A DNA stretch of 64,000 nucleotides from Sipunculus nudus (taxonomy: Eukaryota > Annelida > Sipuncula > Golfingiida > Sipunculidae). The notes below the pieces were generated by a model that ran no database searches, was not told the origin of the DNA, and saw only the letters and a list, made by a program, of their open reading frames with translations. The translations under genes were made by a program, and so were the position numbers. The stretch is taken from positions 25,086,214-25,150,213 of the forward strand of contig CM049320.1 in NCBI GenBank assembly GCA_026874595.1, in the 5' to 3' direction. Position 1 is the stretch's first letter; each line of letters starts with the position of its first letter. This document shows, one piece after another, positions 1 to 64,000 of this stretch.

Positions 1-97
1 TCTATTCATACCTCTTTTCATATTAAATAGTAATTCAATTCTGTGTGAATAATTCTATATGTGAATTGGTTATCATTTTCTGGGAACGTTACATCAT

Positions 98-262
98 TAT
101 GCCCAGTTCGGCCGTGATGCCATGTTATTAGTTATAATATAAGGCCCAGTTAGGCAACGGGGCAACGTCTTTAGTAATAATACTCAGTTCGGCCATGGCG
201 CCACGTTTTTAGTTATGATATCCCGTGAGGCCGTGGGACCACGATATTTATAAATGTAACAC
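98..262 (+). repeat. ~41-bp degenerate tandem repeat, four units
   Basis: Units of CAGTTCGGCCNTGNNGCCACGTTNTTAGTTATNAT-like sequence begin near 103, 146, 184 and 222. Spacing varies from 38 to 43 bp. Confidence 0.7.
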
Positions 263-358
263 TGTATATTTCTTGCCATGTCGCATGCACCTTACAGTAA
301 TTATATTGTATGTATAAGTCCATATATTATACTTAAAGACTATGGCACGTCCTTCTAT

Positions 359-797
359 ATACTGTGGTTGGCTTAATATTCGCGAGGCTGAAATTGCGCG
401 ATGTCTTCGCTTTGAACGTCTGCGATGGTTTCATTTTCGCGATCGCACAAGAAGATATATATTCTAAGCACAGCAGTATTTGTATTGATTTTCAATTTAG
501 AATGAAACCTACGATATCTCACTTATTTATAGTTCTTGTGAATACCGTGTGTTTTTTACAATAATTAATGCTTTTATGCATGGATCAGTTTTGATACCAT
601 GCACATTTAGTTTTGCTGATTAGGTTGTTTCCAGGTGTGTGATCACTTATCACCTGTTTGTGCAGAAGCATCATCCCCTTTTGTTAATCTTAGTTGACGG
701 GACATCTTATTCCCGAGGGTTTCACATTCGCGATTATTTCACATTCGCGAATATCGCGAAAATAAAACCCTTGCGAATAAAAAGACAACCACAGTAT
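359..797. mobile_element. 439-bp MITE-like element with 12-bp perfect terminal inverted repeats
   Basis: The ends are ATACTGTGGTTG at 359-370 and CAACCACAGTAT at 786-797. The subterminal sequence is rich in TTCGCGAA-type palindromes. No coding capacity. The family is recurrent in this window. Confidence 0.75.
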
Positions 798-884
798 GCT
801 ACTTTCAGAATAAAAGCCATGAACGTCCGCATCTACTGTCCCAGGTTTTGTTCATCCACGCACGTGTTTTTCTCATGTACCTCA

Positions 885-1131
885 TGAGCCCCATCACACT
901 TTTCACACACATATCAAATATATATCAATTAATTATAAGGTTTGAAAAAGGTACATGTTAATTCAAAACCATTTTAGATATAAATAATTATATTGTAATC
1001 TCGTAATTGGAACCAAAGTCTATAATTCTATTTATTAATAGATTTCTTTTGTAATATATAATAATTTCTCTAAATAATTGGGAGGGGGGGCTTCCCCCTT
1101 GCCCCTTATCCCCCTATATTGACGCCCCTGT
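885..1131. mobile_element. G/C-run repeat element, partial copy
   Basis: Shares the interior (CATATCAAATATATATCA) and the right end (CTATATTGACGCCCCTG at 1,114-1,130) with the element at 16,980-17,332, including an internal G run and C run. Confidence 0.55.
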
Positions 1132-2393
1132 TTCCACGAGCATGCGCACTTGATGGCGGAATTCCATCGCGTGGTCTAAGTAACAAACCAATGAATCCTA
1201 AAAACGTGACATATTTCTTGATATATGACTGAATGTGACTTTATTTGTCCGTTAACTTGATCCGTATATCGAGTGTCGGTTCTCGTCGTTTGGTGTCGCA
1301 ATTAGACCTTATGAATGGTTATTGCTGTTTTATTTTTATTACTCATACTATTATAATTATTATTTAAATTTATTTTATAATTATATTATTGCTGTTATTA
1401 TTATTATTATTATTATTATTATAATTATTGCTGAGCATTTCGAGAAATGACATGCTTGCTAATCGATTTATGTTAATTAAGATTACGAATTATTCTAAAG
1501 CTGATTATTCTAGAGCTACATAGAAAATAAAAGGAGGACAATCAAACTAAGAGAGAAAATAAAACTCCTTTGTCCTACTTATTTGGCATACAAGCACATG
1601 GTCACAAACGAGTACATGGGCTGAAACATAACCGCCGTTATAAATATATGAGTACCGGTATATGAATATACTGACGAACATACAACCAAATGTTGTTTAC
1701 AAGCAGAATTGTTGTTGCATTTGACCAGGTTTGAATTAATTCCAGCCCTTAAATCTACAGTCATAAAAGAAATTATTTGCCATAAATCTGTTACGGTATC
1801 AATACTGTCTGAAGCCCCTATACCTAAATTCAGTCAAAAGTGGTAAAGATTCAAAGTAGCCCCCATAAAGTTTACATTAATTTATACCTGGAACAGTGGT
1901 CTTTCTAATAGTATACATGTATTTTAATTTTCCACTCATTTTCACATGATTTACTTACATTTAGAAAAATATTTTAATACAATAATCTGCTTTTTAATGA
2001 CTTATATTTAACTACATGACAATATATAAAAAAAAATGTGTTTATCCTAGCTCTGTCATGATTCTATCTACCCTCAAACTGACATTTTAGGTTTTATTCA
2101 ACAATTGAAGAAAATTTAGGTTCAGATTTAAAATAATGTACAATTGATTGGGTCTAATATGAATTAGTGATTAGCACTTTTGAATTGAGTTTATATATAA
2201 AATGTTTCAAACAGTAATGCTACCTTAAGAAAACGTGATACATGTCGATTTCCAGGTATCAAGGTAAACTGATGTACACTGTTGCATACAAGAATCAAAT
2301 CCCATTTCAGTGCATGTCTGTTTTTTTTTATTCCCTGGACTTTGCTTTGCATAACGTCAGCATACCTCCCTCCACAGGTCTAGGTGAGCCATC

Positions 2394-2808
2394 TAGGGGC
2401 GTCAATATGGTTAAGGATGGAGGTATAAATACCCCCCCCTCCCAATTTTTGACAAGAGGGGTGGTCAATGTAATCATCCCCACCCCCCCCCCCCCTCCCG
2501 CTATTCAGAGAAAAAAAAATATTTATGAATTGCACATGAAATATATTGATAATTAGAATTTGTCTTGTTTATGTTCAAATGTGTTCAATTTATTAGTTTT
2601 CTATGAAAATATATATCTAAGCCTGGTTTAGAATACTTTACACTAAAAACATGATACTTAATTTGCTAAAATCTTATACTTTATTTTAATATATTTAAAA
2701 TGTGTCATATGTACACATATATTTGCAATGTGTCCTACAGACGCTTTATATGTGTGTGTGTGCATACGAACCCCCCCCCCCCCAAAGGAAGATAAATTGA
2801 CGCCAAAG
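2394..2808. mobile_element. G/C-run repeat element, inverted copy
   Basis: Left end AGGGGCGTCAATATGG at 2,395; right end ATTGACGCC near 2,796. It contains C runs at 2,439, 2,484 and 2,771. The orientation is opposite to the copies at 0.9 and 17 kb. Confidence 0.5.
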
Positions 2809-3779
2809 GATCTATTCTAGTGTGAAATTTGTGCACCCACAACCATTTTGGTCTTTTTCTAATTTTGGCTCCCCTGAATATAAGGCACCCTCTGGATACA
2901 GCCCAGTCACCCCTCACCCTTCTTGTTGTAAATGCCTATTCCTATATGTTATTATTCATACTCACCGTCTGCCATTCTGTACTCAGATCTAACTGCTCTG
3001 TGGCTGTGATGGAGATGGTATGTACCTCTGCTGTAACCACTGCTAAAGTCGAAGCGTTTTCACGGTCTAATTCCGGTATAAAAATATGTCTCTAACAACT
3101 GCTGAACCACATAAGAGACACATATGTAGCATAAGCATTATAAAGCATATGTGTGAACATAAATGTGTCGCCTGTTGATTGAGCTGAGTGTTGTATATGT
3201 AAACGTACATAGATCTACACTGTGTTGTGTATAGTGACCACTGCATTGTGACAGGAAGACCATCGAATCCCCCCCCCCCCCCGCGCCACTGAATCTCAAT
3301 TTTCAGGTCACACTCTGTATGATTAAAATAAGGACACGATAACTGATAATAGTTCTAAGTATACTGTATATTTTTAATAAATAATAACATTTGTTCTTAT
3401 TTGTCACCTTTTCCTCGGCTGCTACACGTGTACGCCTCCGCCGCTCATAACAATTTTTGATCCGCGACTGTCACTAAGTGGCCAGAATGTTATTTGCATA
3501 ATATCGAACACCCAGTACCTAAAAACCTGGATATAGATTTTAATGTTATCTGTATTAATATTCAGGACCATATTCTGATAATGATGTAGAGTTTGAGTAT
3601 GATATGGTATGATTCTAGGCCTTGCTTGAAATACTTGTTTCCGATTCCAGACACGAAAAATCAGATATACATACATGTACATATATATAAACACACTATA
3701 CAGATTGCTTTTTAAAAATTGTAACTGCGATCATTTTAATTACGAACCGATATGTAGGTGCCCCGAGAGCAGCGTCAAG

Positions 3780-5000
3780 GTGAGAATCAATCCGCGTAGA
3801 GAGTTTTGTGATAAGGCCACGTTTAAAGCAGACTAATTTTTTGCTTGCCGGAAATAAATTTTTGGCTTACCGGAAATCTCCGATTTCTGTTTGTCAGTTG
3901 TCCTCAAAACCGCCTGCTTGCTGGTTCTTGCGCCTCACATATAGCAACCTACAGGCCATAGTTTTGCTGGAATCCTTTTGAAACTGGTACATCTTATGTC
4001 TGACACTATTATCTCGAAATGGATTTTTCATTTCATGATTTGGCCGTTAGGGGGCGCTGCTCCCGATCCTCCGCAACATATTTTTTAGCCATATCTCCAA
4101 AACTATAAACCTCAATTACAAAAACTATAGTTTATTTTCTTCCTCTAGGACTTCTCGGTCAATGATGAGATCATCTTGCATCAATCTTGTGTCGCTTTGT
4201 CAGTATGTCTGTCTGTTTGTCAGTTGCCCTCAATCTCTCAAGTTTGCTGGTTCTTGCGTCTTACATGTAGCATTCTACAGGCCACAGTTTTGACGGAATC
4301 CTTTGGAAACTTGTACATCTTATGTCTTACTCTAATATCTCGAAACGGATTTTAATTTTTCTTATATGGTCGCTAGGGGGCATTGCACTCTACCCTCCCC
4401 AACATATCATTTTTTGGCTATGAACCTCAGTTACATAAACTATAGCTTATTTTCTTCCTCTTTCATCTGGTGTCAATCTTGTGTCACTTTGTCGGTATGT
4501 CTGTCTGTATGTCAGTTTTCCTCAAATTCCCTTGCTTGCTGGTTCTTCCATCTCACATATAGCATTCAACAGGCCAGAGATTTTGAGGAATCCGTTTGAA
4601 ACTAGGACATCTTATGTCATACACTAATATCACGAAACGCATTTGTCGTCTTCAGGATATGTCCGCTAGAGGGCGCTACAGTCGAAGCTCCCCAATATAT
4701 CATTATTTGGTAATACCTCCAATACTATGAACCTAAATTACATAAATTATAACTTATTTCTTCCTCTGAATCTTCTCTATAACCAGGTAAAGTCATCTGG
4801 TGTCAATCTTGTCACACATTGTCAGTATGTCTGTCTGTTTGTCTTTTGTTGTCAGCTATGTCTGCTTGCCTGTTCTTTTGTCTAATATGTCATCCTACGG
4901 GCCATATCTTCTCAGCAATGGCCCTGAGATTTATTCCATTGATAGAAAACCGACAATATGTTCTGCCTGTCCGTCTGTCTTTCACTTCGGCAAGCGCTCG
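3780..5000 (+). repeat. ~300-bp tandem array, about 3.5 units
   Basis: The phrase GTATGTCTGTCTGT recurs at 4,203, 4,495 and 4,825, followed each time by a CTGGTTCTT ... CACATATAGCAT ... ACAGGCC block and a GCTAGAGGGCGCTAC-type block. A partial unit starts near 3,780. The same family lies inverted at 20.99-21.96 kb. The short open frames over it are repeat-encoded. Confidence 0.75.
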
Positions 5001-5910
5001 ATCTCTGGTCGTCTAGTTTTTTTATTTTTTTTTTACGACGCACAATTCTCAAATTATGTTTGTTCATAGTATAGACAAACAAGTATTTTATTCATCAGTG
5101 ATGTATTTTAACCACTGGTTTCAGCAGTTCTTGTAAAGGCTACTTAAGTTACCCATTACAATATACACACATATTTTTATGCAAAATCCCAGGATTTTTA
5201 GATGAAAAGTAAAATGGAGAACCAAATTCCTGAGTAAATTATAGAAAATGTGAAAATGCTGTATTCACGGTTTGATCAATAAAAAAAGTTATTTTGTGCT
5301 TCGAGAAATTATACTTCGTAAGTAAATTTCTGTATGAATCGCAGGGCCATACCCTGCCGGGGGGGGGGGAAATGTTTGGAATAAATGAGGGAAAAGTGTC
5401 ATAAATGCTGTAAAACGTCATTTTTTCGCAATTTTTATTTTCAGAATCATAAATTATTTTATCTGCACTACGCGCAGTATTATCTATAAAAGTATTTTTA
5501 TTAAAACAAAATTAATTACGTCAATTCATATGTTTATAAATGTCTGCATAGCATATTAGTCGAACTTGGAACATATAGTGGTCATAGCAGCGGACTTCCT
5601 CCGTACTCTATATATAATAGATTTGTTGTAATAACATTTGCCATGCACCTTATGGATAAAAAATCATATATAAGTCTAGTGAAAGATGTGTGTTATTTTC
5701 TTGACATAGTAATCAGTTGAATTAACCCTAAATTCTATCGCCAGTGCTAATTAAAAGTTTTCACACCTTCCATTATTCAAGAAAGGAATCTATATACATT
5801 CCAAAGAAAGTGCCCTAGAATTCATTTTGACAATATAATTAAACAATTATATATATACAATGGCCCCCCTGTTTGGCCTTCTTGGGATTTATGTCACCGC
5901 ACGGCCCTGT

Positions 5911-6339
5911 ATAGTGTTTGTAGCTTCATATTCGCGGGGTTAAATTATCGCGAGCATCACCTTTTCAGATTGTATCCATTATTGTATTAATAATTAAACT
6001 AGCGCGCAGAATCTGTTCAATCTGACAAAAAAATTGAGAACAAGGAAAGCTTAAGGAATGGAAATACTTGTTCATAACTAACAGAAAAATACAAACATTC
6101 CTGTACTTTTTATAATATTAATCTTTTGTTTACGGATAAGATAATTATATGTTCCTATATATAATATCAGTCTTTCAACTTCATGGATAACGTACATGTG
6201 ATGCCAGTGAGTGTGTAGTATAGGACTGTAAACCTATGTGGATTGGCATATTATTCACGGCGGTTTTATTTTCGCCATAATTTTCCTTTCGCGAAGATCG
6301 CGAATATGAAACCCTCGCAGCAAAAAGACAACACAGGAT
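5911..6339. mobile_element. Second, diverged copy of the TTCGCG-rich MITE
   Basis: The left end ATAGTGTTTGTAGCTTCATA then TTCGCGGGG, and the right end AAACCCTCGCAG ... AAAGACAACACAGGAT, match the ends of the 359-797 element at similar length (429 bp). A further fragment with the same TTCGCGAA palindromes sits at about 34,395-34,480. Confidence 0.6.
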
Positions 6340-6599
6340 ATAATCATATTTCACTACATTCGCACTAGTAAACGCATCGAGCAAACAATTTACATAACGA
6401 TTTATCTGTGCCTGTGGCAATAACAAAAATATAAGCTTCAATTTCACTTGATTACTAAAACAATGATCGAACAAGTTTAACTGAAACATGTCACCACCCT
6501 TTAGTACAAGAATTTTTTTATTATTAAATAATTTAAATAATTATTCGCAGAATAAATATTGCTCGAAGTTTTGCTATAGATGCATTTGTAGCAGTACAT

Positions 6600-7273
6600 T
6601 AATACTGAATAATGGTAAAGACTTTCATGGAAGCGAGCCCGCTACGACACCAGAGGGCGCCACTGTTGTTTATCCATGTGTAGTTTTACGCTTCGGACCA
6701 GGGGCGAATTTTACCAGTGAAAAATAAATCTCTTAAATCTCTAATGACATGATTTAATTTTTTAAAATGTCAGGTTTGATAGACATGAATACGAAATGGT
6801 TCTTAAAGAGCGGAGGGGTAATGAGGCAGGCAGCTTTTGCGTGAGGATGAGGTCCACCGCATAGCAAAGCACGCTGACCGGTAGATTAAAATGGATGGGG
6901 AGATTACACCTGCATGGTTAAGTTTCAGTTTGTAAGTTTTCTCACGAAATAATAGTACTTATTGCAAGAGTCCCTTTTTAGACCATTCAAAGACATCATG
7001 GATAGAAAAAGTGAAAACAAAAGCGAAAAAAATGATAATTTCTTGATGACTGAGATTGATCGTTAACCTATTAAACTATGACGCAGCTAACCACTGCAAA
7101 AAGAAGATTCACTTGAAATTCTTCAATCTCTACCAGAAGTCACTTCGATACATGCGGCAGCGGAAGCAATCAATGAAAAGTCTTGCGTTTGAACTAGTCT
7201 GGTCCCTTCTCATATTAAATGTGACAAGAGCGGTGGTTTTGGACCCTTTGGTTAATATTCCCCCATATGCCTC
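6600..7273. other. 3' flank of the beta-trefoil gene, no gene seen
   Basis: Mixed unique sequence between the diverged MITE and the lectin stop codon. No exon-like structure or recognisable domain was found on either strand. Confidence 0.4.
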
Positions 7274-7473
7274 TCAGATATAATCGAAGCTCCACAGCTG
7301 GTTGTTGCCGCCATGTAACTGATACGCACACAAGGGGGCACAGTCGTCAGAGTTACAGGCGGTGATGTCCAGAGCCTCGCATTGGTTGTTTCGGTTAACG
7401 ATCTTGTCCTCAAAAACCACCCACTGCTGTTGGTAGTTGCCCGGGTCGTACGGCTGTAGGCAGATGTCTCCAG
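7274..7473 (-). CDS. Beta-trefoil lectin coding exon 4 (last)
   Basis: The acceptor is TTTCTAG|CTGGAG; the TGA stop is at 7276-7274. It encodes GDICLQPYDPGNYQQQW and the gamma lobe (EALDITACNSDDCAPLCAYQ ... GGNNQLW), ending SFDYI. It is the paralogue of exon 2. The gamma lobe carries three extra cysteines (positions around TACNSDDCAPLC) not present in exon 2, possibly a small disulfide or metal site. I did not find a confident polyadenylation signal directly downstream. Confidence 0.85.
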
Positions 7474-10400
7474 CTAGAAATAAAGAAAAATACAATGAAA
7501 TATATCTGATAAGACCGCCCTTGGGATGAAAAAAAGTGGTCTTAATTCACAGGTAGACAGGTCATTATAACAAATGGGAATGCGTTCATTTCACTGATGG
7601 GTGGTCTTATTAACCGGTGGTCTAAATTATTAGATAGATTGTATTACAGACTGGTTCCACTTTATTAATAATAAGAAAGAAAGGATTCGATTTTGCAATG
7701 AATTAAACTCACACATATCAATCATGCTGTATTTTGACTGGACCAAATACACATTTCCACATTAAAACCCTTTCGCATGTCACGCCATTTTCTCTGTGCA
7801 ATATAAATATCGTAAATGGATAAAGGAATTATAATGACGAGAGCCTTTATTTTCATTTAAATATGCAGAAATATATGATATATGTGATAGGGTTTACCAC
7901 TAGTTATAACAATGATGATATTCTAAAGTACCTAATTGTTTAAGAAGTAAAGTTTAGAGGGAGTTGAAAATCACTCCATTTTACGCCATAAACACCGTAA
8001 TATTACAAAAATACGTCCTTGCTTTAACGCAATTTGTCTGTTTGATGGGATGCAATTTAGAGTATAAAAGTTACACATAATCCAATCAGCAACTGGAATG
8101 TCAGTGATTGTCTTTAGTGAGATTGATGTGCAAAAATAAAAATACTTCTCTAGATATTCGAGAGATGTGAAAACTACAGTTTTCTTAATGCATTATAGCG
8201 GATTTATAAAGGAATTCAATTTCTTCACTTGTTGTACACAGGGCTCCCGCTTAAGGTTTAACTTATCCTTCAAAGGAAAAGAGAGCCTTCAAGAATTCTA
8301 CAGACTCTCAGTCAATTTAAAATATAAGACAAATGCATTTAAAAAAAATACAATTCCCTGATGGTTGACAAAGTCATTGGACAAGTGCGATAAAAAAATA
8401 ACATTGACTGCCGGTGACCAAGTAAAGTTAGATCGGGGAGATCCGGAGTCGCGAATTCGTATAATTTTTAATGAGTAAAAATTAAAAAAATATCAATTAA
8501 ACTAGTGAATGACACCCAACTGGTGATGAGGTCAAGCCTTGCGACAGCCTGCCACTAAGACGCCAATTTTTAATTAATTTAAGACGTTAGGTGACAGTAC
8601 AAGCAACAGGCTTCGGATCAATTCTAGTATAAGTAGATTTGCACGCCATTTCTAACAGTTCTTTTTTTTTATTTTCATCTGCTTGTCGAACTGTCAATTT
8701 CCCAGGGTAAGACAAAAAATCACGTTATTCTGTTGGACTACATAATAAATATTACTTTCATGGTTATACAGACCCTGGTTTTATTCGGAAAGGCTTTTCT
8801 CTCATTCCGTCATGACGGCTTGACAGCTGAAACTGTGAAAGCCGAAACTGCTGCAACATCAGTTCTCGCTGCCAGGGTAACCATCATAACATTTTAAAAA
8901 TATTTTTAACAATGTTCTTTCTTCATTGTTTAACAGATAAAACACGGACATATAAGCCTCTTATGTCAAATAATACCAATTAGCAAATATTTTGATCCGA
9001 CCCATGTAATGGGTGTTCTATTATGATTTGTATCATGACTAGCAGGCCCCTATAAGTTTACTTAAAATGACATGAATATCATGTCATCTTGGCTTGGTCA
9101 AGCTTAACTTTACCGTAAATAATAAAGAATTACTGTAAATACTTATTAAATTTGTAAACCAACTGATATATATACTCACACGATGCGTCCAGAGCGAAGT
9201 CATTTAGTTTGGAGCGAATGACTCCGCACATGTCCTCGTACCACAGCTGATTGTCATTTTCACCTTGTTTTGAGTACATGATGGCGCGTGTCCCCGCGTC
9301 AGGATTTCCTCCTTCAACATCCAGGACCTTGTCGTTCAAGTGACTCCGGATGAAGAAGTAGTTCGGCTCGCTGGGGATGGAATAATGTATCAATACACAA
9401 AAGGAAAAAAAAACACAATGAGAGTTATATTACAATAGGGTATTACATTTTTAGTGCCATATAGGCCGGGGCGTAGGCAGGGAAAGGGCTGCCGTGGGGA
9501 ATGGCGGAGCTGGGGGCGGGGTCTGCCACAGAGTGAATATATATATATATGAAATCTTTCATCTAGAAGTTCAATAAACTTGTAACATTTTAAGACTCAT
9601 GTAGAGAAAAAGTTATTAATCACTTTTTTGCTTGACTCATTATCTTCAGTTTCTTAGTTATCATGGGAAAATTTGAGAATTAAGTCAGCGAGATAGTTCA
9701 CTATCTATAGATAAGTTGTTACCTGAAGATGAAAGTGTACAGTAATGAAAATTGGCGTAAATATGAAAGATACTTTTATCTTTCAAAAATTACTTTCAGA
9801 CTATAAGATTAATGTTCTTGGCAGATATTGATATCTAGGAAGTTTTTCCTCAATATTACATGCAAAGTCGGACGGCGGCAAACCCCTGACTAAGCCCCTG
9901 ATAGGAAATACAGTCTCATATGTGAGTGCTGTACATTAAAGTGAAAAGAAGACAAGTACATTATAAAAATGACATATTAAGGGATTGAATGAAAAGGTTT
10001 GGACTAATTATAAAACCTGTAAGATCCTATATCACTAAATTGTTTGGTGTTGGCGGGCATGTTCGCTGTGCGTTGCCAATGTCATGGTATCCCTTCGAAG
10101 TTCGCAGGTTAGGGGTTCTACGATTAGAAGGGATAGGTAAATAGTTTTTTTGGCGTTTTTTGTCGAAATATGACGAAGATGTTCATATGAGATGGTCCTT
10201 GTATCCTCTTTTGTGAAGGTGCGGCTATAGGTATAATACAGAAAGCACAACTTGTACGCAATATAAAACTAGTCTATCAGGTTTATGAAGATTTCACGTT
10301 CTTATTTCATCCGGCAAAAGGTCCGATAAGCTTATTCAAGGGCGATGTTGAGTCCGTCCGTTTGGCCTTCCGTCCGTCGTCCTCCCACAGTTAAAAAATA

Positions 10401-12607
10401 TATATATATATATTTCTTAATATTATTTCTTGAAAGATTTTTTTTAATTAATAGGGCTAGCTGTGGCCTTTAAAACGTATACACAGAATTTTGAAATTCA
10501 TCAATAATGCAAATGAAGGTTTTTATTTTTGCAAAATCACAAAATATGCTTCCTTTCCTCTAGATTGATTTAAGTCAATCTGTTTTTTTCTGATGGGTTT
10601 GGAACCGCAGTTATCTTTTACACAAAATTTTCGACCAGCACGTGGAGCCTGTTGAGGAAGCTTTCTTTTATGTAATGTTCATTCCATGCTCCTAGTGGAA
10701 ATGGTGTAATTTTATGATGCGGGGGTACCGGATGTCCAATTAACACGTCGTTGACGTTATGGTTTACCATTAAACTTACATGTGTTCAGCATTCCAGTGT
10801 TGGTTATCCCCGCCATGATAATCCCAGGCACATACCCGAGCACCGGGTGCGCTGTTGCCGGCAGCAATATCGAGTACCCGATTCGGATCGTGCCCGTTCT
10901 GAATCCGGTTTCCAGAGAACACCCACTGCTGGTCCGGGTTTCCTGGCTCGTGTGGCTGAATCACCAAAGAGTCACCTGAAATATAGGTTTGGTTTTAGCA
11001 ATATAATGTTCAGTTCAATCATGGGCTCTGTTGTGGGGGTACAAGGGTAAGAAAATACGCATATTTAGAAGACTGAATTACATTGTTCATCCCGATTAAC
11101 ACTGATTTCAGGGTAATGCCGTCACCCACATAATTTATAGTTTCTTAGTATTTTCTTTAATACATTTCAATTGTCCGTCTCATATCATAAAAATCTATAA
11201 TATCATATTCCATTTGCCTACATTAAATTTACACTGTACTGTGGAATAATGGTAGGAAGGGGTAATTTTAGTCATATTCAAAACCTGAAAAAATGTGTCC
11301 TTAATGTCATAAAAGAAAATTATGAAATGGAAGCATTTCTCCTTTCTATAATTGGGTTGGTGTGGTGGGGAGAAGGTGGTTAGGTTCATATTTCGTGGGG
11401 GGGGGGGGGGGGTTATCCGTACTCCTTTGGATACTCTCCTCCAACATTTTTCTCAGCGGACAAGGCCCATGAATTCAATTATCATATATCTAAGTAATTT
11501 TTAAATAAAATAATGTATTATCCAGGTTTTGTGATTACCTGCAAGCAAATACAAATTTGAATCTGCATAGTCAAAGTATAATAAAAAGGGTGCAGCATTC
11601 CATAATGTTTCAACTGAGCTCCTTAAGCCAAGGGCAACTTTTTGTGTTATACATTGGATCCAAGGCTCATGATGTTAATCAATTTTATTTTTTAAATTAT
11701 TATAATAAGCTTTTGATGAAATTACACATGTAACAGTGTCTGTTATTTTTTGGGTCTTTTGGTTGTCTGTGGTTCTGATTAGCCGACTGCGAGTAAAAAC
11801 TCTAAAATGATTATTTAGATAGGAAGAACATTAAGCCAGTTAAATTTAAACGACTTGGCTGAATTAAGTCTTTTTTCTGTTATTTACAAAATCAATATAT
11901 CTTGTGACTAGTATAAGCAATATTGAGTCCCAGGTCTTTGTACTTTCGACTTGAATTAAAATCGTAGGCCTTTGTTTGGTATCTGTCGCGCATTCGCAAA
12001 ATCGGACCTCTGGTCACGCGGGCCTTTTTATTGTAAACAGACACACGTGGACTGTATTTACGAACACGCAAACCATAAAAATGTGTTAAATAGCCTAAAG
12101 TGAGGTACTGAGACCGTGTGCTATGTTCGTTTTTCCCTTTGTTTAGGATCTGTCGCGCATTCGCAAAATCGGACCCCTGGTCACGCGGGCCTTTTTATTG
12201 TAAACAGACAAACATGGACTGTATTTACTAACACGCAAAACCATAAAAATGTGTTAAACAGCTTAAAGTGAGGTACTGAGACCGTGTGCTTTGTTCGTTT
12301 TTGTCTGGAAACTGTTGTATAAAGCAAATGTGAACTGACAGTGTGCAAGAATAGGCATAATATTGCTCCTGATAATGTCTCTTTAACAGTCGCCATGGTT
12401 ACCTTCCACTTGCAGACAGTAATCGTTCACTTTGCTCCTGATGGTGCCGCTCCAAACGTCAACCCTCCACAGCTGATTGGTGGCGTCCTCTACCGGCTTC
12501 TGGTTCCATGTGATGACCCTTGCCCCCGGGTGTGATCCGCCCCCTTCGACGTCCAGCACCAGGCCGTTCAGTTCGCTCCGGATGAAGAAATATTTCCCAT
12601 GAGACAT
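7274..12607 (-). CDS. Double ricin-B-type beta-trefoil lectin, four coding exons (263 aa)
   Basis: CDS join on the minus strand: 12607-12403, 10975-10780, 9370-9180, 7473-7274 (792 nt with stop). Every junction is GT/AG and phases run 1, 2, 1 without a stop. The product is two beta-trefoil domains of about 130 residues. Domain 1 comes from exons 1-2 and domain 2 from exons 3-4; each starts with Y-F-F-I-R-S and L-D-V-E-G-G. The QxW-type repeat signature appears six times (NQLW, DQQW, NQHW, then NQLW, QQQW, NQLW), once per trefoil lobe. Family knowledge: such domains bind galactose-type or other glycans. No signal peptide, membrane segment or catalytic domain is visible, so I infer a cytosolic or non-classically released lectin. 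The start is the first ATG after a good acceptor (TTTTCAG at 12623-12617), so a non-coding first exon probably lies upstream; I could not place it. The glycan specificity is unknown. Confidence 0.85.
7474..9179 (-). other. Intron 3 of the beta-trefoil gene
   Basis: 1.7 kb intron. Its 7,500-7,640 part contains GGTCTTAT/GGTGGTCTTATTAACC phrases typical of the ends of pogo/Tigger-like relics. No coding exon seen. Confidence 0.6.
9180..9370 (-). CDS. Beta-trefoil lectin coding exon 3
   Basis: The acceptor is CCATCCCCAG|CGAGCC and the donor TCGT|GTGAGT. It encodes EPNYFFIRSHLNDKVLDVEGG, with key D-V-E-G-G and NQLW motifs, then GVIRSKLNDFALDAS. It is a clear paralogue of exon 1: the intron inside domain 2 falls at the same place and in the same phase (1) as in domain 1. 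Confidence 0.85.
9470..9902. mobile_element. ~430-bp inverted-repeat element in intron 2 of the beta-trefoil gene
   Basis: The left GGGGCGTAGGCAGGGAAAGG and right CCCCTGACTAAGCCCCTG ends are imperfect inverses of each other, with TGCCG/CGGCA just inside. The interior is AT-rich and non-coding. Confidence 0.45.
9903..10779 (-). other. Remainder of intron 2 of the beta-trefoil gene
   Basis: Contains a GTCCGTCCGTTTGGCCTTCC-type pyrimidine repeat at about 10,345-10,390, related to the inverted end at 47,705-47,770. No exon seen. Confidence 0.5.
10780..10975 (-). CDS. Beta-trefoil lectin coding exon 2
   Basis: The acceptor is ATATTTCAG|GTGAC (AG 10977-10976) and the donor CACAT|GTAAGT. It encodes the rest of the beta lobe (IQPHEPGNPDQQW) and the gamma lobe (RVLDIAAGNSAPGARV ... 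GGDNQHW) of domain 1. It is 196 nt long, entered in phase 1 and left in phase 2. Confidence 0.85.
11398..11412 (+). repeat. G homopolymer (about 15)
   Basis: Uninterrupted G run in intron 1 of the beta-trefoil gene. Similar runs recur all over the window. Confidence 0.9.
11971..12303 (+). repeat. 167-bp tandem duplication in intron 1 of the beta-trefoil gene
   Basis: Sequence beginning ATCTGTCGCGCATTCGCAAA at 11,981 recurs at 12,148 with very few differences, through GAGACCGTGTGCTNTGTTCG. Two copies, recent by their similarity. Confidence 0.85.
12403..12607 (-). CDS. Beta-trefoil lectin coding exon 1
   Basis: The ATG is at 12607-12605, nine bases inside the exon, whose acceptor AG is at 12618-12617. 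It encodes MSHGKYFFIRS, the alpha lobe of domain 1 (VLDVEGG ... NQLW) and the first strands of the beta lobe (GTIRSKVNDYCLQVE). It ends in phase 1 at a GAAG|GTAACC donor (GT at 12402-12401). Confidence 0.85.
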
Positions 12608-12619
12608 TTTGATAACCTG

Positions 12620-14219
12620 AAAATAGAAATGTGGTCTTGTTATAAAAAAATATATAAGCATTTCAATAACTTGTAAGAAGTATTGCATAGTGAAAGCACT
12701 TTTGGGTAGATATTTCAAGGCCCGGGGTTGCGGAATCGTTACCATGGTAACACGCTAAAACAGAACAATTGATTAAGAACAAAATCACCAATGTAAATCT
12801 AACCTCGTTTCCGATTGTTGAGTCATGTGCAGGGAGTGCTTTCACCTTGTACGAATGTACGATGGTTTTACAGTTTGAGTGGTTAATTACGACATGTCGT
12901 ATGAAATGGGGATTGTGGCACTATATTGTGCAAGCACATGTTACTATATATGCAAGTAAACATAGTTTAATTGGACAGAAACCAATAAAATTCACAGACA
13001 TACATAATAACTACATGAATTATTGCATATATGTTGCCGGTTTGCCTTGAGTACTTGAGTACTTTGAGTCCAAATTTCAGACTCAAGTACCGGTTAAGAA
13101 TTACTCTCATTCGAGTATTTTCAGTAGTTTTCGCTGTACGTCAAATATTTTGATTAAATAATGCAAAACGTCTGGAACACTTACAAATAATTTTTAAAAA
13201 TATTTTCCTATAGATCTCAGCCTCGAAAGCTTTTTATTCTAACGTGACAGATGTACAAAAAGACAAAGCTTTGTCCAAATCAACTATGTCGATATCGAGC
13301 TCTCTTCGCTTCTAAATCAGAGCTCGGGAAATGTACGATTTAAATGTGCATCCAAATGGATACATGCCTTCGCCATGGGAGGACATGTTTAAAAAACGCT
13401 CTGCGAACACACTGGACACTGTCAGCACAAGTTGCTCGACCGTGACCTGAACAGGTGGCCGAGTCACACTGATGAGGCGGGTCCTTCGGTGTATTCACTT
13501 AACTCATCCCATATTCCTGCATAAGTGACTGTACATTTGTGAATATCCTTGATGACGCTCCAGAAACCGGAGAAAATACTGGATCAATACCAAAATCTTG
13601 GCCAATTCTCAAAATGCCCTGGAAATACATGAGATTCCGTTTATGTTTGCGTGTGTAATGTTGTGGATAAACACACACATACACACACACGTACGAGCGG
13701 TTATGAACGCATACCCTCCTGGCGGAAGCAATAAGAGAAAAAAATCAATATATCTGGTGGAAGTAAAATCTTAAACTGAAAATGAAGGCCTACTCGTGGG
13801 GCTATCCGGGATCCGTGGAACAAGCAATGCAGTACGCTCGGAGCGATGCACCCCGCGCGTTAAGGTTGTCACAACAAAAACTGTTCCCTGCTGACAGTGG
13901 TCAATTAAGGTTAATGATCACGTGAAGTAAAAAATCCTTATTTTTTTTATTTTTCGTGTGTTATGCATGCAGTAGGTAAGTGGCATCTACGATCATGTTA
14001 TGTTGAGGGCATTTGCAACATATTTAAAAAAAAACGTTATTACTTTGTTTGAACTTTGTAAGAGAATTTAACACCTGAGAAACATTATTAGATAAGGCCT
14101 GTACGCAAACATAACATACATTCAAAATCTTTACACTTAATTGTCGCTGCGTATTGACGGCTTAGTCGAGTTGTAAGAAGCTAAGCTGTTTTCGCTGGCA
14201 ACGTCGGTTCAATACCAAG
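12620..14219. other. 5' flank of the beta-trefoil gene, no gene seen
   Basis: An upstream non-coding exon and promoter of the lectin gene should lie in or beyond this stretch, but neither could be recognised. CA/TG-rich short tracts occur at 13,670-13,690. Confidence 0.4.
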
Positions 14220-15050
14220 TACAATGAAACCTGTCTAAAGCGGACAGTCAAGGGATTCAATAATTTTGTCCTTAATAGTGAGGTGTCCTTATCAATCAAT
14301 CAATCAATCATCCTGCATTCAATATTCATAGGCAAACTGTGATTATTTTTACTTATCTCAAGTGGTGAACAATATAAGAAGAAAAGTCTATGAAGATATC
14401 CGTAAAAACAATGATCATATGCTCGCGTACGCTCTTCTTTCGCGGATTCACTCGGTCGAATAAACGTGACTTTTTCAGATACCATAAGCTCCCGTCCAGG
14501 AGTACGTGTGTGCCACCTGGTAGCATGGCCTAAAACTGTCTTTGTTCAGCTGTCCAAATGCGATAATCTCAAAGATGATGGCGACGTTGATAATGCGAAG
14601 ATTGTAATGGCTACAAACCTGGGAACATTCGTTTTTATAGGTGAATGTAGCTTTAGCCTAAAATAAACTTACTTTGGTGATGATTGTTTGGTTTGATTTG
14701 CTTTAATGATGAAGGCACCCCAGATTAAACGAACCCCGAGGAGCTTGTGCACGGCGGCATGGTACAAACAGCTATGGAGCGAGCAGATGTTTGACACTGA
14801 GCAGATCAGTTTGAGATATACTGAACAAAACCGATAAATTAATATCAAACAGCCTGCTATAACAAAGTGGCTAATTTTACAGTTAGATACTGCGTGGTGA
14901 GATCAGGGACGCATGGGTAATCGGTAGCCGTTTAATCAATTTAATGACCCTGCGGTCGAGCGAAAATATGCAGCTTCGCAACGTGTGAATGATCAACCGT
15001 GAAATAAAGTCACACGATGTTTATCGCTTCATATTTGCTGTGTTAAACTT

Positions 15051-16403
15051 AAGCCCCGTTCCCACTTTCACGAATTTGACGCCGAATCGCAACGATGTTG
15101 AATTCGTGGCGACTCGTGGCCAATCGGCCTGTCGAGTGATAAAAATTCCATCACGACCACGATATTGTACGAAAGGAGTACGATGCCAGTACGATTGGCT
15201 ACGACAGTGACACGAAGCCAGCACGATATGACACGACACTTTTAAGAACGTTCACGGCTCCGTGACGATGTCTAAGATACTGGTACGATATTTCCACGAT
15301 TAATCTGCGACTTGTGGACGATACTCCTACGATCATTCAACATGTCTCATTTGATTTGAGTAATTAGACAATTACGACTTATTTATGTGGTGGCAAATAC
15401 GACGTTAACTTCTTTAAGACCAAGTAGACGACCGTCTTAATCGGATGTAAAATATCTGTATTCTCAAAATATTGGTTAAAATATCTTATTGATTCAGCTC
15501 TCAATGTGATATAAGATTCTGTGTTAGGCTGTGTTAGGCTGTGTTAGGCTCAGTTTATTCTCCCAAAGTAAAATAGGAAATTCATAATTTATCATATTGA
15601 CCATATGTTTAAGTATGACGAAACTGTATAATATATTCAGCTTCTTTAAACTGTTTTGGTTCAAATTTATTTTCTCAACCAATATCCACGATAAAAAAAT
15701 TTCTTTAAAACATATTTACAAATCTACATGGTTTACTCACTGCAAAAACTTCCTTGTTTGTTTACAAAGAAGTTACAAATTACAAAGGAAACGTAATTTG
15801 ATTCAGCTTCTTCAAATTATTTTAGTTCAAATTTAGTTGGAACCAATGACCACAATACAAATCTTCTTTAAAACAAATTTACAAATCTACACAGTATTCT
15901 TACTTCTAAACCTTATTCCTCATTGGTTTGTAAGAAGTTAAAAATCACTAAGAAAATAAAATTTTCCGTTACATAATGATGTCAGTTCTTGATGATTCGT
16001 CACCAAATTCGTGGAAGTAGGAAGGGGCTTTATGAACGTGACTCTCTCTTGAGAGGTTATTGTGGTTGTCGTATTGTAGTCGTGTTGAAGTCGTGTCGAT
16101 GTCATTTTCCTTCGTGAGCATTCGTGACATTGTTTTACACCACGAATTTACAAGAATTATGAAGACTCTCATACGACTTACCAAGAAACTGTTACGAGTT
16201 AGCTACGACTTGCAACGACAAAGTTTAATTTTTGAACATTTCAAAAATAGCGCCACGAATTCTGAATGCTCAAGACCTCGCTACGAACATTACCGAATGT
16301 TCAAGACATCATCTACGACACTCCAACGACGTCCCCACGAATTTTAATGATGTAAGTTCGTGGCGATTCGGCGTCAAATTCGTTAAAGTGGGAACGGGGC
16401 TTT
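15051..16403. mobile_element. 1.35-kb foldback element with long, well-matched inverted ends
   Basis: The left end reads AAGCCCCGTTCCCACTTTCA then CGAATTTGACGCCGAATCGC. The right end is its inverse with one mismatch over about 40 bases. Inside the ends, CACGA/TACGA cores repeat every 10-14 bases on the left and TCGT cores on the right. The centre holds two copies of a 166-bp unit. No plausible protein. Confidence 0.75.
15636..15960 (+). repeat. 166-bp tandem unit, two copies, inside the foldback element
   Basis: TTCAGCTTCTT(T/C)AAA followed by GTTCAAATTTA at 15,636 recurs at 15,802, with AAATTTACAAATCTACA later in both. Confidence 0.7.
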
Positions 16404-16979
16404 AGGAGCACATCACGTCATGACATGAGTACGGACACGCATTAAGGCAACAATTGGGGTTTGCATAATCCTTTGTGTTCCAGTCCCAGACACAACAACA
16501 ATACAGGTGGTTTTTGATGTTGCCCGGGGCGAGTGATCAGTGTCCGCCGAAGGTGGCGTATCGTGTCCGTATTTGTCAGGTTCATTTGCTCTTAGAATGT
16601 TGGTTTGAGTTGAAATCTGCTGTCCGTTGTACGCAGTAGTGATGTGTCCACCTTACAGAGGTTCCGCTTATACATAACATATAGGGAATTTTGAAGGGAC
16701 TTAACTATCTTGTCCGTTATAGCCAGTTGTCCGCCTAAGTAATGTGTCCGTAAGACCAGTTTTCACTGTATTTAGCTTTGAGATTGGGTTGTTGTATTCC
16801 GCCGAAAGTACCTATATAGTTTTCTCCATGTGTTCCGCTTTCATACACCCTACATAGGCCTATAGATTACCGAAAGTCACCATCTATGCCATGAAGAGTG
16901 CCTTGATTAAGTATAATTTAACTAAACGTACAATCCATGTTTAATAAGGTTGAAGGTTCAGATTCATGGTAATAGCTCT

Positions 16980-17332
16980 ATGGGCGTCAATCAATCTTCA
17001 AGGGTGGGGAAGGGGGGGGGGGGGGTGACTCGCAGGGAGATGACAAGCGTGAGAGGGTATTCAAAATTCGGATAAAACAGACATATATATATATATATAT
17101 ATATATACCTGTTGTTGTCTGTGTGACACATATCAAATATATATCAGTTAAGTGTAGGTCTATTATTCTATTTATTTATATATTTCATTTAAAATATATA
17201 AATATTATTCTCTGAATATTGGTGGTGGGGGGGGGGGGGGGTGGATGACACGATATCATTGACCATCCCCCCTTGCCAAAAAGTGGGGGGGGGGGGGATA
17301 TATGACCCCCCCCCCCTATATTGACGCCCCTG
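16980..17332. mobile_element. G/C-run repeat element, full-length copy
   Basis: Ends GGGCGTCAAT (16,982) and ATTGACGCCC (17,320) are inverted. The interior carries a (TA)n tract and G runs at 17,012, 17,226 and 17,285. It matches partial copies at 0.9 and 2.4 kb. Confidence 0.6.
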
Positions 17333-17454
17333 GTAGCTAGTGCGTGACTACGTCAATTCCGGAGACACTTTATGAACCACAAAGGTCATGGTGGAAGATC
17401 AGCTTGATACATGTATATCAACTGATTAAGAGGCTTACGACAAAATAACTAATG

Positions 17455-17815
17455 CACGAGCGGGCTTCTGTTGTGAGGAGCAGAGCACGAGACTCAAAGA
17501 AGGGAGATCGTGAGATAGAATCTTAACCGTGGTGGTGAGATTTAATTATCATGGTCTGCCCCCCACCAAGGTGACCGCTCTGCAGGTTTATGCCCCTCGG
17601 CCGTGATTCACTCATAACCGAGTGCGCCTTTCGGGTGTTCCTCGATGGCATAACCAAGAAGGGGAAGATTACACAACCAGGACCCGCGAGCCTGGTTAAC
17701 ATCATGATATAAAAAGAGAGGAAGCGTGTGATACTGCCTTGTCACGGAGTCCGAAACCGGACTGGAAGTCTGAAGCCAGCATTAAAAAAAATGAGGCCGT
17801 TACCTCTAACAAGAA
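17455..17815 (+). mobile_element. tRNA-derived SINE, copy 1
   Basis: A tRNA-like head (GGCTTCTGTTGTGAGGAGCA then GAGATCGTGAGATAGAATC) is followed by the same body as the copies at 31.97 and 50.58 kb. Body phrases are CTCTGCAGGTTTATG, CGAGTGCGCCTTTCGGGTG, CCTGGTTAACATCATGATAT, CTTGTCACGGAGTCCGAAAC and a TACCTCTAACAA tail. Confidence 0.75.
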
Positions 17816-18567
17816 AAAAAACCAAAGAACTATCGCAACTTTATACAGTTTCTCACTGGAAAACTTTCAACAAATTAAAGAACCGTTTGAGGACTTTCCT
17901 ATTTCCTGCTTCGGGGGCCAGTTTTTTTTTTTTTTTATTTTTTTTTATTTTTGGCACATCTGATTGGAATACCACCCCATACGCTTGGCTTGTGTCGCAC
18001 CTTGTGTATAGATTTCTTTATTTCTCACACATTGATTTCAAAACTAACACGTCTTTGAAAGGCTGAGAGAGAATACCTAATGCAAGGCAAGTTATTACTT
18101 GACACTGCTCGAGCGTTTGTGAATTCCTCTTGCTGAGGAATACTTGCTATTACCACATGTGTTTCGTTCTTTCAGTTATACAACTTCTCGAAAGTCGCTG
18201 CTTATAAAAGGCAGAGGTATTCAAATAAATCCACTCCCTTGCGAAACAATCTAATCGCCAATTTCTTGTAAGATACGTGTGCAGCGCTGACTGAAATATG
18301 TGGTTTTATAACAGCAGTCACCAGAGAGAACACCCGGATGTATGATTCGTTATCAGTGAAACATTCTTTGGGGTTCAATATGGATGACACGTTTGATCTT
18401 TGACAAGCATGCCGCTTTGTGTTGATAAGGCACGGATATTTTACGGAAATATCAAAGGCTTCTTTGCTTGTGTGCAAATTGTCGATCCGGACTTAACAGT
18501 GGACTGCAGCTTGTGTGTATTCATGTGTTTGGATGACTTTTTTTTTGCCTGGACCTTGTTTAATCCC

Positions 18568-18629
18568 GGGGGGGGGGGGGGGGGGGGGGTTCATATTCAT
18601 TCACGTTATTGGGGGGGGGGGGGGGGGGG
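18568..18629 (+). repeat. Two long G runs (22 and 19)
   Basis: G runs at 18,568-18,589 and 18,611-18,629, separated by 21 bases. Open frames read through them are poly-Gly and not genes. Confidence 0.9.
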
Positions 18630-18659
18630 AGAAAATATATCTTTTGACCCATTCACTTT

Positions 18660-19825
18660 ATAGACGAAAAAATACACAATTTCTACATGGCAAATGTGAG
18701 ACAATTGTTCTAATCCCGATGGTTTATAGATTTTCACAGAAATTAAATGACTTTGTGCTCCAGCCGTTCTTTCATCAAATAAACAAATAAAAGTTCGATA
18801 GAATTCCCTTCGTCATGTTGTGCTGTTTATCGAACAAGTCATGCTATCCTCATATTGACCCCTGATAATATGGATTTATTCATCAAAAACCAATTACAAA
18901 AAGGTAAACAAAAAAAAAAAGCACGCACTCATTTAAAAAAAAGTGAAAGAGAAACATATTCTCCAACTTATACGTATTTCTCAAAGGTAAATAAACATGT
19001 ATTATCTAAAGCCATTAATTCAATTTGGTTGAATAAAAAAGGTGAGCGGCAAAACCACCCTGGCACACATTTGTTTCATTTATAATTCATCTGATTTATA
19101 CGTTATTTTTGGTTCTGCGTGTGAGTAAACAACCCACGTATGGATGTTAAACTGACAAGAATGCATGAATTGTCCGATCCAGACCTGTGCATGCTCGACC
19201 TGCGCCATATAGATTACTGGCTGTCTGAGTGTCTTTACATATAAGTCTGAGGAACGCATTATAATGCCCCATGAGGAAGCAAATAATTTGTCATTTTAGA
19301 CATCGCCTCATGGCCTACAGGTGCATTGACACAAGCCAGACTAATAGTTAGCATTTTTAGTATACTTTCTAACACGAAACATGAGCGAGAAAAATTCCGT
19401 TATAACTCAGCACGTTTGTTGAATTTTTGACCTCATGAATACAGGCATGGCTTGCATGGGTTTCTCAACGCAGCCAACTTGTACGCGATACAGGAAATGA
19501 CTAGTTACCATAGAGGATGAGTTTTAGATTGGGTTGTGAGTTCACATGCATTATCTTGCGTTAAAACATCATTCATTACATAATGTTAAGATTATGGGTC
19601 GTTGACCAGAATATGAATACAACACGATGGAAGACCACTGCGATGCATCCCTCGCTGTTGCTTGTGTCACGACTTCAGTAGGCTTACCGGCCCAATTATC
19701 ATTGCCTACTGAGTCGGTTTGTCACGGCTAATGCTCTACAACTCCAAAACAAGGAGAAGATACATGAAAGAAGAATAGCTGGAAACTATTGGTTGGTGAA
19801 GGCACGCGGTACGGCATGTTTACTG
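18660..19825. other. No gene seen
   Basis: AT-rich, apparently unique sequence. No exon, RNA or mobile-element structure could be supported. Confidence 0.35.
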
Positions 19826-20905
19826 TACGATTATATTTTAAACCACTAGTGGTGCCCGGTGAAAGCTTTTCTTCTACTTGTGTACAGGGTTAAGCAAACT
19901 GTTTTAGAACGAAATAGTCGCATATACCATTATATACTTGGGGAAAAACACTATAACATGTAATTATAACCCACCTGGTATTTGAATAAGTCCCTTTTAG
20001 TGATCACTGTAAACGAGTATTTTTATAAGAACCCAGCGACCTCTCGACAAAACGTTCTTTAAAAGTCGTCTCCCACTGAAAGAAGTGACACATACCGATA
20101 CTTTATCGAGTAAAAGTGCGGCACAGGATCACGGCTTCATTGGATGTGTTTAAACAATATGCCACGTGACATGCTTGAGGACCCTGGGTCACGTGACTCG
20201 GTGACCCTACAGTGGTAGGAAGCCTGAGAAGAAGGAGGGATCAAATACCTACGTCGTTAAATTCTATGTATTAAATATAATTTATTGACGGCAAGAGGCT
20301 TCCCGCGATGGTTTGGCGATAACAAACGTGTAGTTTATCCCCATATTATAAGGCTTGAAACTTTATATCCGAGACTACAGGTTTCAATGTTCTTTACACG
20401 GTGTACCGGTGTCGTTCCTGTGTGTACGAGTTAACCAGTGATGGCTGGTCCCGGGTTTAACACCTGGACACCATGGGGTTGTTGGTACAATGCAGACTGT
20501 GCTACTCCTATATTATAATTGGCGGTAGAGGTACCCACCTTTGTAATGCAACTCCTTTGTTGCCACGAATGCATGGAAATTACCAGTTTTTTTTTCTAGA
20601 TCTGTCCGACACAGTGCCACATATGTCATAAGGGGGTCGTTCTTCATAATCCTCATATTTTCTAAGAAATTTGACTGTATTTCCCGAATGACTTCCGCAA
20701 TTCGATATACCAGAAAGTACCTGAACACGACCCATGCAAAAAAACAGCCCACGTCCAGCGGAGCTCTCCCAACGCTATTATATATGCTAACGCTAGTATA
20801 TATGATATAGTAATATGCTAGTATAAATAGTAGACCATTAATCCTGGCAATCAGTCCATAGTCAACGAAGTGCTGTCCGAAAAAAGTATGAAAAATGCAT
20901 AATTA
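19826..20905 (+). repeat. Duplicated block, copy 1 (without insertion)
   Basis: Aligns to 23,965-25,320. Shared phrases include GTACAGGGTTAAGCAAACTG, GAAAGAAGTGACACATAC, GACTCGGTGACCCTAC, TTGACGGCAAGAGGCTTCCC, GTGATGGCTGGTCCCGGG and CTCTCCCAACGCTA, in the same order. Divergence is moderate. Confidence 0.85.
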
Positions 20906-20989
20906 AAAAAAAAAAAACAAGACGACCAGTGGCCGCGCGCTTGCCGGAAATGACGTTTAGATGGAAAATATAATGGGCAATGACAATAA

Positions 20990-21428
20990 GGAACAAAATG
21001 AGCCAAAGTTGGTGAAGACAGGTAAAATATTAACAAATTTATGTGGAAATAAAATGTTGATATATTTTGATGACCTCGAACTTGACCTAAGACCTATTCA
21101 GATAATAGAGATAGAACGTCCAGAAATCCTTAAGACATACGATAAATGTAAGTTACAAAGTGATTCCAGGAAAACTGAGGCCTGTAGAATGTCATATGTA
21201 AGACGTATGCACCAACAAGCAGGCGAAATTGAGGACAGCTGACAAACAGACAGACACACTGACAAAATTACCCGATGGGGAGGACAGCTGCTTAGCCCAG
21301 ATCATGCAGAGGACAAAGAGGAAGAAAAGGAATCATGGTTTTTGAAAATAGGACCAATATTGACAATATATGAGGAAAATAAGACTTTGATGTGCTTTCA
21401 TGACCCTGACCTTTGACCTATATAAATA

Positions 21429-21481
<53 letters not shown>

Positions 21482-21965
21482 AGTTTACAAGGAATCGTTC
21501 CGACCCGACATACAAAATGTGTAAGTTACAAAGTTATTCCTACTAAGCTGCGTCCTGTACCCAAAGGAAGATAATAATTGATAGTTTATGTAATTGAGGT
21601 TTATAGTTTTGAAAATATGGCCAAAATGATATGTTGTATAGGATCCAGTGCAGCGCCCCCTAATGGCCATATTCCAAAAATGAAAATTACTTTTGAGGTA
21701 ATATTGTAACACATAGGATGTACCAGTTTCAAAAGGATTGCAACTGTGGCCTGTAGAATGCTATCTGTAAGACGCAAGAACCGGCAAGCTGGCGAAATGG
21801 AGGACAACTGACAAACAGACAGACAGACTGACAAAGTGACACACGGTTGAAACTAGATGACTTGTCCAGGTTATGAAGAAGATCCAGAGAAAGAAATAAG
21901 CTACATGTTATGTAAATAAGGTTTATACTTTCGGAGATATAGCCCAAAAAGTTATATCTTATAGT
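20990..21965 (-). repeat. Tandem array of the ~300-bp GTCTGTCTG family, inverted
   Basis: Inverse of the 3.8-5.0 kb array: GCAGGCGAAATTGAGGACAG then CTGACAAACAGACAGAC at about 21,220, again at about 21,790, with AGCGCCCCCTAATGGCCAT at 21,652. A (TA)n tract interrupts it. Confidence 0.75.
21432..21478 (+). repeat. (TA)n microsatellite
   Basis: About 47 bases of perfect TA dinucleotides. Open frames over it read as alternating Tyr/Ile and are not genes. Confidence 0.95.
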
Positions 21966-21969
21966 TGTT

Positions 21970-23960
21970 TAACTTTATTCATTGAATTCAGTCTATGATT
22001 ATTATTATCGTTCACTGCCTTTGAAGTCTATTCAAATTAACTGGAACAGAAACAAACTTTTTGTACTAATGACTGCTTGGTCTTACCTCCGCTTGAAACT
22101 CCAGCAGTACCGAAAAAATAGTCTTCAGGTAAAACTTATGCTGCAGAGATGATTTATATAGTATGCGGAGTACCACGTGGCACATCAAGCAGAACACGCA
22201 GAAAATATATTGACATACCATGTGATAAGGGAGCGGGAGTGCACCTACGCTTTTATAATCTGATACTCTCCATAAATCTGCGTTACCCACTTTAAGTTCA
22301 AACATGTACATTCATTATCATGGTCCTCATGCGCGGTCATGCACTGCAGTCGTACCTTATCTCCTTTGTTTTAACCGCTGCTTTGAAACGCTCAGAGGCG
22401 ACTGGCATGCGATGGTCAGGCTCAGGCTCCCGGCGACTCTGTGGATCGAAAGGCAGTCGCGGGAACTAAGAGCCATAAATGCCTAAATTAACTGTATACA
22501 GTGCTATGTTCTAGATGTTCAGGAAGTCCACTGATATTGCAGATGAAACACCGAATGTGCCGAAAATTCAAATAATCAGTTTTTTTAGACAATTTCTATG
22601 CATGACACCCGTTGACCCCTCCCTACAAAAAATCCTAGATCCGCGCCTGTAAGACAGACCTATTTTTATCTCACTGTCGCAATAATATCAAACTTGCATG
22701 TCAATAAGCAAGTGAATTGTCTTTCTTAAACTATGTATATTGAGTTTCTGTTATAGAAACACTATCTTTTAGCGCTTTAATACGCGTGGATGGCACCTGT
22801 ATATATTATTCAGAAATGCATGCATAACGTCTGTGCATACTTTTGTTTTAACTTTGTCTAGCTAACATCCAACTCAGAGTTCAAACTTCCACATAAGTAC
22901 GTTCTCATAAATGATATATACGGTCTTGACAAACACACACATATATATATATGTGTCTGTGTCTGTGTCCTGTTCTCTTTGAAATGTTCGAAGAGAACGT
23001 GGGCCACATACGTTCGTTCACGGTGCCCTAAAGCACGGTTCTCCTACGACCTTCGAGAACGTGGTGAACCTGAAAGAGAGACTAAGTGTAATATGTGAAG
23101 TAAAAAGTAGCAAGTAACAAGTTCTAAAATGACTCTTAAAACAACCTCCTGTAGAGTGTAGTGGAGACTTGAGTGTTTCTTACAATAGTCTGCCTGTAAC
23201 TCTCACGGTGTCCCTTAGATCATTTGTATAAATTTCATATGTATGTTAAAGATCACACGCTTGAGTGTTTGATTACATTTCCGTTTCAACAGATAAAAAG
23301 AGCTTTGCAGTTCACGGGATTTATGTTCCTTTTGTCAATCTACTCATCATGTAGCAACAGCCCTATCTGCATGTAGTACCTATTTTAAATCAATGAACAT
23401 AATGTAACATGTATGTATTGTAAACTGATAAAACTAAACTATCCAAGATGCATAGACGTGCAGAATTTTAGGTTGCTGCTCCAGAGATATGTGAATATAC
23501 GTACTGGTGGACGTCATGTAAAAAGGATTGTAGGTGGCGCCACCAGTTTTCGTTAGGCACCAGTTCCCATATGATCCTATAAGGATTCCTAATTTCGGAA
23601 ACTTCAATCAATCCGCTTTGAGGATTTTTCTAGAAACCACAGAGATGGAGGCTGAACACGCGTGAAATCAAAGGGATCCATGATATTTCGTTTCGGTGAC
23701 ATGAATTATATCAATCATGTGTATGATAAATACAAAATCACTCCAAAATTATCAATATCACAATTACTGTTAAAGCAATTGCACGAAACTATAGCCTGCT
23801 TCAGAGAGAGAAATATCTGAATAAGTCCAACTGCAACAAATTTTACCCTAAATTAGGTCATTATATCATTATATCAGAATATGGCAAAGTCTCCACAGGA
23901 ATAAGGCCATTCATTCTAATTTAAGAAGCAGCAATAAAAATTATAATATGATTTATAGCT
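21970..23960. other. No gene seen; short mobile-element traces
   Basis: CCTAGATCCGCGCCTGTAAG at 22,632 resembles the inverse of the GGGGCGGATTTAGGATAT end at 35,092, a motif common at the ends of short invertebrate transposons. GGTGGCGCCACCAG at 23,533 is shared with the 46.5-47.7 kb array. No exon supported. Confidence 0.4.
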
Positions 23961-23964
23961 TTAT

Positions 23965-25320
23965 ACGTTTATATTTTGCCCCACTGGTGGCGCCCGGTGA
24001 AATTTTTTTTCCACTTGTGTACAGGTGTAGGCAAACTGTTTAAGAACGAAATATTGGCATTTATCATTATATACTTGGAGAAAAACACTATTGGGCCAAA
24101 AAAATTAATTAAAAGGTATGGTTCTCAGTCACCGCAAGCGTCAAATTTAATCTTCCGCATCAACATTTTTATTCTGACTTTCATCTTCAAGGAGATAAAA
24201 TATTACAATTTTGATACGATTTCCTTTGTTATGTAGTGCTTTTACCTGTTTAGCAAAAAAACCCTGCTATTTTCATGCTTTTCCCTGATCATATGACATT
24301 TTTATCTAAACATACAAAAAAAGGTCAAAAATAAAATAGCGCCCGCCCGCAGTGATTTCTGAAAAAAAAGTGCCCGAGAACCATACTTTTTTTGCCTTAT
24401 ATGTAATTGTAACATACCTGATATGTGAATAAGTCCCTTAAAGTGAACACTGTATACAAGTATCTTATGGGAACACAGCGCCAAAACGTCTTTCAATATT
24501 GTCTCCTATTGAAAGAAGTGACACATACGGACGATACTTTGTCGAGTACGGTAAAGGTGCACGGCTTCCTTGGTTGTGTTTAAACAATGTGCCGCGTGAC
24601 ATGATTGAGGACCCTGGAATTTGTACCGTGACTCGGTGACCCTACGGTGGTAGGAAGCCTAAAGAAAAAGAGGGATCAAATACCTACGTCGTTAAAATCT
24701 ATGAATAAAAAATAAATTTATTGACGGCAAGAGGCTTCCCGCGATGGTTTGGAGATAGCAAACTTGTAGTTTTTATCCACATACTATAAGGCTTGGAACT
24801 TTGTATCTAGGACTACAGGTTTAAATGTCTTGTACACGGTGCACCGGTGGCGTTCCTGTGTGCTCGTGTAAAACAGTGATGGCTGGTCCCGGGGGTTACA
24901 CCCGGATACCGTGGGGTTGTTCGGGATAATGTAGGTTGCGCCATATCTATATTATAATTGGCGGAGGTAGTACCCGACCTATGTAACGATATTCACGATG
25001 TGGCCACGACTGTATGGGAATGCCCGTTTTATTTTCTAGAACCGTGGGACACGGTGCCAAATATGTCATAAGGGGATAATTTTCAATTTTTTTCTCAACA
25101 AATCCGAAGAAACTTGCCTGTATTTCCCGAAGGGGGCTACCGCAATGCGGTCTACAAGAAAGCATGTGAACATGAAAGACGACCCACGTCACGCGGACCT
25201 CTCCCAACGCTAGAACGGGTGATATGCTGCTTTATATACATAATACTCTAACACCCAAGCAATCAATTCACAGCCAATGTCAGTGATGTCCGAAAAAATT
25301 AATTATGAAAATGTAAAAAA
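23965..25320 (+). repeat. Duplicated block, copy 2 (with a MITE inserted)
   Basis: Paralogous to 19,826-20,905, with about 310 extra bases at 24,092-24,401 where copy 1 is continuous (near 19,950). Neither copy holds a recognisable gene. A minus-strand frame containing PLMTY is open in both. Confidence 0.85.
24094..24401. mobile_element. ~308-bp MITE inserted in duplicated block copy 2
   Basis: Ends GGCCAAAAAAATTAATTAAA then AGGTATGGTTCTC, and GAGAACCATACTTTTTTTGCC, are inverted. The paralogous empty site near 19,950 fixes the boundaries to a few bases. Confidence 0.75.
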
Positions 25321-25609
25321 TACCCTTTTCGTTACTGTCGTTACTGTGCGTGATGCTTCTAAACAAACTTAAGTACAGATATGATGCCAGTTATTCGGCA
25401 GGTGACCCATTTCTTCTTCATTATTATGTCAAACCACAAAATATGTTTAATAAAGGAAGAGAATTTGAAAGAAGAGAATGTTGAAAGGGGAAAGAAATAA
25501 TCTTACTTGAAAGCCAGGTCGCTGGAAATAAATATCTTGTACACACCCGCAACAATTTCACTTTCACCTGACTCGTAGCAAGCGTCAGATGAAAAAGTCA
25601 TTTTAGGCC

Positions 25610-25936
25610 AAAAAAGGTTGGTTTCTAAGGCAATTTTATTTTTTCAAAAGTCAGTGCGCGAGGGCGATATATTTACATTTTTTGTATGTTTTGATAAAAA
25701 TGTCATATGATCAGGGAAAATCATAGTAATAACAAAATGTATTTTATTAACAGGAAAAGGCACTACATAACAAACGAAATCTGATCAAAGTTCTATTATT
25801 TTATCTTCTTGCAAGAAATTTCCGAGTAGCTGGAGCTCAAAGTTTCTTTTAAAAATTATAATAAAAATGTTTGACGGGGGTTAAAATTGACGCGCGCGGT
25901 TCCTGAGAACCATACCTCTTATTTTGTTGGCCCAAT
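25610..25936. mobile_element. Second copy of the same MITE, opposite orientation
   Basis: Ends AGGCCAAAAAAGGTTGGTTTCT and GAGAACCATACCTCTTATTT then TGTTGGCCC. The interior GATAAAAATGTCATATGATC is the inverse of TGATCATATGACATTTTTATC in the 24.1 kb copy. Confidence 0.75.
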
Positions 25937-26210
25937 GAACACGTGTAATACATATGTGACGGATCCTCATGGGACAGATAACCCACATACATGTATTCAG
26001 GGACATGCCCCACTTCAGTTGAGCTATTTTCGAAATGCAAAGTGAAGTTCGAAGTATACACATTATTATAGTATATGAATAACTTCACAGCCTTATTCTT
26101 AAGAGTTCGGCGTTTTTTGTCTAATATACCAGAAAACACGACGAACGTGACATATTCTTTGTCAATGTTGGTCAATGATGGGTTGGGTGTAATACGAATT
26201 TATCTAATCA

Positions 26211-26236
26211 TATATATATATATATATAATATATAT

Positions 26237-26307
<71 letters not shown>
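26211..26307 (+). repeat. (TA)n microsatellite left of the palindrome
   Basis: Nearly uninterrupted TA dinucleotides with two one-base phase breaks. Abuts the palindrome at 26,308. Confidence 0.95.
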
Positions 26308-26310
<3 letters not shown>

Positions 26311-26473
26311 AGTGGTAAAGCCGTGTAAATATGTAGTTGAAATGTGGGTAAAAAATAACCACCTGACGAAGAAGCCTGTGCGCTCACACGAGCTTTCTAA
26401 GCGCACAGGCTTCTTTGTCAGGTGGTTATTTTTTACCCACATTTCAACTACATATTTACACGGCTTTACCACT

Positions 26474-26476
<3 letters not shown>
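26308..26476. repeat. Near-perfect palindrome: 77-base arms, 15-base centre
   Basis: The left arm (26,308-26,384, ACAAGTGGTAAAGCCGTG...) and right arm (26,400-26,476, ...CACGGCTTTACCACTTGT) are complementary with one mismatch. (TA)n tracts lie on both sides and extend the self-complementarity. No coding content. Confidence 0.95.
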
Positions 26477-26539
<63 letters not shown>

Positions 26540-26550
26540 AATATATAATA
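26477..26550 (+). repeat. (TA)n microsatellite right of the palindrome
   Basis: TA dinucleotides with minor interruptions near the right end. Confidence 0.9.
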
Positions 26551-26599
26551 TTACAAGAAATAATAAAAACTAATATCGCAATTAGTTGATTTAAGTCAC

Positions 26600-26621
26600 C
26601 TGATGAGCCGATGAGGCGAAA
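26600..26621 (+). ncRNA. Hammerhead-ribozyme-like core
   Basis: CTGATGA (26,600-26,606), a GCC/GGC stem around a GATGA loop, then GAAA (26,618-26,621): the two conserved core boxes of a hammerhead with stem II between them. A CCGA...TCGG hairpin follows, but the base expected to be U before the cleavage site is A, and stem I is not convincing. Flanked by (TA)n on both sides. Family knowledge: type I hammerheads occur in Penelope-like elements and retrozymes. Confidence 0.45.
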
Positions 26622-27114
26622 CCGACGCTAGTAATTCGGATTCATCACATACCTTAATATATATATATATAACTGAAATGTAAATCTTTAATGATAATGC
26701 GCCTTCCCCTGACAATGTGTTATACTGTACATATGTTATTTCCAAATTCATTATATGTAATTTAATGTACTGTATTAGCATTTGTAACATGGCCTTGCGG
26801 AAGATCTTACACGGTCTGAACAAGTCAACCAAAATAAAGATTTTTCTTAATATATGAAAAATATAAAGTTGGGCGTGTGATGCATAAATAATATCCCATT
26901 CTTTCGCGAATTCCGGTTACGGGGGAAGTCGGTGGGGGGAATATCGGGTGTTATACTTATGAGAAAGTCATAAACCAGATCTTCCTCAAGCATGCGCACT
27001 AAGCGTCACAGTCTTCAAATGTGTTAGGGTCAAAGGAGAAATCAGCGCAGGTTTTTGTGTAGGGTCTCGGATAAAAACAAGACTTCCACACTGTCCTCTC
27101 GACTAAAGATAAGG

Positions 27115-27116
<2 letters not shown>

Positions 27117-27184
<68 letters not shown>

Positions 27185-27186
27185 TA
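27117..27186 (+). repeat. (TA)n microsatellite
   Basis: TA dinucleotides with one TTTA interruption. Confidence 0.95.
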
Positions 27187-27780
27187 CTAGTGATGTGCCA
27201 ATATATCGATAATTGGTCGTGTGTTCTTTCATAATCGATTATTTTGGTTGCATGGGTGCATATTTGATCAGAAACGATTATGTGTGCATATTATCAAGAT
27301 AAAGTACTCTTATCCTGTCAAATATATAAGAACATTGTACAGAACAACATTAACACTGAACCTTTCATGTGCAATTGGTAAGTGTTGCACATATTGTTAT
27401 AATAGCACCGCAACATGAAACGCATTCCATTGTATTGTGGGCGTACTTGTCAACTTAATTGTCACACACTCAAGCTGCTAAAAGAGCTATCTGTTTTTGA
27501 TTTTGGCTTGTTGAGAGCGTGCTTGAAGCTGCACTGGGTAAACATGTGTAGGCTGATATTAAGTCGGGAGTGTCATGATAAGATGCATGAGCAAACTTGA
27601 TTTAAATGCCATCGACACCGCAAACTCATGTGTGTGAATGTAAAAAGGCCAGTGACACAGTGTCCAAACACACACAACCCCCCTCCCCCCCCCCACACAC
27701 ATATATACATATATATTTAATTATACATATATAACATATATATAGATGAAGCAAATTTTGTCGTATACGCGTATTCGTAG

Positions 27781-27810
27781 TTTCGCGCAACATGTTGTTG
27801 CACTCATCAG
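27781..27810 (-). ncRNA. Second hammerhead-ribozyme-like core
   Basis: The minus strand reads CTGATGA (27,810-27,804), a 7-bp stem GTGCAAC/GTTGCGC (one G-U) around AACAT, then GAAAC. A TACG...CGTA hairpin follows. It lies next to a (TA)n tract at 27,824. Stem I and the cleavage site were not resolved. Confidence 0.45.
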
Positions 27811-27819
27811 GTAAGAATG

Positions 27820-27823
<4 letters not shown>

Positions 27824-27876
<53 letters not shown>

Positions 27877-27905
27877 AGAGAGAGAGAGAGAGAGAGAGGG
27901 AGGGA
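27824..27905 (+). repeat. (TA)n followed by (GA)n microsatellite
   Basis: (TA)n to about 27,872, then AAAG(AG)n to about 27,900. Confidence 0.95.
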
Positions 27906-28763
27906 GAGGGAGCTTCCGCTCGAGGAAATATTAATACATATCGAGTGTCACGGTTACACCAATTTATCTTAACCAGAGTATTACCCAGTCAATGAGAATA
28001 AGGAAAAGGTTAAGCAGGAAGATTAATGAGACAGGCTTGTCTCAGGCGACTTGACGCCCGTGGGTGATAAATGACCTGTCCTGGCATTTTATTGTACATG
28101 TAACCTTGCACGTATACATATATCCGCCTGGACTTTGTCTTGGATTGTGTTTGGTTCTACGTCCTTGAATGCTGGTTATAAAACATTTAATATGGCTGAT
28201 ATCTGAAATGGGTATATATATATGTGTGTTTGTGATCTGCGAGAATGCAGTCTTTCCTCCGCGGTCACACAGCGCTCTATGTTTAGTAACAGATACATAT
28301 CCGTTATTATTAAGTATGTGATGGCCACTGTATTGCAAAATTGGTTTTATTACCTCTATAAACTACCTGTAGACTTACCTCCTTACGGGAAAGCTTTAGT
28401 ATAACATGTGTATGTATATGAGCATGGTATCGATAATTCCATATTTAAATGCGTTGCATTGTCTTGATATTTATTGCACTTTAAAATGGTTGAAGGATGT
28501 ATTGAAGGGTATCAAATGTTTTGTGCTTAACACGTGTAATGAAAGTCCTTTTTATTATTGATATGTATTTAGTTATGTATTTAATGCGCAGTTTGCCATG
28601 TCGATACCCGAGTGCTACACGGCATTTATATTGTTGCACATTTTCTCACGTCTACAGGCATTAAACTTGGTCAACCACTTCGTGTTCTCGTCTTGGAGCC
28701 CGCCATTTCCCGAACCCACTCACAAGCCTGGGAAAGGTTTAAGCCGACCCACACACGCCCGGT

Positions 28764-28768
<5 letters not shown>

Positions 28769-28808
<40 letters not shown>
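28769..28808 (+). repeat. (TA)n microsatellite
   Basis: Perfect TA tract of about 40 bases. Confidence 0.95.
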
Positions 28809-28811
<3 letters not shown>

Positions 28812-29074
28812 GTGGGTTATTTTCAATTATCCTACATTTATCACATGTATTTGAAAATGCAGGCCCTTCAAGGAAACACGATTTGTTATCATACGACATG
28901 GTTCAGATGATATCTGACTCAATAGAAGATGTTTCCACCCGCATTTGTCCATATCTGCACGAATACTGCCGATAGAGCTATATTTACCGGTATGCTATAA
29001 ACATACTTAATATATATATATATATATAGATAGATATATAAACTAATGCTGATAAAGTACATTACATACAACTG

Positions 29075-29173
29075 ATATTTGGATAAGGGTTACTGTAAGC
29101 TAATAAAGTGAAAAGTCCATTACAAACAATGAATATTCACTTTATTAGCTTACAGTAACCCTTATCCAAATAT
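29075..29173. repeat. Perfect palindrome: 38-base arms, 23-base centre
   Basis: The left arm 29,075-29,112 (ATATTTGGATAAGGGTTACT...) is the exact inverse of 29,136-29,173. The centre is AAGTCCATTACAAACAATGAATA. Non-coding. Confidence 0.95.
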
Positions 29174-29559
29174 TTGAACTCCCATTTACCTGGCACACAT
29201 ACCATTCAAATTAGTTTATAGTCACATTAAACTCAACAGCGCGTAACGAAGAGCCTACACACATGTAAAAGACACACACATGTATATGGGAAATAGAAAT
29301 GTTACCCATATTAACCAGCAGCCCCGGACGCACTTCTCGTGTTTGTAATTACAGTGGTTGCCAATAAATATTTCTCCAATGCGGGATATCACCAATGGAG
29401 TCTCTTGTGTAAATGGAGGAAAAAATCCACTGGCTGGCACAGCAGGAGGTAAATTTATGCAGGCAAGCGTGATTCAGCAAGACTCAGCACTGTCTTATCA
29501 GACCATCCCCACTATATTAGCTTATATAAGGGCTATCGACTCTTGCAATTAATTAATTT

Positions 29560-29890
29560 TGTTGGTATGCTGGTCAAGCTCACTTGGTTTCGAAATCGGC
29601 CAAGAACTTGGTAGAAACGATTTGTGTACCAAATTTGAGGACAAAATGCGAATCGCTTCAAAAGTTATGGGGTTCACAACAAATTTACATTTCGGCAGAT
29701 TTGACCTTGAAGATGAAGGCCAAGGTCACCGGTTCCTAGTTTTTGGTAGGAACCATGAGTTTTCGGAGGAAAATATGCAACCCTTCAAAAGGTATTGCGT
29801 TCACAAGATATCCTTAAGACGACGACGACGCCGACGACGACACAGAAAACAACAGGTGTCCCCTGGAGGTGGGGGGGGGGGGGGAGACAT
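29560..29890 (+). repeat. Probable dispersed repeat with G run
   Basis: Phrases such as CCAAATTTGAGGACAAAATG and TTTGACCTTGAAGATGAAGG are low-complexity purine-rich text like that in the tandem arrays, ending in CGACGACG and a G run. The 134-codon open frame here has no domain and ends in poly-Arg/poly-Gly, so I do not call a gene. Confidence 0.45.
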
Positions 29891-29999
29891 TATTAAAAAT
29901 CCCTGTGTTTTAATTTGTGTGTTTAGTTTAATAATCACGATATACAGCCTTTTTTTATTTTGAAACCCTCACAAATCATATATTTCCATGTTCTTCTGA

Positions 30000-31490
30000 A
30001 TATATCACTATTTCAGCTTAAAAAAATACTGTTCAGATGACATATATTAACAACTACATATATTTAATATGCTATCTTATGGACAAAGTAATGTCCTGCT
30101 ACCTTAAACCTTTAAACTGATTTACGTCATAGATAATGCTCAAATCCGTCCGGCAAATTAACATAACATCTCAAACCCTATAGCCTATGTAGGGCCAAAT
30201 TTTACGACTTGGACCCTCCCCCCCCCCCCCCCACCCCATATCACATCGCAGATTCACGTGGCCCCTCTCGGATTAAGCCCACAGTTCTCGTATGGCTGCA
30301 ACCAAGCGTGACCTGCGTACAATCATATAAAAAATGATGTTATTACAAGATCCATTGCACTAGAATATTGATTCGTGTATACTTACTCGGGTACTGGCTC
30401 GCTGACACACTAGTTGTCGTTCTGTTCGCAGGGGGAGTTGTGAGGAAAAGTGGGCACAGAAGCCGGGCTCACCTCGTTTATCCCTTTCTGGTCAAGTTGG
30501 ACGTCAGTAAAAACCCAATGAGGGGGCGTCTCAACTGAGCGGTGTGATAAAAAAACTCAGCCTTTACTCTAACTGCAGATCTGATCTACTGATACAGGCC
30601 TATATATATATACACACACAGCCAGCCATAAACAACCCACGTGACTTTGATAGGCCTATTTAACCCGTGATACGACGTGTTGTATTGTAAATGGAGAGGG
30701 TGCCCGCACTGTATGTAAATCCGTAACGCTATTTACTGCAGCATAAATAAAGTGACCAAGCGGTCACGCCGCTCAGCCATGAAACATTTCAAGCACATTA
30801 AACAGATTTCACCTTTTGAAAGTGCTTTGAATATTTATGGTATTTATTAAAGTTATAATTAAGAAACCCGGTAAAAAAGGTGGTTGTAGCGACAAATGGG
30901 AGGAGCGATAGCTTATTTTAATCGGACTGAAGTTGATTAGGTTAATTTTATATAAATTTTAATATGATTAATGTGAATATGGATTTAATTTTTCCACACA
31001 TTTATCTTCTTCATGTGTCAACCAATAATTTAATCAGTACCCTTTGCTATTGATCATTCTTTCATCTCAAACCAAGGCGGGCAGGCTTTCATGCGGCATA
31101 AAATTTGACACTGAGAAGCACTAATATAAATGCACCAGCGGTATACCAATAATTTCGATATCCGACATGAGACAGCCGTTTTTTTAGAGTGTACGCAAAA
31201 TGACAGCCTCGTGAGACATTTCTCGAAACTGTTATAAAAAGCCTGCATGACAAAGTTCAATAAGGACGCGGGCATGCGACACGGAAGGACTCAGAGGACA
31301 GCGTTCACACGAGAATGTATCTGCGGATGGATTTTGGTGGCAACGGGACGTGTATTGGAAAATTTAAAGCGGAATAACTCTTATTTTGGACCGTGCCCAA
31401 ATCCTCAAATTATAGTATGTCCCCTACAGAAAAGGGACTTTCTGTCTGTGTCACTGTTTTCAGAAAGCACTGCCTCCAGTGGCTACATTT
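30000..31490. other. No gene seen
   Basis: AT-rich sequence with one C run at about 30,217. No exon-like or RNA-like feature could be supported. Confidence 0.35.
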
Positions 31491-31496
31491 CGTGAA

Positions 31497-31606
31497 GGAG
31501 TTTTGCGCAAGTTATCACTGGTTATATCAGTGGAGGCTTGATTAAGCGTAAGGAGTTTTGCGCAAGTTATCACTGGTTATATCAGTGGAGGCTTGATTAA
31601 GCGTAA
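31497..31606 (+). repeat. Exact 55-bp tandem duplication
   Basis: GGAGTTTTGCGCAAGTTATC ... GATTAAGCGTAA occurs twice without a difference, at 31,497 and 31,552. Confidence 0.95.
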
Positions 31607-31971
31607 AGAGTTGATCGGTGTAAAATCATAACCCGGCGTTGGCGGAGGTATGCGCTCTATGACTACAATCTGGTTAGAATATTCAAAGAGGCTTCTACAT
31701 AATGGACTAACATACTCTAATTTACTGTGGTCCTAGTTTAGGGGACGTTTTTTATCACAGTTTTTATAGTAACAGTGTGTACGGTTCAGATTAATGTTAG
31801 ATACTGGAAAATTCTTGAATGTGTTGCACTTTCATATATTACAGAAGCATTTTCGCAAATGTTTCAACATTTACTGAAGAGAGGATTTGTTTAAGCTTAT
31901 TCAACCTGGTGAAAACAGAAAATCAGTCTGCAATATATTTAAGTGTGATCTAACAAACTTGAAAGCCAAAC

Positions 31972-32372
31972 CGGCTTATGTGGCTCAGGGGTAGAGCACA
32001 AAATCCAAGCCAGGAGATCGTGAATTCGAAACTCAGCCGAGGCGGTGATATTTTCCACGGTCGGCCCCCACTCAGCGTGAGTGCACTGCAGGCTTAATGG
32101 AAAAGTCGTGCCCTTGCAACGGCCGTTTTTATCTCACTAACGAGTGTGCCTTTCGGGAGTTCCTCATTGGTAGGAACCTGCAATGGGCACGATTTCACAA
32201 GCAGTGCCCACAGAGGCAGTAGTCATGTAGCCTAGTTGACATGAGGATATAAAATGAGAGGATAAAAAAAGTGTGTCACTGCCCTGTCACCTAGCCCGAA
32301 ACCGGAATGGAATTCTGCAGAGGTATATATACTTAGCTAGCATTAAAAATGGAGGCAGGTACCTCCAACAAA
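31972..32372 (+). mobile_element. tRNA-derived SINE, copy 2 (best preserved)
   Basis: A-box-like TGGCTCAGGGGTAGAGCA at 31,981-31,998 and B-box-like GAATTCGAAAC at 32,022. The body shares CGAGTGTGCCTTTCGGGAG, CTAGTTGACATGAGGATATA, CTGTCACCTAGCCCGAAAC and the TACCTCCAACAA tail with the other copies. Confidence 0.8.
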
Positions 32373-32784
32373 TAAAGATTATAGCCAAATGAGGTAGAGC
32401 TGTACAGGTGTAAAATTTGAGCGGTCTGAGTTGGCTGATAAGGCTAGCTCCGGGCGTCATCGATAACAAAACAAATTGATAGATCATGAAAAACACTTAT
32501 ATCACAAGACAAAAGCAAACAGACCGCCTACGAGTCACTCATTTACAATAGCTCATCATGTGATGGATTAACCTTCACTAAGCAGGTCAAGGGTGACCTT
32601 TGACAAGATTAATGCATTTTGAAAGAACAGCACGTTCACACGCTAAGCTATCATCATGAGACTTTAGTGATATCTGGAGGTAGCGTCGTTTATCGGAAAT
32701 AAAAGGTAACAAATAGAAACCAGATCAGTATAAGGTTAAAATGCGTATTTGCCCCCCCCCCCCCACGCACACACAGAAACACAA

Positions 32785-32818
<34 letters not shown>

Positions 32819-33073
32819 GTGTAAACATGGGGCCAAGCTCCTGCTGTGTAACATCAGGTAATCCTACAGATCCCCACCAAATAAACACAATAGCTACCTG
32901 GACCACGAAAACCTCAACGAACCCAGTAACCCAAACTTAATCCAACTATAGTTTAAACGGACTCAATTCACACTTGATCATTTTAGTTTGTACCTGAGGA
33001 GTGGGCCGGCTGGTAAGCTGAACTCACGAAACAGTACTGTAGTACATTATGAAATCAAGTATAATATTATATA

Positions 33074-33998
33074 CATTGAACTCCCGCTAACGACCACCCC
33101 GTTAACACAACCACCCCGCTATCACGACCACTTTTCTTGGTCCCAGAATTGGCTATTATAAATTATCAAATAAAAAAACTTCGGTAACACGACCACCCCG
33201 TTCTCACGACCAGCGACCACCTTTTTTGGTCCCGACCTTCAGATGAGCCCCGTATCACGACCACTGGCCCGTGGCGAGCGCGGCCCCTTGAGCAGATGAC
33301 ACGCTCATCGCCTAGCTTGGGCATAGATAATAGCCCGTAATTAATTAGCCGTATCACGACCACTGGCCCGTGGCGACCGCGGCACCTTGAGCAGATGATT
33401 AATTAGCCGGGCACGTGGGAAAGCCCGCTTTCATCTGCCCAGCCATGGTTAGGCTTGTTTATAATGCCCGAACTGTTAGCCAAATTATACGCATCAATAG
33501 ATATTGGGCTCCATGGTCCGTTACATTGTCTGTTGAGTATACGGCTGTTAGATTAGCATTTAACATATTGATCAAAAAGGATTAAAAAACTGAAAACACA
33601 CGCAAACATTCAGGTGAGTAAAGTTAAACATTAACAAATCACATTTAAATGATCAAGCAGGAACCATATAAAAACACTTAGAATCTGATGTATTAGTTCT
33701 GTTCTCACTACGTGTTCGACATCAGACCATCTTCGTGTTAAGACCAATGCTGTGAGAATGACTTCAACACCCACTATTTGTTACCTTTGTGGGTTTTAAA
33801 TTCTATGTGAATACAAATTTTGAATCATATTCATGTTAATTATTCATTTTTCTTTATATTTAAAAAAAACAACTTAACATTTACTTGAAATACACATATT
33901 ATCGCCTGCTTTAATATTGGCAAACTGATGTACAAGCATCCTGCTTACACGACCACCCCGCTTACGCGACCGCAGGTGGTCGTGTTAGCGGGAATTTA

Positions 33999-34001
<3 letters not shown>
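33074..34001. mobile_element. Non-autonomous pogo/Tigger-like element (928 bp)
   Basis: The left end CATTGAACTCCCGCTAACGA and the inverse right end GGTCGTGTTAGCGGGAATTT then ACTG are each bounded by TA. (A)CGACCACCCCG phrases repeat inside both ends. An internal block (GTATCACGACCACTGGCCCG then TGGCGA ... TTGAGCAGATGA) is duplicated at 33,250 and 33,351. No transposase frame is present. Confidence 0.75.

Positions 34002-34074
<73 letters not shown>
34002..34074 (+). repeat. (TA)n microsatellite abutting the Tigger-like element
   Basis: A TA tract begins at the TA target site of the element. Confidence 0.95.
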
Positions 34075-34076
<2 letters not shown>

Positions 34077-34499
34077 TTTACTCAGGCTTTATATGAAAGG
34101 CCTGAATTGGACGATAGGGGCAGCAGTTAGGGACAAAAGTTGACAGGACAGAAAAAAAGCACAGATTTTGGGAAATGAAAGCAGACGACACCCACGGCGG
34201 GGTCACGTGAAAGTGCACAATGTGTGCATGCTGACGACTTAAATTTCGCTGTGATCAGCACGGATTCTGAGACAGGATTCTGAAAAAAAGTCTGCTTTGG
34301 AAATTTGAGCCGAAATTTGGGGACAGGGGGTCAGAAATAGACAGATTAACACATACACACACGCACATATATGTATATATATATAGTTAAAAACTGTCGT
34401 TGCTTTTTTGTCCGCGGCGGTTTCAAATTTACGATATTCGCGAAAGTGCATTATCGCCAAAATCAAACCACGTAAAGGAAACGCCTAAACAACAAAGGA

Positions 34500-37125
34500 A
34501 AAAAATAATTTATACTGCCGCCTTTTATTTTAGTCAGCTGAGCCAAAAAATTACTAAATAAACCGACAGCCTATCTATACATCCCCTCTAGACAGCGAAT
34601 GTCTTAAGTGTGAAAATTTAGCATCGGATCATTGTTTTTGTACTTTATGCAGGTATTTTTATCCTGTTTACTTGACTCCAACTCGGTTTATCACGTCATT
34701 TCTTAAGCTGTGTCCTGAAAAGGTAAGACACTTTGGCTTCATTTACTATGGAGATAAGCTGAACCCTATAATGATGTAAGCCTCAGATATGAGACAATTA
34801 TAATCAAGATTTTACAGCCTCTACATTGTGACTTTTTTAAACCTACCCGAATTCCCTATTAATTCCTGGGCATGACTACTGAGACCAGTAATTTACAATC
34901 ATCACCACTACCCATATATAGCAAATCTGTTCTCAATAAACGGATCTCTGAAGATAATGGGACCCATGCAGGAAGGTAAGTAAACTACTTGTACCCTTCA
35001 CGAGAAGAAAGTCATATATTGTATAGTGAATAAACATAAACAATAATCTGACTTAAAAATGACGAAATTACCACATGTTCACGGGTATCAGGGGCGGATT
35101 TAGGATATAGGGAAGGGGGGGGGGGGGGAGGTTTTGGGGGGACCGAAATCAGGAGAACTGACAGCTGACAGAACCTAATAAAAAGGTTCCCAGCTTCGGA
35201 AAAAAGTACATTCCACATAAAATGGTCAACGGGTAACGGTGCCTGAAAAGGGGAGGGACTGGACCCCATGGACCCCCTCCCCCCCGGTCTTCTTTGGGTA
35301 TATCGAATACATCTTTGAATCATGACCAGTAACAGAATAGGGTTTAATTAAAACACCTGATCTCCTATAGTTGAAGTGATTTCTCGGAATCCATGGGGGT
35401 CATTCTGGTATCCGGAGCATGAGTGCACTGTGTTCAGAGCTGTGTAACTAAACAAGGCATTTTAGTGAATTAAATCGTAACCATCCTGAATTTAATTCCG
35501 AAGTTTTTCTTTCATGTCGAGGTCATTAATGAATTCGTTTAATATCATTCAAAGTTTTTATTTAAGACACCAGACTGTGTTTTCCGTTCCTTCCTGGTTC
35601 TAAGATTTGCTCACTGCATCCTCGAAAATATCGTAAGTACAATGTTCAGATACCCGACAAATGCCCCACTTTTGATAATTCCCGTCCCTCCCTCCCTCCC
35701 TTCTTCCCATCCTCCTATCTTGCCTCACTCCATCAAGAAAGCCAGCCCAGCCGATCCCAGCCAGCCCGCTACACCCACCACACATATACAGCCCACAGAC
35801 ACAAGCCCACCTCCGCCATGTTTTTCAATATGGCCGCCATTTTCCAATGTGGCACCGCCACAAAAAATGTTATTGTCAAGTGTCTATCCTGTACAACATA
35901 AACACCTGTGTGATACATAATTCTAAATAAATAAACATAAAGAATACAATAGAATTTGATATCAAAACCTTATTCACTAATGGTGTTTACATGTTACATC
36001 AAATTATTGGATTTTTTTTAAGACATACGTGACATTTGAAACACGTCAATCAAGGTTCATTAAATGCCCGTGGCCAATGCAACTTCAGACATACCAGTCT
36101 GGCATTCTAAGTCTCAAACTGCCCAGTAAAGCAACGCCACGGAATGAAATTAACAAGTATCACGATTCGTGTGACGTCACTGTACTCACTGATTTACCAC
36201 TGTGAATGAAATCGACAAGCATCACGGGGCGTACGACGTCACTGTGGCATATGACGTACAATTAACAGAGTAGAACCCTGAAATGTGTGAAGGTGCCGGA
36301 GCTTGTGCGCGTTTTAAGTGTTTTACTTGAGTACTTTGCAAAGATAGCGATTGTACACTGTTAGGTATTTTGATAGCATCCATAGAACCGGCTTTCTTGC
36401 TACTGCCTTCGAACTGGCCCAGGGAAGCCGTATCGAACCTCGGCTTTAAGGGCCTCTGGCCAATTAGCCATCCTTATGCAACCACGAAGGCAATACGGAA
36501 CAGTCCAGTAAATAACATATAAATATTTAAAAGCAAACAGCATGCAATTACAGCTGATAGTCTTCATGGGACTGTAACATGAGAGAGAGAGTGAGAGAGA
36601 GAGAGAGGATACCTGGTTTTTATTCCTTAGCGTTTCTATCATTAGTGGAATATAATTTTGTTTTATATGCAAATCATGCAGCTGTGTTTCTGCACCATGC
36701 ACACGAAGTCAAATTCCGAGAAGATAAAATAATAATAAAACAAAAAGATGCCATAACATTTATTTCTTGCACTATTTACATGGTGCACGTGACAAAGAAC
36801 AATTTAATTGATTAAAATATGAAGTGTTTTGTAATAGGTGCTGGTAAAAAAATTGTGTTTATTAAGGCGGTTGTTAAGGCTAATTAAATAAATATCAATA
36901 GGAAAAATAACAAACATGATTTCTATTTTAAAAATATGGTATCGAATAGTTTATGAATAAATATTTAGTATTTATAAGTTTACAAAACATTAATTATTAT
37001 ACTGATTCGTTGATTTAATCTCATTTATCTTGTCAAAAATAAAAACATTCAGTAAAAAACCTTTTTAAATTCTGTCACTTCTGGTCAGGTATTATTTATC
37101 TAGCTGTTTTTCATACATAGGATAA
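34500..37125. other. 3' flank of the CTLD gene, no gene seen
   Basis: Contains a CAGGGGCGGATTTAGGATAT-type element end with a G run at 35,090-35,130, a (GA)n tract at 36,581-36,607, and a ~62-bp imperfect tandem with two GACGTCACTGT phrases at 36,140-36,245. No exon seen. Confidence 0.4.
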
Positions 37126-37805
37126 CTACTCGCATATCAGGGAGTATTTGCCGTTTTTTATCACTATATAACACAGTTTTGGAGGCTCCACCTTCCTGAG
37201 ATTTCTGTCCTCCTTGGTAGTAGTGTAGTACTCTCTGTTGTGTGGACCATAGGTAACCCGAGGTGTCTGTTCAGTAGTCTTAGTGACCAGGGTCGATGGT
37301 TCAGCAGTTTGTTCAGTTGTCTTGGTGGCCAGATTTGATACCTCAGCAGTATGTTCATTCGACTTGGTGGCCAGGACTGAAGGCTCAGCAGTCTGTTCAG
37401 TATTCTGGGTGGCCATGGCTGATGCCTCAGCAGGTTGTTCAGTAGACTGGGTGGCAAGGGCTGATGCCTCAGCAGTTTGTTCAGTAGACTGAGTTGCCTT
37501 GGCTGATGGCTCAGCAGGTTGTCCAATAGACTGAGTGGCCAGGGTTGACGCCTCAGCATTTGGATCAGTAGTCTGTTTGTCCATGGTTGATGGCTCAGTA
37601 GTTTGTTCAGTGGTTTTGTTAGCCAGGGTTGATGTCTGAGAAGTTTCTTCAGTCAGTTGGATGGCCAGGGTTGATGCCCCAGCAGTTTGTCCAGTAGTTT
37701 GGGTGACCTGCTTTGTTGCTTCAATTTTCGCTGCAGTATTTGTGGCCTCGGTTTTATCCTCTGAGTTTTTTCCTGGACTGTTGATGGTCTGGGTGGTTAC
37801 TGTCA
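37126..37805 (-). CDS. Terminal exon: Thr/Ser/Glu-rich repeat tail
   Basis: The acceptor is TTATTCAG|TGACAG; the TAG stop is at 37128-37126. The 227-residue tail is mostly imperfect 14-residue units of the form T-E-Q-T-A-E-A-S-x-L-A-T-x-S, encoded by 42-bp units. It is rich in Thr, Ser, Ala and Glu, as in mucin-like O-glycosylated stalks. After the repeats comes a basic segment (TTTKEDRNLRKVEPPK) ending in ICE. No transmembrane helix or GPI-type hydrophobic tail is seen. Copy number of the 42-bp unit may vary between individuals (inference from the tandem structure). Confidence 0.8.
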
Positions 37806-38552
37806 CTGAATAACATTAAAAATATAAAAAAATGTAAACCTGGGTTAATATGAACATTATTAAAGTGAAACCTCTATATTGTGTGAAGCCTTTGAACTAA
37901 GCTAAAGGTCCACTTTAAACAGGTGCCCACTATTTGGAGGTTATGAACGCATCATATATAAAAAGTAGGAGAAATGAACAGGGCCGTCATAATTGCTCAC
38001 ATTATAGAGGTGCTATCTCTTTGGAGGTGCCCAATAGGAGAGGATCTACTGTATTTCGTATAGTACTATTACCTCCGCCACGAAGGTCACGTTTTGCCGG
38101 CGTTTAATTGTGTCTCTGAATGTCTATTAGCAAATTTATTAAAAAAATATTAACGGATTTTGATGAATATACTAGGATAGCCCAGCAATGACACAAGAAA
38201 CATTTGATTGAATTTTGGGGATGATCCGGATCACCATCTTGGCCCAGTAATGTTTTTGAAGAAACAATGCTGCATTTTTACAATGCCATATGGCAGAGAT
38301 ATGCGCTCTTTGAGTTCTTTTTTAGTCATACATGGATTTAATAGAATGTTGGAACACGCGTTAAAAAAAGGACAATTACAAAAAATAAATAAATAGATTC
38401 TGGTCAGGAGTGGGAAATATAAGAAGTCGCATGTTATCCCTAACGCAATGGTTCTCTCTTTCAGAAGGGATTCAGTTACTTGGGTGTTATTTATTAATAC
38501 TGTGCTACAGGTTTCCGAGTATCAAAAACGTTATACCCACACTTTTCCGTAT

Positions 38553-38605
<53 letters not shown>

Positions 38606-41600
38606 GCATATATGAGATTACCGAAAGCAGAATCGCTTAAATATCGATGATATTTTTTTTATTTTCACGTAGCTGTATCCTTTATGAGGAAAAATATCTG
38701 TCTAGAAAAGATATTATTTGTTAAGTGAATCATTATAAAAACAACTCAGCAGATATAAAAAGAACAAAAATTACCTGATGTTGGCTGCATTTCTTTTTTG
38801 CACACAAACAACATCTTCTCATTGCATTTGATCAAGAACCATTTATTCTCCTTGACCAAAAAGACTTTGCATTCACTCTCATCTACAATGTAATCGATTA
38901 AAAGGGAATTATAAATGTGTTCGGCATAATTAATTTTTTATTTGTACGTGGAATACCAAAGTTACCACACAAGACCGTTTATTTTTATTATATGAATATA
39001 AACGTTTTTACGGTGTGCGTTATCTGGATACTGTTACCCTTCGTGTGTTTGTGTGTTTCTGTGTGTGTTTTCATTTTTTCACAACATAACTCACGCAATC
39101 ATTTAAGAAATCTCCTGAAGTTTTCAGGGCACTTCATGAATGGGTCAATGAAGAATTGATTGATTTTTGGTGTGGATCCGGTACATAATCCGGATCAAGG
39201 AACGTTATCTAGGACTGTTTACTTATGCAAGAATGAACCTTGGAATATGGGCAAATAAGTGAATGGCATCCATTAGAATGCAGGATTCTAGTATCTTAAA
39301 TTGTATATTCTTTTACTAACTTCTGACCATTACAGATTTGTTAAATCCAATACTCTTCGGAAGGGACACTTTTAAACAGATCGCTCTCATACAGTACGAA
39401 CGACAACGATTTCCCTGTAGGCATTGTGACATCTAATAAACTTAAAGGTTGTGTTTTACAAAGATATAGGAAATTGCGCAAATTCTATTTTTTTTGCGTT
39501 CATGATGTTATGACAATAATCTACAGAACCTGTTTTTATTAAACAAACAGAAGCCTTGAATCCGTAGTTGCTGAAAGCGGCATATTCCGATATCTGGCGT
39601 CTATTAACTAAAGACAATCACTTGATGAATAACTAGCGTTTAGATGGCAATCCAGAAAACTGAAGAATAGGAAGAAAGCCTATGTAGATGCGGTGCTAAC
39701 TGTTCTTTTTTTTGTTGGTTATATGGACCAATTCTCTTTTCATGAAACAAGAGATGATGTATCGTTAAACAGAACACTCGAGTAAAACGTTTTCCTACAA
39801 TATAAAACACCAATCATGTAGACAATCTTCACACTATTAAACATCTGGTAGCTACTCTTTCAGAGACTTTGGCTCAGTGACTTTGATTCATCGACCCACT
39901 CTGGCGTCTATTTCAAGAACAGTGAACTGGTATGCATGTGTTCACTCGCCGTCTGAATACGAATACATGCATCACATAATTAACTGATAGGGTATAGTGA
40001 TTTTATGCGTTTGGTCAGATTCTCGATGCCCTCTTGCAAAAGTTTGGCCTGCAATTGGTACACAGACGTGCTCCAGGAGGTATTGATTTAACTGCCTTGT
40101 ACATTATTCATAAAATAGACGCCGGAGCCACTCGTTTGATAAAGGTCTCTCAAAGCGTGGCTGCCAGAGGCTTGATAAAATGAAGATGCTGTGCCAAAGG
40201 CTTACCAAGTTGGTCGACAGTTAGTCCAGTCCACGACCTCCGCCTGTCAGACAATACCGTGCTCTCAATCCATTCTTTATCAGCATCTGCAGAGACGTTC
40301 AGCAGGTGACTTTTGTAATTCATGCAATAGTTCTGTGCAACAGACCAATTGGCATGTCCTCCCAGATGATAACAGCTACCTTTGTTTTCTTTCCAGCCGT
40401 TTGGACAAGAATCTGGCGATGACAAAAAATTAACATGCACTGCCGGGTATGGGGTGAACTTGATTGTAATTTATTCTAATCAGCATCCGGTGTAAGTCAA
40501 AGATGAATGTGTAGGAAAAACCTGATCGGGCATTTTTCAAACAGTTAATAGGAACAGGGATTCCGTGTGTTATGACTACAAAACCTGTTTTATGTAAAAA
40601 AAAGACCATATCAAACACACACACACACGCACACCTCTATACCCGCACGACACCTGCTCAGAACGACGCAATAATCGTTTATTTGCCTTCAAGTGGTGGT
40701 TTCCGTTTTGTAATTCGCTCTGCATTTTATTTTAAAAAATCAGTAGCAAACGGATATTGACGGAGGGGGCAATAGCGGCCGGCAGTGGAGCGAAGCCGTT
40801 CATTAACAACACTTTACGCTGCGTTTGTGGGGGGGGGGGGATTCACAAGAGTACCGTCCTATGTGTTGCCTGTTTCGTTAAACAACGCACAGGGCGGAAC
40901 TTCCCTATGTGGGGAAAGTAAGGCCCCCTCGCCATTCTTAGGTGGCTGTAGCTCATATACTGCCCTATCTGTTAGTTTTATGCTAACATTCTTGTCCTTA
41001 CTTCTGACATGTTCGTTATTTAAGGGTTTGTATTGCATGGAATTAATCACAAATGGGAAGAATAACAGCAAATCAAATGAAAACATTTCAATTCTATGAA
41101 GAGAAGTCACAGTATTTCTATAACGAAACTGTCTTTTTATCAAATCCCATTTATAGTTCTGACGTTTTAGTGTCAGTAAAGGAAAAATTCATGTGCATCT
41201 AAAGTTGCCTATTAGATCCATATAAGAAGAACAAATAGCCAGATAGGCCGAACTTGTAAAAGAAAACAAACAATATATATCATTAAGATATAATTTCTAT
41301 AAATTCCTTAAAGGTATTTGATAATTATTGTACCCATTCGTAGATGGCGTTATCCCACCGTATTAATAATAAGCCAAAAGCATTGCTTAGAATGGGGATT
41401 TTATTTTTCACGAAAAAAGTATGATGAATTTAAATATGAAAGAAGTGGCAGCACTGGGATAGATTGCGGAAGAATAAACGTGCTGGTACTTTACCTGTTT
41501 CAGAAGCCTTTTTCTGACACAGGAACCAAAACGTAAGATTGCATTTCCTGAGGACCTGTGAATCATTCCCGAAATGCAGGACAGCGCACTTCTGTGTTCT

Positions 41601-43135
41601 TGGATGGTTTTCTTAAATAGCAGTATCATTGAATTAAAAGCGCACACTTGCTTGAATATTACATAATTATATTTTATGCAGAAAAAAACATAAAGGACAA
41701 GCAGTACGATGGATGTTGCTGCATGTTTGTGCATTCATGGGTGTTCTTCGACAGGATACGGCATATATTGTTGTAGAAACCGACTGTGAATTCGTGATAG
41801 CTTAATATAAGAATACTTAAAGTGAAAACCTTGGTCGGTGTCTTAGTGAATGATATTTTTCAATTTCTGTCTCTAGAAAGTGCAGACAATTGATTCACAT
41901 GTAACATAGAGACCAAATACCAATTAAAATCGTTTAATACATATTGCATTTTCGTCGACATGTAAATAAACAAATCCAGTGTTTACGGCTTACCAAAGAC
42001 AGAGCCTTCTATCCATATGTGTCTCTTTAAACGCAGCAATTCGGTCTTAATCCACTTGTTCTCTTCCGTTGAATTACCCATAATAAGCGTACCATTGAAA
42101 TTTTTGCAATGCGTCTGTGCTTCAATCCAAGTGGCCCATCCGACCACATGATAACAAGTACCGGTATTAGTACGAATTTTCCAGCCAACAGGACATCTTT
42201 CTGTCAATTGAAAAAAAATGTAAGGTTCACTACCTGAATTACTTCAAGCTGAAATGTTTAAGCTCGAACATTTCAAGGGTTAACATTTCGCCAACAATAC
42301 GTTGCATGACGAAAGTGATCCGGCTTTGATAAGGTAATCTATAATGATTTAAAATAATGACAATATCAAAATGAGAAACGCAGTCTTTTTTTTGTAGATC
42401 ATAATTAGACTAGTCGGATTTCGACAGTTAATGCCCGGTGCAAACGTAGTGTCAGAATTAATACACAGTGGCAGGTCAATTGATTTTGTTACAAAGACAT
42501 ATTGCTCAGGAGAAAATATTGGGCCGATCCATTATTCGAACCCATATCAGTATAACCCCAACCGCTTCGCTAGAAAAGCAAGCTTTCATGTCACCCCGTA
42601 ACACACCCCCTCTTAAGAGAGTCCTGTTATCAGAACAAGATTAACTTTACAAGGAGTGAATTAGGTGGCGGTAATTGACTATTTACTTCAAACCACCATT
42701 CACTAGGTATGCCGTCTTTTTGACGAGCCCCCTTTTGTTACGAAAACAAATCGCTAAGGGGACAATATTGGGCGCACATGACCGGCGTTCCAAACGCTTC
42801 ACTAGAAAAGCAAGCTTTTATGTCACCCCGTAACACACCCCCCCTTAAGAGAGACTACTGTTATCAGAACAAGATTCACTTTCCCAGGAGTCACACTTCT
42901 TGTTAATAAGGTGGCGGTAATTGACTAATTACTTCAAACCACCATTCACTAGGTATGCCGTCTTTTTGACGAGCCCCCATTTTTTTTTACGAAGACAAAT
43001 CGCTAAGGGTACAATATTGGGCCGATCCATGTCGGCGTCGCACATGTCCGGCGTTCCAAACGCTTCTCTAGAAAAGCAAGCTTCACTAGCGAGACAGTTC
43101 GATCCGCTTTTATGTCACCCCATAACAATTCGCAT

Positions 43136-43167
<32 letters not shown>

Positions 43168-46100
43168 CCCATTCGATTGTCTGATTAGAAAAATATATTT
43201 GAAATTGTTACTGAATAGCAAGGATTTGTGTGGGAGGGCATATTCAACAAGTCACAATTGCAAATAAAAGAGCAACTAGAAATCATATGCAAACAGATAT
43301 CCTTGATGTTGTCCCATCTACGAGTGCGATAATGATATGTTGTTTTAGTGTCATAGTTATTATGTTTCCAAAGTTTCAAAATCCATAGAAATGTTTCCAT
43401 TGGCATTCCCATTGGCATCCAAAGATGGACATCGAGATGCCTTTAAAGAGGACATATATCGCGCAGATCGGTCAAACTTGCTAAAAAACATACCAAATAA
43501 AAAAATATATATTTTCTGTCAATTCCTTACTCTTTTATAGAGTTATCAAACAGTTAGCATGCAGACAATTAAGCAAGATGGTACTCTACCGTTTGCATTT
43601 CCGTTGTAAGTATTACGTTTTTTACACACGGACACCTTCGTTGCATTACAATGGTCGAGAAATCGTGTCCCTTTCTTGAAGAGCATGGCAATGCATTTTC
43701 CTTCAACTGCAGGTGGTTGTTTAATATTATATAATTGAATTAAACATGTATATGTTCTTTAAACATTACATCTTTACATTTTAAGCAAGAAACAAAAAGG
43801 GTACATCTCAGAAACATTACAAGTTTGTATAAGAGACACCCTGTTGCAATAAGGTCACAGGGAAAATGTATGTTATTTATGCTAAAGTCTGTGTCAGTAG
43901 CATACATGGTACATTCTTTTAAAACTCAAGAAGACAGAAAAACCTAAATAGCTTGGTAATATTTAATTTAAAGTGGAAACATTGGTTAAAATCTTAGAAA
44001 CTTGAATTTATTTTCTTGTTGTCATCACGTGTAGATATCGATGGTATCTGTCGCATCCGATTGAAATATCATTCAGATTCATTCAGTTGGAAGTGTACGG
44101 GAATCACCATAAATATTACCAAATCCAGTGTGATACAGCTTACCTGAAGCAGAGCCATCGATCCATGCTTTGGTTATGTTTTTTGGCAAACTGGCCTTAA
44201 CCAAATGCCTCTCCGTGGTTGAGGAAACATTGAGCAACTGGCTGTCCTGTCGACTGCATTCCTTCTCTGCTTCAGATCTATTGACCGGTTGTCCAAGGTA
44301 ATAACAGTACCATTCAAGATATCTCCAGCCCTCAGGACATACATCTGGCAATGTAAAACAGTGTTAAGTCCACAGCCTGCCTGTTATAGTGGCCATATCC
44401 GATACGTGAAGCGCAGTATTTTCTTTGCAGTAATCCGCATCAGTTTTGTGTACTGTAGTCCACTTCACAGGCAAGCGGTAAATCTCTACGAGATTTACTT
44501 TATTCTTGATTACAGTTAATCGGTTACCAAAAGGGCTGTATCAATATAGCAGTATATCGATACAAATCGATACAACACATTGATAGGTTTATCAATACGC
44601 TTTATTCATTGAATAGATGAGAAACTATGACTTCTTAAAATGTAGCTACAAGCATAACCTAAGTCATAACTAGTTATAAAGTTAAGGTTACTTCCTTTAT
44701 GTTATCATGCTGCATACTCTGAACCACATGTTCGGCAACAGCTGGAACAATTGATCAAAAGCCTAGGGGAAATCAAATGTTAGTTTACAAAAGGAAATGT
44801 GATTTAGGGGATTCATATTTTATAAACATAAGAAAACTGTAATTACAACTGTGTAATTAGATGACCTATATCAGAATTATAAATTTAAAGACTATAACAA
44901 GGACTATAAAATAAGATTGAAATTTTAAAACCGCTTAGTCTATTTATTTTATGAGATTAAGGAATAAAGAAATTTGATTATCATTAACATAACTAGTGGC
45001 CCATGGGCCATGACGCTTAGCTGAATTCAAGGAATCCTTAAAAATGTCTGGTTTACGAGAAAACTCTCCAATACGGATTGACATGCCAAATTTCAGACCA
45101 ATACCTTGAACCACTCGTAAGACATGAGCAATTTTCACCCAAAGCACATGTATTGATGGGCGCCACAGGAAAACAATTGCAGATAGCGCCACCGGTCTTG
45201 GGAACAAGATGGAGGAGTCTAAGATATATGGACACGCACAATTTCAGGCCAATACAGCAAATCACTCCTGAGAAAAAAGCATTAATTTATTATACAAAAA
45301 ATGAAGGTAAGTGGTGCCACCTGTCTGGCTTACGAGAAAACTCTCCAAGACGAAAGGACACGCCAAATATCAGACCAATACCTTGAACCACCATTGAGAT
45401 ATGTGCAATTTTCACCCAAACCACATGTATTGATAAATGCCACAGGAAAACTATTGCAAATGGCACGACCAGTCTTAAGTACAAGGTGGAGGAGTTCAAG
45501 ATCTATGGGTATGCACCATTCCCGACCAATACGGCAAATCACTCCTGAGAAAAGGCATTTATTTAATCTACAAAACTGGGAAAGTAGGTGGCACCACCAG
45601 TCTGGTTTACGAGAAAACTTTTCAAGATGGATAGACTTGCAAAATTGCAGACCAATATCTTGAACCATTCCTGAAATATGAGCAATTTTCACAAAAAAAA
45701 ACAAATATACAGATGGACTGCCACGCGAAAACGACTGTAGACAGTGCCACCAGTCTCATGTAGGTGTTGAGGATCTATGAACATGCAGAATTTCAACTCA
45801 ATACAGTGAAGAAACCCTAAGACGAACAGATGGAAAATGCACAGATGGACACTAGTGGTGGGCCGATCATCGAGTTTATCGAAAGTCAGTCGGTTTGATG
45901 TCACTTTCAAGCGCTCGATTTCCAAAGGCAACTATCGATTACATCATAATAATGATTGTTTTCTTTCCAAAATGCCTTTTAGTTATAGACAAAAATGATT
46001 CTTCAATTTTTTTACCACATTCCGCGCTTCATATAATCAGTCTGTGTTCCCAAATAACTACCGTATGTAACTGAGTATGACAAAGAAGATGCGAGAATGG

Positions 46101-49100
46101 AGGACTTATTAAACTTATTATCTGTGAACTCGCAGGGAGCTGCAGAATTGGCGGAGAGTTTTCTAACGAGATGTACATTGCAAAATATGGGCGGGAAGGC
46201 GTGAAATTAATCTATTCAACCGATGCCATGTGCCACTGTTTAGGCCGTCCCTAAAAAAAAATTCTTTGTTGGGGCTATGATCCTTAAAATTAGTCTGATT
46301 GTGTCAAAATACGTGGAAGATCGTGCGCGAGAGGAGAATACCTGCCGGGGAAACGTAGGAACAGTTTCACAGATAATTACATATTTATTTGATATATGCA
46401 TATATTTGTCTGAATCGATTAATAATCGATCATCAGTCGGTTTGCTCAAACCGATGATCGATTATGAAAAAGGAACCGACTCCCACCACTAAAGGACACT
46501 ACGCAAAAAGGATTGTAGGTGGTGCCACCAGTCAATTATGAGTTGGAGAGATCCATGATCTATGGACATGTAAACTTTCAGCCCAATACATGGAGCCACT
46601 CCTGAGATATCGGCTGTTATCTAAAATACACCCACATTCGTATCACACAGAAAGGTTTGCTGGTGGTGCCACCTGTCTTTGTTAGGCAAAACAACACAGT
46701 TGAAAGAAAAACTATGCTGGATTTCAGGAAGATTGGTCCAAGGGTCTCTGAGGAGTTCTCTGGAAACCAACGAAGAGTTTTTGTAAAAAAAAATTGTAAA
46801 AATTAGAAAAATAAAGGCCACCACCAGTTTGCAGAACTGATGAAACACTCCATGACCAATATTCATGCAAAGAATCATGGTGTTCATCGCAGAAGTTATT
46901 CATATACTCTAGCTTTGTATCAATTTTTTATTTATTCTGAGGGGTACTTACGAGCTCCATAGCTCAGAGGATATGGGTACACCTAATTTCAGATTTCCAT
47001 AGAGACCTTCATGGACCTCCTTTGATGTTAAGTTAGAAGATTCCAGGTCCAGTGGTTAGGATTTGTGCCATATTAACAGATGACAGCTTCTTTGAAGGTA
47101 TCAAGAATAGAGAAAAAAATCGTAAAATTAAAAAGAAAGACAGGTGGCGCCACCAGGTGGTGCAAAGAATCATGGTGATCAAGGCAGTAGTTATTCAGAT
47201 ACTTGAGCTTTTGTATCAAATTTTTAATTATTCTGAGGGGTACTTACAAGCCCCATAGCTCCGTGGATAGAGTAACAGAAACCCAATTTCATGTTTTCAC
47301 AGAGACTTTTCATGGACCTCCCTGGTTGTCAAGTGAGAAAATTCCAGGTCCAGCAGTTACGATATGTGCCCTGTAAACAGATGACAGCTTCTTTGAAGTT
47401 ATCAGAAATAGAGTAAAATTTAAAAAAATAGAAAAAATACACGTGGCGCCACCAGTTTGCAGGAACTGATGGAACACTCAATGATCAATAATCATGCAAA
47501 AAATCAGGGTGATCAAGGCAGCAGTTATTCAGGTACTGAAGTTTTGTATCAATTTTTTTTTATTCTTGGGGGTATTTTCAGACCCATAGCTCGGGGAATA
47601 TGGGTAACTGAGAACTAATTTCAGGTTTCCAAGGAGATTTTTTAGGACCTCCCTGGATGTCAAGTTAGAAGATTCCAGGTCCAGAAGTTACGATTTGTGC
47701 CCTGTTAACGGACGGACGGCTGGACGGCCAAACGGCCAGACGGCCGGACAAACGGAAGACGGACGAAGAGTGATCGCTATAGCTCAGATGACTTTCAGTC
47801 AGTTGAGTTAAATATTTCGTATCACATGCCTTATTAACAGAGCACTTTTCACGCCACTTTCATGCGGCTCACTTTTCTGAGAGTAAAATATAAGTCAGCC
47901 CAAAATGGTGGCTTTTTATTTGTTTACGAAAACCTAACCCATAGGTAAATATCAGTGCGTACAGGCGAATCCGTTTATTTTTGCATGCATAAGGTAAGTT
48001 GTATTCAAAGGTGCCCATTCACCTTCCCTGTTGAAAAAGAATTCATGTGAAAACTGGCTTCCTCTTTGCATAAATTAATGATTTTAGCTTGTTTTGGTTA
48101 TGCAACGTTCTTATTACGTCGTTGTGAAGGATGAATGAACGTGTTTGTTAACACAGCTTTTTTGACAAAAGGGAAAACATGTAACCTTAGGTGGTAAGTT
48201 CATATTTTCGGAGGTAGATCAGTCACTATTTTCAAAGCTCTGGCTTATCTGACTTGCCGCCAGATGCCCTTGTTGAATTTATTTGATTATTTTGGCGGCT
48301 CACTCCCCATATATCATAAACACATTTCCCGGCCTTTCTTTGTGTAAGCTCTGAGGGATTACCTTTATAAAGCTCAGATAGGTGATTAGGCTACCTCAAG
48401 GATAATTCAGTACGACTGAGTGAGGATAAAGGTAGAGCATGATATGTTAATATTAAGATATCAGGATTTATATGCACGGGGTAAGGTATTATCCAGCGGT
48501 CATAAAATGTTATCAGGATATCAGATTTCTTCAGTTCTAGCGAGATTTCACCATTATGCTATTGAGGAACCGGCAGGGTTCGAACCAAGGACCTTAAGCA
48601 CCGAGGTCTAACGCCTTTACCACCAGGTTACGTCCTACCCCTGCATGAGGTAAGTTTAGCTACCATATGACCTAAACTTTCAAGCGAATTATAACGTCTT
48701 GCGACACGGTAAACTGGACAGCAATCAGTGCGATAGCAAATTTAGGGTTTTTAATACACCGATTTAGGGTTTTGTAAAGCTAACTACACCAGGACACAAA
48801 TCTTACTACTTCGAGAATAAAATAAACCGGATTAGTGTAAACTGATGTAGAAGCTAGCCCAGTCGGACACGGCCTATACTTTGTTCAATAAAGCTGTGTC
48901 CACCTGTTTTTTTTTCAAAAAAACTTAATGTTTAATTTTTGCAACAAAAAAAGATATTGCCTTTTATTGGAATCAAGAATTTTACAATAAATCTCTAGTC
49001 TATGTATCACAACGTTTTTATTCTTTACAATGATTTGACAGACTAAATGTATCCTTGATAGGGGAGCCATCTTTGATTTAGCTGGTTATATTTTTTAGAG

Positions 49101-49794
49101 TGTTTACATTATCCAATCAGCAGCTGTTAGCTGAGGTTGGTTTTGCATGTGTGATGACCTTCATCGGCATAAGAATTTTTTTTTTACATTTTTTTTTCTT
49201 TTATAAGTAACCTATCATGAAAGTGTTTTTACATTCCATTTTGATTCGAGAACATCACTGTTTGTTCAAATACATGTAGAATATTTGAGGGTATTTCTCT
49301 TTAAATTGAAATAAAAGTGGTTTAATGGTCAAAGATCACCTTGCTTTTTAAGGGTATACATTATTTTCTAGAATCAATTGTAGGGAAAACTGGGAGGTTC
49401 CTTGTATTAATAATTCATACGTAAGATTTTTTTTTTCTAAAAGCGAATGCGTATAATTAATATATGGAAGTGCCCAATTGACTCATTTTGCTCTTGCTGT
49501 TTGCACAGTTAACATTACCTATTTTTTTATTTCGCTCCTGTATGGCTTAAATTACCTTCACATTCAATACTTGGTACTAAGTGAAACTCAGCCAAACATT
49601 AAAATCCTAAAAATCCACAAAAGGCGGTCCCATTATGGCAAGTCATCTCGAGGGTAGCTAATAAAACATGATAAATCGTCTAACATGATTCTTACTCTAT
49701 TTGCAGTTGATTTTGATTCTGTGAACTTACCAGCATTGGAGTATGACAGCCAGAAGGCCATCATGGTAGTAGTGAAGAGTTTCCAAGAGAACAT
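37126..49794 (-). CDS. Secreted protein with three compact C-type-lectin-like domains and a Thr/Ser-rich repeat tail (566 aa)
   Basis: CDS join on the minus strand: 49794-49731, 44344-44144, 43706-43590, 42200-41994, 41611-41495, 40412-40206, 38882-38775, 37805-37126 (1,701 nt with stop). All seven introns are phase 1. Order: a 21-residue signal peptide; three C-type-lectin-like domains (CTLDs), each of two exons; a 227-residue tail. Each CTLD shows CPxGW, a second cysteine (CYYLG, CYHVV, CYHLG), a third cysteine in the first helix, a W-I/T-x-G strand, then C ... C ... C-K/Q-K. Six cysteines match the long-form CTLD disulfide set. The EPN/QPD and WND motifs and the long loop are missing, so classical calcium-dependent sugar binding is unlikely. 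Several NxS/T glycosylation sequons are present. No transmembrane segment follows, so the product is probably secreted. Exon 1 is 5.4 kb away and is joined on phase and signal-peptide logic only. Confidence 0.75.
37260..37690 (-). repeat. 42-bp coding minisatellite in the tail exon
   Basis: Roughly ten imperfect copies. On the plus strand the unit reads tgatGCCTCAGCAGTTTGTTC... followed by GTNGNCTNGGTGGCCAGG. The same unit is found in the degraded copy at 51.5 kb. Confidence 0.85.
38557..38596 (+). repeat. (GA)n microsatellite in the last intron of the CTLD gene
   Basis: GA tract; the paralogous block has TATA(GA)n at 52,441-52,513. Confidence 0.95.
38775..38882 (-). CDS. CTLD 3, second-half exon
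   Basis: The acceptor is CATTGTAG|ATGAGAG and the donor CATCAG|GTAATT. It encodes DESECKVFLV, NKWFLIKCNEKMLFVCKK and EMQPTS. The spacing C ... WxxxxC ... FVCK is the usual C-terminal end of a CTLD. It is 108 nt, phase 1 at both ends. Confidence 0.83.
40206..40412 (-). CDS. CTLD 3, first-half exon
   Basis: The acceptor is ATCGCCAG|ATTCTTG and the donor CTTG|GTAAGCC. It encodes DSCPNGWKENKGSCYHLGG, then ANWSVAQNYC, HLLNVSADADKEWI and the strand SWTGLTVDQLG. It is 207 nt, phase 1 to phase 1, with sequons NWS and NVS. Confidence 0.85.
41495..41611 (-). CDS. CTLD 2, second-half exon
   Basis: It encodes QKCAVLHFGNDS, VLRKCNLTFWFLCQKK and ASETG, the final cysteines of the domain. The acceptor TATTTAAG|AAAACC was chosen because it is the one that keeps phase 1 without a stop and gives 117 nt, equal to the CTLD 1 exon. 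The nearer AG at ACACAG is out of frame. The donor is AACAG|GTAAAG. Confidence 0.72.
41994..42200 (-). CDS. CTLD 2, first-half exon
   Basis: The acceptor is TTGACAG|AAAGATG and the donor TTTG|GTAAGCC. It encodes ERCPVGWKIRTNTGTCYHVV, then WATWIEAQTHC, LIMGNSTEENKWI and the strand HIWIEGSVFG. It is 207 nt, the same length as the equivalent exon of CTLD 3. Confidence 0.85.
42520..43120 (+). repeat. 232-266-bp tandem repeat, about 2.5 units
   Basis: TAGAAAAGCAAGCTT recurs at 42,571, 42,803 and 43,069. GGTGGCGGTAATTGACTA then TTACTTCAAACCACCATTCA recurs twice. It lies in the intron between CTLD 1 and CTLD 2, just 5' of the segmental duplication boundary. Confidence 0.85.
43590..43706 (-). CDS. 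CTLD 1, second-half exon
   Basis: The acceptor is ACCTGCAG|TTGAAG and the donor AACG|GTAGAG. It encodes VEGKCIAMLF ... FLDHCNATKVSVCKKR, the last three cysteines of the domain. It is 117 nt, phase 1 to phase 1, the same length as the equivalent exon of CTLD 2. Confidence 0.82.
44144..44344 (-). CDS. CTLD 1, first-half exon
   Basis: The acceptor is ATTGCCAG|ATGTATG and the donor TTCAG|GTAAGC. It encodes DVCPEGWRYLEWYCYYLG, then helix residues with the third cysteine (KECSRQ), LLNVSS, and the strand KAWIDGSASG. It is 201 nt, phase 1 to phase 1. Glycosylation sequons NRS, NVS and NIT are visible. Confidence 0.85.
45040..45850 (+). repeat. 277-bp tandem array, about three units, in intron 1
   Basis: TTTACGAGAAAACTCTCCAA-type starts lie at 45,051, 45,328 and 45,604. 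Each is followed by CCAATACCTTGAACCA, GAGCAATTTTCACCCAAA and GGAGGAGT(C/T)TAAGAT. Confidence 0.85.
45853..46491. mobile_element. hAT-like element (639 bp) with an 8-bp target duplication
   Basis: The ends TAGTGGTGGG and CCCACCACTA are perfect 10-bp inverted repeats. The flanks ATGGACAC (45,845-45,852) and AAGGACAC (46,492-46,499) match at 7 of 8. Subterminal CCGATCATCGA/TCGATCATC phrases are also inverted. No transposase frame is visible. Confidence 0.8.
46500..47775 (+). repeat. 295-334-bp tandem array in intron 1
   Basis: AATCATGGTGATCAAGGCAG-type phrases lie at 46,873, 47,168 and 47,502, with GGTGGCGCCACCAG and GATTCCAGGTCCAG in each unit. It ends in a GGACGGCTGGACGGCCAAAC-type G/C-rich tail. 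Confidence 0.85.
48565..48636 (-). tRNA. tRNA-like relic (Ser/Leu-type arms), probably a SINE head
   Basis: The minus strand has an A-box-like TAACCTGGTGGTAAAGG (48,630-48,614), a GACCT/AGGTC anticodon-arm-like stem, and a B box GGTTCGAACCC. The acceptor stem does not pair and the anticodon loop is too long, so it is not a working tRNA. It lies in intron 1 of the CTLD gene. Confidence 0.45.
49731..49794 (-). CDS. Signal-peptide exon of the CTLD gene
   Basis: The ATG at 49794-49792 opens a 21-residue signal sequence beginning MFSWKLFTTTMMAFW and ending SYSNA, followed by a strong GCTG|GTAAGT donor in phase 1. A short basic start, a hydrophobic core and small residues before the predicted cut fit a signal peptide. 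The phase matches the first CTLD exon, and the reading joins as NA|DVCPEGW. No competing signal exon is seen between here and 44.3 kb. An mRNA would be needed to prove the splice. Confidence 0.65.
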
Positions 49795-50584
49795 CTTTGA
49801 GTCCTTTGTTTAACGGTGGATTTTGCGTATCCCGTGTCCTCTGTCTGCCTTTGTGTAGTGTGGTTTACTCTTAAAATGAAAGTGAATGAAATAGGTTTTT
49901 GACACGTTCACTTCGGCACCGTCCAAATTGTATGTATAGTTTATAACTCCTGGGACACGGAGAATGTTTTGTTTGAACAATTCACTATTGAGGGGATAAA
50001 AATATCATTGTATCTTCTCTGTTTGTATATATTAAATATGTTAACCATTTAACAGATCAGTGCTATAATACTGTGACACACATTCACGATCACACCCTTC
50101 CAGCCAACAGTCTTTTATATATCCGTAACGCATGTGTTAATGAAGTATTTGCATGAGCTTTCATAGTTAAAGTACTCTAGGATAAACGTGTAATTTATTG
50201 TTGTATGAAAATAAATTGATCTTCATGGTTTCATGGATAGAAATACTGAATTTCCGCAGCAAAGCGTATATAGCAGGTACATGGGATGATACCATACAGA
50301 GAGCTTTCACAAAAACATGCAACACCACAAGATGTTCCAAAGCCATGGGCTTTTATTAATTCATAAGCTGTGTCGTTGAGATTTTATGCATGTAAAACTT
50401 GAAATAAAATAGCGTCAATCATATTTAGGTCAATATGTCTTCTAAAAACGATATGCTTATACATGAACATATAATTAATTAGTTAACTTGAAGTATCAGT
50501 TAACTCAAAGATTTAATATACGTCTGGCCGATCCGAAGTTAAAACGTAAAGACACTACCCTCAGTTAAAAAAAGTACGAGTATC

Positions 50585-50920
50585 AGTAGCGGCCATCATG
50601 GTCCAGGAATATAGCAGGAGCCTCAAAAATGGAAGATAGTGAGTTTAAATCTCAGCCTTGGCGATGAAATTTCTGATCCAGGATGACCTATCTGTAGACT
50701 TAAAGGGAAGGCCGTGCAATACTGCAGAGTTTCACTAACAAACGATTGCGACTTTCAGGGTCACTCACTCATAATTAAAACCTTAGTGCAGTTGTGAGCG
50801 AGCCTGGATAACATCAGGATATGCAATGACCTGTCATATAGTCCTAAATAGCATTCCGCAGATGTACATAATTAAACCTAGCATCAATATGTGCATGCAG
50901 TTAACTCCCACATTAAAAAA
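50585..50920 (+). mobile_element. tRNA-derived SINE, copy 3 (diverged)
   Basis: Shares GAGTTTAAATCTCAGCCTTG, TCTGTAGACTTAAAGGGAAG, GCCTGGATAACATCAGGATA and GACCTGTCATATAGTCCTAA with copies 1 and 2. It sits 0.8 kb 5' of the signal-peptide exon of the CTLD gene. Confidence 0.65.
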
Positions 50921-51519
50921 AAAGAATAAAATATTATATGCAACGGCGGATTCTTGATTAAGTGAGGGATTAACTTAACCCCTGAAGATGTAATGCCCCT
51001 AAAGTAGTTAACATCTCCCGGAAGGTATATGAGAGTCTAAAAATATGAAACCACTGAAAATATGATAACAATTAATTACTCGCAGAACGGGGTACACTGG
51101 CCCGGATATATTATATATGACGTAATGGAAGAGATAAAGTTTGGATCATCGGTACATACATATAATATTCAGTCTCCAAACATCTCATTCATGGTTGCTC
51201 GACCTGTTATGAACGGCAGAAAAAGTGCTTATCGACTTGTTACAAGGAGTTTGTTTCATTTTTTGTTGATCTCCGCTACATAATAAAGCAATGACAATTA
51301 GAAAGAACATTTGCATAGAAAAATGTTTATTGTTAAATTGTAAAAAAAAAATATTTGTTAAATATATACACCATGCAAGCTTTATAAAATATTTAATTCA
51401 TTATATTTGAATATAAATATAATCTACATTGCGGTGCTAACATCTGTTCTGCCAAATTTTACACCTTTATTTTCATATCTCTCGGCTAATAACATGCAGG
51501 TAACACGAATCGGATCGCC

Positions 51520-51960
51520 ATTAGGTTCAGCAGTATGGCTGGCCAGGGTTGATGCCTCAGCAGTTTGTTCAGTAGTCTGGCTGGCCAGGGTTGATGCCTC
51601 AGCAGTTTGTTCAGTATCCTGGATGGCCATGGTTGATGCCTCAGCAGTTTGTTCAGTAGTCTTGGTGGCAAGGATTGATGCCTCAACAGTTTGTTTAGTT
51701 GTCTGGGTGGCCAGGATTGATCCCTCAGCAGTTTGTTAAGTATCCTGGATGGCCATGGTTGATGCCTCAGCAGTTTGTTTAGTAGTCAGGGAGGCCATGG
51801 TTGATGCCTCAGCAGTTTGTTCAGTAGTCTTGGTGGCCAGGATTAATGCCTAAACAGTTTGTTCAGTATCCTGGGTGGACAGGGTTGATGCCTCAGCAGT
51901 TTGTTCAGTTATCTGGGTGGCCAGGGTTGATGCCTTAGCATTTTGTTAAGTAGTCTTAGT
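51520..51960 (-). pseudogene. Pseudogene tail: 42-bp repeats with nonsense codons
   Basis: About ten 42-bp units encoding TEQTAEASTLASQT-like residues. Minus-strand stops replace sense codons at 51948-51946 (TAA for GAA), 51852-51850 (TAG for GAG) and 51738-51736 (TAA for GAA). Confidence 0.85.
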
Positions 51961-52442
51961 TTTCAGGGTTCCTTCAGCATGTGGGACAGCATGTGGACAC
52001 CCTTTCGACTGAGATGCCGACTGTATGGAGGTCATAAATGGAATATACAAAAAAGGAGGAGAAATATAGGACTGTCAAAAATCGCTCACATTAGAGAGGT
52101 GCCAACACTATACGGAGATGCTCTTCTTGATAGATTCTACTGTAGTATTTTTTTATATATGGTTGGAACCCGGATTGAAAAGGCACAGTGACAAAAAATT
52201 GTAAATTAAAGTCATCAAGTGTAAAATACTAGACGTCCCATGTTATCCCCGATGCGAATTGTTTTCTCTTTCAAAACGGAATTTAATTCCTTTGGTGTTA
52301 TTTATTAATTCTGCACTACAGGTTTCCTTATATATAAAAAATTTGTCCACAATTTTCTGTCTTGATTAGAATTAGCGTTTGTAAAAGTTTTATTTCTAAT
52401 GAAGCATCCGATAATAATAATCATAATACTCATAAAACATAT

Positions 52443-52513
<71 letters not shown>

Positions 52514-52745
52514 TAATGGCATATATGACTATTTTTAAAGGCAGAATCGCATACATAATGAAAATATTTGTTTTATTTGTTTTCAGAACGTAGTTCTGTA
52601 GATTATCAGGAATGGAATCTTTTTGGAAGAAAAATAAGTTAATAATGTTCGTTGATGTACAAATATTTTCGTAAATTTGATTTGTGTGATTTTGTATCAA
52701 TAAATTCAGCATCAATTGAAAAAAAAACCCCTGAAGTGGTTTGTA

Positions 52746-52843
52746 TCATTTTTTTTTTTTGCACACGAACTGCATGATCTCCGTGCAGTGGTTCACGTAC
52801 AATCTACCATTCTTTGCCCTAAAGGCGTTGCATTCACACTCAT
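52746..52843 (-). pseudogene. Pseudogene CTLD 3 second-half exon
   Basis: The acceptor TTTATAG|ATGAGTG is kept. It encodes DECECNAFRAKNGRLY, HCTEIMQFVCKKKK, then TGA. The run of 12 A after FVC suggests slippage that removed the donor and introduced a stop. Confidence 0.75.
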
Positions 52844-52893
52844 CTATAAAGTAATCGTATAGCAGTGAATTTTACATGTTTTCGGCATAATCA

Positions 52894-52901
52894 ATCTTTC
52901 T

Positions 52902-52957
<56 letters not shown>
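52894..52957 (+). repeat. (TA)n(TG)n microsatellite
   Basis: A TA tract to about 52,938, then TG dinucleotides. Confidence 0.95.
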
Positions 52958-52958
<1 letters not shown>

Positions 52959-54475
52959 ATAAGTGTAAATAGAAAAAAAACGATCTTCCACTGTCAATGA
53001 ATGATAGAATATAAACTTTTTTTACAGTGTTTGTTTTCTGGATATTCCCAATCATGTATTTGTGTGTTTGTTTGTAAGTTTGTTTACAATATAACTCCTA
53101 CACTCACATAAGGAATCTCATGAAATTTTAAGGGCATTTTGGGAATGAGTAAATAAAAAATCGATAAGATTTTGGTGTGGATCCGGCACAATAACCTTTT
53201 CCAGAAACATCTTTTTTTAATTTCCACAAATTTACAATCACTTATGCATGAATAACCTTGGAGTATGGGAAGAATAAATGATTGGCAGAGGCTTGTTTCT
53301 TAGACTGAATATTATTTAACTAAGTCTTGACGACTAGAGATGTAATAAATCCTATACTCGTCTGATTAAAACACGTCAATTTCCCAAATTAAAAACACAA
53401 CTGATATTTTAGTTCTCTCTAGGTATTCGAAGATCTTATAAACTAAAAGGGTTGGGTTTCAAAAGAAGAGGAAATTGGTGAGCGATGAAATTATTTAGGC
53501 TTTCATCGTACTGTGACAGCAAAATGCAAGGTATGTTTTTATTAAACACAAAGAAGCCTGATATATGTTATTCCTTAAAGCGGCATATTCCGAAATTTAA
53601 CATCTTTAAACTAAAGATAATCCCTTGACCATTTCATAAACATAGACCAGACCCCGAGGTAACCCGATTCTTTTGTTTATATACTCGCGCTTATAAGATA
53701 TTTGTGCCGCCGAACAAAACCAAACACATTCAACGAGGACATCTAGCGCTTAGTCAGATGAACCCAGAGTTTGGCAAAAGGCTTTTATATGTGCAGCTTG
53801 TGTACTTCCGCACATATAATACCAACCCCCTTCAGTTACAAGTTTAATTATTGTTTGTAAACATGGGCGTATGTACCGTATCAGCTTGTACAAAAAAAGG
53901 GCTAAACTTCCAACACAGAGGCATTATAAGAATCGTTCTAGGTAAGAATAACCTCAGCTCGTTATTAGCTACACAGAGTAAGCCAAAAATCACACAGAAA
54001 TGACGGGAAAAAGGGACTTGAATAGCTAGCTTTAAGAAGGCCATCCAGCACACTGAAGTATGAGAAGAAAGCCTAAGTAGATGCAATGCTATTTTTTTCC
54101 CTTTTTTTAATCATATGGACTAATTACCTTTTCATGAAACAAAAGATGATTTAGCAGTTTTCTATGGACCATTTCATTCTTACAAGCCTCAAGCAGATAC
54201 CCTACAGAGACTTTGGGTCAGAGACTTTGTTTCATCGCGCCTATTTCAGGAATAATGAACTAGCCTGCATGTGTTCACTCGCCGTCTGAACAAGTATTCA
54301 TGCTTAATAAATAGGGGCTGATTTAAGTGATTGTATGTGTTTGGTCAGCTTCTTAACCGTACAATAGCAAACATTTGGCATTAAATAGTACACAGGAGTT
54401 ATTTGATTGATTCAACTGCCTTGATAATTTTTCATGAAATAGACACTAGAGTGACTCGTTTAATCAAGGTCTCAG

Positions 54476-54540
54476 ATGACATATAGGCATGTCCTTTCAT
54501 ATGATAACAGCTGCCGTTGTTATCTTACCAGCCAGTTACA
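54476..54540 (-). pseudogene. Pseudogene CTLD 3 first-half fragment
   Basis: The minus strand reads VTGW-stop-DNNGSCYHMKGHAY, against PNGWKENKGSCYHLGGHAN in the intact gene. The in-frame TAA and loss of the downstream helix make it non-functional. Confidence 0.75.
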
Positions 54541-55892
54541 AAAGTAATAGCCTGTACTGCTGTATTGAGATGAACTTGGGTATGTTATTTATTGTAGTCA
54601 TGACAAAATGTAAACCGAGCAAAACGTCCTTAAGTAATAATTATAAACATTCTTTCTTTAAAAAAAAATGATTATACCAGAAGGAGAAGCGAAATGTTTC
54701 TGTAGGACCACACAAGGCAGCTCTGATAAATAGCCATGCGCTAAACACACGTGCAAACCTGCGTGATACCTGCTGAGACATTAGCGTTTTGAAATACGCC
54801 CTGCGTTATTTTATTTTTATATTTTCCGGAAAACTGACATGGGGTGGGGGATGGGTGCCGGCGGCTGGCTCTGGTGCACGATAGCGGCCGGTGAATAATA
54901 GCCCTTTACAGTTTGTTTTTGTTTGATGGTTGGGAGGCCAGTGTCCGTCCTATATGGCACCTGTTTTCGTTTAACGAGCACATTGCGAGAACCTTTGTCT
55001 TGGGGCTATTAACGGCCCTCTCTGAATGTTGTGTAGGTTAAATACTGCACTTTTTACCGAGTTTTAGGCCAACATTCTTTTACTCATATCTGACATGTTT
55101 GTTAAATTTAGGGATTGTATTGAACGCAATCAATCGCTGACGATTAAAGAATAACAGAAAATCAGTGATCGCTGTATTACTTTAAACCAAACTGATCCTG
55201 TTATCTTAAATCCGATTTATAGTTATCACCTTCGAGTGTCAGCAAAGGATATTTCCATATGCATCTTATATCTGTTTGAGATGCACCTACAGAACAACAT
55301 CACAAAAATAAACAAAACATACCATATATATATCATTAAACTAAAGTGTTTTTCATTTCCTCAAAGGTAATTTATATTTTCTGAACTCAATCATACATGG
55401 AGCCATCCCACAGTACTGAGAATAAGCCAAAGGCATTGTGGACACCGTAGATTAATGCGAAACTGTATAAAAACTTGCATGATGAAGTATGAATAGAGTT
55501 TAAAAGAAAAATATTTAAAAAAAACTATAAAAGTATAAATTAATGTTAAAACCCACAACTCTCAAATAAATCTAACTATATAGGACACTTCTACACAAGG
55601 TTCAGATATGTTTGCGGTTTTACTGTAAGTTACTAGAGTCAACTGTATTTTATCTTTCCACTCAGTATATCATATATTGTCGAATTGACGAGATAAAATG
55701 TTAAAAATGTGAAAATTGTTGAAGCAATCACATCTCTGTTTTAATTATACATATAAAAAACCTTAATCACCCTCTCAAAGATGCTAATTTGCACCTAAAA
55801 AGTATGGGCAAGTATGTACACATCGTATTTTCAAAAAAGTATGAACATTCATCGAGAAAGAACCTTATAAAAATACAAATGTTGAGTACTTT

Positions 55893-55990
55893 ACATGATT
55901 CATCAGCCTTTTTTGGCACAAGAACCAATTCTCAGAGAAGCTTTTATTTGAGAACGCCACTGTAATATTCCAGATATTTAGGGTTCTGTA
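55893..55990 (-). pseudogene. Pseudogene CTLD 2 second-half fragment
   Basis: The minus strand reads NWFLCQKRLMNHV before a GTAAAG donor-like site. This matches TFWFLCQKKASET plus GTAAAG in the intact gene. Upstream residues have diverged. Confidence 0.65.
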
Positions 55991-56448
55991 TCTTCCCTGA
56001 TGGTGGCCTTAATAATGAACCTGAATTAATCAAATAAAAAATTATTATACGAACAGCACTGCATTGGTAGCTGCTTTAATATTGTATCATTTTTTAAAAT
56101 AAAAACGCATAGAATCTTGAAAAATTACATCATTGTATTTTTTGCAGGATATCAAAAACATGTCAATGACAGGAAGTGCGCTTGATGTTGTTTAATGTTT
56201 GAGCATTCATAGGTAACCGTCAAATACACACGTCATTAATTGCTGATGAAGACCGACACTGAATCCTTGCTAGCTTAATATAGGCATTATAGTGAAAACC
56301 TTGGTCAATGTCTTATTAAATGTTATTATTTTATTTCTGCTTTAGATCATGCAGAAAATTCACATGAATTCACAAGATACGTTCAATATAGATTGCATTT
56401 TCTTTGTCGCCATATGAACAAACAAATCCAGTGTAATACGGCTTACTA

Positions 56449-56628
56449 GGGCCAGGATCTTCTATCCATAGAATGCCTTTTATGTGTAGCAATCCGGTCC
56501 AAACCGACTCGTTCTCTTCCACTGAATAACCCAAAATCGGTTAACTATGGAGATCGCTGCAAAGCGTCTGTAATTCTGACTCAGTAGCCCATCCCACGCC
56601 GATTTTCCCAGCCACCCAGGCATTTATT
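56449..56628 (-). pseudogene. Pseudogene CTLD 2 first-half fragment
   Basis: Alignable at the nucleotide level to 41994-42200 (GTAAGC donor side, WATE-like segment, GW start) but with about 27 nt missing across the second cysteine, plus other changes. Confidence 0.65.
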
Positions 56629-56858
56629 TGTCGATTGGAAAACTTTAAGATGTACTTCCCAAGTAACACCAAGCTTAAATGTTTAAGATTAAAGTTTTTG
56701 GCATTCAACGATAAGTTGTCATTGCCTTATCTTTGATCGTTTAATATTATGATAATGTCAGAATGAGAAACAAGTCTTTTCTTGGTAGATCATACCCGAA
56801 TTTGGTCGGAATTTGACAGTAAATGACCAGTGCAAATGTACTGAAAGAACTTACACAC

Positions 56859-56869
56859 AGTTATATATA

Positions 56870-56922
<53 letters not shown>
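56859..56922 (+). repeat. (TA)n microsatellite at the duplication edge
   Basis: TA dinucleotides with one TTTA break, starting where similarity to 42.47 kb ends. Confidence 0.95.
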
Positions 56923-56927
<5 letters not shown>

Positions 56928-57369
56928 TACGGTCGTTTATTTCGAGAAAATACAATTCACATTGTGGAAGTTTGTATCATCTGGAACACACAAATTGGTT
57001 TGCTGCCGAGAGCTTTTGAAATATCACAGTAGTCACTTGGTTAATGTTTCTACAGACGCGGGAAAATACTGGCTTAGGAACAATGAATTTTCGCACAGAT
57101 GAAGCTCATTGACTTGTAGCACTGCCGGCTGACTTGGTAAGCCTTTTGTATAACATACTATCATACTATCAAACTGACCTCTTGCATTTACGGTTTCAGA
57201 TATTTGGTTCGACGAGCCACTGTATCGTAATTTTCATCATTTATGAACAAGGTAAAAGAATCAATCAAATAATTGCTGGAGCACGCCTGGGACATTTGTA
57301 GGCCAACATTGTGCGGGAGAGGCATCGATAATATGAAAAAACGCATAAACCTTTGTGAAGCTGTTCCGT

Positions 57370-58150
57370 ATCCGGAGCCTGTGTTCTTGTTCAGACGGCG
57401 AGTGAACACATGCAAGGTTGTTCATTATTCATGAAATACACGCGAGAGAAGCTCAATGAATCAAATTTTCTGACTCTAAGCCTCTGGAGGCGTAGCAGAA
57501 AGAGATTAAATAGTTTGAAGATAGTTTTTAGGAAACTGCTAAATAATATTCTGTTTCATGAATAAAGGATGGGTCCACACGATAAAAAGGAGAAAAATTT
57601 AATAGCATCTAGCCAACGTATTTTAGTTTTTAGGGTCTTCTTAAGGTAGCTATTAAAATCATTTATCTGTAAAATTTATGTGATTTCTGGTTTTTCTCCC
57701 GACCGTTATAAAGCTAAATCCTGCTAATTATGTAGCTAATTCCTGCTAAGAAAGGTTCTATAATGCATCTCTGTCGGATGTATGACTTTATTTGTCAACG
57801 AGATGATACGTTAAATACGCGTATGTTGACAAAAAGAAAATAAAATGTAACTAAGTGGTTGTTAGCATATTTGTTTAACAGCTACACAAGTTTGCTAAAA
57901 CTCTCTCGTCTGACTGAATGCCATATGTCCTTATTGATTGTGTTAGGGGTAATTTGGTGGCCCTTCAGATTTATGAACGACATGGAACAAACAAAACTCA
58001 TAATCTTTGTACTGCGGCATCTGCGTTTTTTGCTGTATATTTTTTTATAAAAAGATAAAGGGAATAGCTTTAATTAGTAGACGTCAGATATCGGAACATG
58101 TCGCTTTAAACATCTACAGATTCCAGGATTCCGAATGTTTAACAAGAACA
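57370..58150 (-). repeat. Inverted partial copy of the duplicated intron
   Basis: CTTGTTCAGACGGCGAGTGA then ACACATGCA at 57,390 is the exact inverse of the sequence at 54,268-54,296. Further weaker inverse matches run on (TTCATGAATAAAGGATGG against the 54.1 kb ATGAAACAAAAGATG segment). Confidence 0.6.
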
Positions 58151-58159
58151 TGTTCTATA

Positions 58160-58733
58160 AGTTGCTGACACTGCACAATGAAGGCCAAAATAATATCTAG
58201 AATATTAACCACAACTTCCTATTCCTTTGCAAAACAAAACCTTTTTGTTAAATTTATATTACTATAGCTACAGACAACTAAGGAATCGTGTTGTGTTTTT
58301 ATCATTTTGATTTGTTACCCTTTTAAAACTCTTCTTTTAAGAGGAAATATTGAATTGAACAAGGGAATAAATTCTAATGAATGCAAGACCCCCCCCCCAA
58401 TCTATTCGGCATATTCAAAAGTTCATTCATGGATTAGTTATTTGTGAATATTTGTGAATTAACTTGATGACGTCCCTGGGTTTTTATGCCGTATCTACAC
58501 CAAAGTCTAATTGATACTTTATTGAATTTGCTAAAAAAATCATGAGATTCATTTAAAGGTCGCGTGAGTTGTGAACAAACACATACAAACACATGAAATG
58601 GAATGCACGTATATCTTACTGGTGATGGTAACAATATCCAGATAATTCACAATGTAAAAAGTTTATATTTTATCATAAACTCACCCTGAGAGGTCAGAGT
58701 TAACGATCTTGTTTGGTAACTTTGATGTTGCAC

Positions 58734-58786
<53 letters not shown>

Positions 58787-60600
58787 AGAAAAAGAAAATT
58801 ATGCCAAACACAAGTATAAGACATACATTGTCAATCAGAGTTAATGCAAAGCCATTTTGGCAAAGTCGAAGAGATGGTTCTTGACCTGATGCAATGAGAC
58901 GATACGGTTCGTGTGTAGAAAAAGGATCCAAGCGACCTCGGGTATTTTTTTAAATTACGGCTGATTTGTTTTATAGAATGAGACAGTTTCGGAAATCATA
59001 TTCACGAAAATGTGTCCACATCTACCAGCAATAAAACTTCCTTATTATACTAACATGAAGATATATTTCCTTATAATTCACAGAACTAGGTTAAAATAAA
59101 TAAAATATCTTCATTTTCTATGGAAATCCCGGTCGTTAATGTTCATATATGCCATTATCTCTCTGTACGTATATATATATATATTCGTATTGTGATTATC
59201 ATTATTACTATTATCGTCATAATCATTGGACGTTTCACTAGAATTTATACAAGACAATTTTAATCAAAGCAAAATGTTTTGAGTAATATTAAGATATTAG
59301 GAAGTCTCCTACATAGAATTAATAAATATTACCCAGGCAATTAAGTCTCTTTAAAGAGTTAATTTTATACGTTATTTATCAGGCCACACATAATATTTCA
59401 CACTTGATGATAAAAATTTACATTTTCTTGCATTGTTTTTATTTCAATGCGTGTTCCAACATTATAAGAATACCATACAATATGGAATAATACCATAATA
59501 AATACTGTAGAATCTCTCCTAATGGACATCTCCATCGAGTGGAAACCTCTATTTATGTGAGTTATTTTGACTGTCCTGTTTATTTCACATAACTATTATT
59601 TATGACGTGTTAACTACTTCCATATAAGGAGGACATCTATAAATGGGACATTTTTTTTCTTTTTTTTATAAACACTGTTTTGATTTTTTTTTTTAATTTT
59701 TAATTTTTTATGAACAAGCAAACCACACAGACCATCTGCAGTCATAGACAGGTCCAGGCCAGGAAAAAACTGCTAATTTTCCAGTCAAGGTTTTCTCAGT
59801 AGATTCTGATAGTTAAAATCAGCTCTGGGACCATCTTGAATTTTGCCTTAAATTCAATATGGACGCCAAAATTCCAATGTGGCCGCCAAAATAACTACAA
59901 TGTTATCTTGAAGAAACCTATAAGGTGAAATGCAGATTTTTTCCCACTAATTTGTGATGATAATAGCCAATGAACATGACCCAATTAGTTGGTTGCCACA
60001 GCAGAACGCCACGCTTTTTGGGAAATAGCAATATCTCTTGTCCTGGCAGAGTTCTGACTATAAATTTGGTATCTAGCTCTAGTTTTTCAGGGATGGGGAA
60101 CCCAAACACGCCATCAGATCCGATATTAGGTCAGTAGGTCATGAGGAAAATTCAAGATGACCGCCAATGGCAATGTCAGTAATCTACTCTTTGGTGTTTC
60201 CCATATTCTACAGGAGTTACAAAAGTAATTTTAGGGCCGAGACATAGATTTTCAGGGTCAAGGAATACGTTCCGTTACTTTCAGCCACACTATCTGCAAC
60301 TGGTACCATGAATCAAAGATGTCTGCCTTATCCAGCCTCGCTTAGATGAGTGGTAAAGGATGTAGAGTCAGAGCCATAATACTCTGCACTCAGACAGCAG
60401 ATAAATGTTTAGTAAAAGAATCTCTTTACAGAAACCAATCTCAGGTCTATTTTCAGATTATATGAATCCACTCCACAGTGAAGACAATGAGGAGCTCCTG
60501 ACCTAGATTCAGTGAATCTGTAGTTCAATGTTGACAAAGACATTGGAGTGTGTTTTATCTTTGTGACTACCAGATTATTCCAATATGGCACTGACACCAT
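58160..60600. other. No gene seen
   Basis: AT-rich sequence with a (TA)n tract at 58,736-58,785. CAATATGGACGCCAAAATTC then CAATGTGGCCGCC at 59,857 resembles AATATGGCCGCC at 35,828, probably a dispersed repeat. Nothing coding supported. Confidence 0.4.
58736..58785 (+). repeat. (TA)n microsatellite
   Basis: Perfect TA tract of about 50 bases. Confidence 0.95.
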
Positions 60601-63600
60601 TTATTCGTCCCAAAGTAACCGACAAGGAGAGATGCAGTCTTTGCAATGAATCCATCAAGGACAATGAGGACACTGCAGAGATGAGACCCAGTTGATTGTA
60701 GTCTCTTCTGGCCTAAGCTGATAGATGGACTGGTATTGACGAAATGCTGCAGCAAAGCTACTAGAAGTTCATCTCAGTGGATAATCCTACGACGTGTTTG
60801 CGCTTGATCTTTACTACCGTAAGACGTGCTACTATAACTTTACCTACATTTACGGATGCAGCCAACTACAGAGGCGGAAGAACAGGAGAGATTGAAGGCT
60901 GTAGTCATGGACATATTTTTCCACCTGTTTCAGTGCAATATTATCAAAGACCAAGAGGCTTTTCTTCTGACAAAACTGTTAGAAGATATTAAAGAGCTTC
61001 GCAGTGAAAATGACCTATAGGACCTACCTATCACCAAAACAGCCACTCTAAAGTTGAGGCTGTCAGAGAATTTCGGATATTCCACTGAATTTCATGAGAT
61101 TGGAAAAAAGGCTTTTGGTACACTCCAGCAGTGTAAACCCCATATCATATTCTGCAGCTACAATTGAAGGTCATGGTCTCCGGGAAAGTGATCTGTCAAA
61201 AGCATTTGCAAAGCTTATCCGTCGCAAGGTATCACAGAGAGAAGCAGTCAAGTGGCCTTTGGAAGCTCACGAACTGTTCAGCCTGCTTGATAGCAACAAA
61301 CCCCTTTAGTGCATTTATAATGCTATGTTTTGATCAATCAATCTTTGGAGACCCACAAATGCACTGGTTTATGTGACAGTTCCAAGGAAAGCAGAGGCAG
61401 AAAAAATCTCAGCAGTCAGCAAATGTTGGGAAAAGCTCATTACTGGTCAACGATAACCATTACGAACTGCTTTGAGTCTCACAATACACCGCATCACGGG
61501 TAGTAAGGAGGCACCAACTCTTTTAAACCGATGTGGAGTTGGTATCCCATATACTGATGTCTGTGACCTAAATAACGAGTGGGCTAAGTCGTCACCATGC
61601 AGCATAAGCAGATGCTGCCGCCTGGTTTTATCAAGGGTCGGAGCGTACACGTAACATTTGACAATTCAGATAGAAAACAAAAGACGCTAACGGGAGCACA
61701 CACTAAGCACACGACTCGTACAATATTTCAGACTAGTTAGTCACTGTTGCCAGTGCTACTCCAAAACAATCAGAGGTGTCGCACATCATAGACAATAAGA
61801 AAGCCTGACTATGAATCATTCAAAATCCCCAAACGAAGGACACCACCTAAATCATTTCCTGAGATAAACGTTGAGTACAAGGACTCATCAGTCTTTTTAG
61901 AAGCATTCGAACAAAACATTGGGTTTTGCTTGCTGCAGTCAGAGACAATTGCCTAGAAGAATATAGTCCTCAGGTAGACAGGGATGAACTAGGACCAGTT
62001 GGATCATGGACTTCATATATGAAAAATGTGACAAACTGCTCGTCCACCAAATGCAAGCTTGAGTTTCTTCCAGTTGTTCCGTTGCCACCAGCGGAAAATG
62101 TAATCAAATGGTACATTTGCACGAGTTCAAGTGGCAGATGATCTTAAACTAGATAATATCTTCGCACACGCAGAAGATGCAATCAACAGCAAGATGTTGA
62201 TTATATCCTGGCTCAATCAAGAAAGGTATGATAAGATCATACCCCTCATGGATGGTTTTCACACAATTCTGGTAAGTCCTTAGGATCCTGCATAAGAAGT
62301 ACGCCTGTCCCGGTGTCGGTGATTGGTGGGTTGACAGTGATGCTATTGCCGATGGCTCTGTGGCCAAAGCAATAGAAGGTCTCCATTATGCAAGGACTTT
62401 AGGCCTGCACAAGCAGTCCTTTGAGGCACTACTTAGGCACCGAATCAAGTCAGATATCGTCAGCAACAAATTGGACCAGGATACGAGACAAGCAAATGCT
62501 AAGCGGAGGTACAACCTTTGTGCTGAAAGTCTCCAATCTCTGCTGAGCCTGCTTGATTAAGATATTTGCTCGTAACTACAGACAACTAAAGGCACACAAG
62601 CGAAAATGATGGTAGAGTACACCAAGAATGTATCTTCGTTGCTCTATCTCAATATGGCAGTCCGGGAGAAAAGTATTGAGACTCAAATGGCAGCTAAACG
62701 TGCTCTACTGTCCAAGTACTTTGCTTTCGGACAAATAGATTATGCAAGATACCTCACATTCCAGCATGTCAACCTGCAAAATGTGAAGATCAATCGCAAG
62801 GACGCCTGGGAGGAATGGATTTGGAGGGTCATTATCCGGGAAACCATTTTTACCATTCATGGAGATCTGATCACGGAGACAACAATCAACCGTGAGGGAA
62901 AGGTAAGAGGAGGTCCGATACAGGGTGGATACAGCACCAGTGAGCAGACAACAGATACTTTTATCAAGACTAGCCATATGATGGCAAAGGTCAGAGCTAC
63001 ACTGAAGGAAAGGTTAAACATACTGACGTCTTCAAGTCATAAAGAGATAAACATCTGCGCACGAAGACAGCATGACAACATGGTTTCTACACTAATTGCA
63101 AAGCTGGATAGATACTTAAACCCTTTCCTCAGTGCTCCAGCTCGTCATATGAAGGCAGGTGTCGAAATTAGCCATGATATTGTGGAAGGGCTGTTATCAT
63201 CAACAGAAGCTGGAGAAAAACAGTACAATGACTTTGTTGACGGCTAACTTAAAGCAGGAGATGACAGGACAAACTTCTTTGAGAAGATTGTAAATCTCAA
63301 AAAGCAGGAGCCAAAAGCTGTGAATGTTCTCAAGGAAGATAGGCAAGCTTTTGGAAGGCAAGGCTACCCCACCTGCAGGGGCACATTCTTACCCTCTTAC
63401 AGTTGTCCCGCTTGCTCTAGCCACTCCAGATAGAGATCTCCGTCAAGGATCAAAAGCAGAACCTAGGAACTACCTCATTGCAGAGTCAGCATCAGTTTGC
63501 GAGGAAGCACCAAAATATGTCTTTGGTTTATTGATGGAATGGCAGCTGTCAAGACTATCCATCCTAAACAGCTTGGGGGGGGGGGGAGGGGGGATATGCA

Positions 63601-64000
63601 GATGCACTGTTGGAGTTCTGCTTGCCTCATGGTAAATATAAGTCACTGGCTCTGGGAATAATATTTGATTCCTACAGCACAACTACAACCAAGGAATTAA
63701 CTCAAGTTCGCCGTGGTACTGCTTGCCGAAGAATTCACATCACCAGCCCTGAACAAAGTATGCCAAGTGGCAATAACTGGGATATGTTTCTGCACAGTTC
63801 TGAAAACAAAACAGAATTGTTTAGATTTATGGTGAAGTCAGATGCCGTATGATCCAATTTGAGAATCCCTCTTACCGTGACAGAGGAAGAAAAAACATGG
63901 CTGCTGAAAAATGTAAGTATACAGGAATTAGAATCATGTAACCACACTGAAGCAGATACAAGGCTGGTGCTACACGCCTCGATGTGCAAAGACCGGCAGA
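60601..64000 (+). pseudogene. Broken copy of a multi-copy invertebrate gene, possibly mobile-element derived; runs off the right edge
   Basis: Fragments follow one another in changing frames, in the order I associate with a family of long uncharacterised proteins that is multi-copy in mollusc and cnidarian genomes. They are: a CSLCNE zinc-finger-like start (60,634); TGSKEAPTLLNRCGVGI (61,498); VTFDNSDRKQKTLTGAHTKH (61,648); DGFHTILV then VDSDAIADGSVAKAIEGLHY (62,252-62,390); a 213-codon open stretch with DYARYLTFQH and KVRGGPIQGGYST (62,606-63,247); YPLTVVPLALATPD (63,399); VRRGTACRR and ENKTELFRF (63,690-63,830); and EADTRLVLHA (63,951). Stops and frameshifts interrupt it in at least six places, and a G-run at 63,577 adds another. 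The family assignment rests on memory of motif order, not a search. The molecular function is unknown to me. Confidence 0.6.
62606..63247 (+). pseudogene. Longest open segment of the broken gene (213 codons)
   Basis: Contains the blocks DYARYLTFQHVNLQN, AWEEWIWRVI, INREGKVRGGPIQGGYSTSE and TFIKTSHMMAKVRATLKERL. It shows no recognisable catalytic motif and no membrane segment. It is a middle portion of the larger pseudogene: homologous-looking residues continue in other frames on both sides, so its ATG is probably not a real start. Confidence 0.55.

Follow-up and report, generated by a model that had tools for sequence, protein, structure and literature searches.

A three-domain gene and its paralogues

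The window, meaning the whole 64-kb stretch of Sipunculus nudus DNA analysed here, contains a minus-strand gene (G1) of eight exons that extends from 49794 to 37126 in a closed frame of 566 codons. It encodes a signal peptide, three C-type lectin-like domains (CTLDs; D1, D2 and D3), each split over a pair of exons (A and B), and a Thr-rich exon that ends in a short two-cysteine tail (Table 1). Judging from these parts, the product is probably secreted and its Thr-rich stalk is probably O-glycosylated. Both the signal-peptide exon and the two-cysteine tail recur in the paralogues G2 and G3. The exon 1 homologues share the GTAAGT donor (G2, L013 8399-8464; G3, L016 4204-4269), and the tails of the three genes are mutually 71-79% identical. 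A weak exon 1 match was also detected in L031 (E 0.026).

Table 1. Positions of G1 exons, intra-domain introns and degraded G1 copies within the window.
Feature	Positions	Strand	Remark
Exon 1: carries the start codon and encodes the signal peptide (21 residues and one further base; phase 1)	49731..49794	-	homologous exons in G2, G3
D1 exon A: first CTLD half through WIGL-type strand, 201 nt, phase 1-1	44144..44344	-	
D1 intra-domain intron, 437 nt, without loop-type cassette	43707..44143	-	cassette scan
D1 exon B: CTLD from the beta-3 Cys through the last Cys, 117 nt, phase 1-1	43590..43706	-	
D2 exon A, 207 nt, phase 1-1	41994..42200	-	
D2 intra-domain intron, 382 nt, without loop-type cassette	41612..41993	-	cassette scan
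D2 exon B, 117 nt, phase 1-1	41495..41611	-	
D3 exon A, 207 nt, phase 1-1	40206..40412	-	
D3 intra-domain intron, 1323 nt, without loop-type cassette	38883..40205	-	cassette scan
D3 exon B, 108 nt, phase 1-1	38775..38882	-	
Last exon: Thr-rich stretch (22% Thr), then a C-terminal tail with two cysteines; TAG stop at 37126-37128	37126..37805	-	
Tandem repeat within last exon: 42-nt unit (14 residues), 10.4 copies	37268..37705	-	
Degraded G1 copy with stops: parts of the last exon, D3B, D3A and D2	51519..56861	-	DNA matches, extent approximate
Second degraded G1 copy, in inverted orientation and with stops: parts of D3A and D3B	56975..59466	+	DNA matches, extent approximate

The first-pass annotation had described three six-cysteine CTLDs without the calcium/sugar loop at 38775-44344, and the gene structure bears this out: the interval runs on the minus strand from the first base of D1 exon A (44344) to the last base of D3 exon B (38775). 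D1, D2 and D3 scored 24.7, 27.7 and 32.6 bits against Pfam Lectin_C (PF00059; cut-off 22.6), with a best stretch that covered only profile positions 4-45, 4-45 and 3-50 of 107. D3 also has a second, weaker Lectin_C stretch. Each domain has six cysteines, and the Cys following the WIGL-type Trp comes after a short distance, much as had been noted (11, 15 and 13 residues in D1, D2 and D3). Sugar-binding C-type lectins are recognised by an EPN or QPD motif in the loop and by WND ahead of the beta-4 Cys; none of these motifs occurs in the three translations, which were read by eye. In every domain a phase-1 splice junction falls at the place of the missing loop, 7, 7 and 9 residues past the Trp, also as originally described. 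A low-confidence model of D3 exon A alone, aligned with exons A of D1 and D2, had a mean pLDDT of 53.5 and a pTM of 0.40 and represents only half a domain.

Absence of the loop across the family

None of the 22 domains for which both splice sites could be set has the loop, whether in G1, in its tandem paralogue or in a second cluster some 3.4 Mb distant. The spacing from Trp to the beta-3 Cys is 11-15 residues throughout, and the junction lies four residues ahead of that Cys in 20 domains and six and eight in the other two. At the level of sequence this range of 4-8 residues is the very short beta-2/beta-3 connection of a compact CTLD, a term said to come from Zelensky and Gready. Canonical CTLDs of the same genome have 36-40 residues between Trp and Cys in eight of nine cases; the nine places came from the L001-L028 search with a regular expression that required the P motif, and hence are no census. 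The ninth reads 22 owing to a Cys within its loop, with the homologous Cys at 40. The same arrangement in 22 of 22 domains from two clusters is more than chance would produce.

For the pairing of exons A and B, exon-A matches below 40 bits and exon-B matches below 20 bits were removed first; the former included the G3 D1A pieces, which are broken by a stop. The 22 domains exclude L038, for which the acceptor was not found. Five cluster exon-A matches lacked an exon B under a 2.6-kb rule (L016 9745, L029 1821 and 3346, L034 and L044). There is an exon B at L029 364 for the unpaired L016 9745, and one at L029 6210 for L029 1821/3346. With near-copies excluded, 16 of the 22 domains were aligned and scanned. 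Lectin_C matched all 16 at E up to 1, with 1.9e-10 as the best value, and six of the eight invariant alignment columns are Cys. These include C3 and C14, which by their position would form the N-terminal cysteine pair of the long form (CPxGW...C).

Intra-domain introns, loop-bearing relatives and the probable loss of the loop

A loop-bearing relative on C16 has the same phase-1 intron as the compact family, with its junction nine residues past the WIGL-type Trp. Its loop is encoded at the start of the exon that follows. From junction to Cys there are 27 residues, versus four in 20 of the 22 compact domains, which indicates that about 23 codons were lost at that exon start. A second relative, on C10 (L048), is intermediate: it shares the phase-1 intron and has 14 residues, a retained W-x-W and 22 residues from Trp to Cys. 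Both sets of spacings were counted on hand-entered sequence strings. Moreover, alignments to CTLDs of the mannose receptor family skip about 27 residues at the loop site. The CTLDs of this genome do not generally carry an intron at this place: exons of the third outside relative (L047, C6) and of L017-L022 continue into the loop, and a single exon holds the whole domain in the best Lectin_C matches, L001-L008 among them. Thus, we infer rather than observe that the intron is ancestral to the compact family. Passages of PMC514892 also report an intron downstream of WIGL in a fish antifreeze gene, and state that introns of group VII and XII genes sit at the same places.

In a midpoint-rooted tree of the 22 compact domains, G3 D3 and eight loop-bearing domains (C16, C10 and six of L001-L008; L003 and L005 were not caught by the regular expression), D1, D2 and D3 of G1 each grouped with their counterpart of the same number in the neighbouring paralogue (support 99/97, 100/97 and 96/93). 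The compact label requires one change on this tree. The branch dividing compact from loop-bearing domains has a support of 94/96, just under the program's star level, and the two intron-carrying loop-bearing relatives, C16 and C10, are on long branches, which were flagged. A single loss before triplication, one of two histories proposed in the first-pass annotation, gains support from the grouping by domain number, the single change and the absence of the loop in both clusters.

The other proposed history, in which a loop exon is skipped or hidden in each intron, did not hold up. All A-B junctions of G1 are in phase 1, so that a phase 1-1 cassette spliced into some or all transcripts would fit, and the D1 and D2 introns still align patchwise in DNA, with one patch open in a frame. 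Yet among 114 in-frame GT-AG cassettes of 30-240 nt in the 22 introns, all set back by 40 nt or more from both intron ends and found in a scan limited to single extra exons with GT/GC donors, none had a loop motif (W-x-W, W..P[ND] or [EQ]P[ND]) and only 15 had any Trp; four introns contained no such cassette. One short Trp-bearing cassette, without a loop motif, was found in the D3 intron, and a narrower scan (45-180 nt) of the D1, D2 and D3 introns returned 13, 6 and 15 cassettes, none with Trp. The patch common to the three introns (around 43990-43940 in D1, 41860-41790 in D2 and 39810-39745 in D3) was rejected as an exon because its best frame differs between the D1/D2 and D2/D3 comparisons, and because the D1/D2 introns align in DNA generally (68% of aligned positions, versus 60-63% in exons). 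Global D1/D2 DNA alignments barely exceed shuffled sequence (z 0.6-2.9) and carry little weight either way. Both proposed histories would fit a loop with an exon of its own, whereas the C16 relative has its loop at the 5′ end of the second exon of the domain and no separate loop exon. We consider a hidden loop exon highly improbable.

Several independent losses in separate branches of the compact family are also very unlikely. The intermediate loop of the C10 relative indicates that loops do shrink in this genome, and the dividing branch falls below the star level, but one change suffices for the compact label and exon B begins at the same distance from the Cys in nearly all domains. Somewhat less improbable, though still unlikely, is that the genes are decaying and that the loop was lost along with function. 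The two degraded copies in the window and the stop in G3 D1A would agree with this, as would the second cluster, in which the L038 domain has no usable acceptor, the L032 domain meets a stop soon past its last Cys and dN/dS is around 1. On the other hand, the G1 frame is open across eight exons, the six cysteines are invariant across the 16 aligned domains, the tails of G1, G2 and G3 remain similar, and dN/dS between G1 and G2 is 0.53-0.71, which does not fall significantly below 1 (Z -1.1 to -1.7). Taken as they stand, the dN/dS values of both clusters may reflect relaxed constraint as well as diversification. Almost no credence is due to the idea that we are dealing with Link (PTR) domains, the compact CTLDs already known from animals: parts of PMC6468738 describe a similarly short beta-2/beta-3 connection in Link domains, but the Pfam Link domain matched neither the three G1 domains nor the 16 family domains at E up to 1, while Lectin_C matched all of them, and their six cysteines are in canonical CTLD order.

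In combination, the results favour, with a probability of roughly 0.7, a secreted protein of three compact CTLDs that arose by a single loop loss at an exon start, followed by triplication and tandem spread. The ancestral CTLD would have had a phase-1 intron just past the WIGL strand, with the long loop taking up the initial ~23 codons of the next exon. These would have been lost once, either because the 3′ splice site moved downstream or through deletion at the exon start, so that a short beta-2/beta-3 turn remained and all six cysteines were kept. Triplication of the domain and tandem spread of the genes would then have followed.

Possible binding without the loop and comparison with known CTLDs

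The long loop is commonly seen as the part of a C-type lectin domain that does the work, and calcium sites 1-3 and the sugar site of CTLDs are located in it. The S. nudus domains, presumably still CTLDs in fold, are therefore most likely calcium-independent binders. The surface that is left would contact protein or other ligands, and the Thr-rich stalk would space and present the domains. A family with the core but not the loop, set against loop-bearing relatives that share its intron, is a natural experiment on binding by the core alone. The same comparison informs how removal of a loop at an exon edge can spare the frame.

The family shares the CPxGW start, the WIGL-type strand and six cysteines with canonical long-form CTLDs (mannose receptor family, DC-SIGN, NK receptors), and the profile match to these is significant (best 9.2e-57, to a multi-CTLD chain). 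It differs from them in lacking WND and the ~27 residues in which EPN/QPD and the calcium sites lie. Group V CTLDs and CBCP/Frem1 likewise have no calcium-binding residues, and a passage of PMC514892 describes the long-loop region of CBCP as short, like that of group V. In those proteins, however, the loop is short yet present, whereas exon B of S. nudus begins only 4-8 residues ahead of the beta-3 Cys. Nine of the 16 domains also matched the Herpesvirus UL45 family (PF05473) at E up to 1 (best 4.5e-5). Residues 2-101 of D3 align to 75-173 of that family with no loop-sized net gap, but at 16.6 bits, below the family cut-off of 27, so that the resemblance is weak and at the sequence level only.

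According to parts of PMC6468738, the beta-2/beta-3 loop is very short, replaced or absent in the Link/PTR domains of CD44 and lecticans and in the C-terminal domains of intimin and invasin. The S. nudus domains resemble these in that the long loop is missing or very short, the feature by which that paper defines compact CTLDs. They differ in being plain Lectin_C relatives with six cysteines in canonical order, encoded in animal genes with a Thr-rich tail. In a literature search judged mostly by titles and abstracts, we found no paper on loop-less non-Link animal CTLDs. Compact CTLDs are already known; by its sequence, the animal, six-cysteine, tandemly expanded kind appears to be new. The balance is even, in our view, on whether it represents a third, independent origin of compact CTLDs, this time in the animal six-cysteine long form, in which removal of ~23 codons in one step may have been followed by tandem expansion into a fast-changing family whose products, secreted and mucin-tailed, would recognise ligands via the CTLD core alone.

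The window gene and its three domains

The window gene (G1) joins eight exons on the minus strand into a closed frame of 566 codons, and all of its internal junctions are phase 1 with GT-AG ends. Three C-type-lectin-like domains (CTLDs; D1, D2 and D3) are each encoded by an exon A, which runs through the WIGL-type strand, and an exon B. Exon 1 came from a scan for candidates that combine a start codon with a hydrophobic stretch and a phase-1 donor; the exon chosen has one of the two best donors among 26 candidates, though it is not the most hydrophobic. The choice is confirmed by homologous first exons that precede two neighbouring paralogues with an identical GTAAGT donor.

Exons of the window gene
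Feature	Position	Strand
Exon 1, signal peptide	49794-49731	minus
D1 exon A	44344-44144	minus
D1 exon B	43706-43590	minus
D2 exon A	42200-41994	minus
D2 exon B	41611-41495	minus
D3 exon A	40412-40206	minus
D3 exon B	38882-38775	minus
Last exon, Thr-rich (stop at 37126-37128)	37805-37126	minus

The last exon encodes 22% Thr, includes a 42-nt repeat (10.4 copies) and closes with a two-cysteine tail. Used as a query, the tail matched seven other places, none of them off this chromosome. The neighbouring tandem paralogues G2 and G3 account for the two strongest (E <1e-15); a further match has E 6e-6, and the remaining four are weak (0.18-0.55). The first intron contains two tandem repeats, one of 277-base period (45045-45692) and one of 301-base period (46866-47455), and 321 bases at 26231-26551 of the window form their own inverted repeat at 94%.

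Six cysteines and the WIGL-type strand are retained in each domain. The first-pass annotation had described a six-cysteine frame with an unusually short spacing after this strand, and the measurements bear this out: 11 (D1), 15 (D2) and 13 (D3) residues separate the Trp from the beta-3 Cys, versus 36-40 in eight of nine canonical CTLDs picked by regular expression from the same genome (the printed spacing of 22 in the ninth reflects a Cys inside its loop). It had also reported that the calcium- and sugar-binding loop and the WND motif are absent, and this holds as well. All three domains pass the Pfam Lectin_C cut-off, with the best stretch covering the first half of the profile only. In alignments to CTLDs of the mannose receptor family, each half of the domain matches, and the alignment jumps over ~27 residues of the known protein in the middle (e.g., from 425 to 454 in PLA2R where the query goes from 68 to 70).

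The loop-less family and the search for a hidden exon

In the 1.43 Gb genome that holds the window, the D3 exon A query gave at least 90 matches at E up to 1. The best 23 of these all map to the window's own chromosome and fall into two groups, one in or adjoining the window and the other ~3.4 Mb onward at 28.58-28.87 Mb. G2 (L013-L015) is a second three-domain gene with 8/8 exons recognisable, and G3 (L016/L029) is a third, one exon of which carries a stop. The far stretches read through (L030, L031) contain genes of two domains each, which also have a Thr-rich exon and end in a comparable tail. Degraded copies of the window gene lie between it and G2, at ~51519-56861 (minus) and, inverted, at ~56975-59466 (plus).

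Exon-A matches above 40 bits numbered 31, comprising 28 from the two clusters and three outside relatives. An exon B followed within 2.6 kb for 23 of the 28 cluster exons A, leaving five unpaired under this rule, and both splice sites could be set in 22 A-B pairs. The loop is absent from all 22 of these domains. The Trp lies 7-9 residues from the junction, and the junction four residues from the Cys in 20 of the 22 (six and eight in the other two). Eighteen domains have six cysteines and four have seven; in an alignment of 16 compact domains, six Cys are invariant.

An alternative raised in the first-pass annotation was that a loop exon is hidden in each intra-domain intron. Scanning the 22 A-B introns for in-frame, stop-free GT-AG cassettes of 30-240 nt, we found 114, of which 15 contained any Trp; four introns had no such cassette. 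None of the 114 encodes W-x-W, W..P[ND] or [EQ]P[ND], which argues against a hidden loop exon. W-x-W is present in the loops of relatives on contigs C16 and C10. An intron patch common to the window domains was considered as an exon and set aside, its best frame being inconsistent.

Origin of the compact domains

In the C16 relative (L046, L049), an intron of the same phase ends exon A nine residues past the Trp, and the loop, with its W-x-W and NW, makes up the start of exon 2, placing 27 residues between junction and Cys. The C10 relative (L048) has a same-phase intron with the junction eight residues past the Trp; its exon 2 retains W-x-W with just 14 residues to the Cys. The third outside relative (L047, C6) lacks this intron and its exon continues into the loop; the exons of L017-L022 do likewise. 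The genome's best Lectin_C matches have the entire domain within one exon. Four C10 stretches (L048, L050, L051, L052) have CTLD exons A that apparently end right after WIGL (donor checked in L048); among them, a second exon with a half-length loop was seen for L048. In PMC514892, a fish antifreeze gene is also reported to carry an intron downstream of WIGL, and the intron positions of group VII and XII CTLD genes reportedly coincide with those of this gene.

We read the post-WIGL intron as older than the loss of the loop in the lineage of the compact family. On this reading, exon 2 would originally have opened with the loop and since lost ~23 codons there, which either a 3′ splice site shifted downstream or a deletion could have removed in a single frame-preserving step.

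In a midpoint-rooted tree of 23 compact and eight loop-bearing domains, the compact domains form one side of a branch with support of 94/96, just below the star of 95 and 80, and the tree program flags long branches, including both intron-bearing relatives. The compact label changes once on this tree, versus a mean of 7.2 in shuffles. D1, D2 and D3 each pair with the same-numbered G2 domain (99/97, 100/97 and 96/93); therefore, the triplication predates the gene duplication.

The family is evolving fast, through either selection or relaxed constraint. Between the window gene and G2, dN/dS is 0.63 (D1), 0.71 (D2) and 0.53 (D3), not significantly below 1; values in the far cluster scatter around 1 without significance, bar one pair with no synonymous change.

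Function and relation to other CTLDs

In canonical CTLDs, PMC7618208 places both the sugar site and calcium sites 1-3 in the long loop. Because the window domains have neither loop nor WND, their sequences make calcium-dependent sugar binding unlikely. Read by eye, the product has no hydrophobic stretch beyond the signal peptide. Given this, the signal peptide, the Thr-rich stalk and the cysteine-bearing tail, the predicted product is most likely secreted and mucin-tailed, a multivalent protein whose role would be recognition through the CTLD core.

Other CTLDs were noted in the genome. A stand-alone CTLD exon ~10.8 kb ahead of the window (L054 2669-2932) is of canonical type and, unlike the window gene, carries both QPD and WND. 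Among the 151 Lectin_C matches listed, >50 are in open frames of ~330-440 codons on contigs C1-C17; in L053 (C5:66536500-66541500; 1-705, 1581-2726, 3159-4481), two CTLD frames of this sort adjoin a CARD-matching frame. These frames suggest a mobile or viral element present in multiple copies and carrying immune-type domains.

Link domains, intimin and invasin are the examples of compact CTLDs in PMC6468738, and by the definition quoted there the window-family domains are, at sequence level, compact CTLDs as well. No paper on such a compact family was found in the literature searched, where coverage of subscription journals is thin. By profile the window-family domains are not Link domains. 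The herpesvirus UL45 profile (PF05473) is matched at E up to 1 by nine of the 16 compact domains scanned (best 4.5e-5), and D3 of the window gene aligns to it without a loop-sized net gap.
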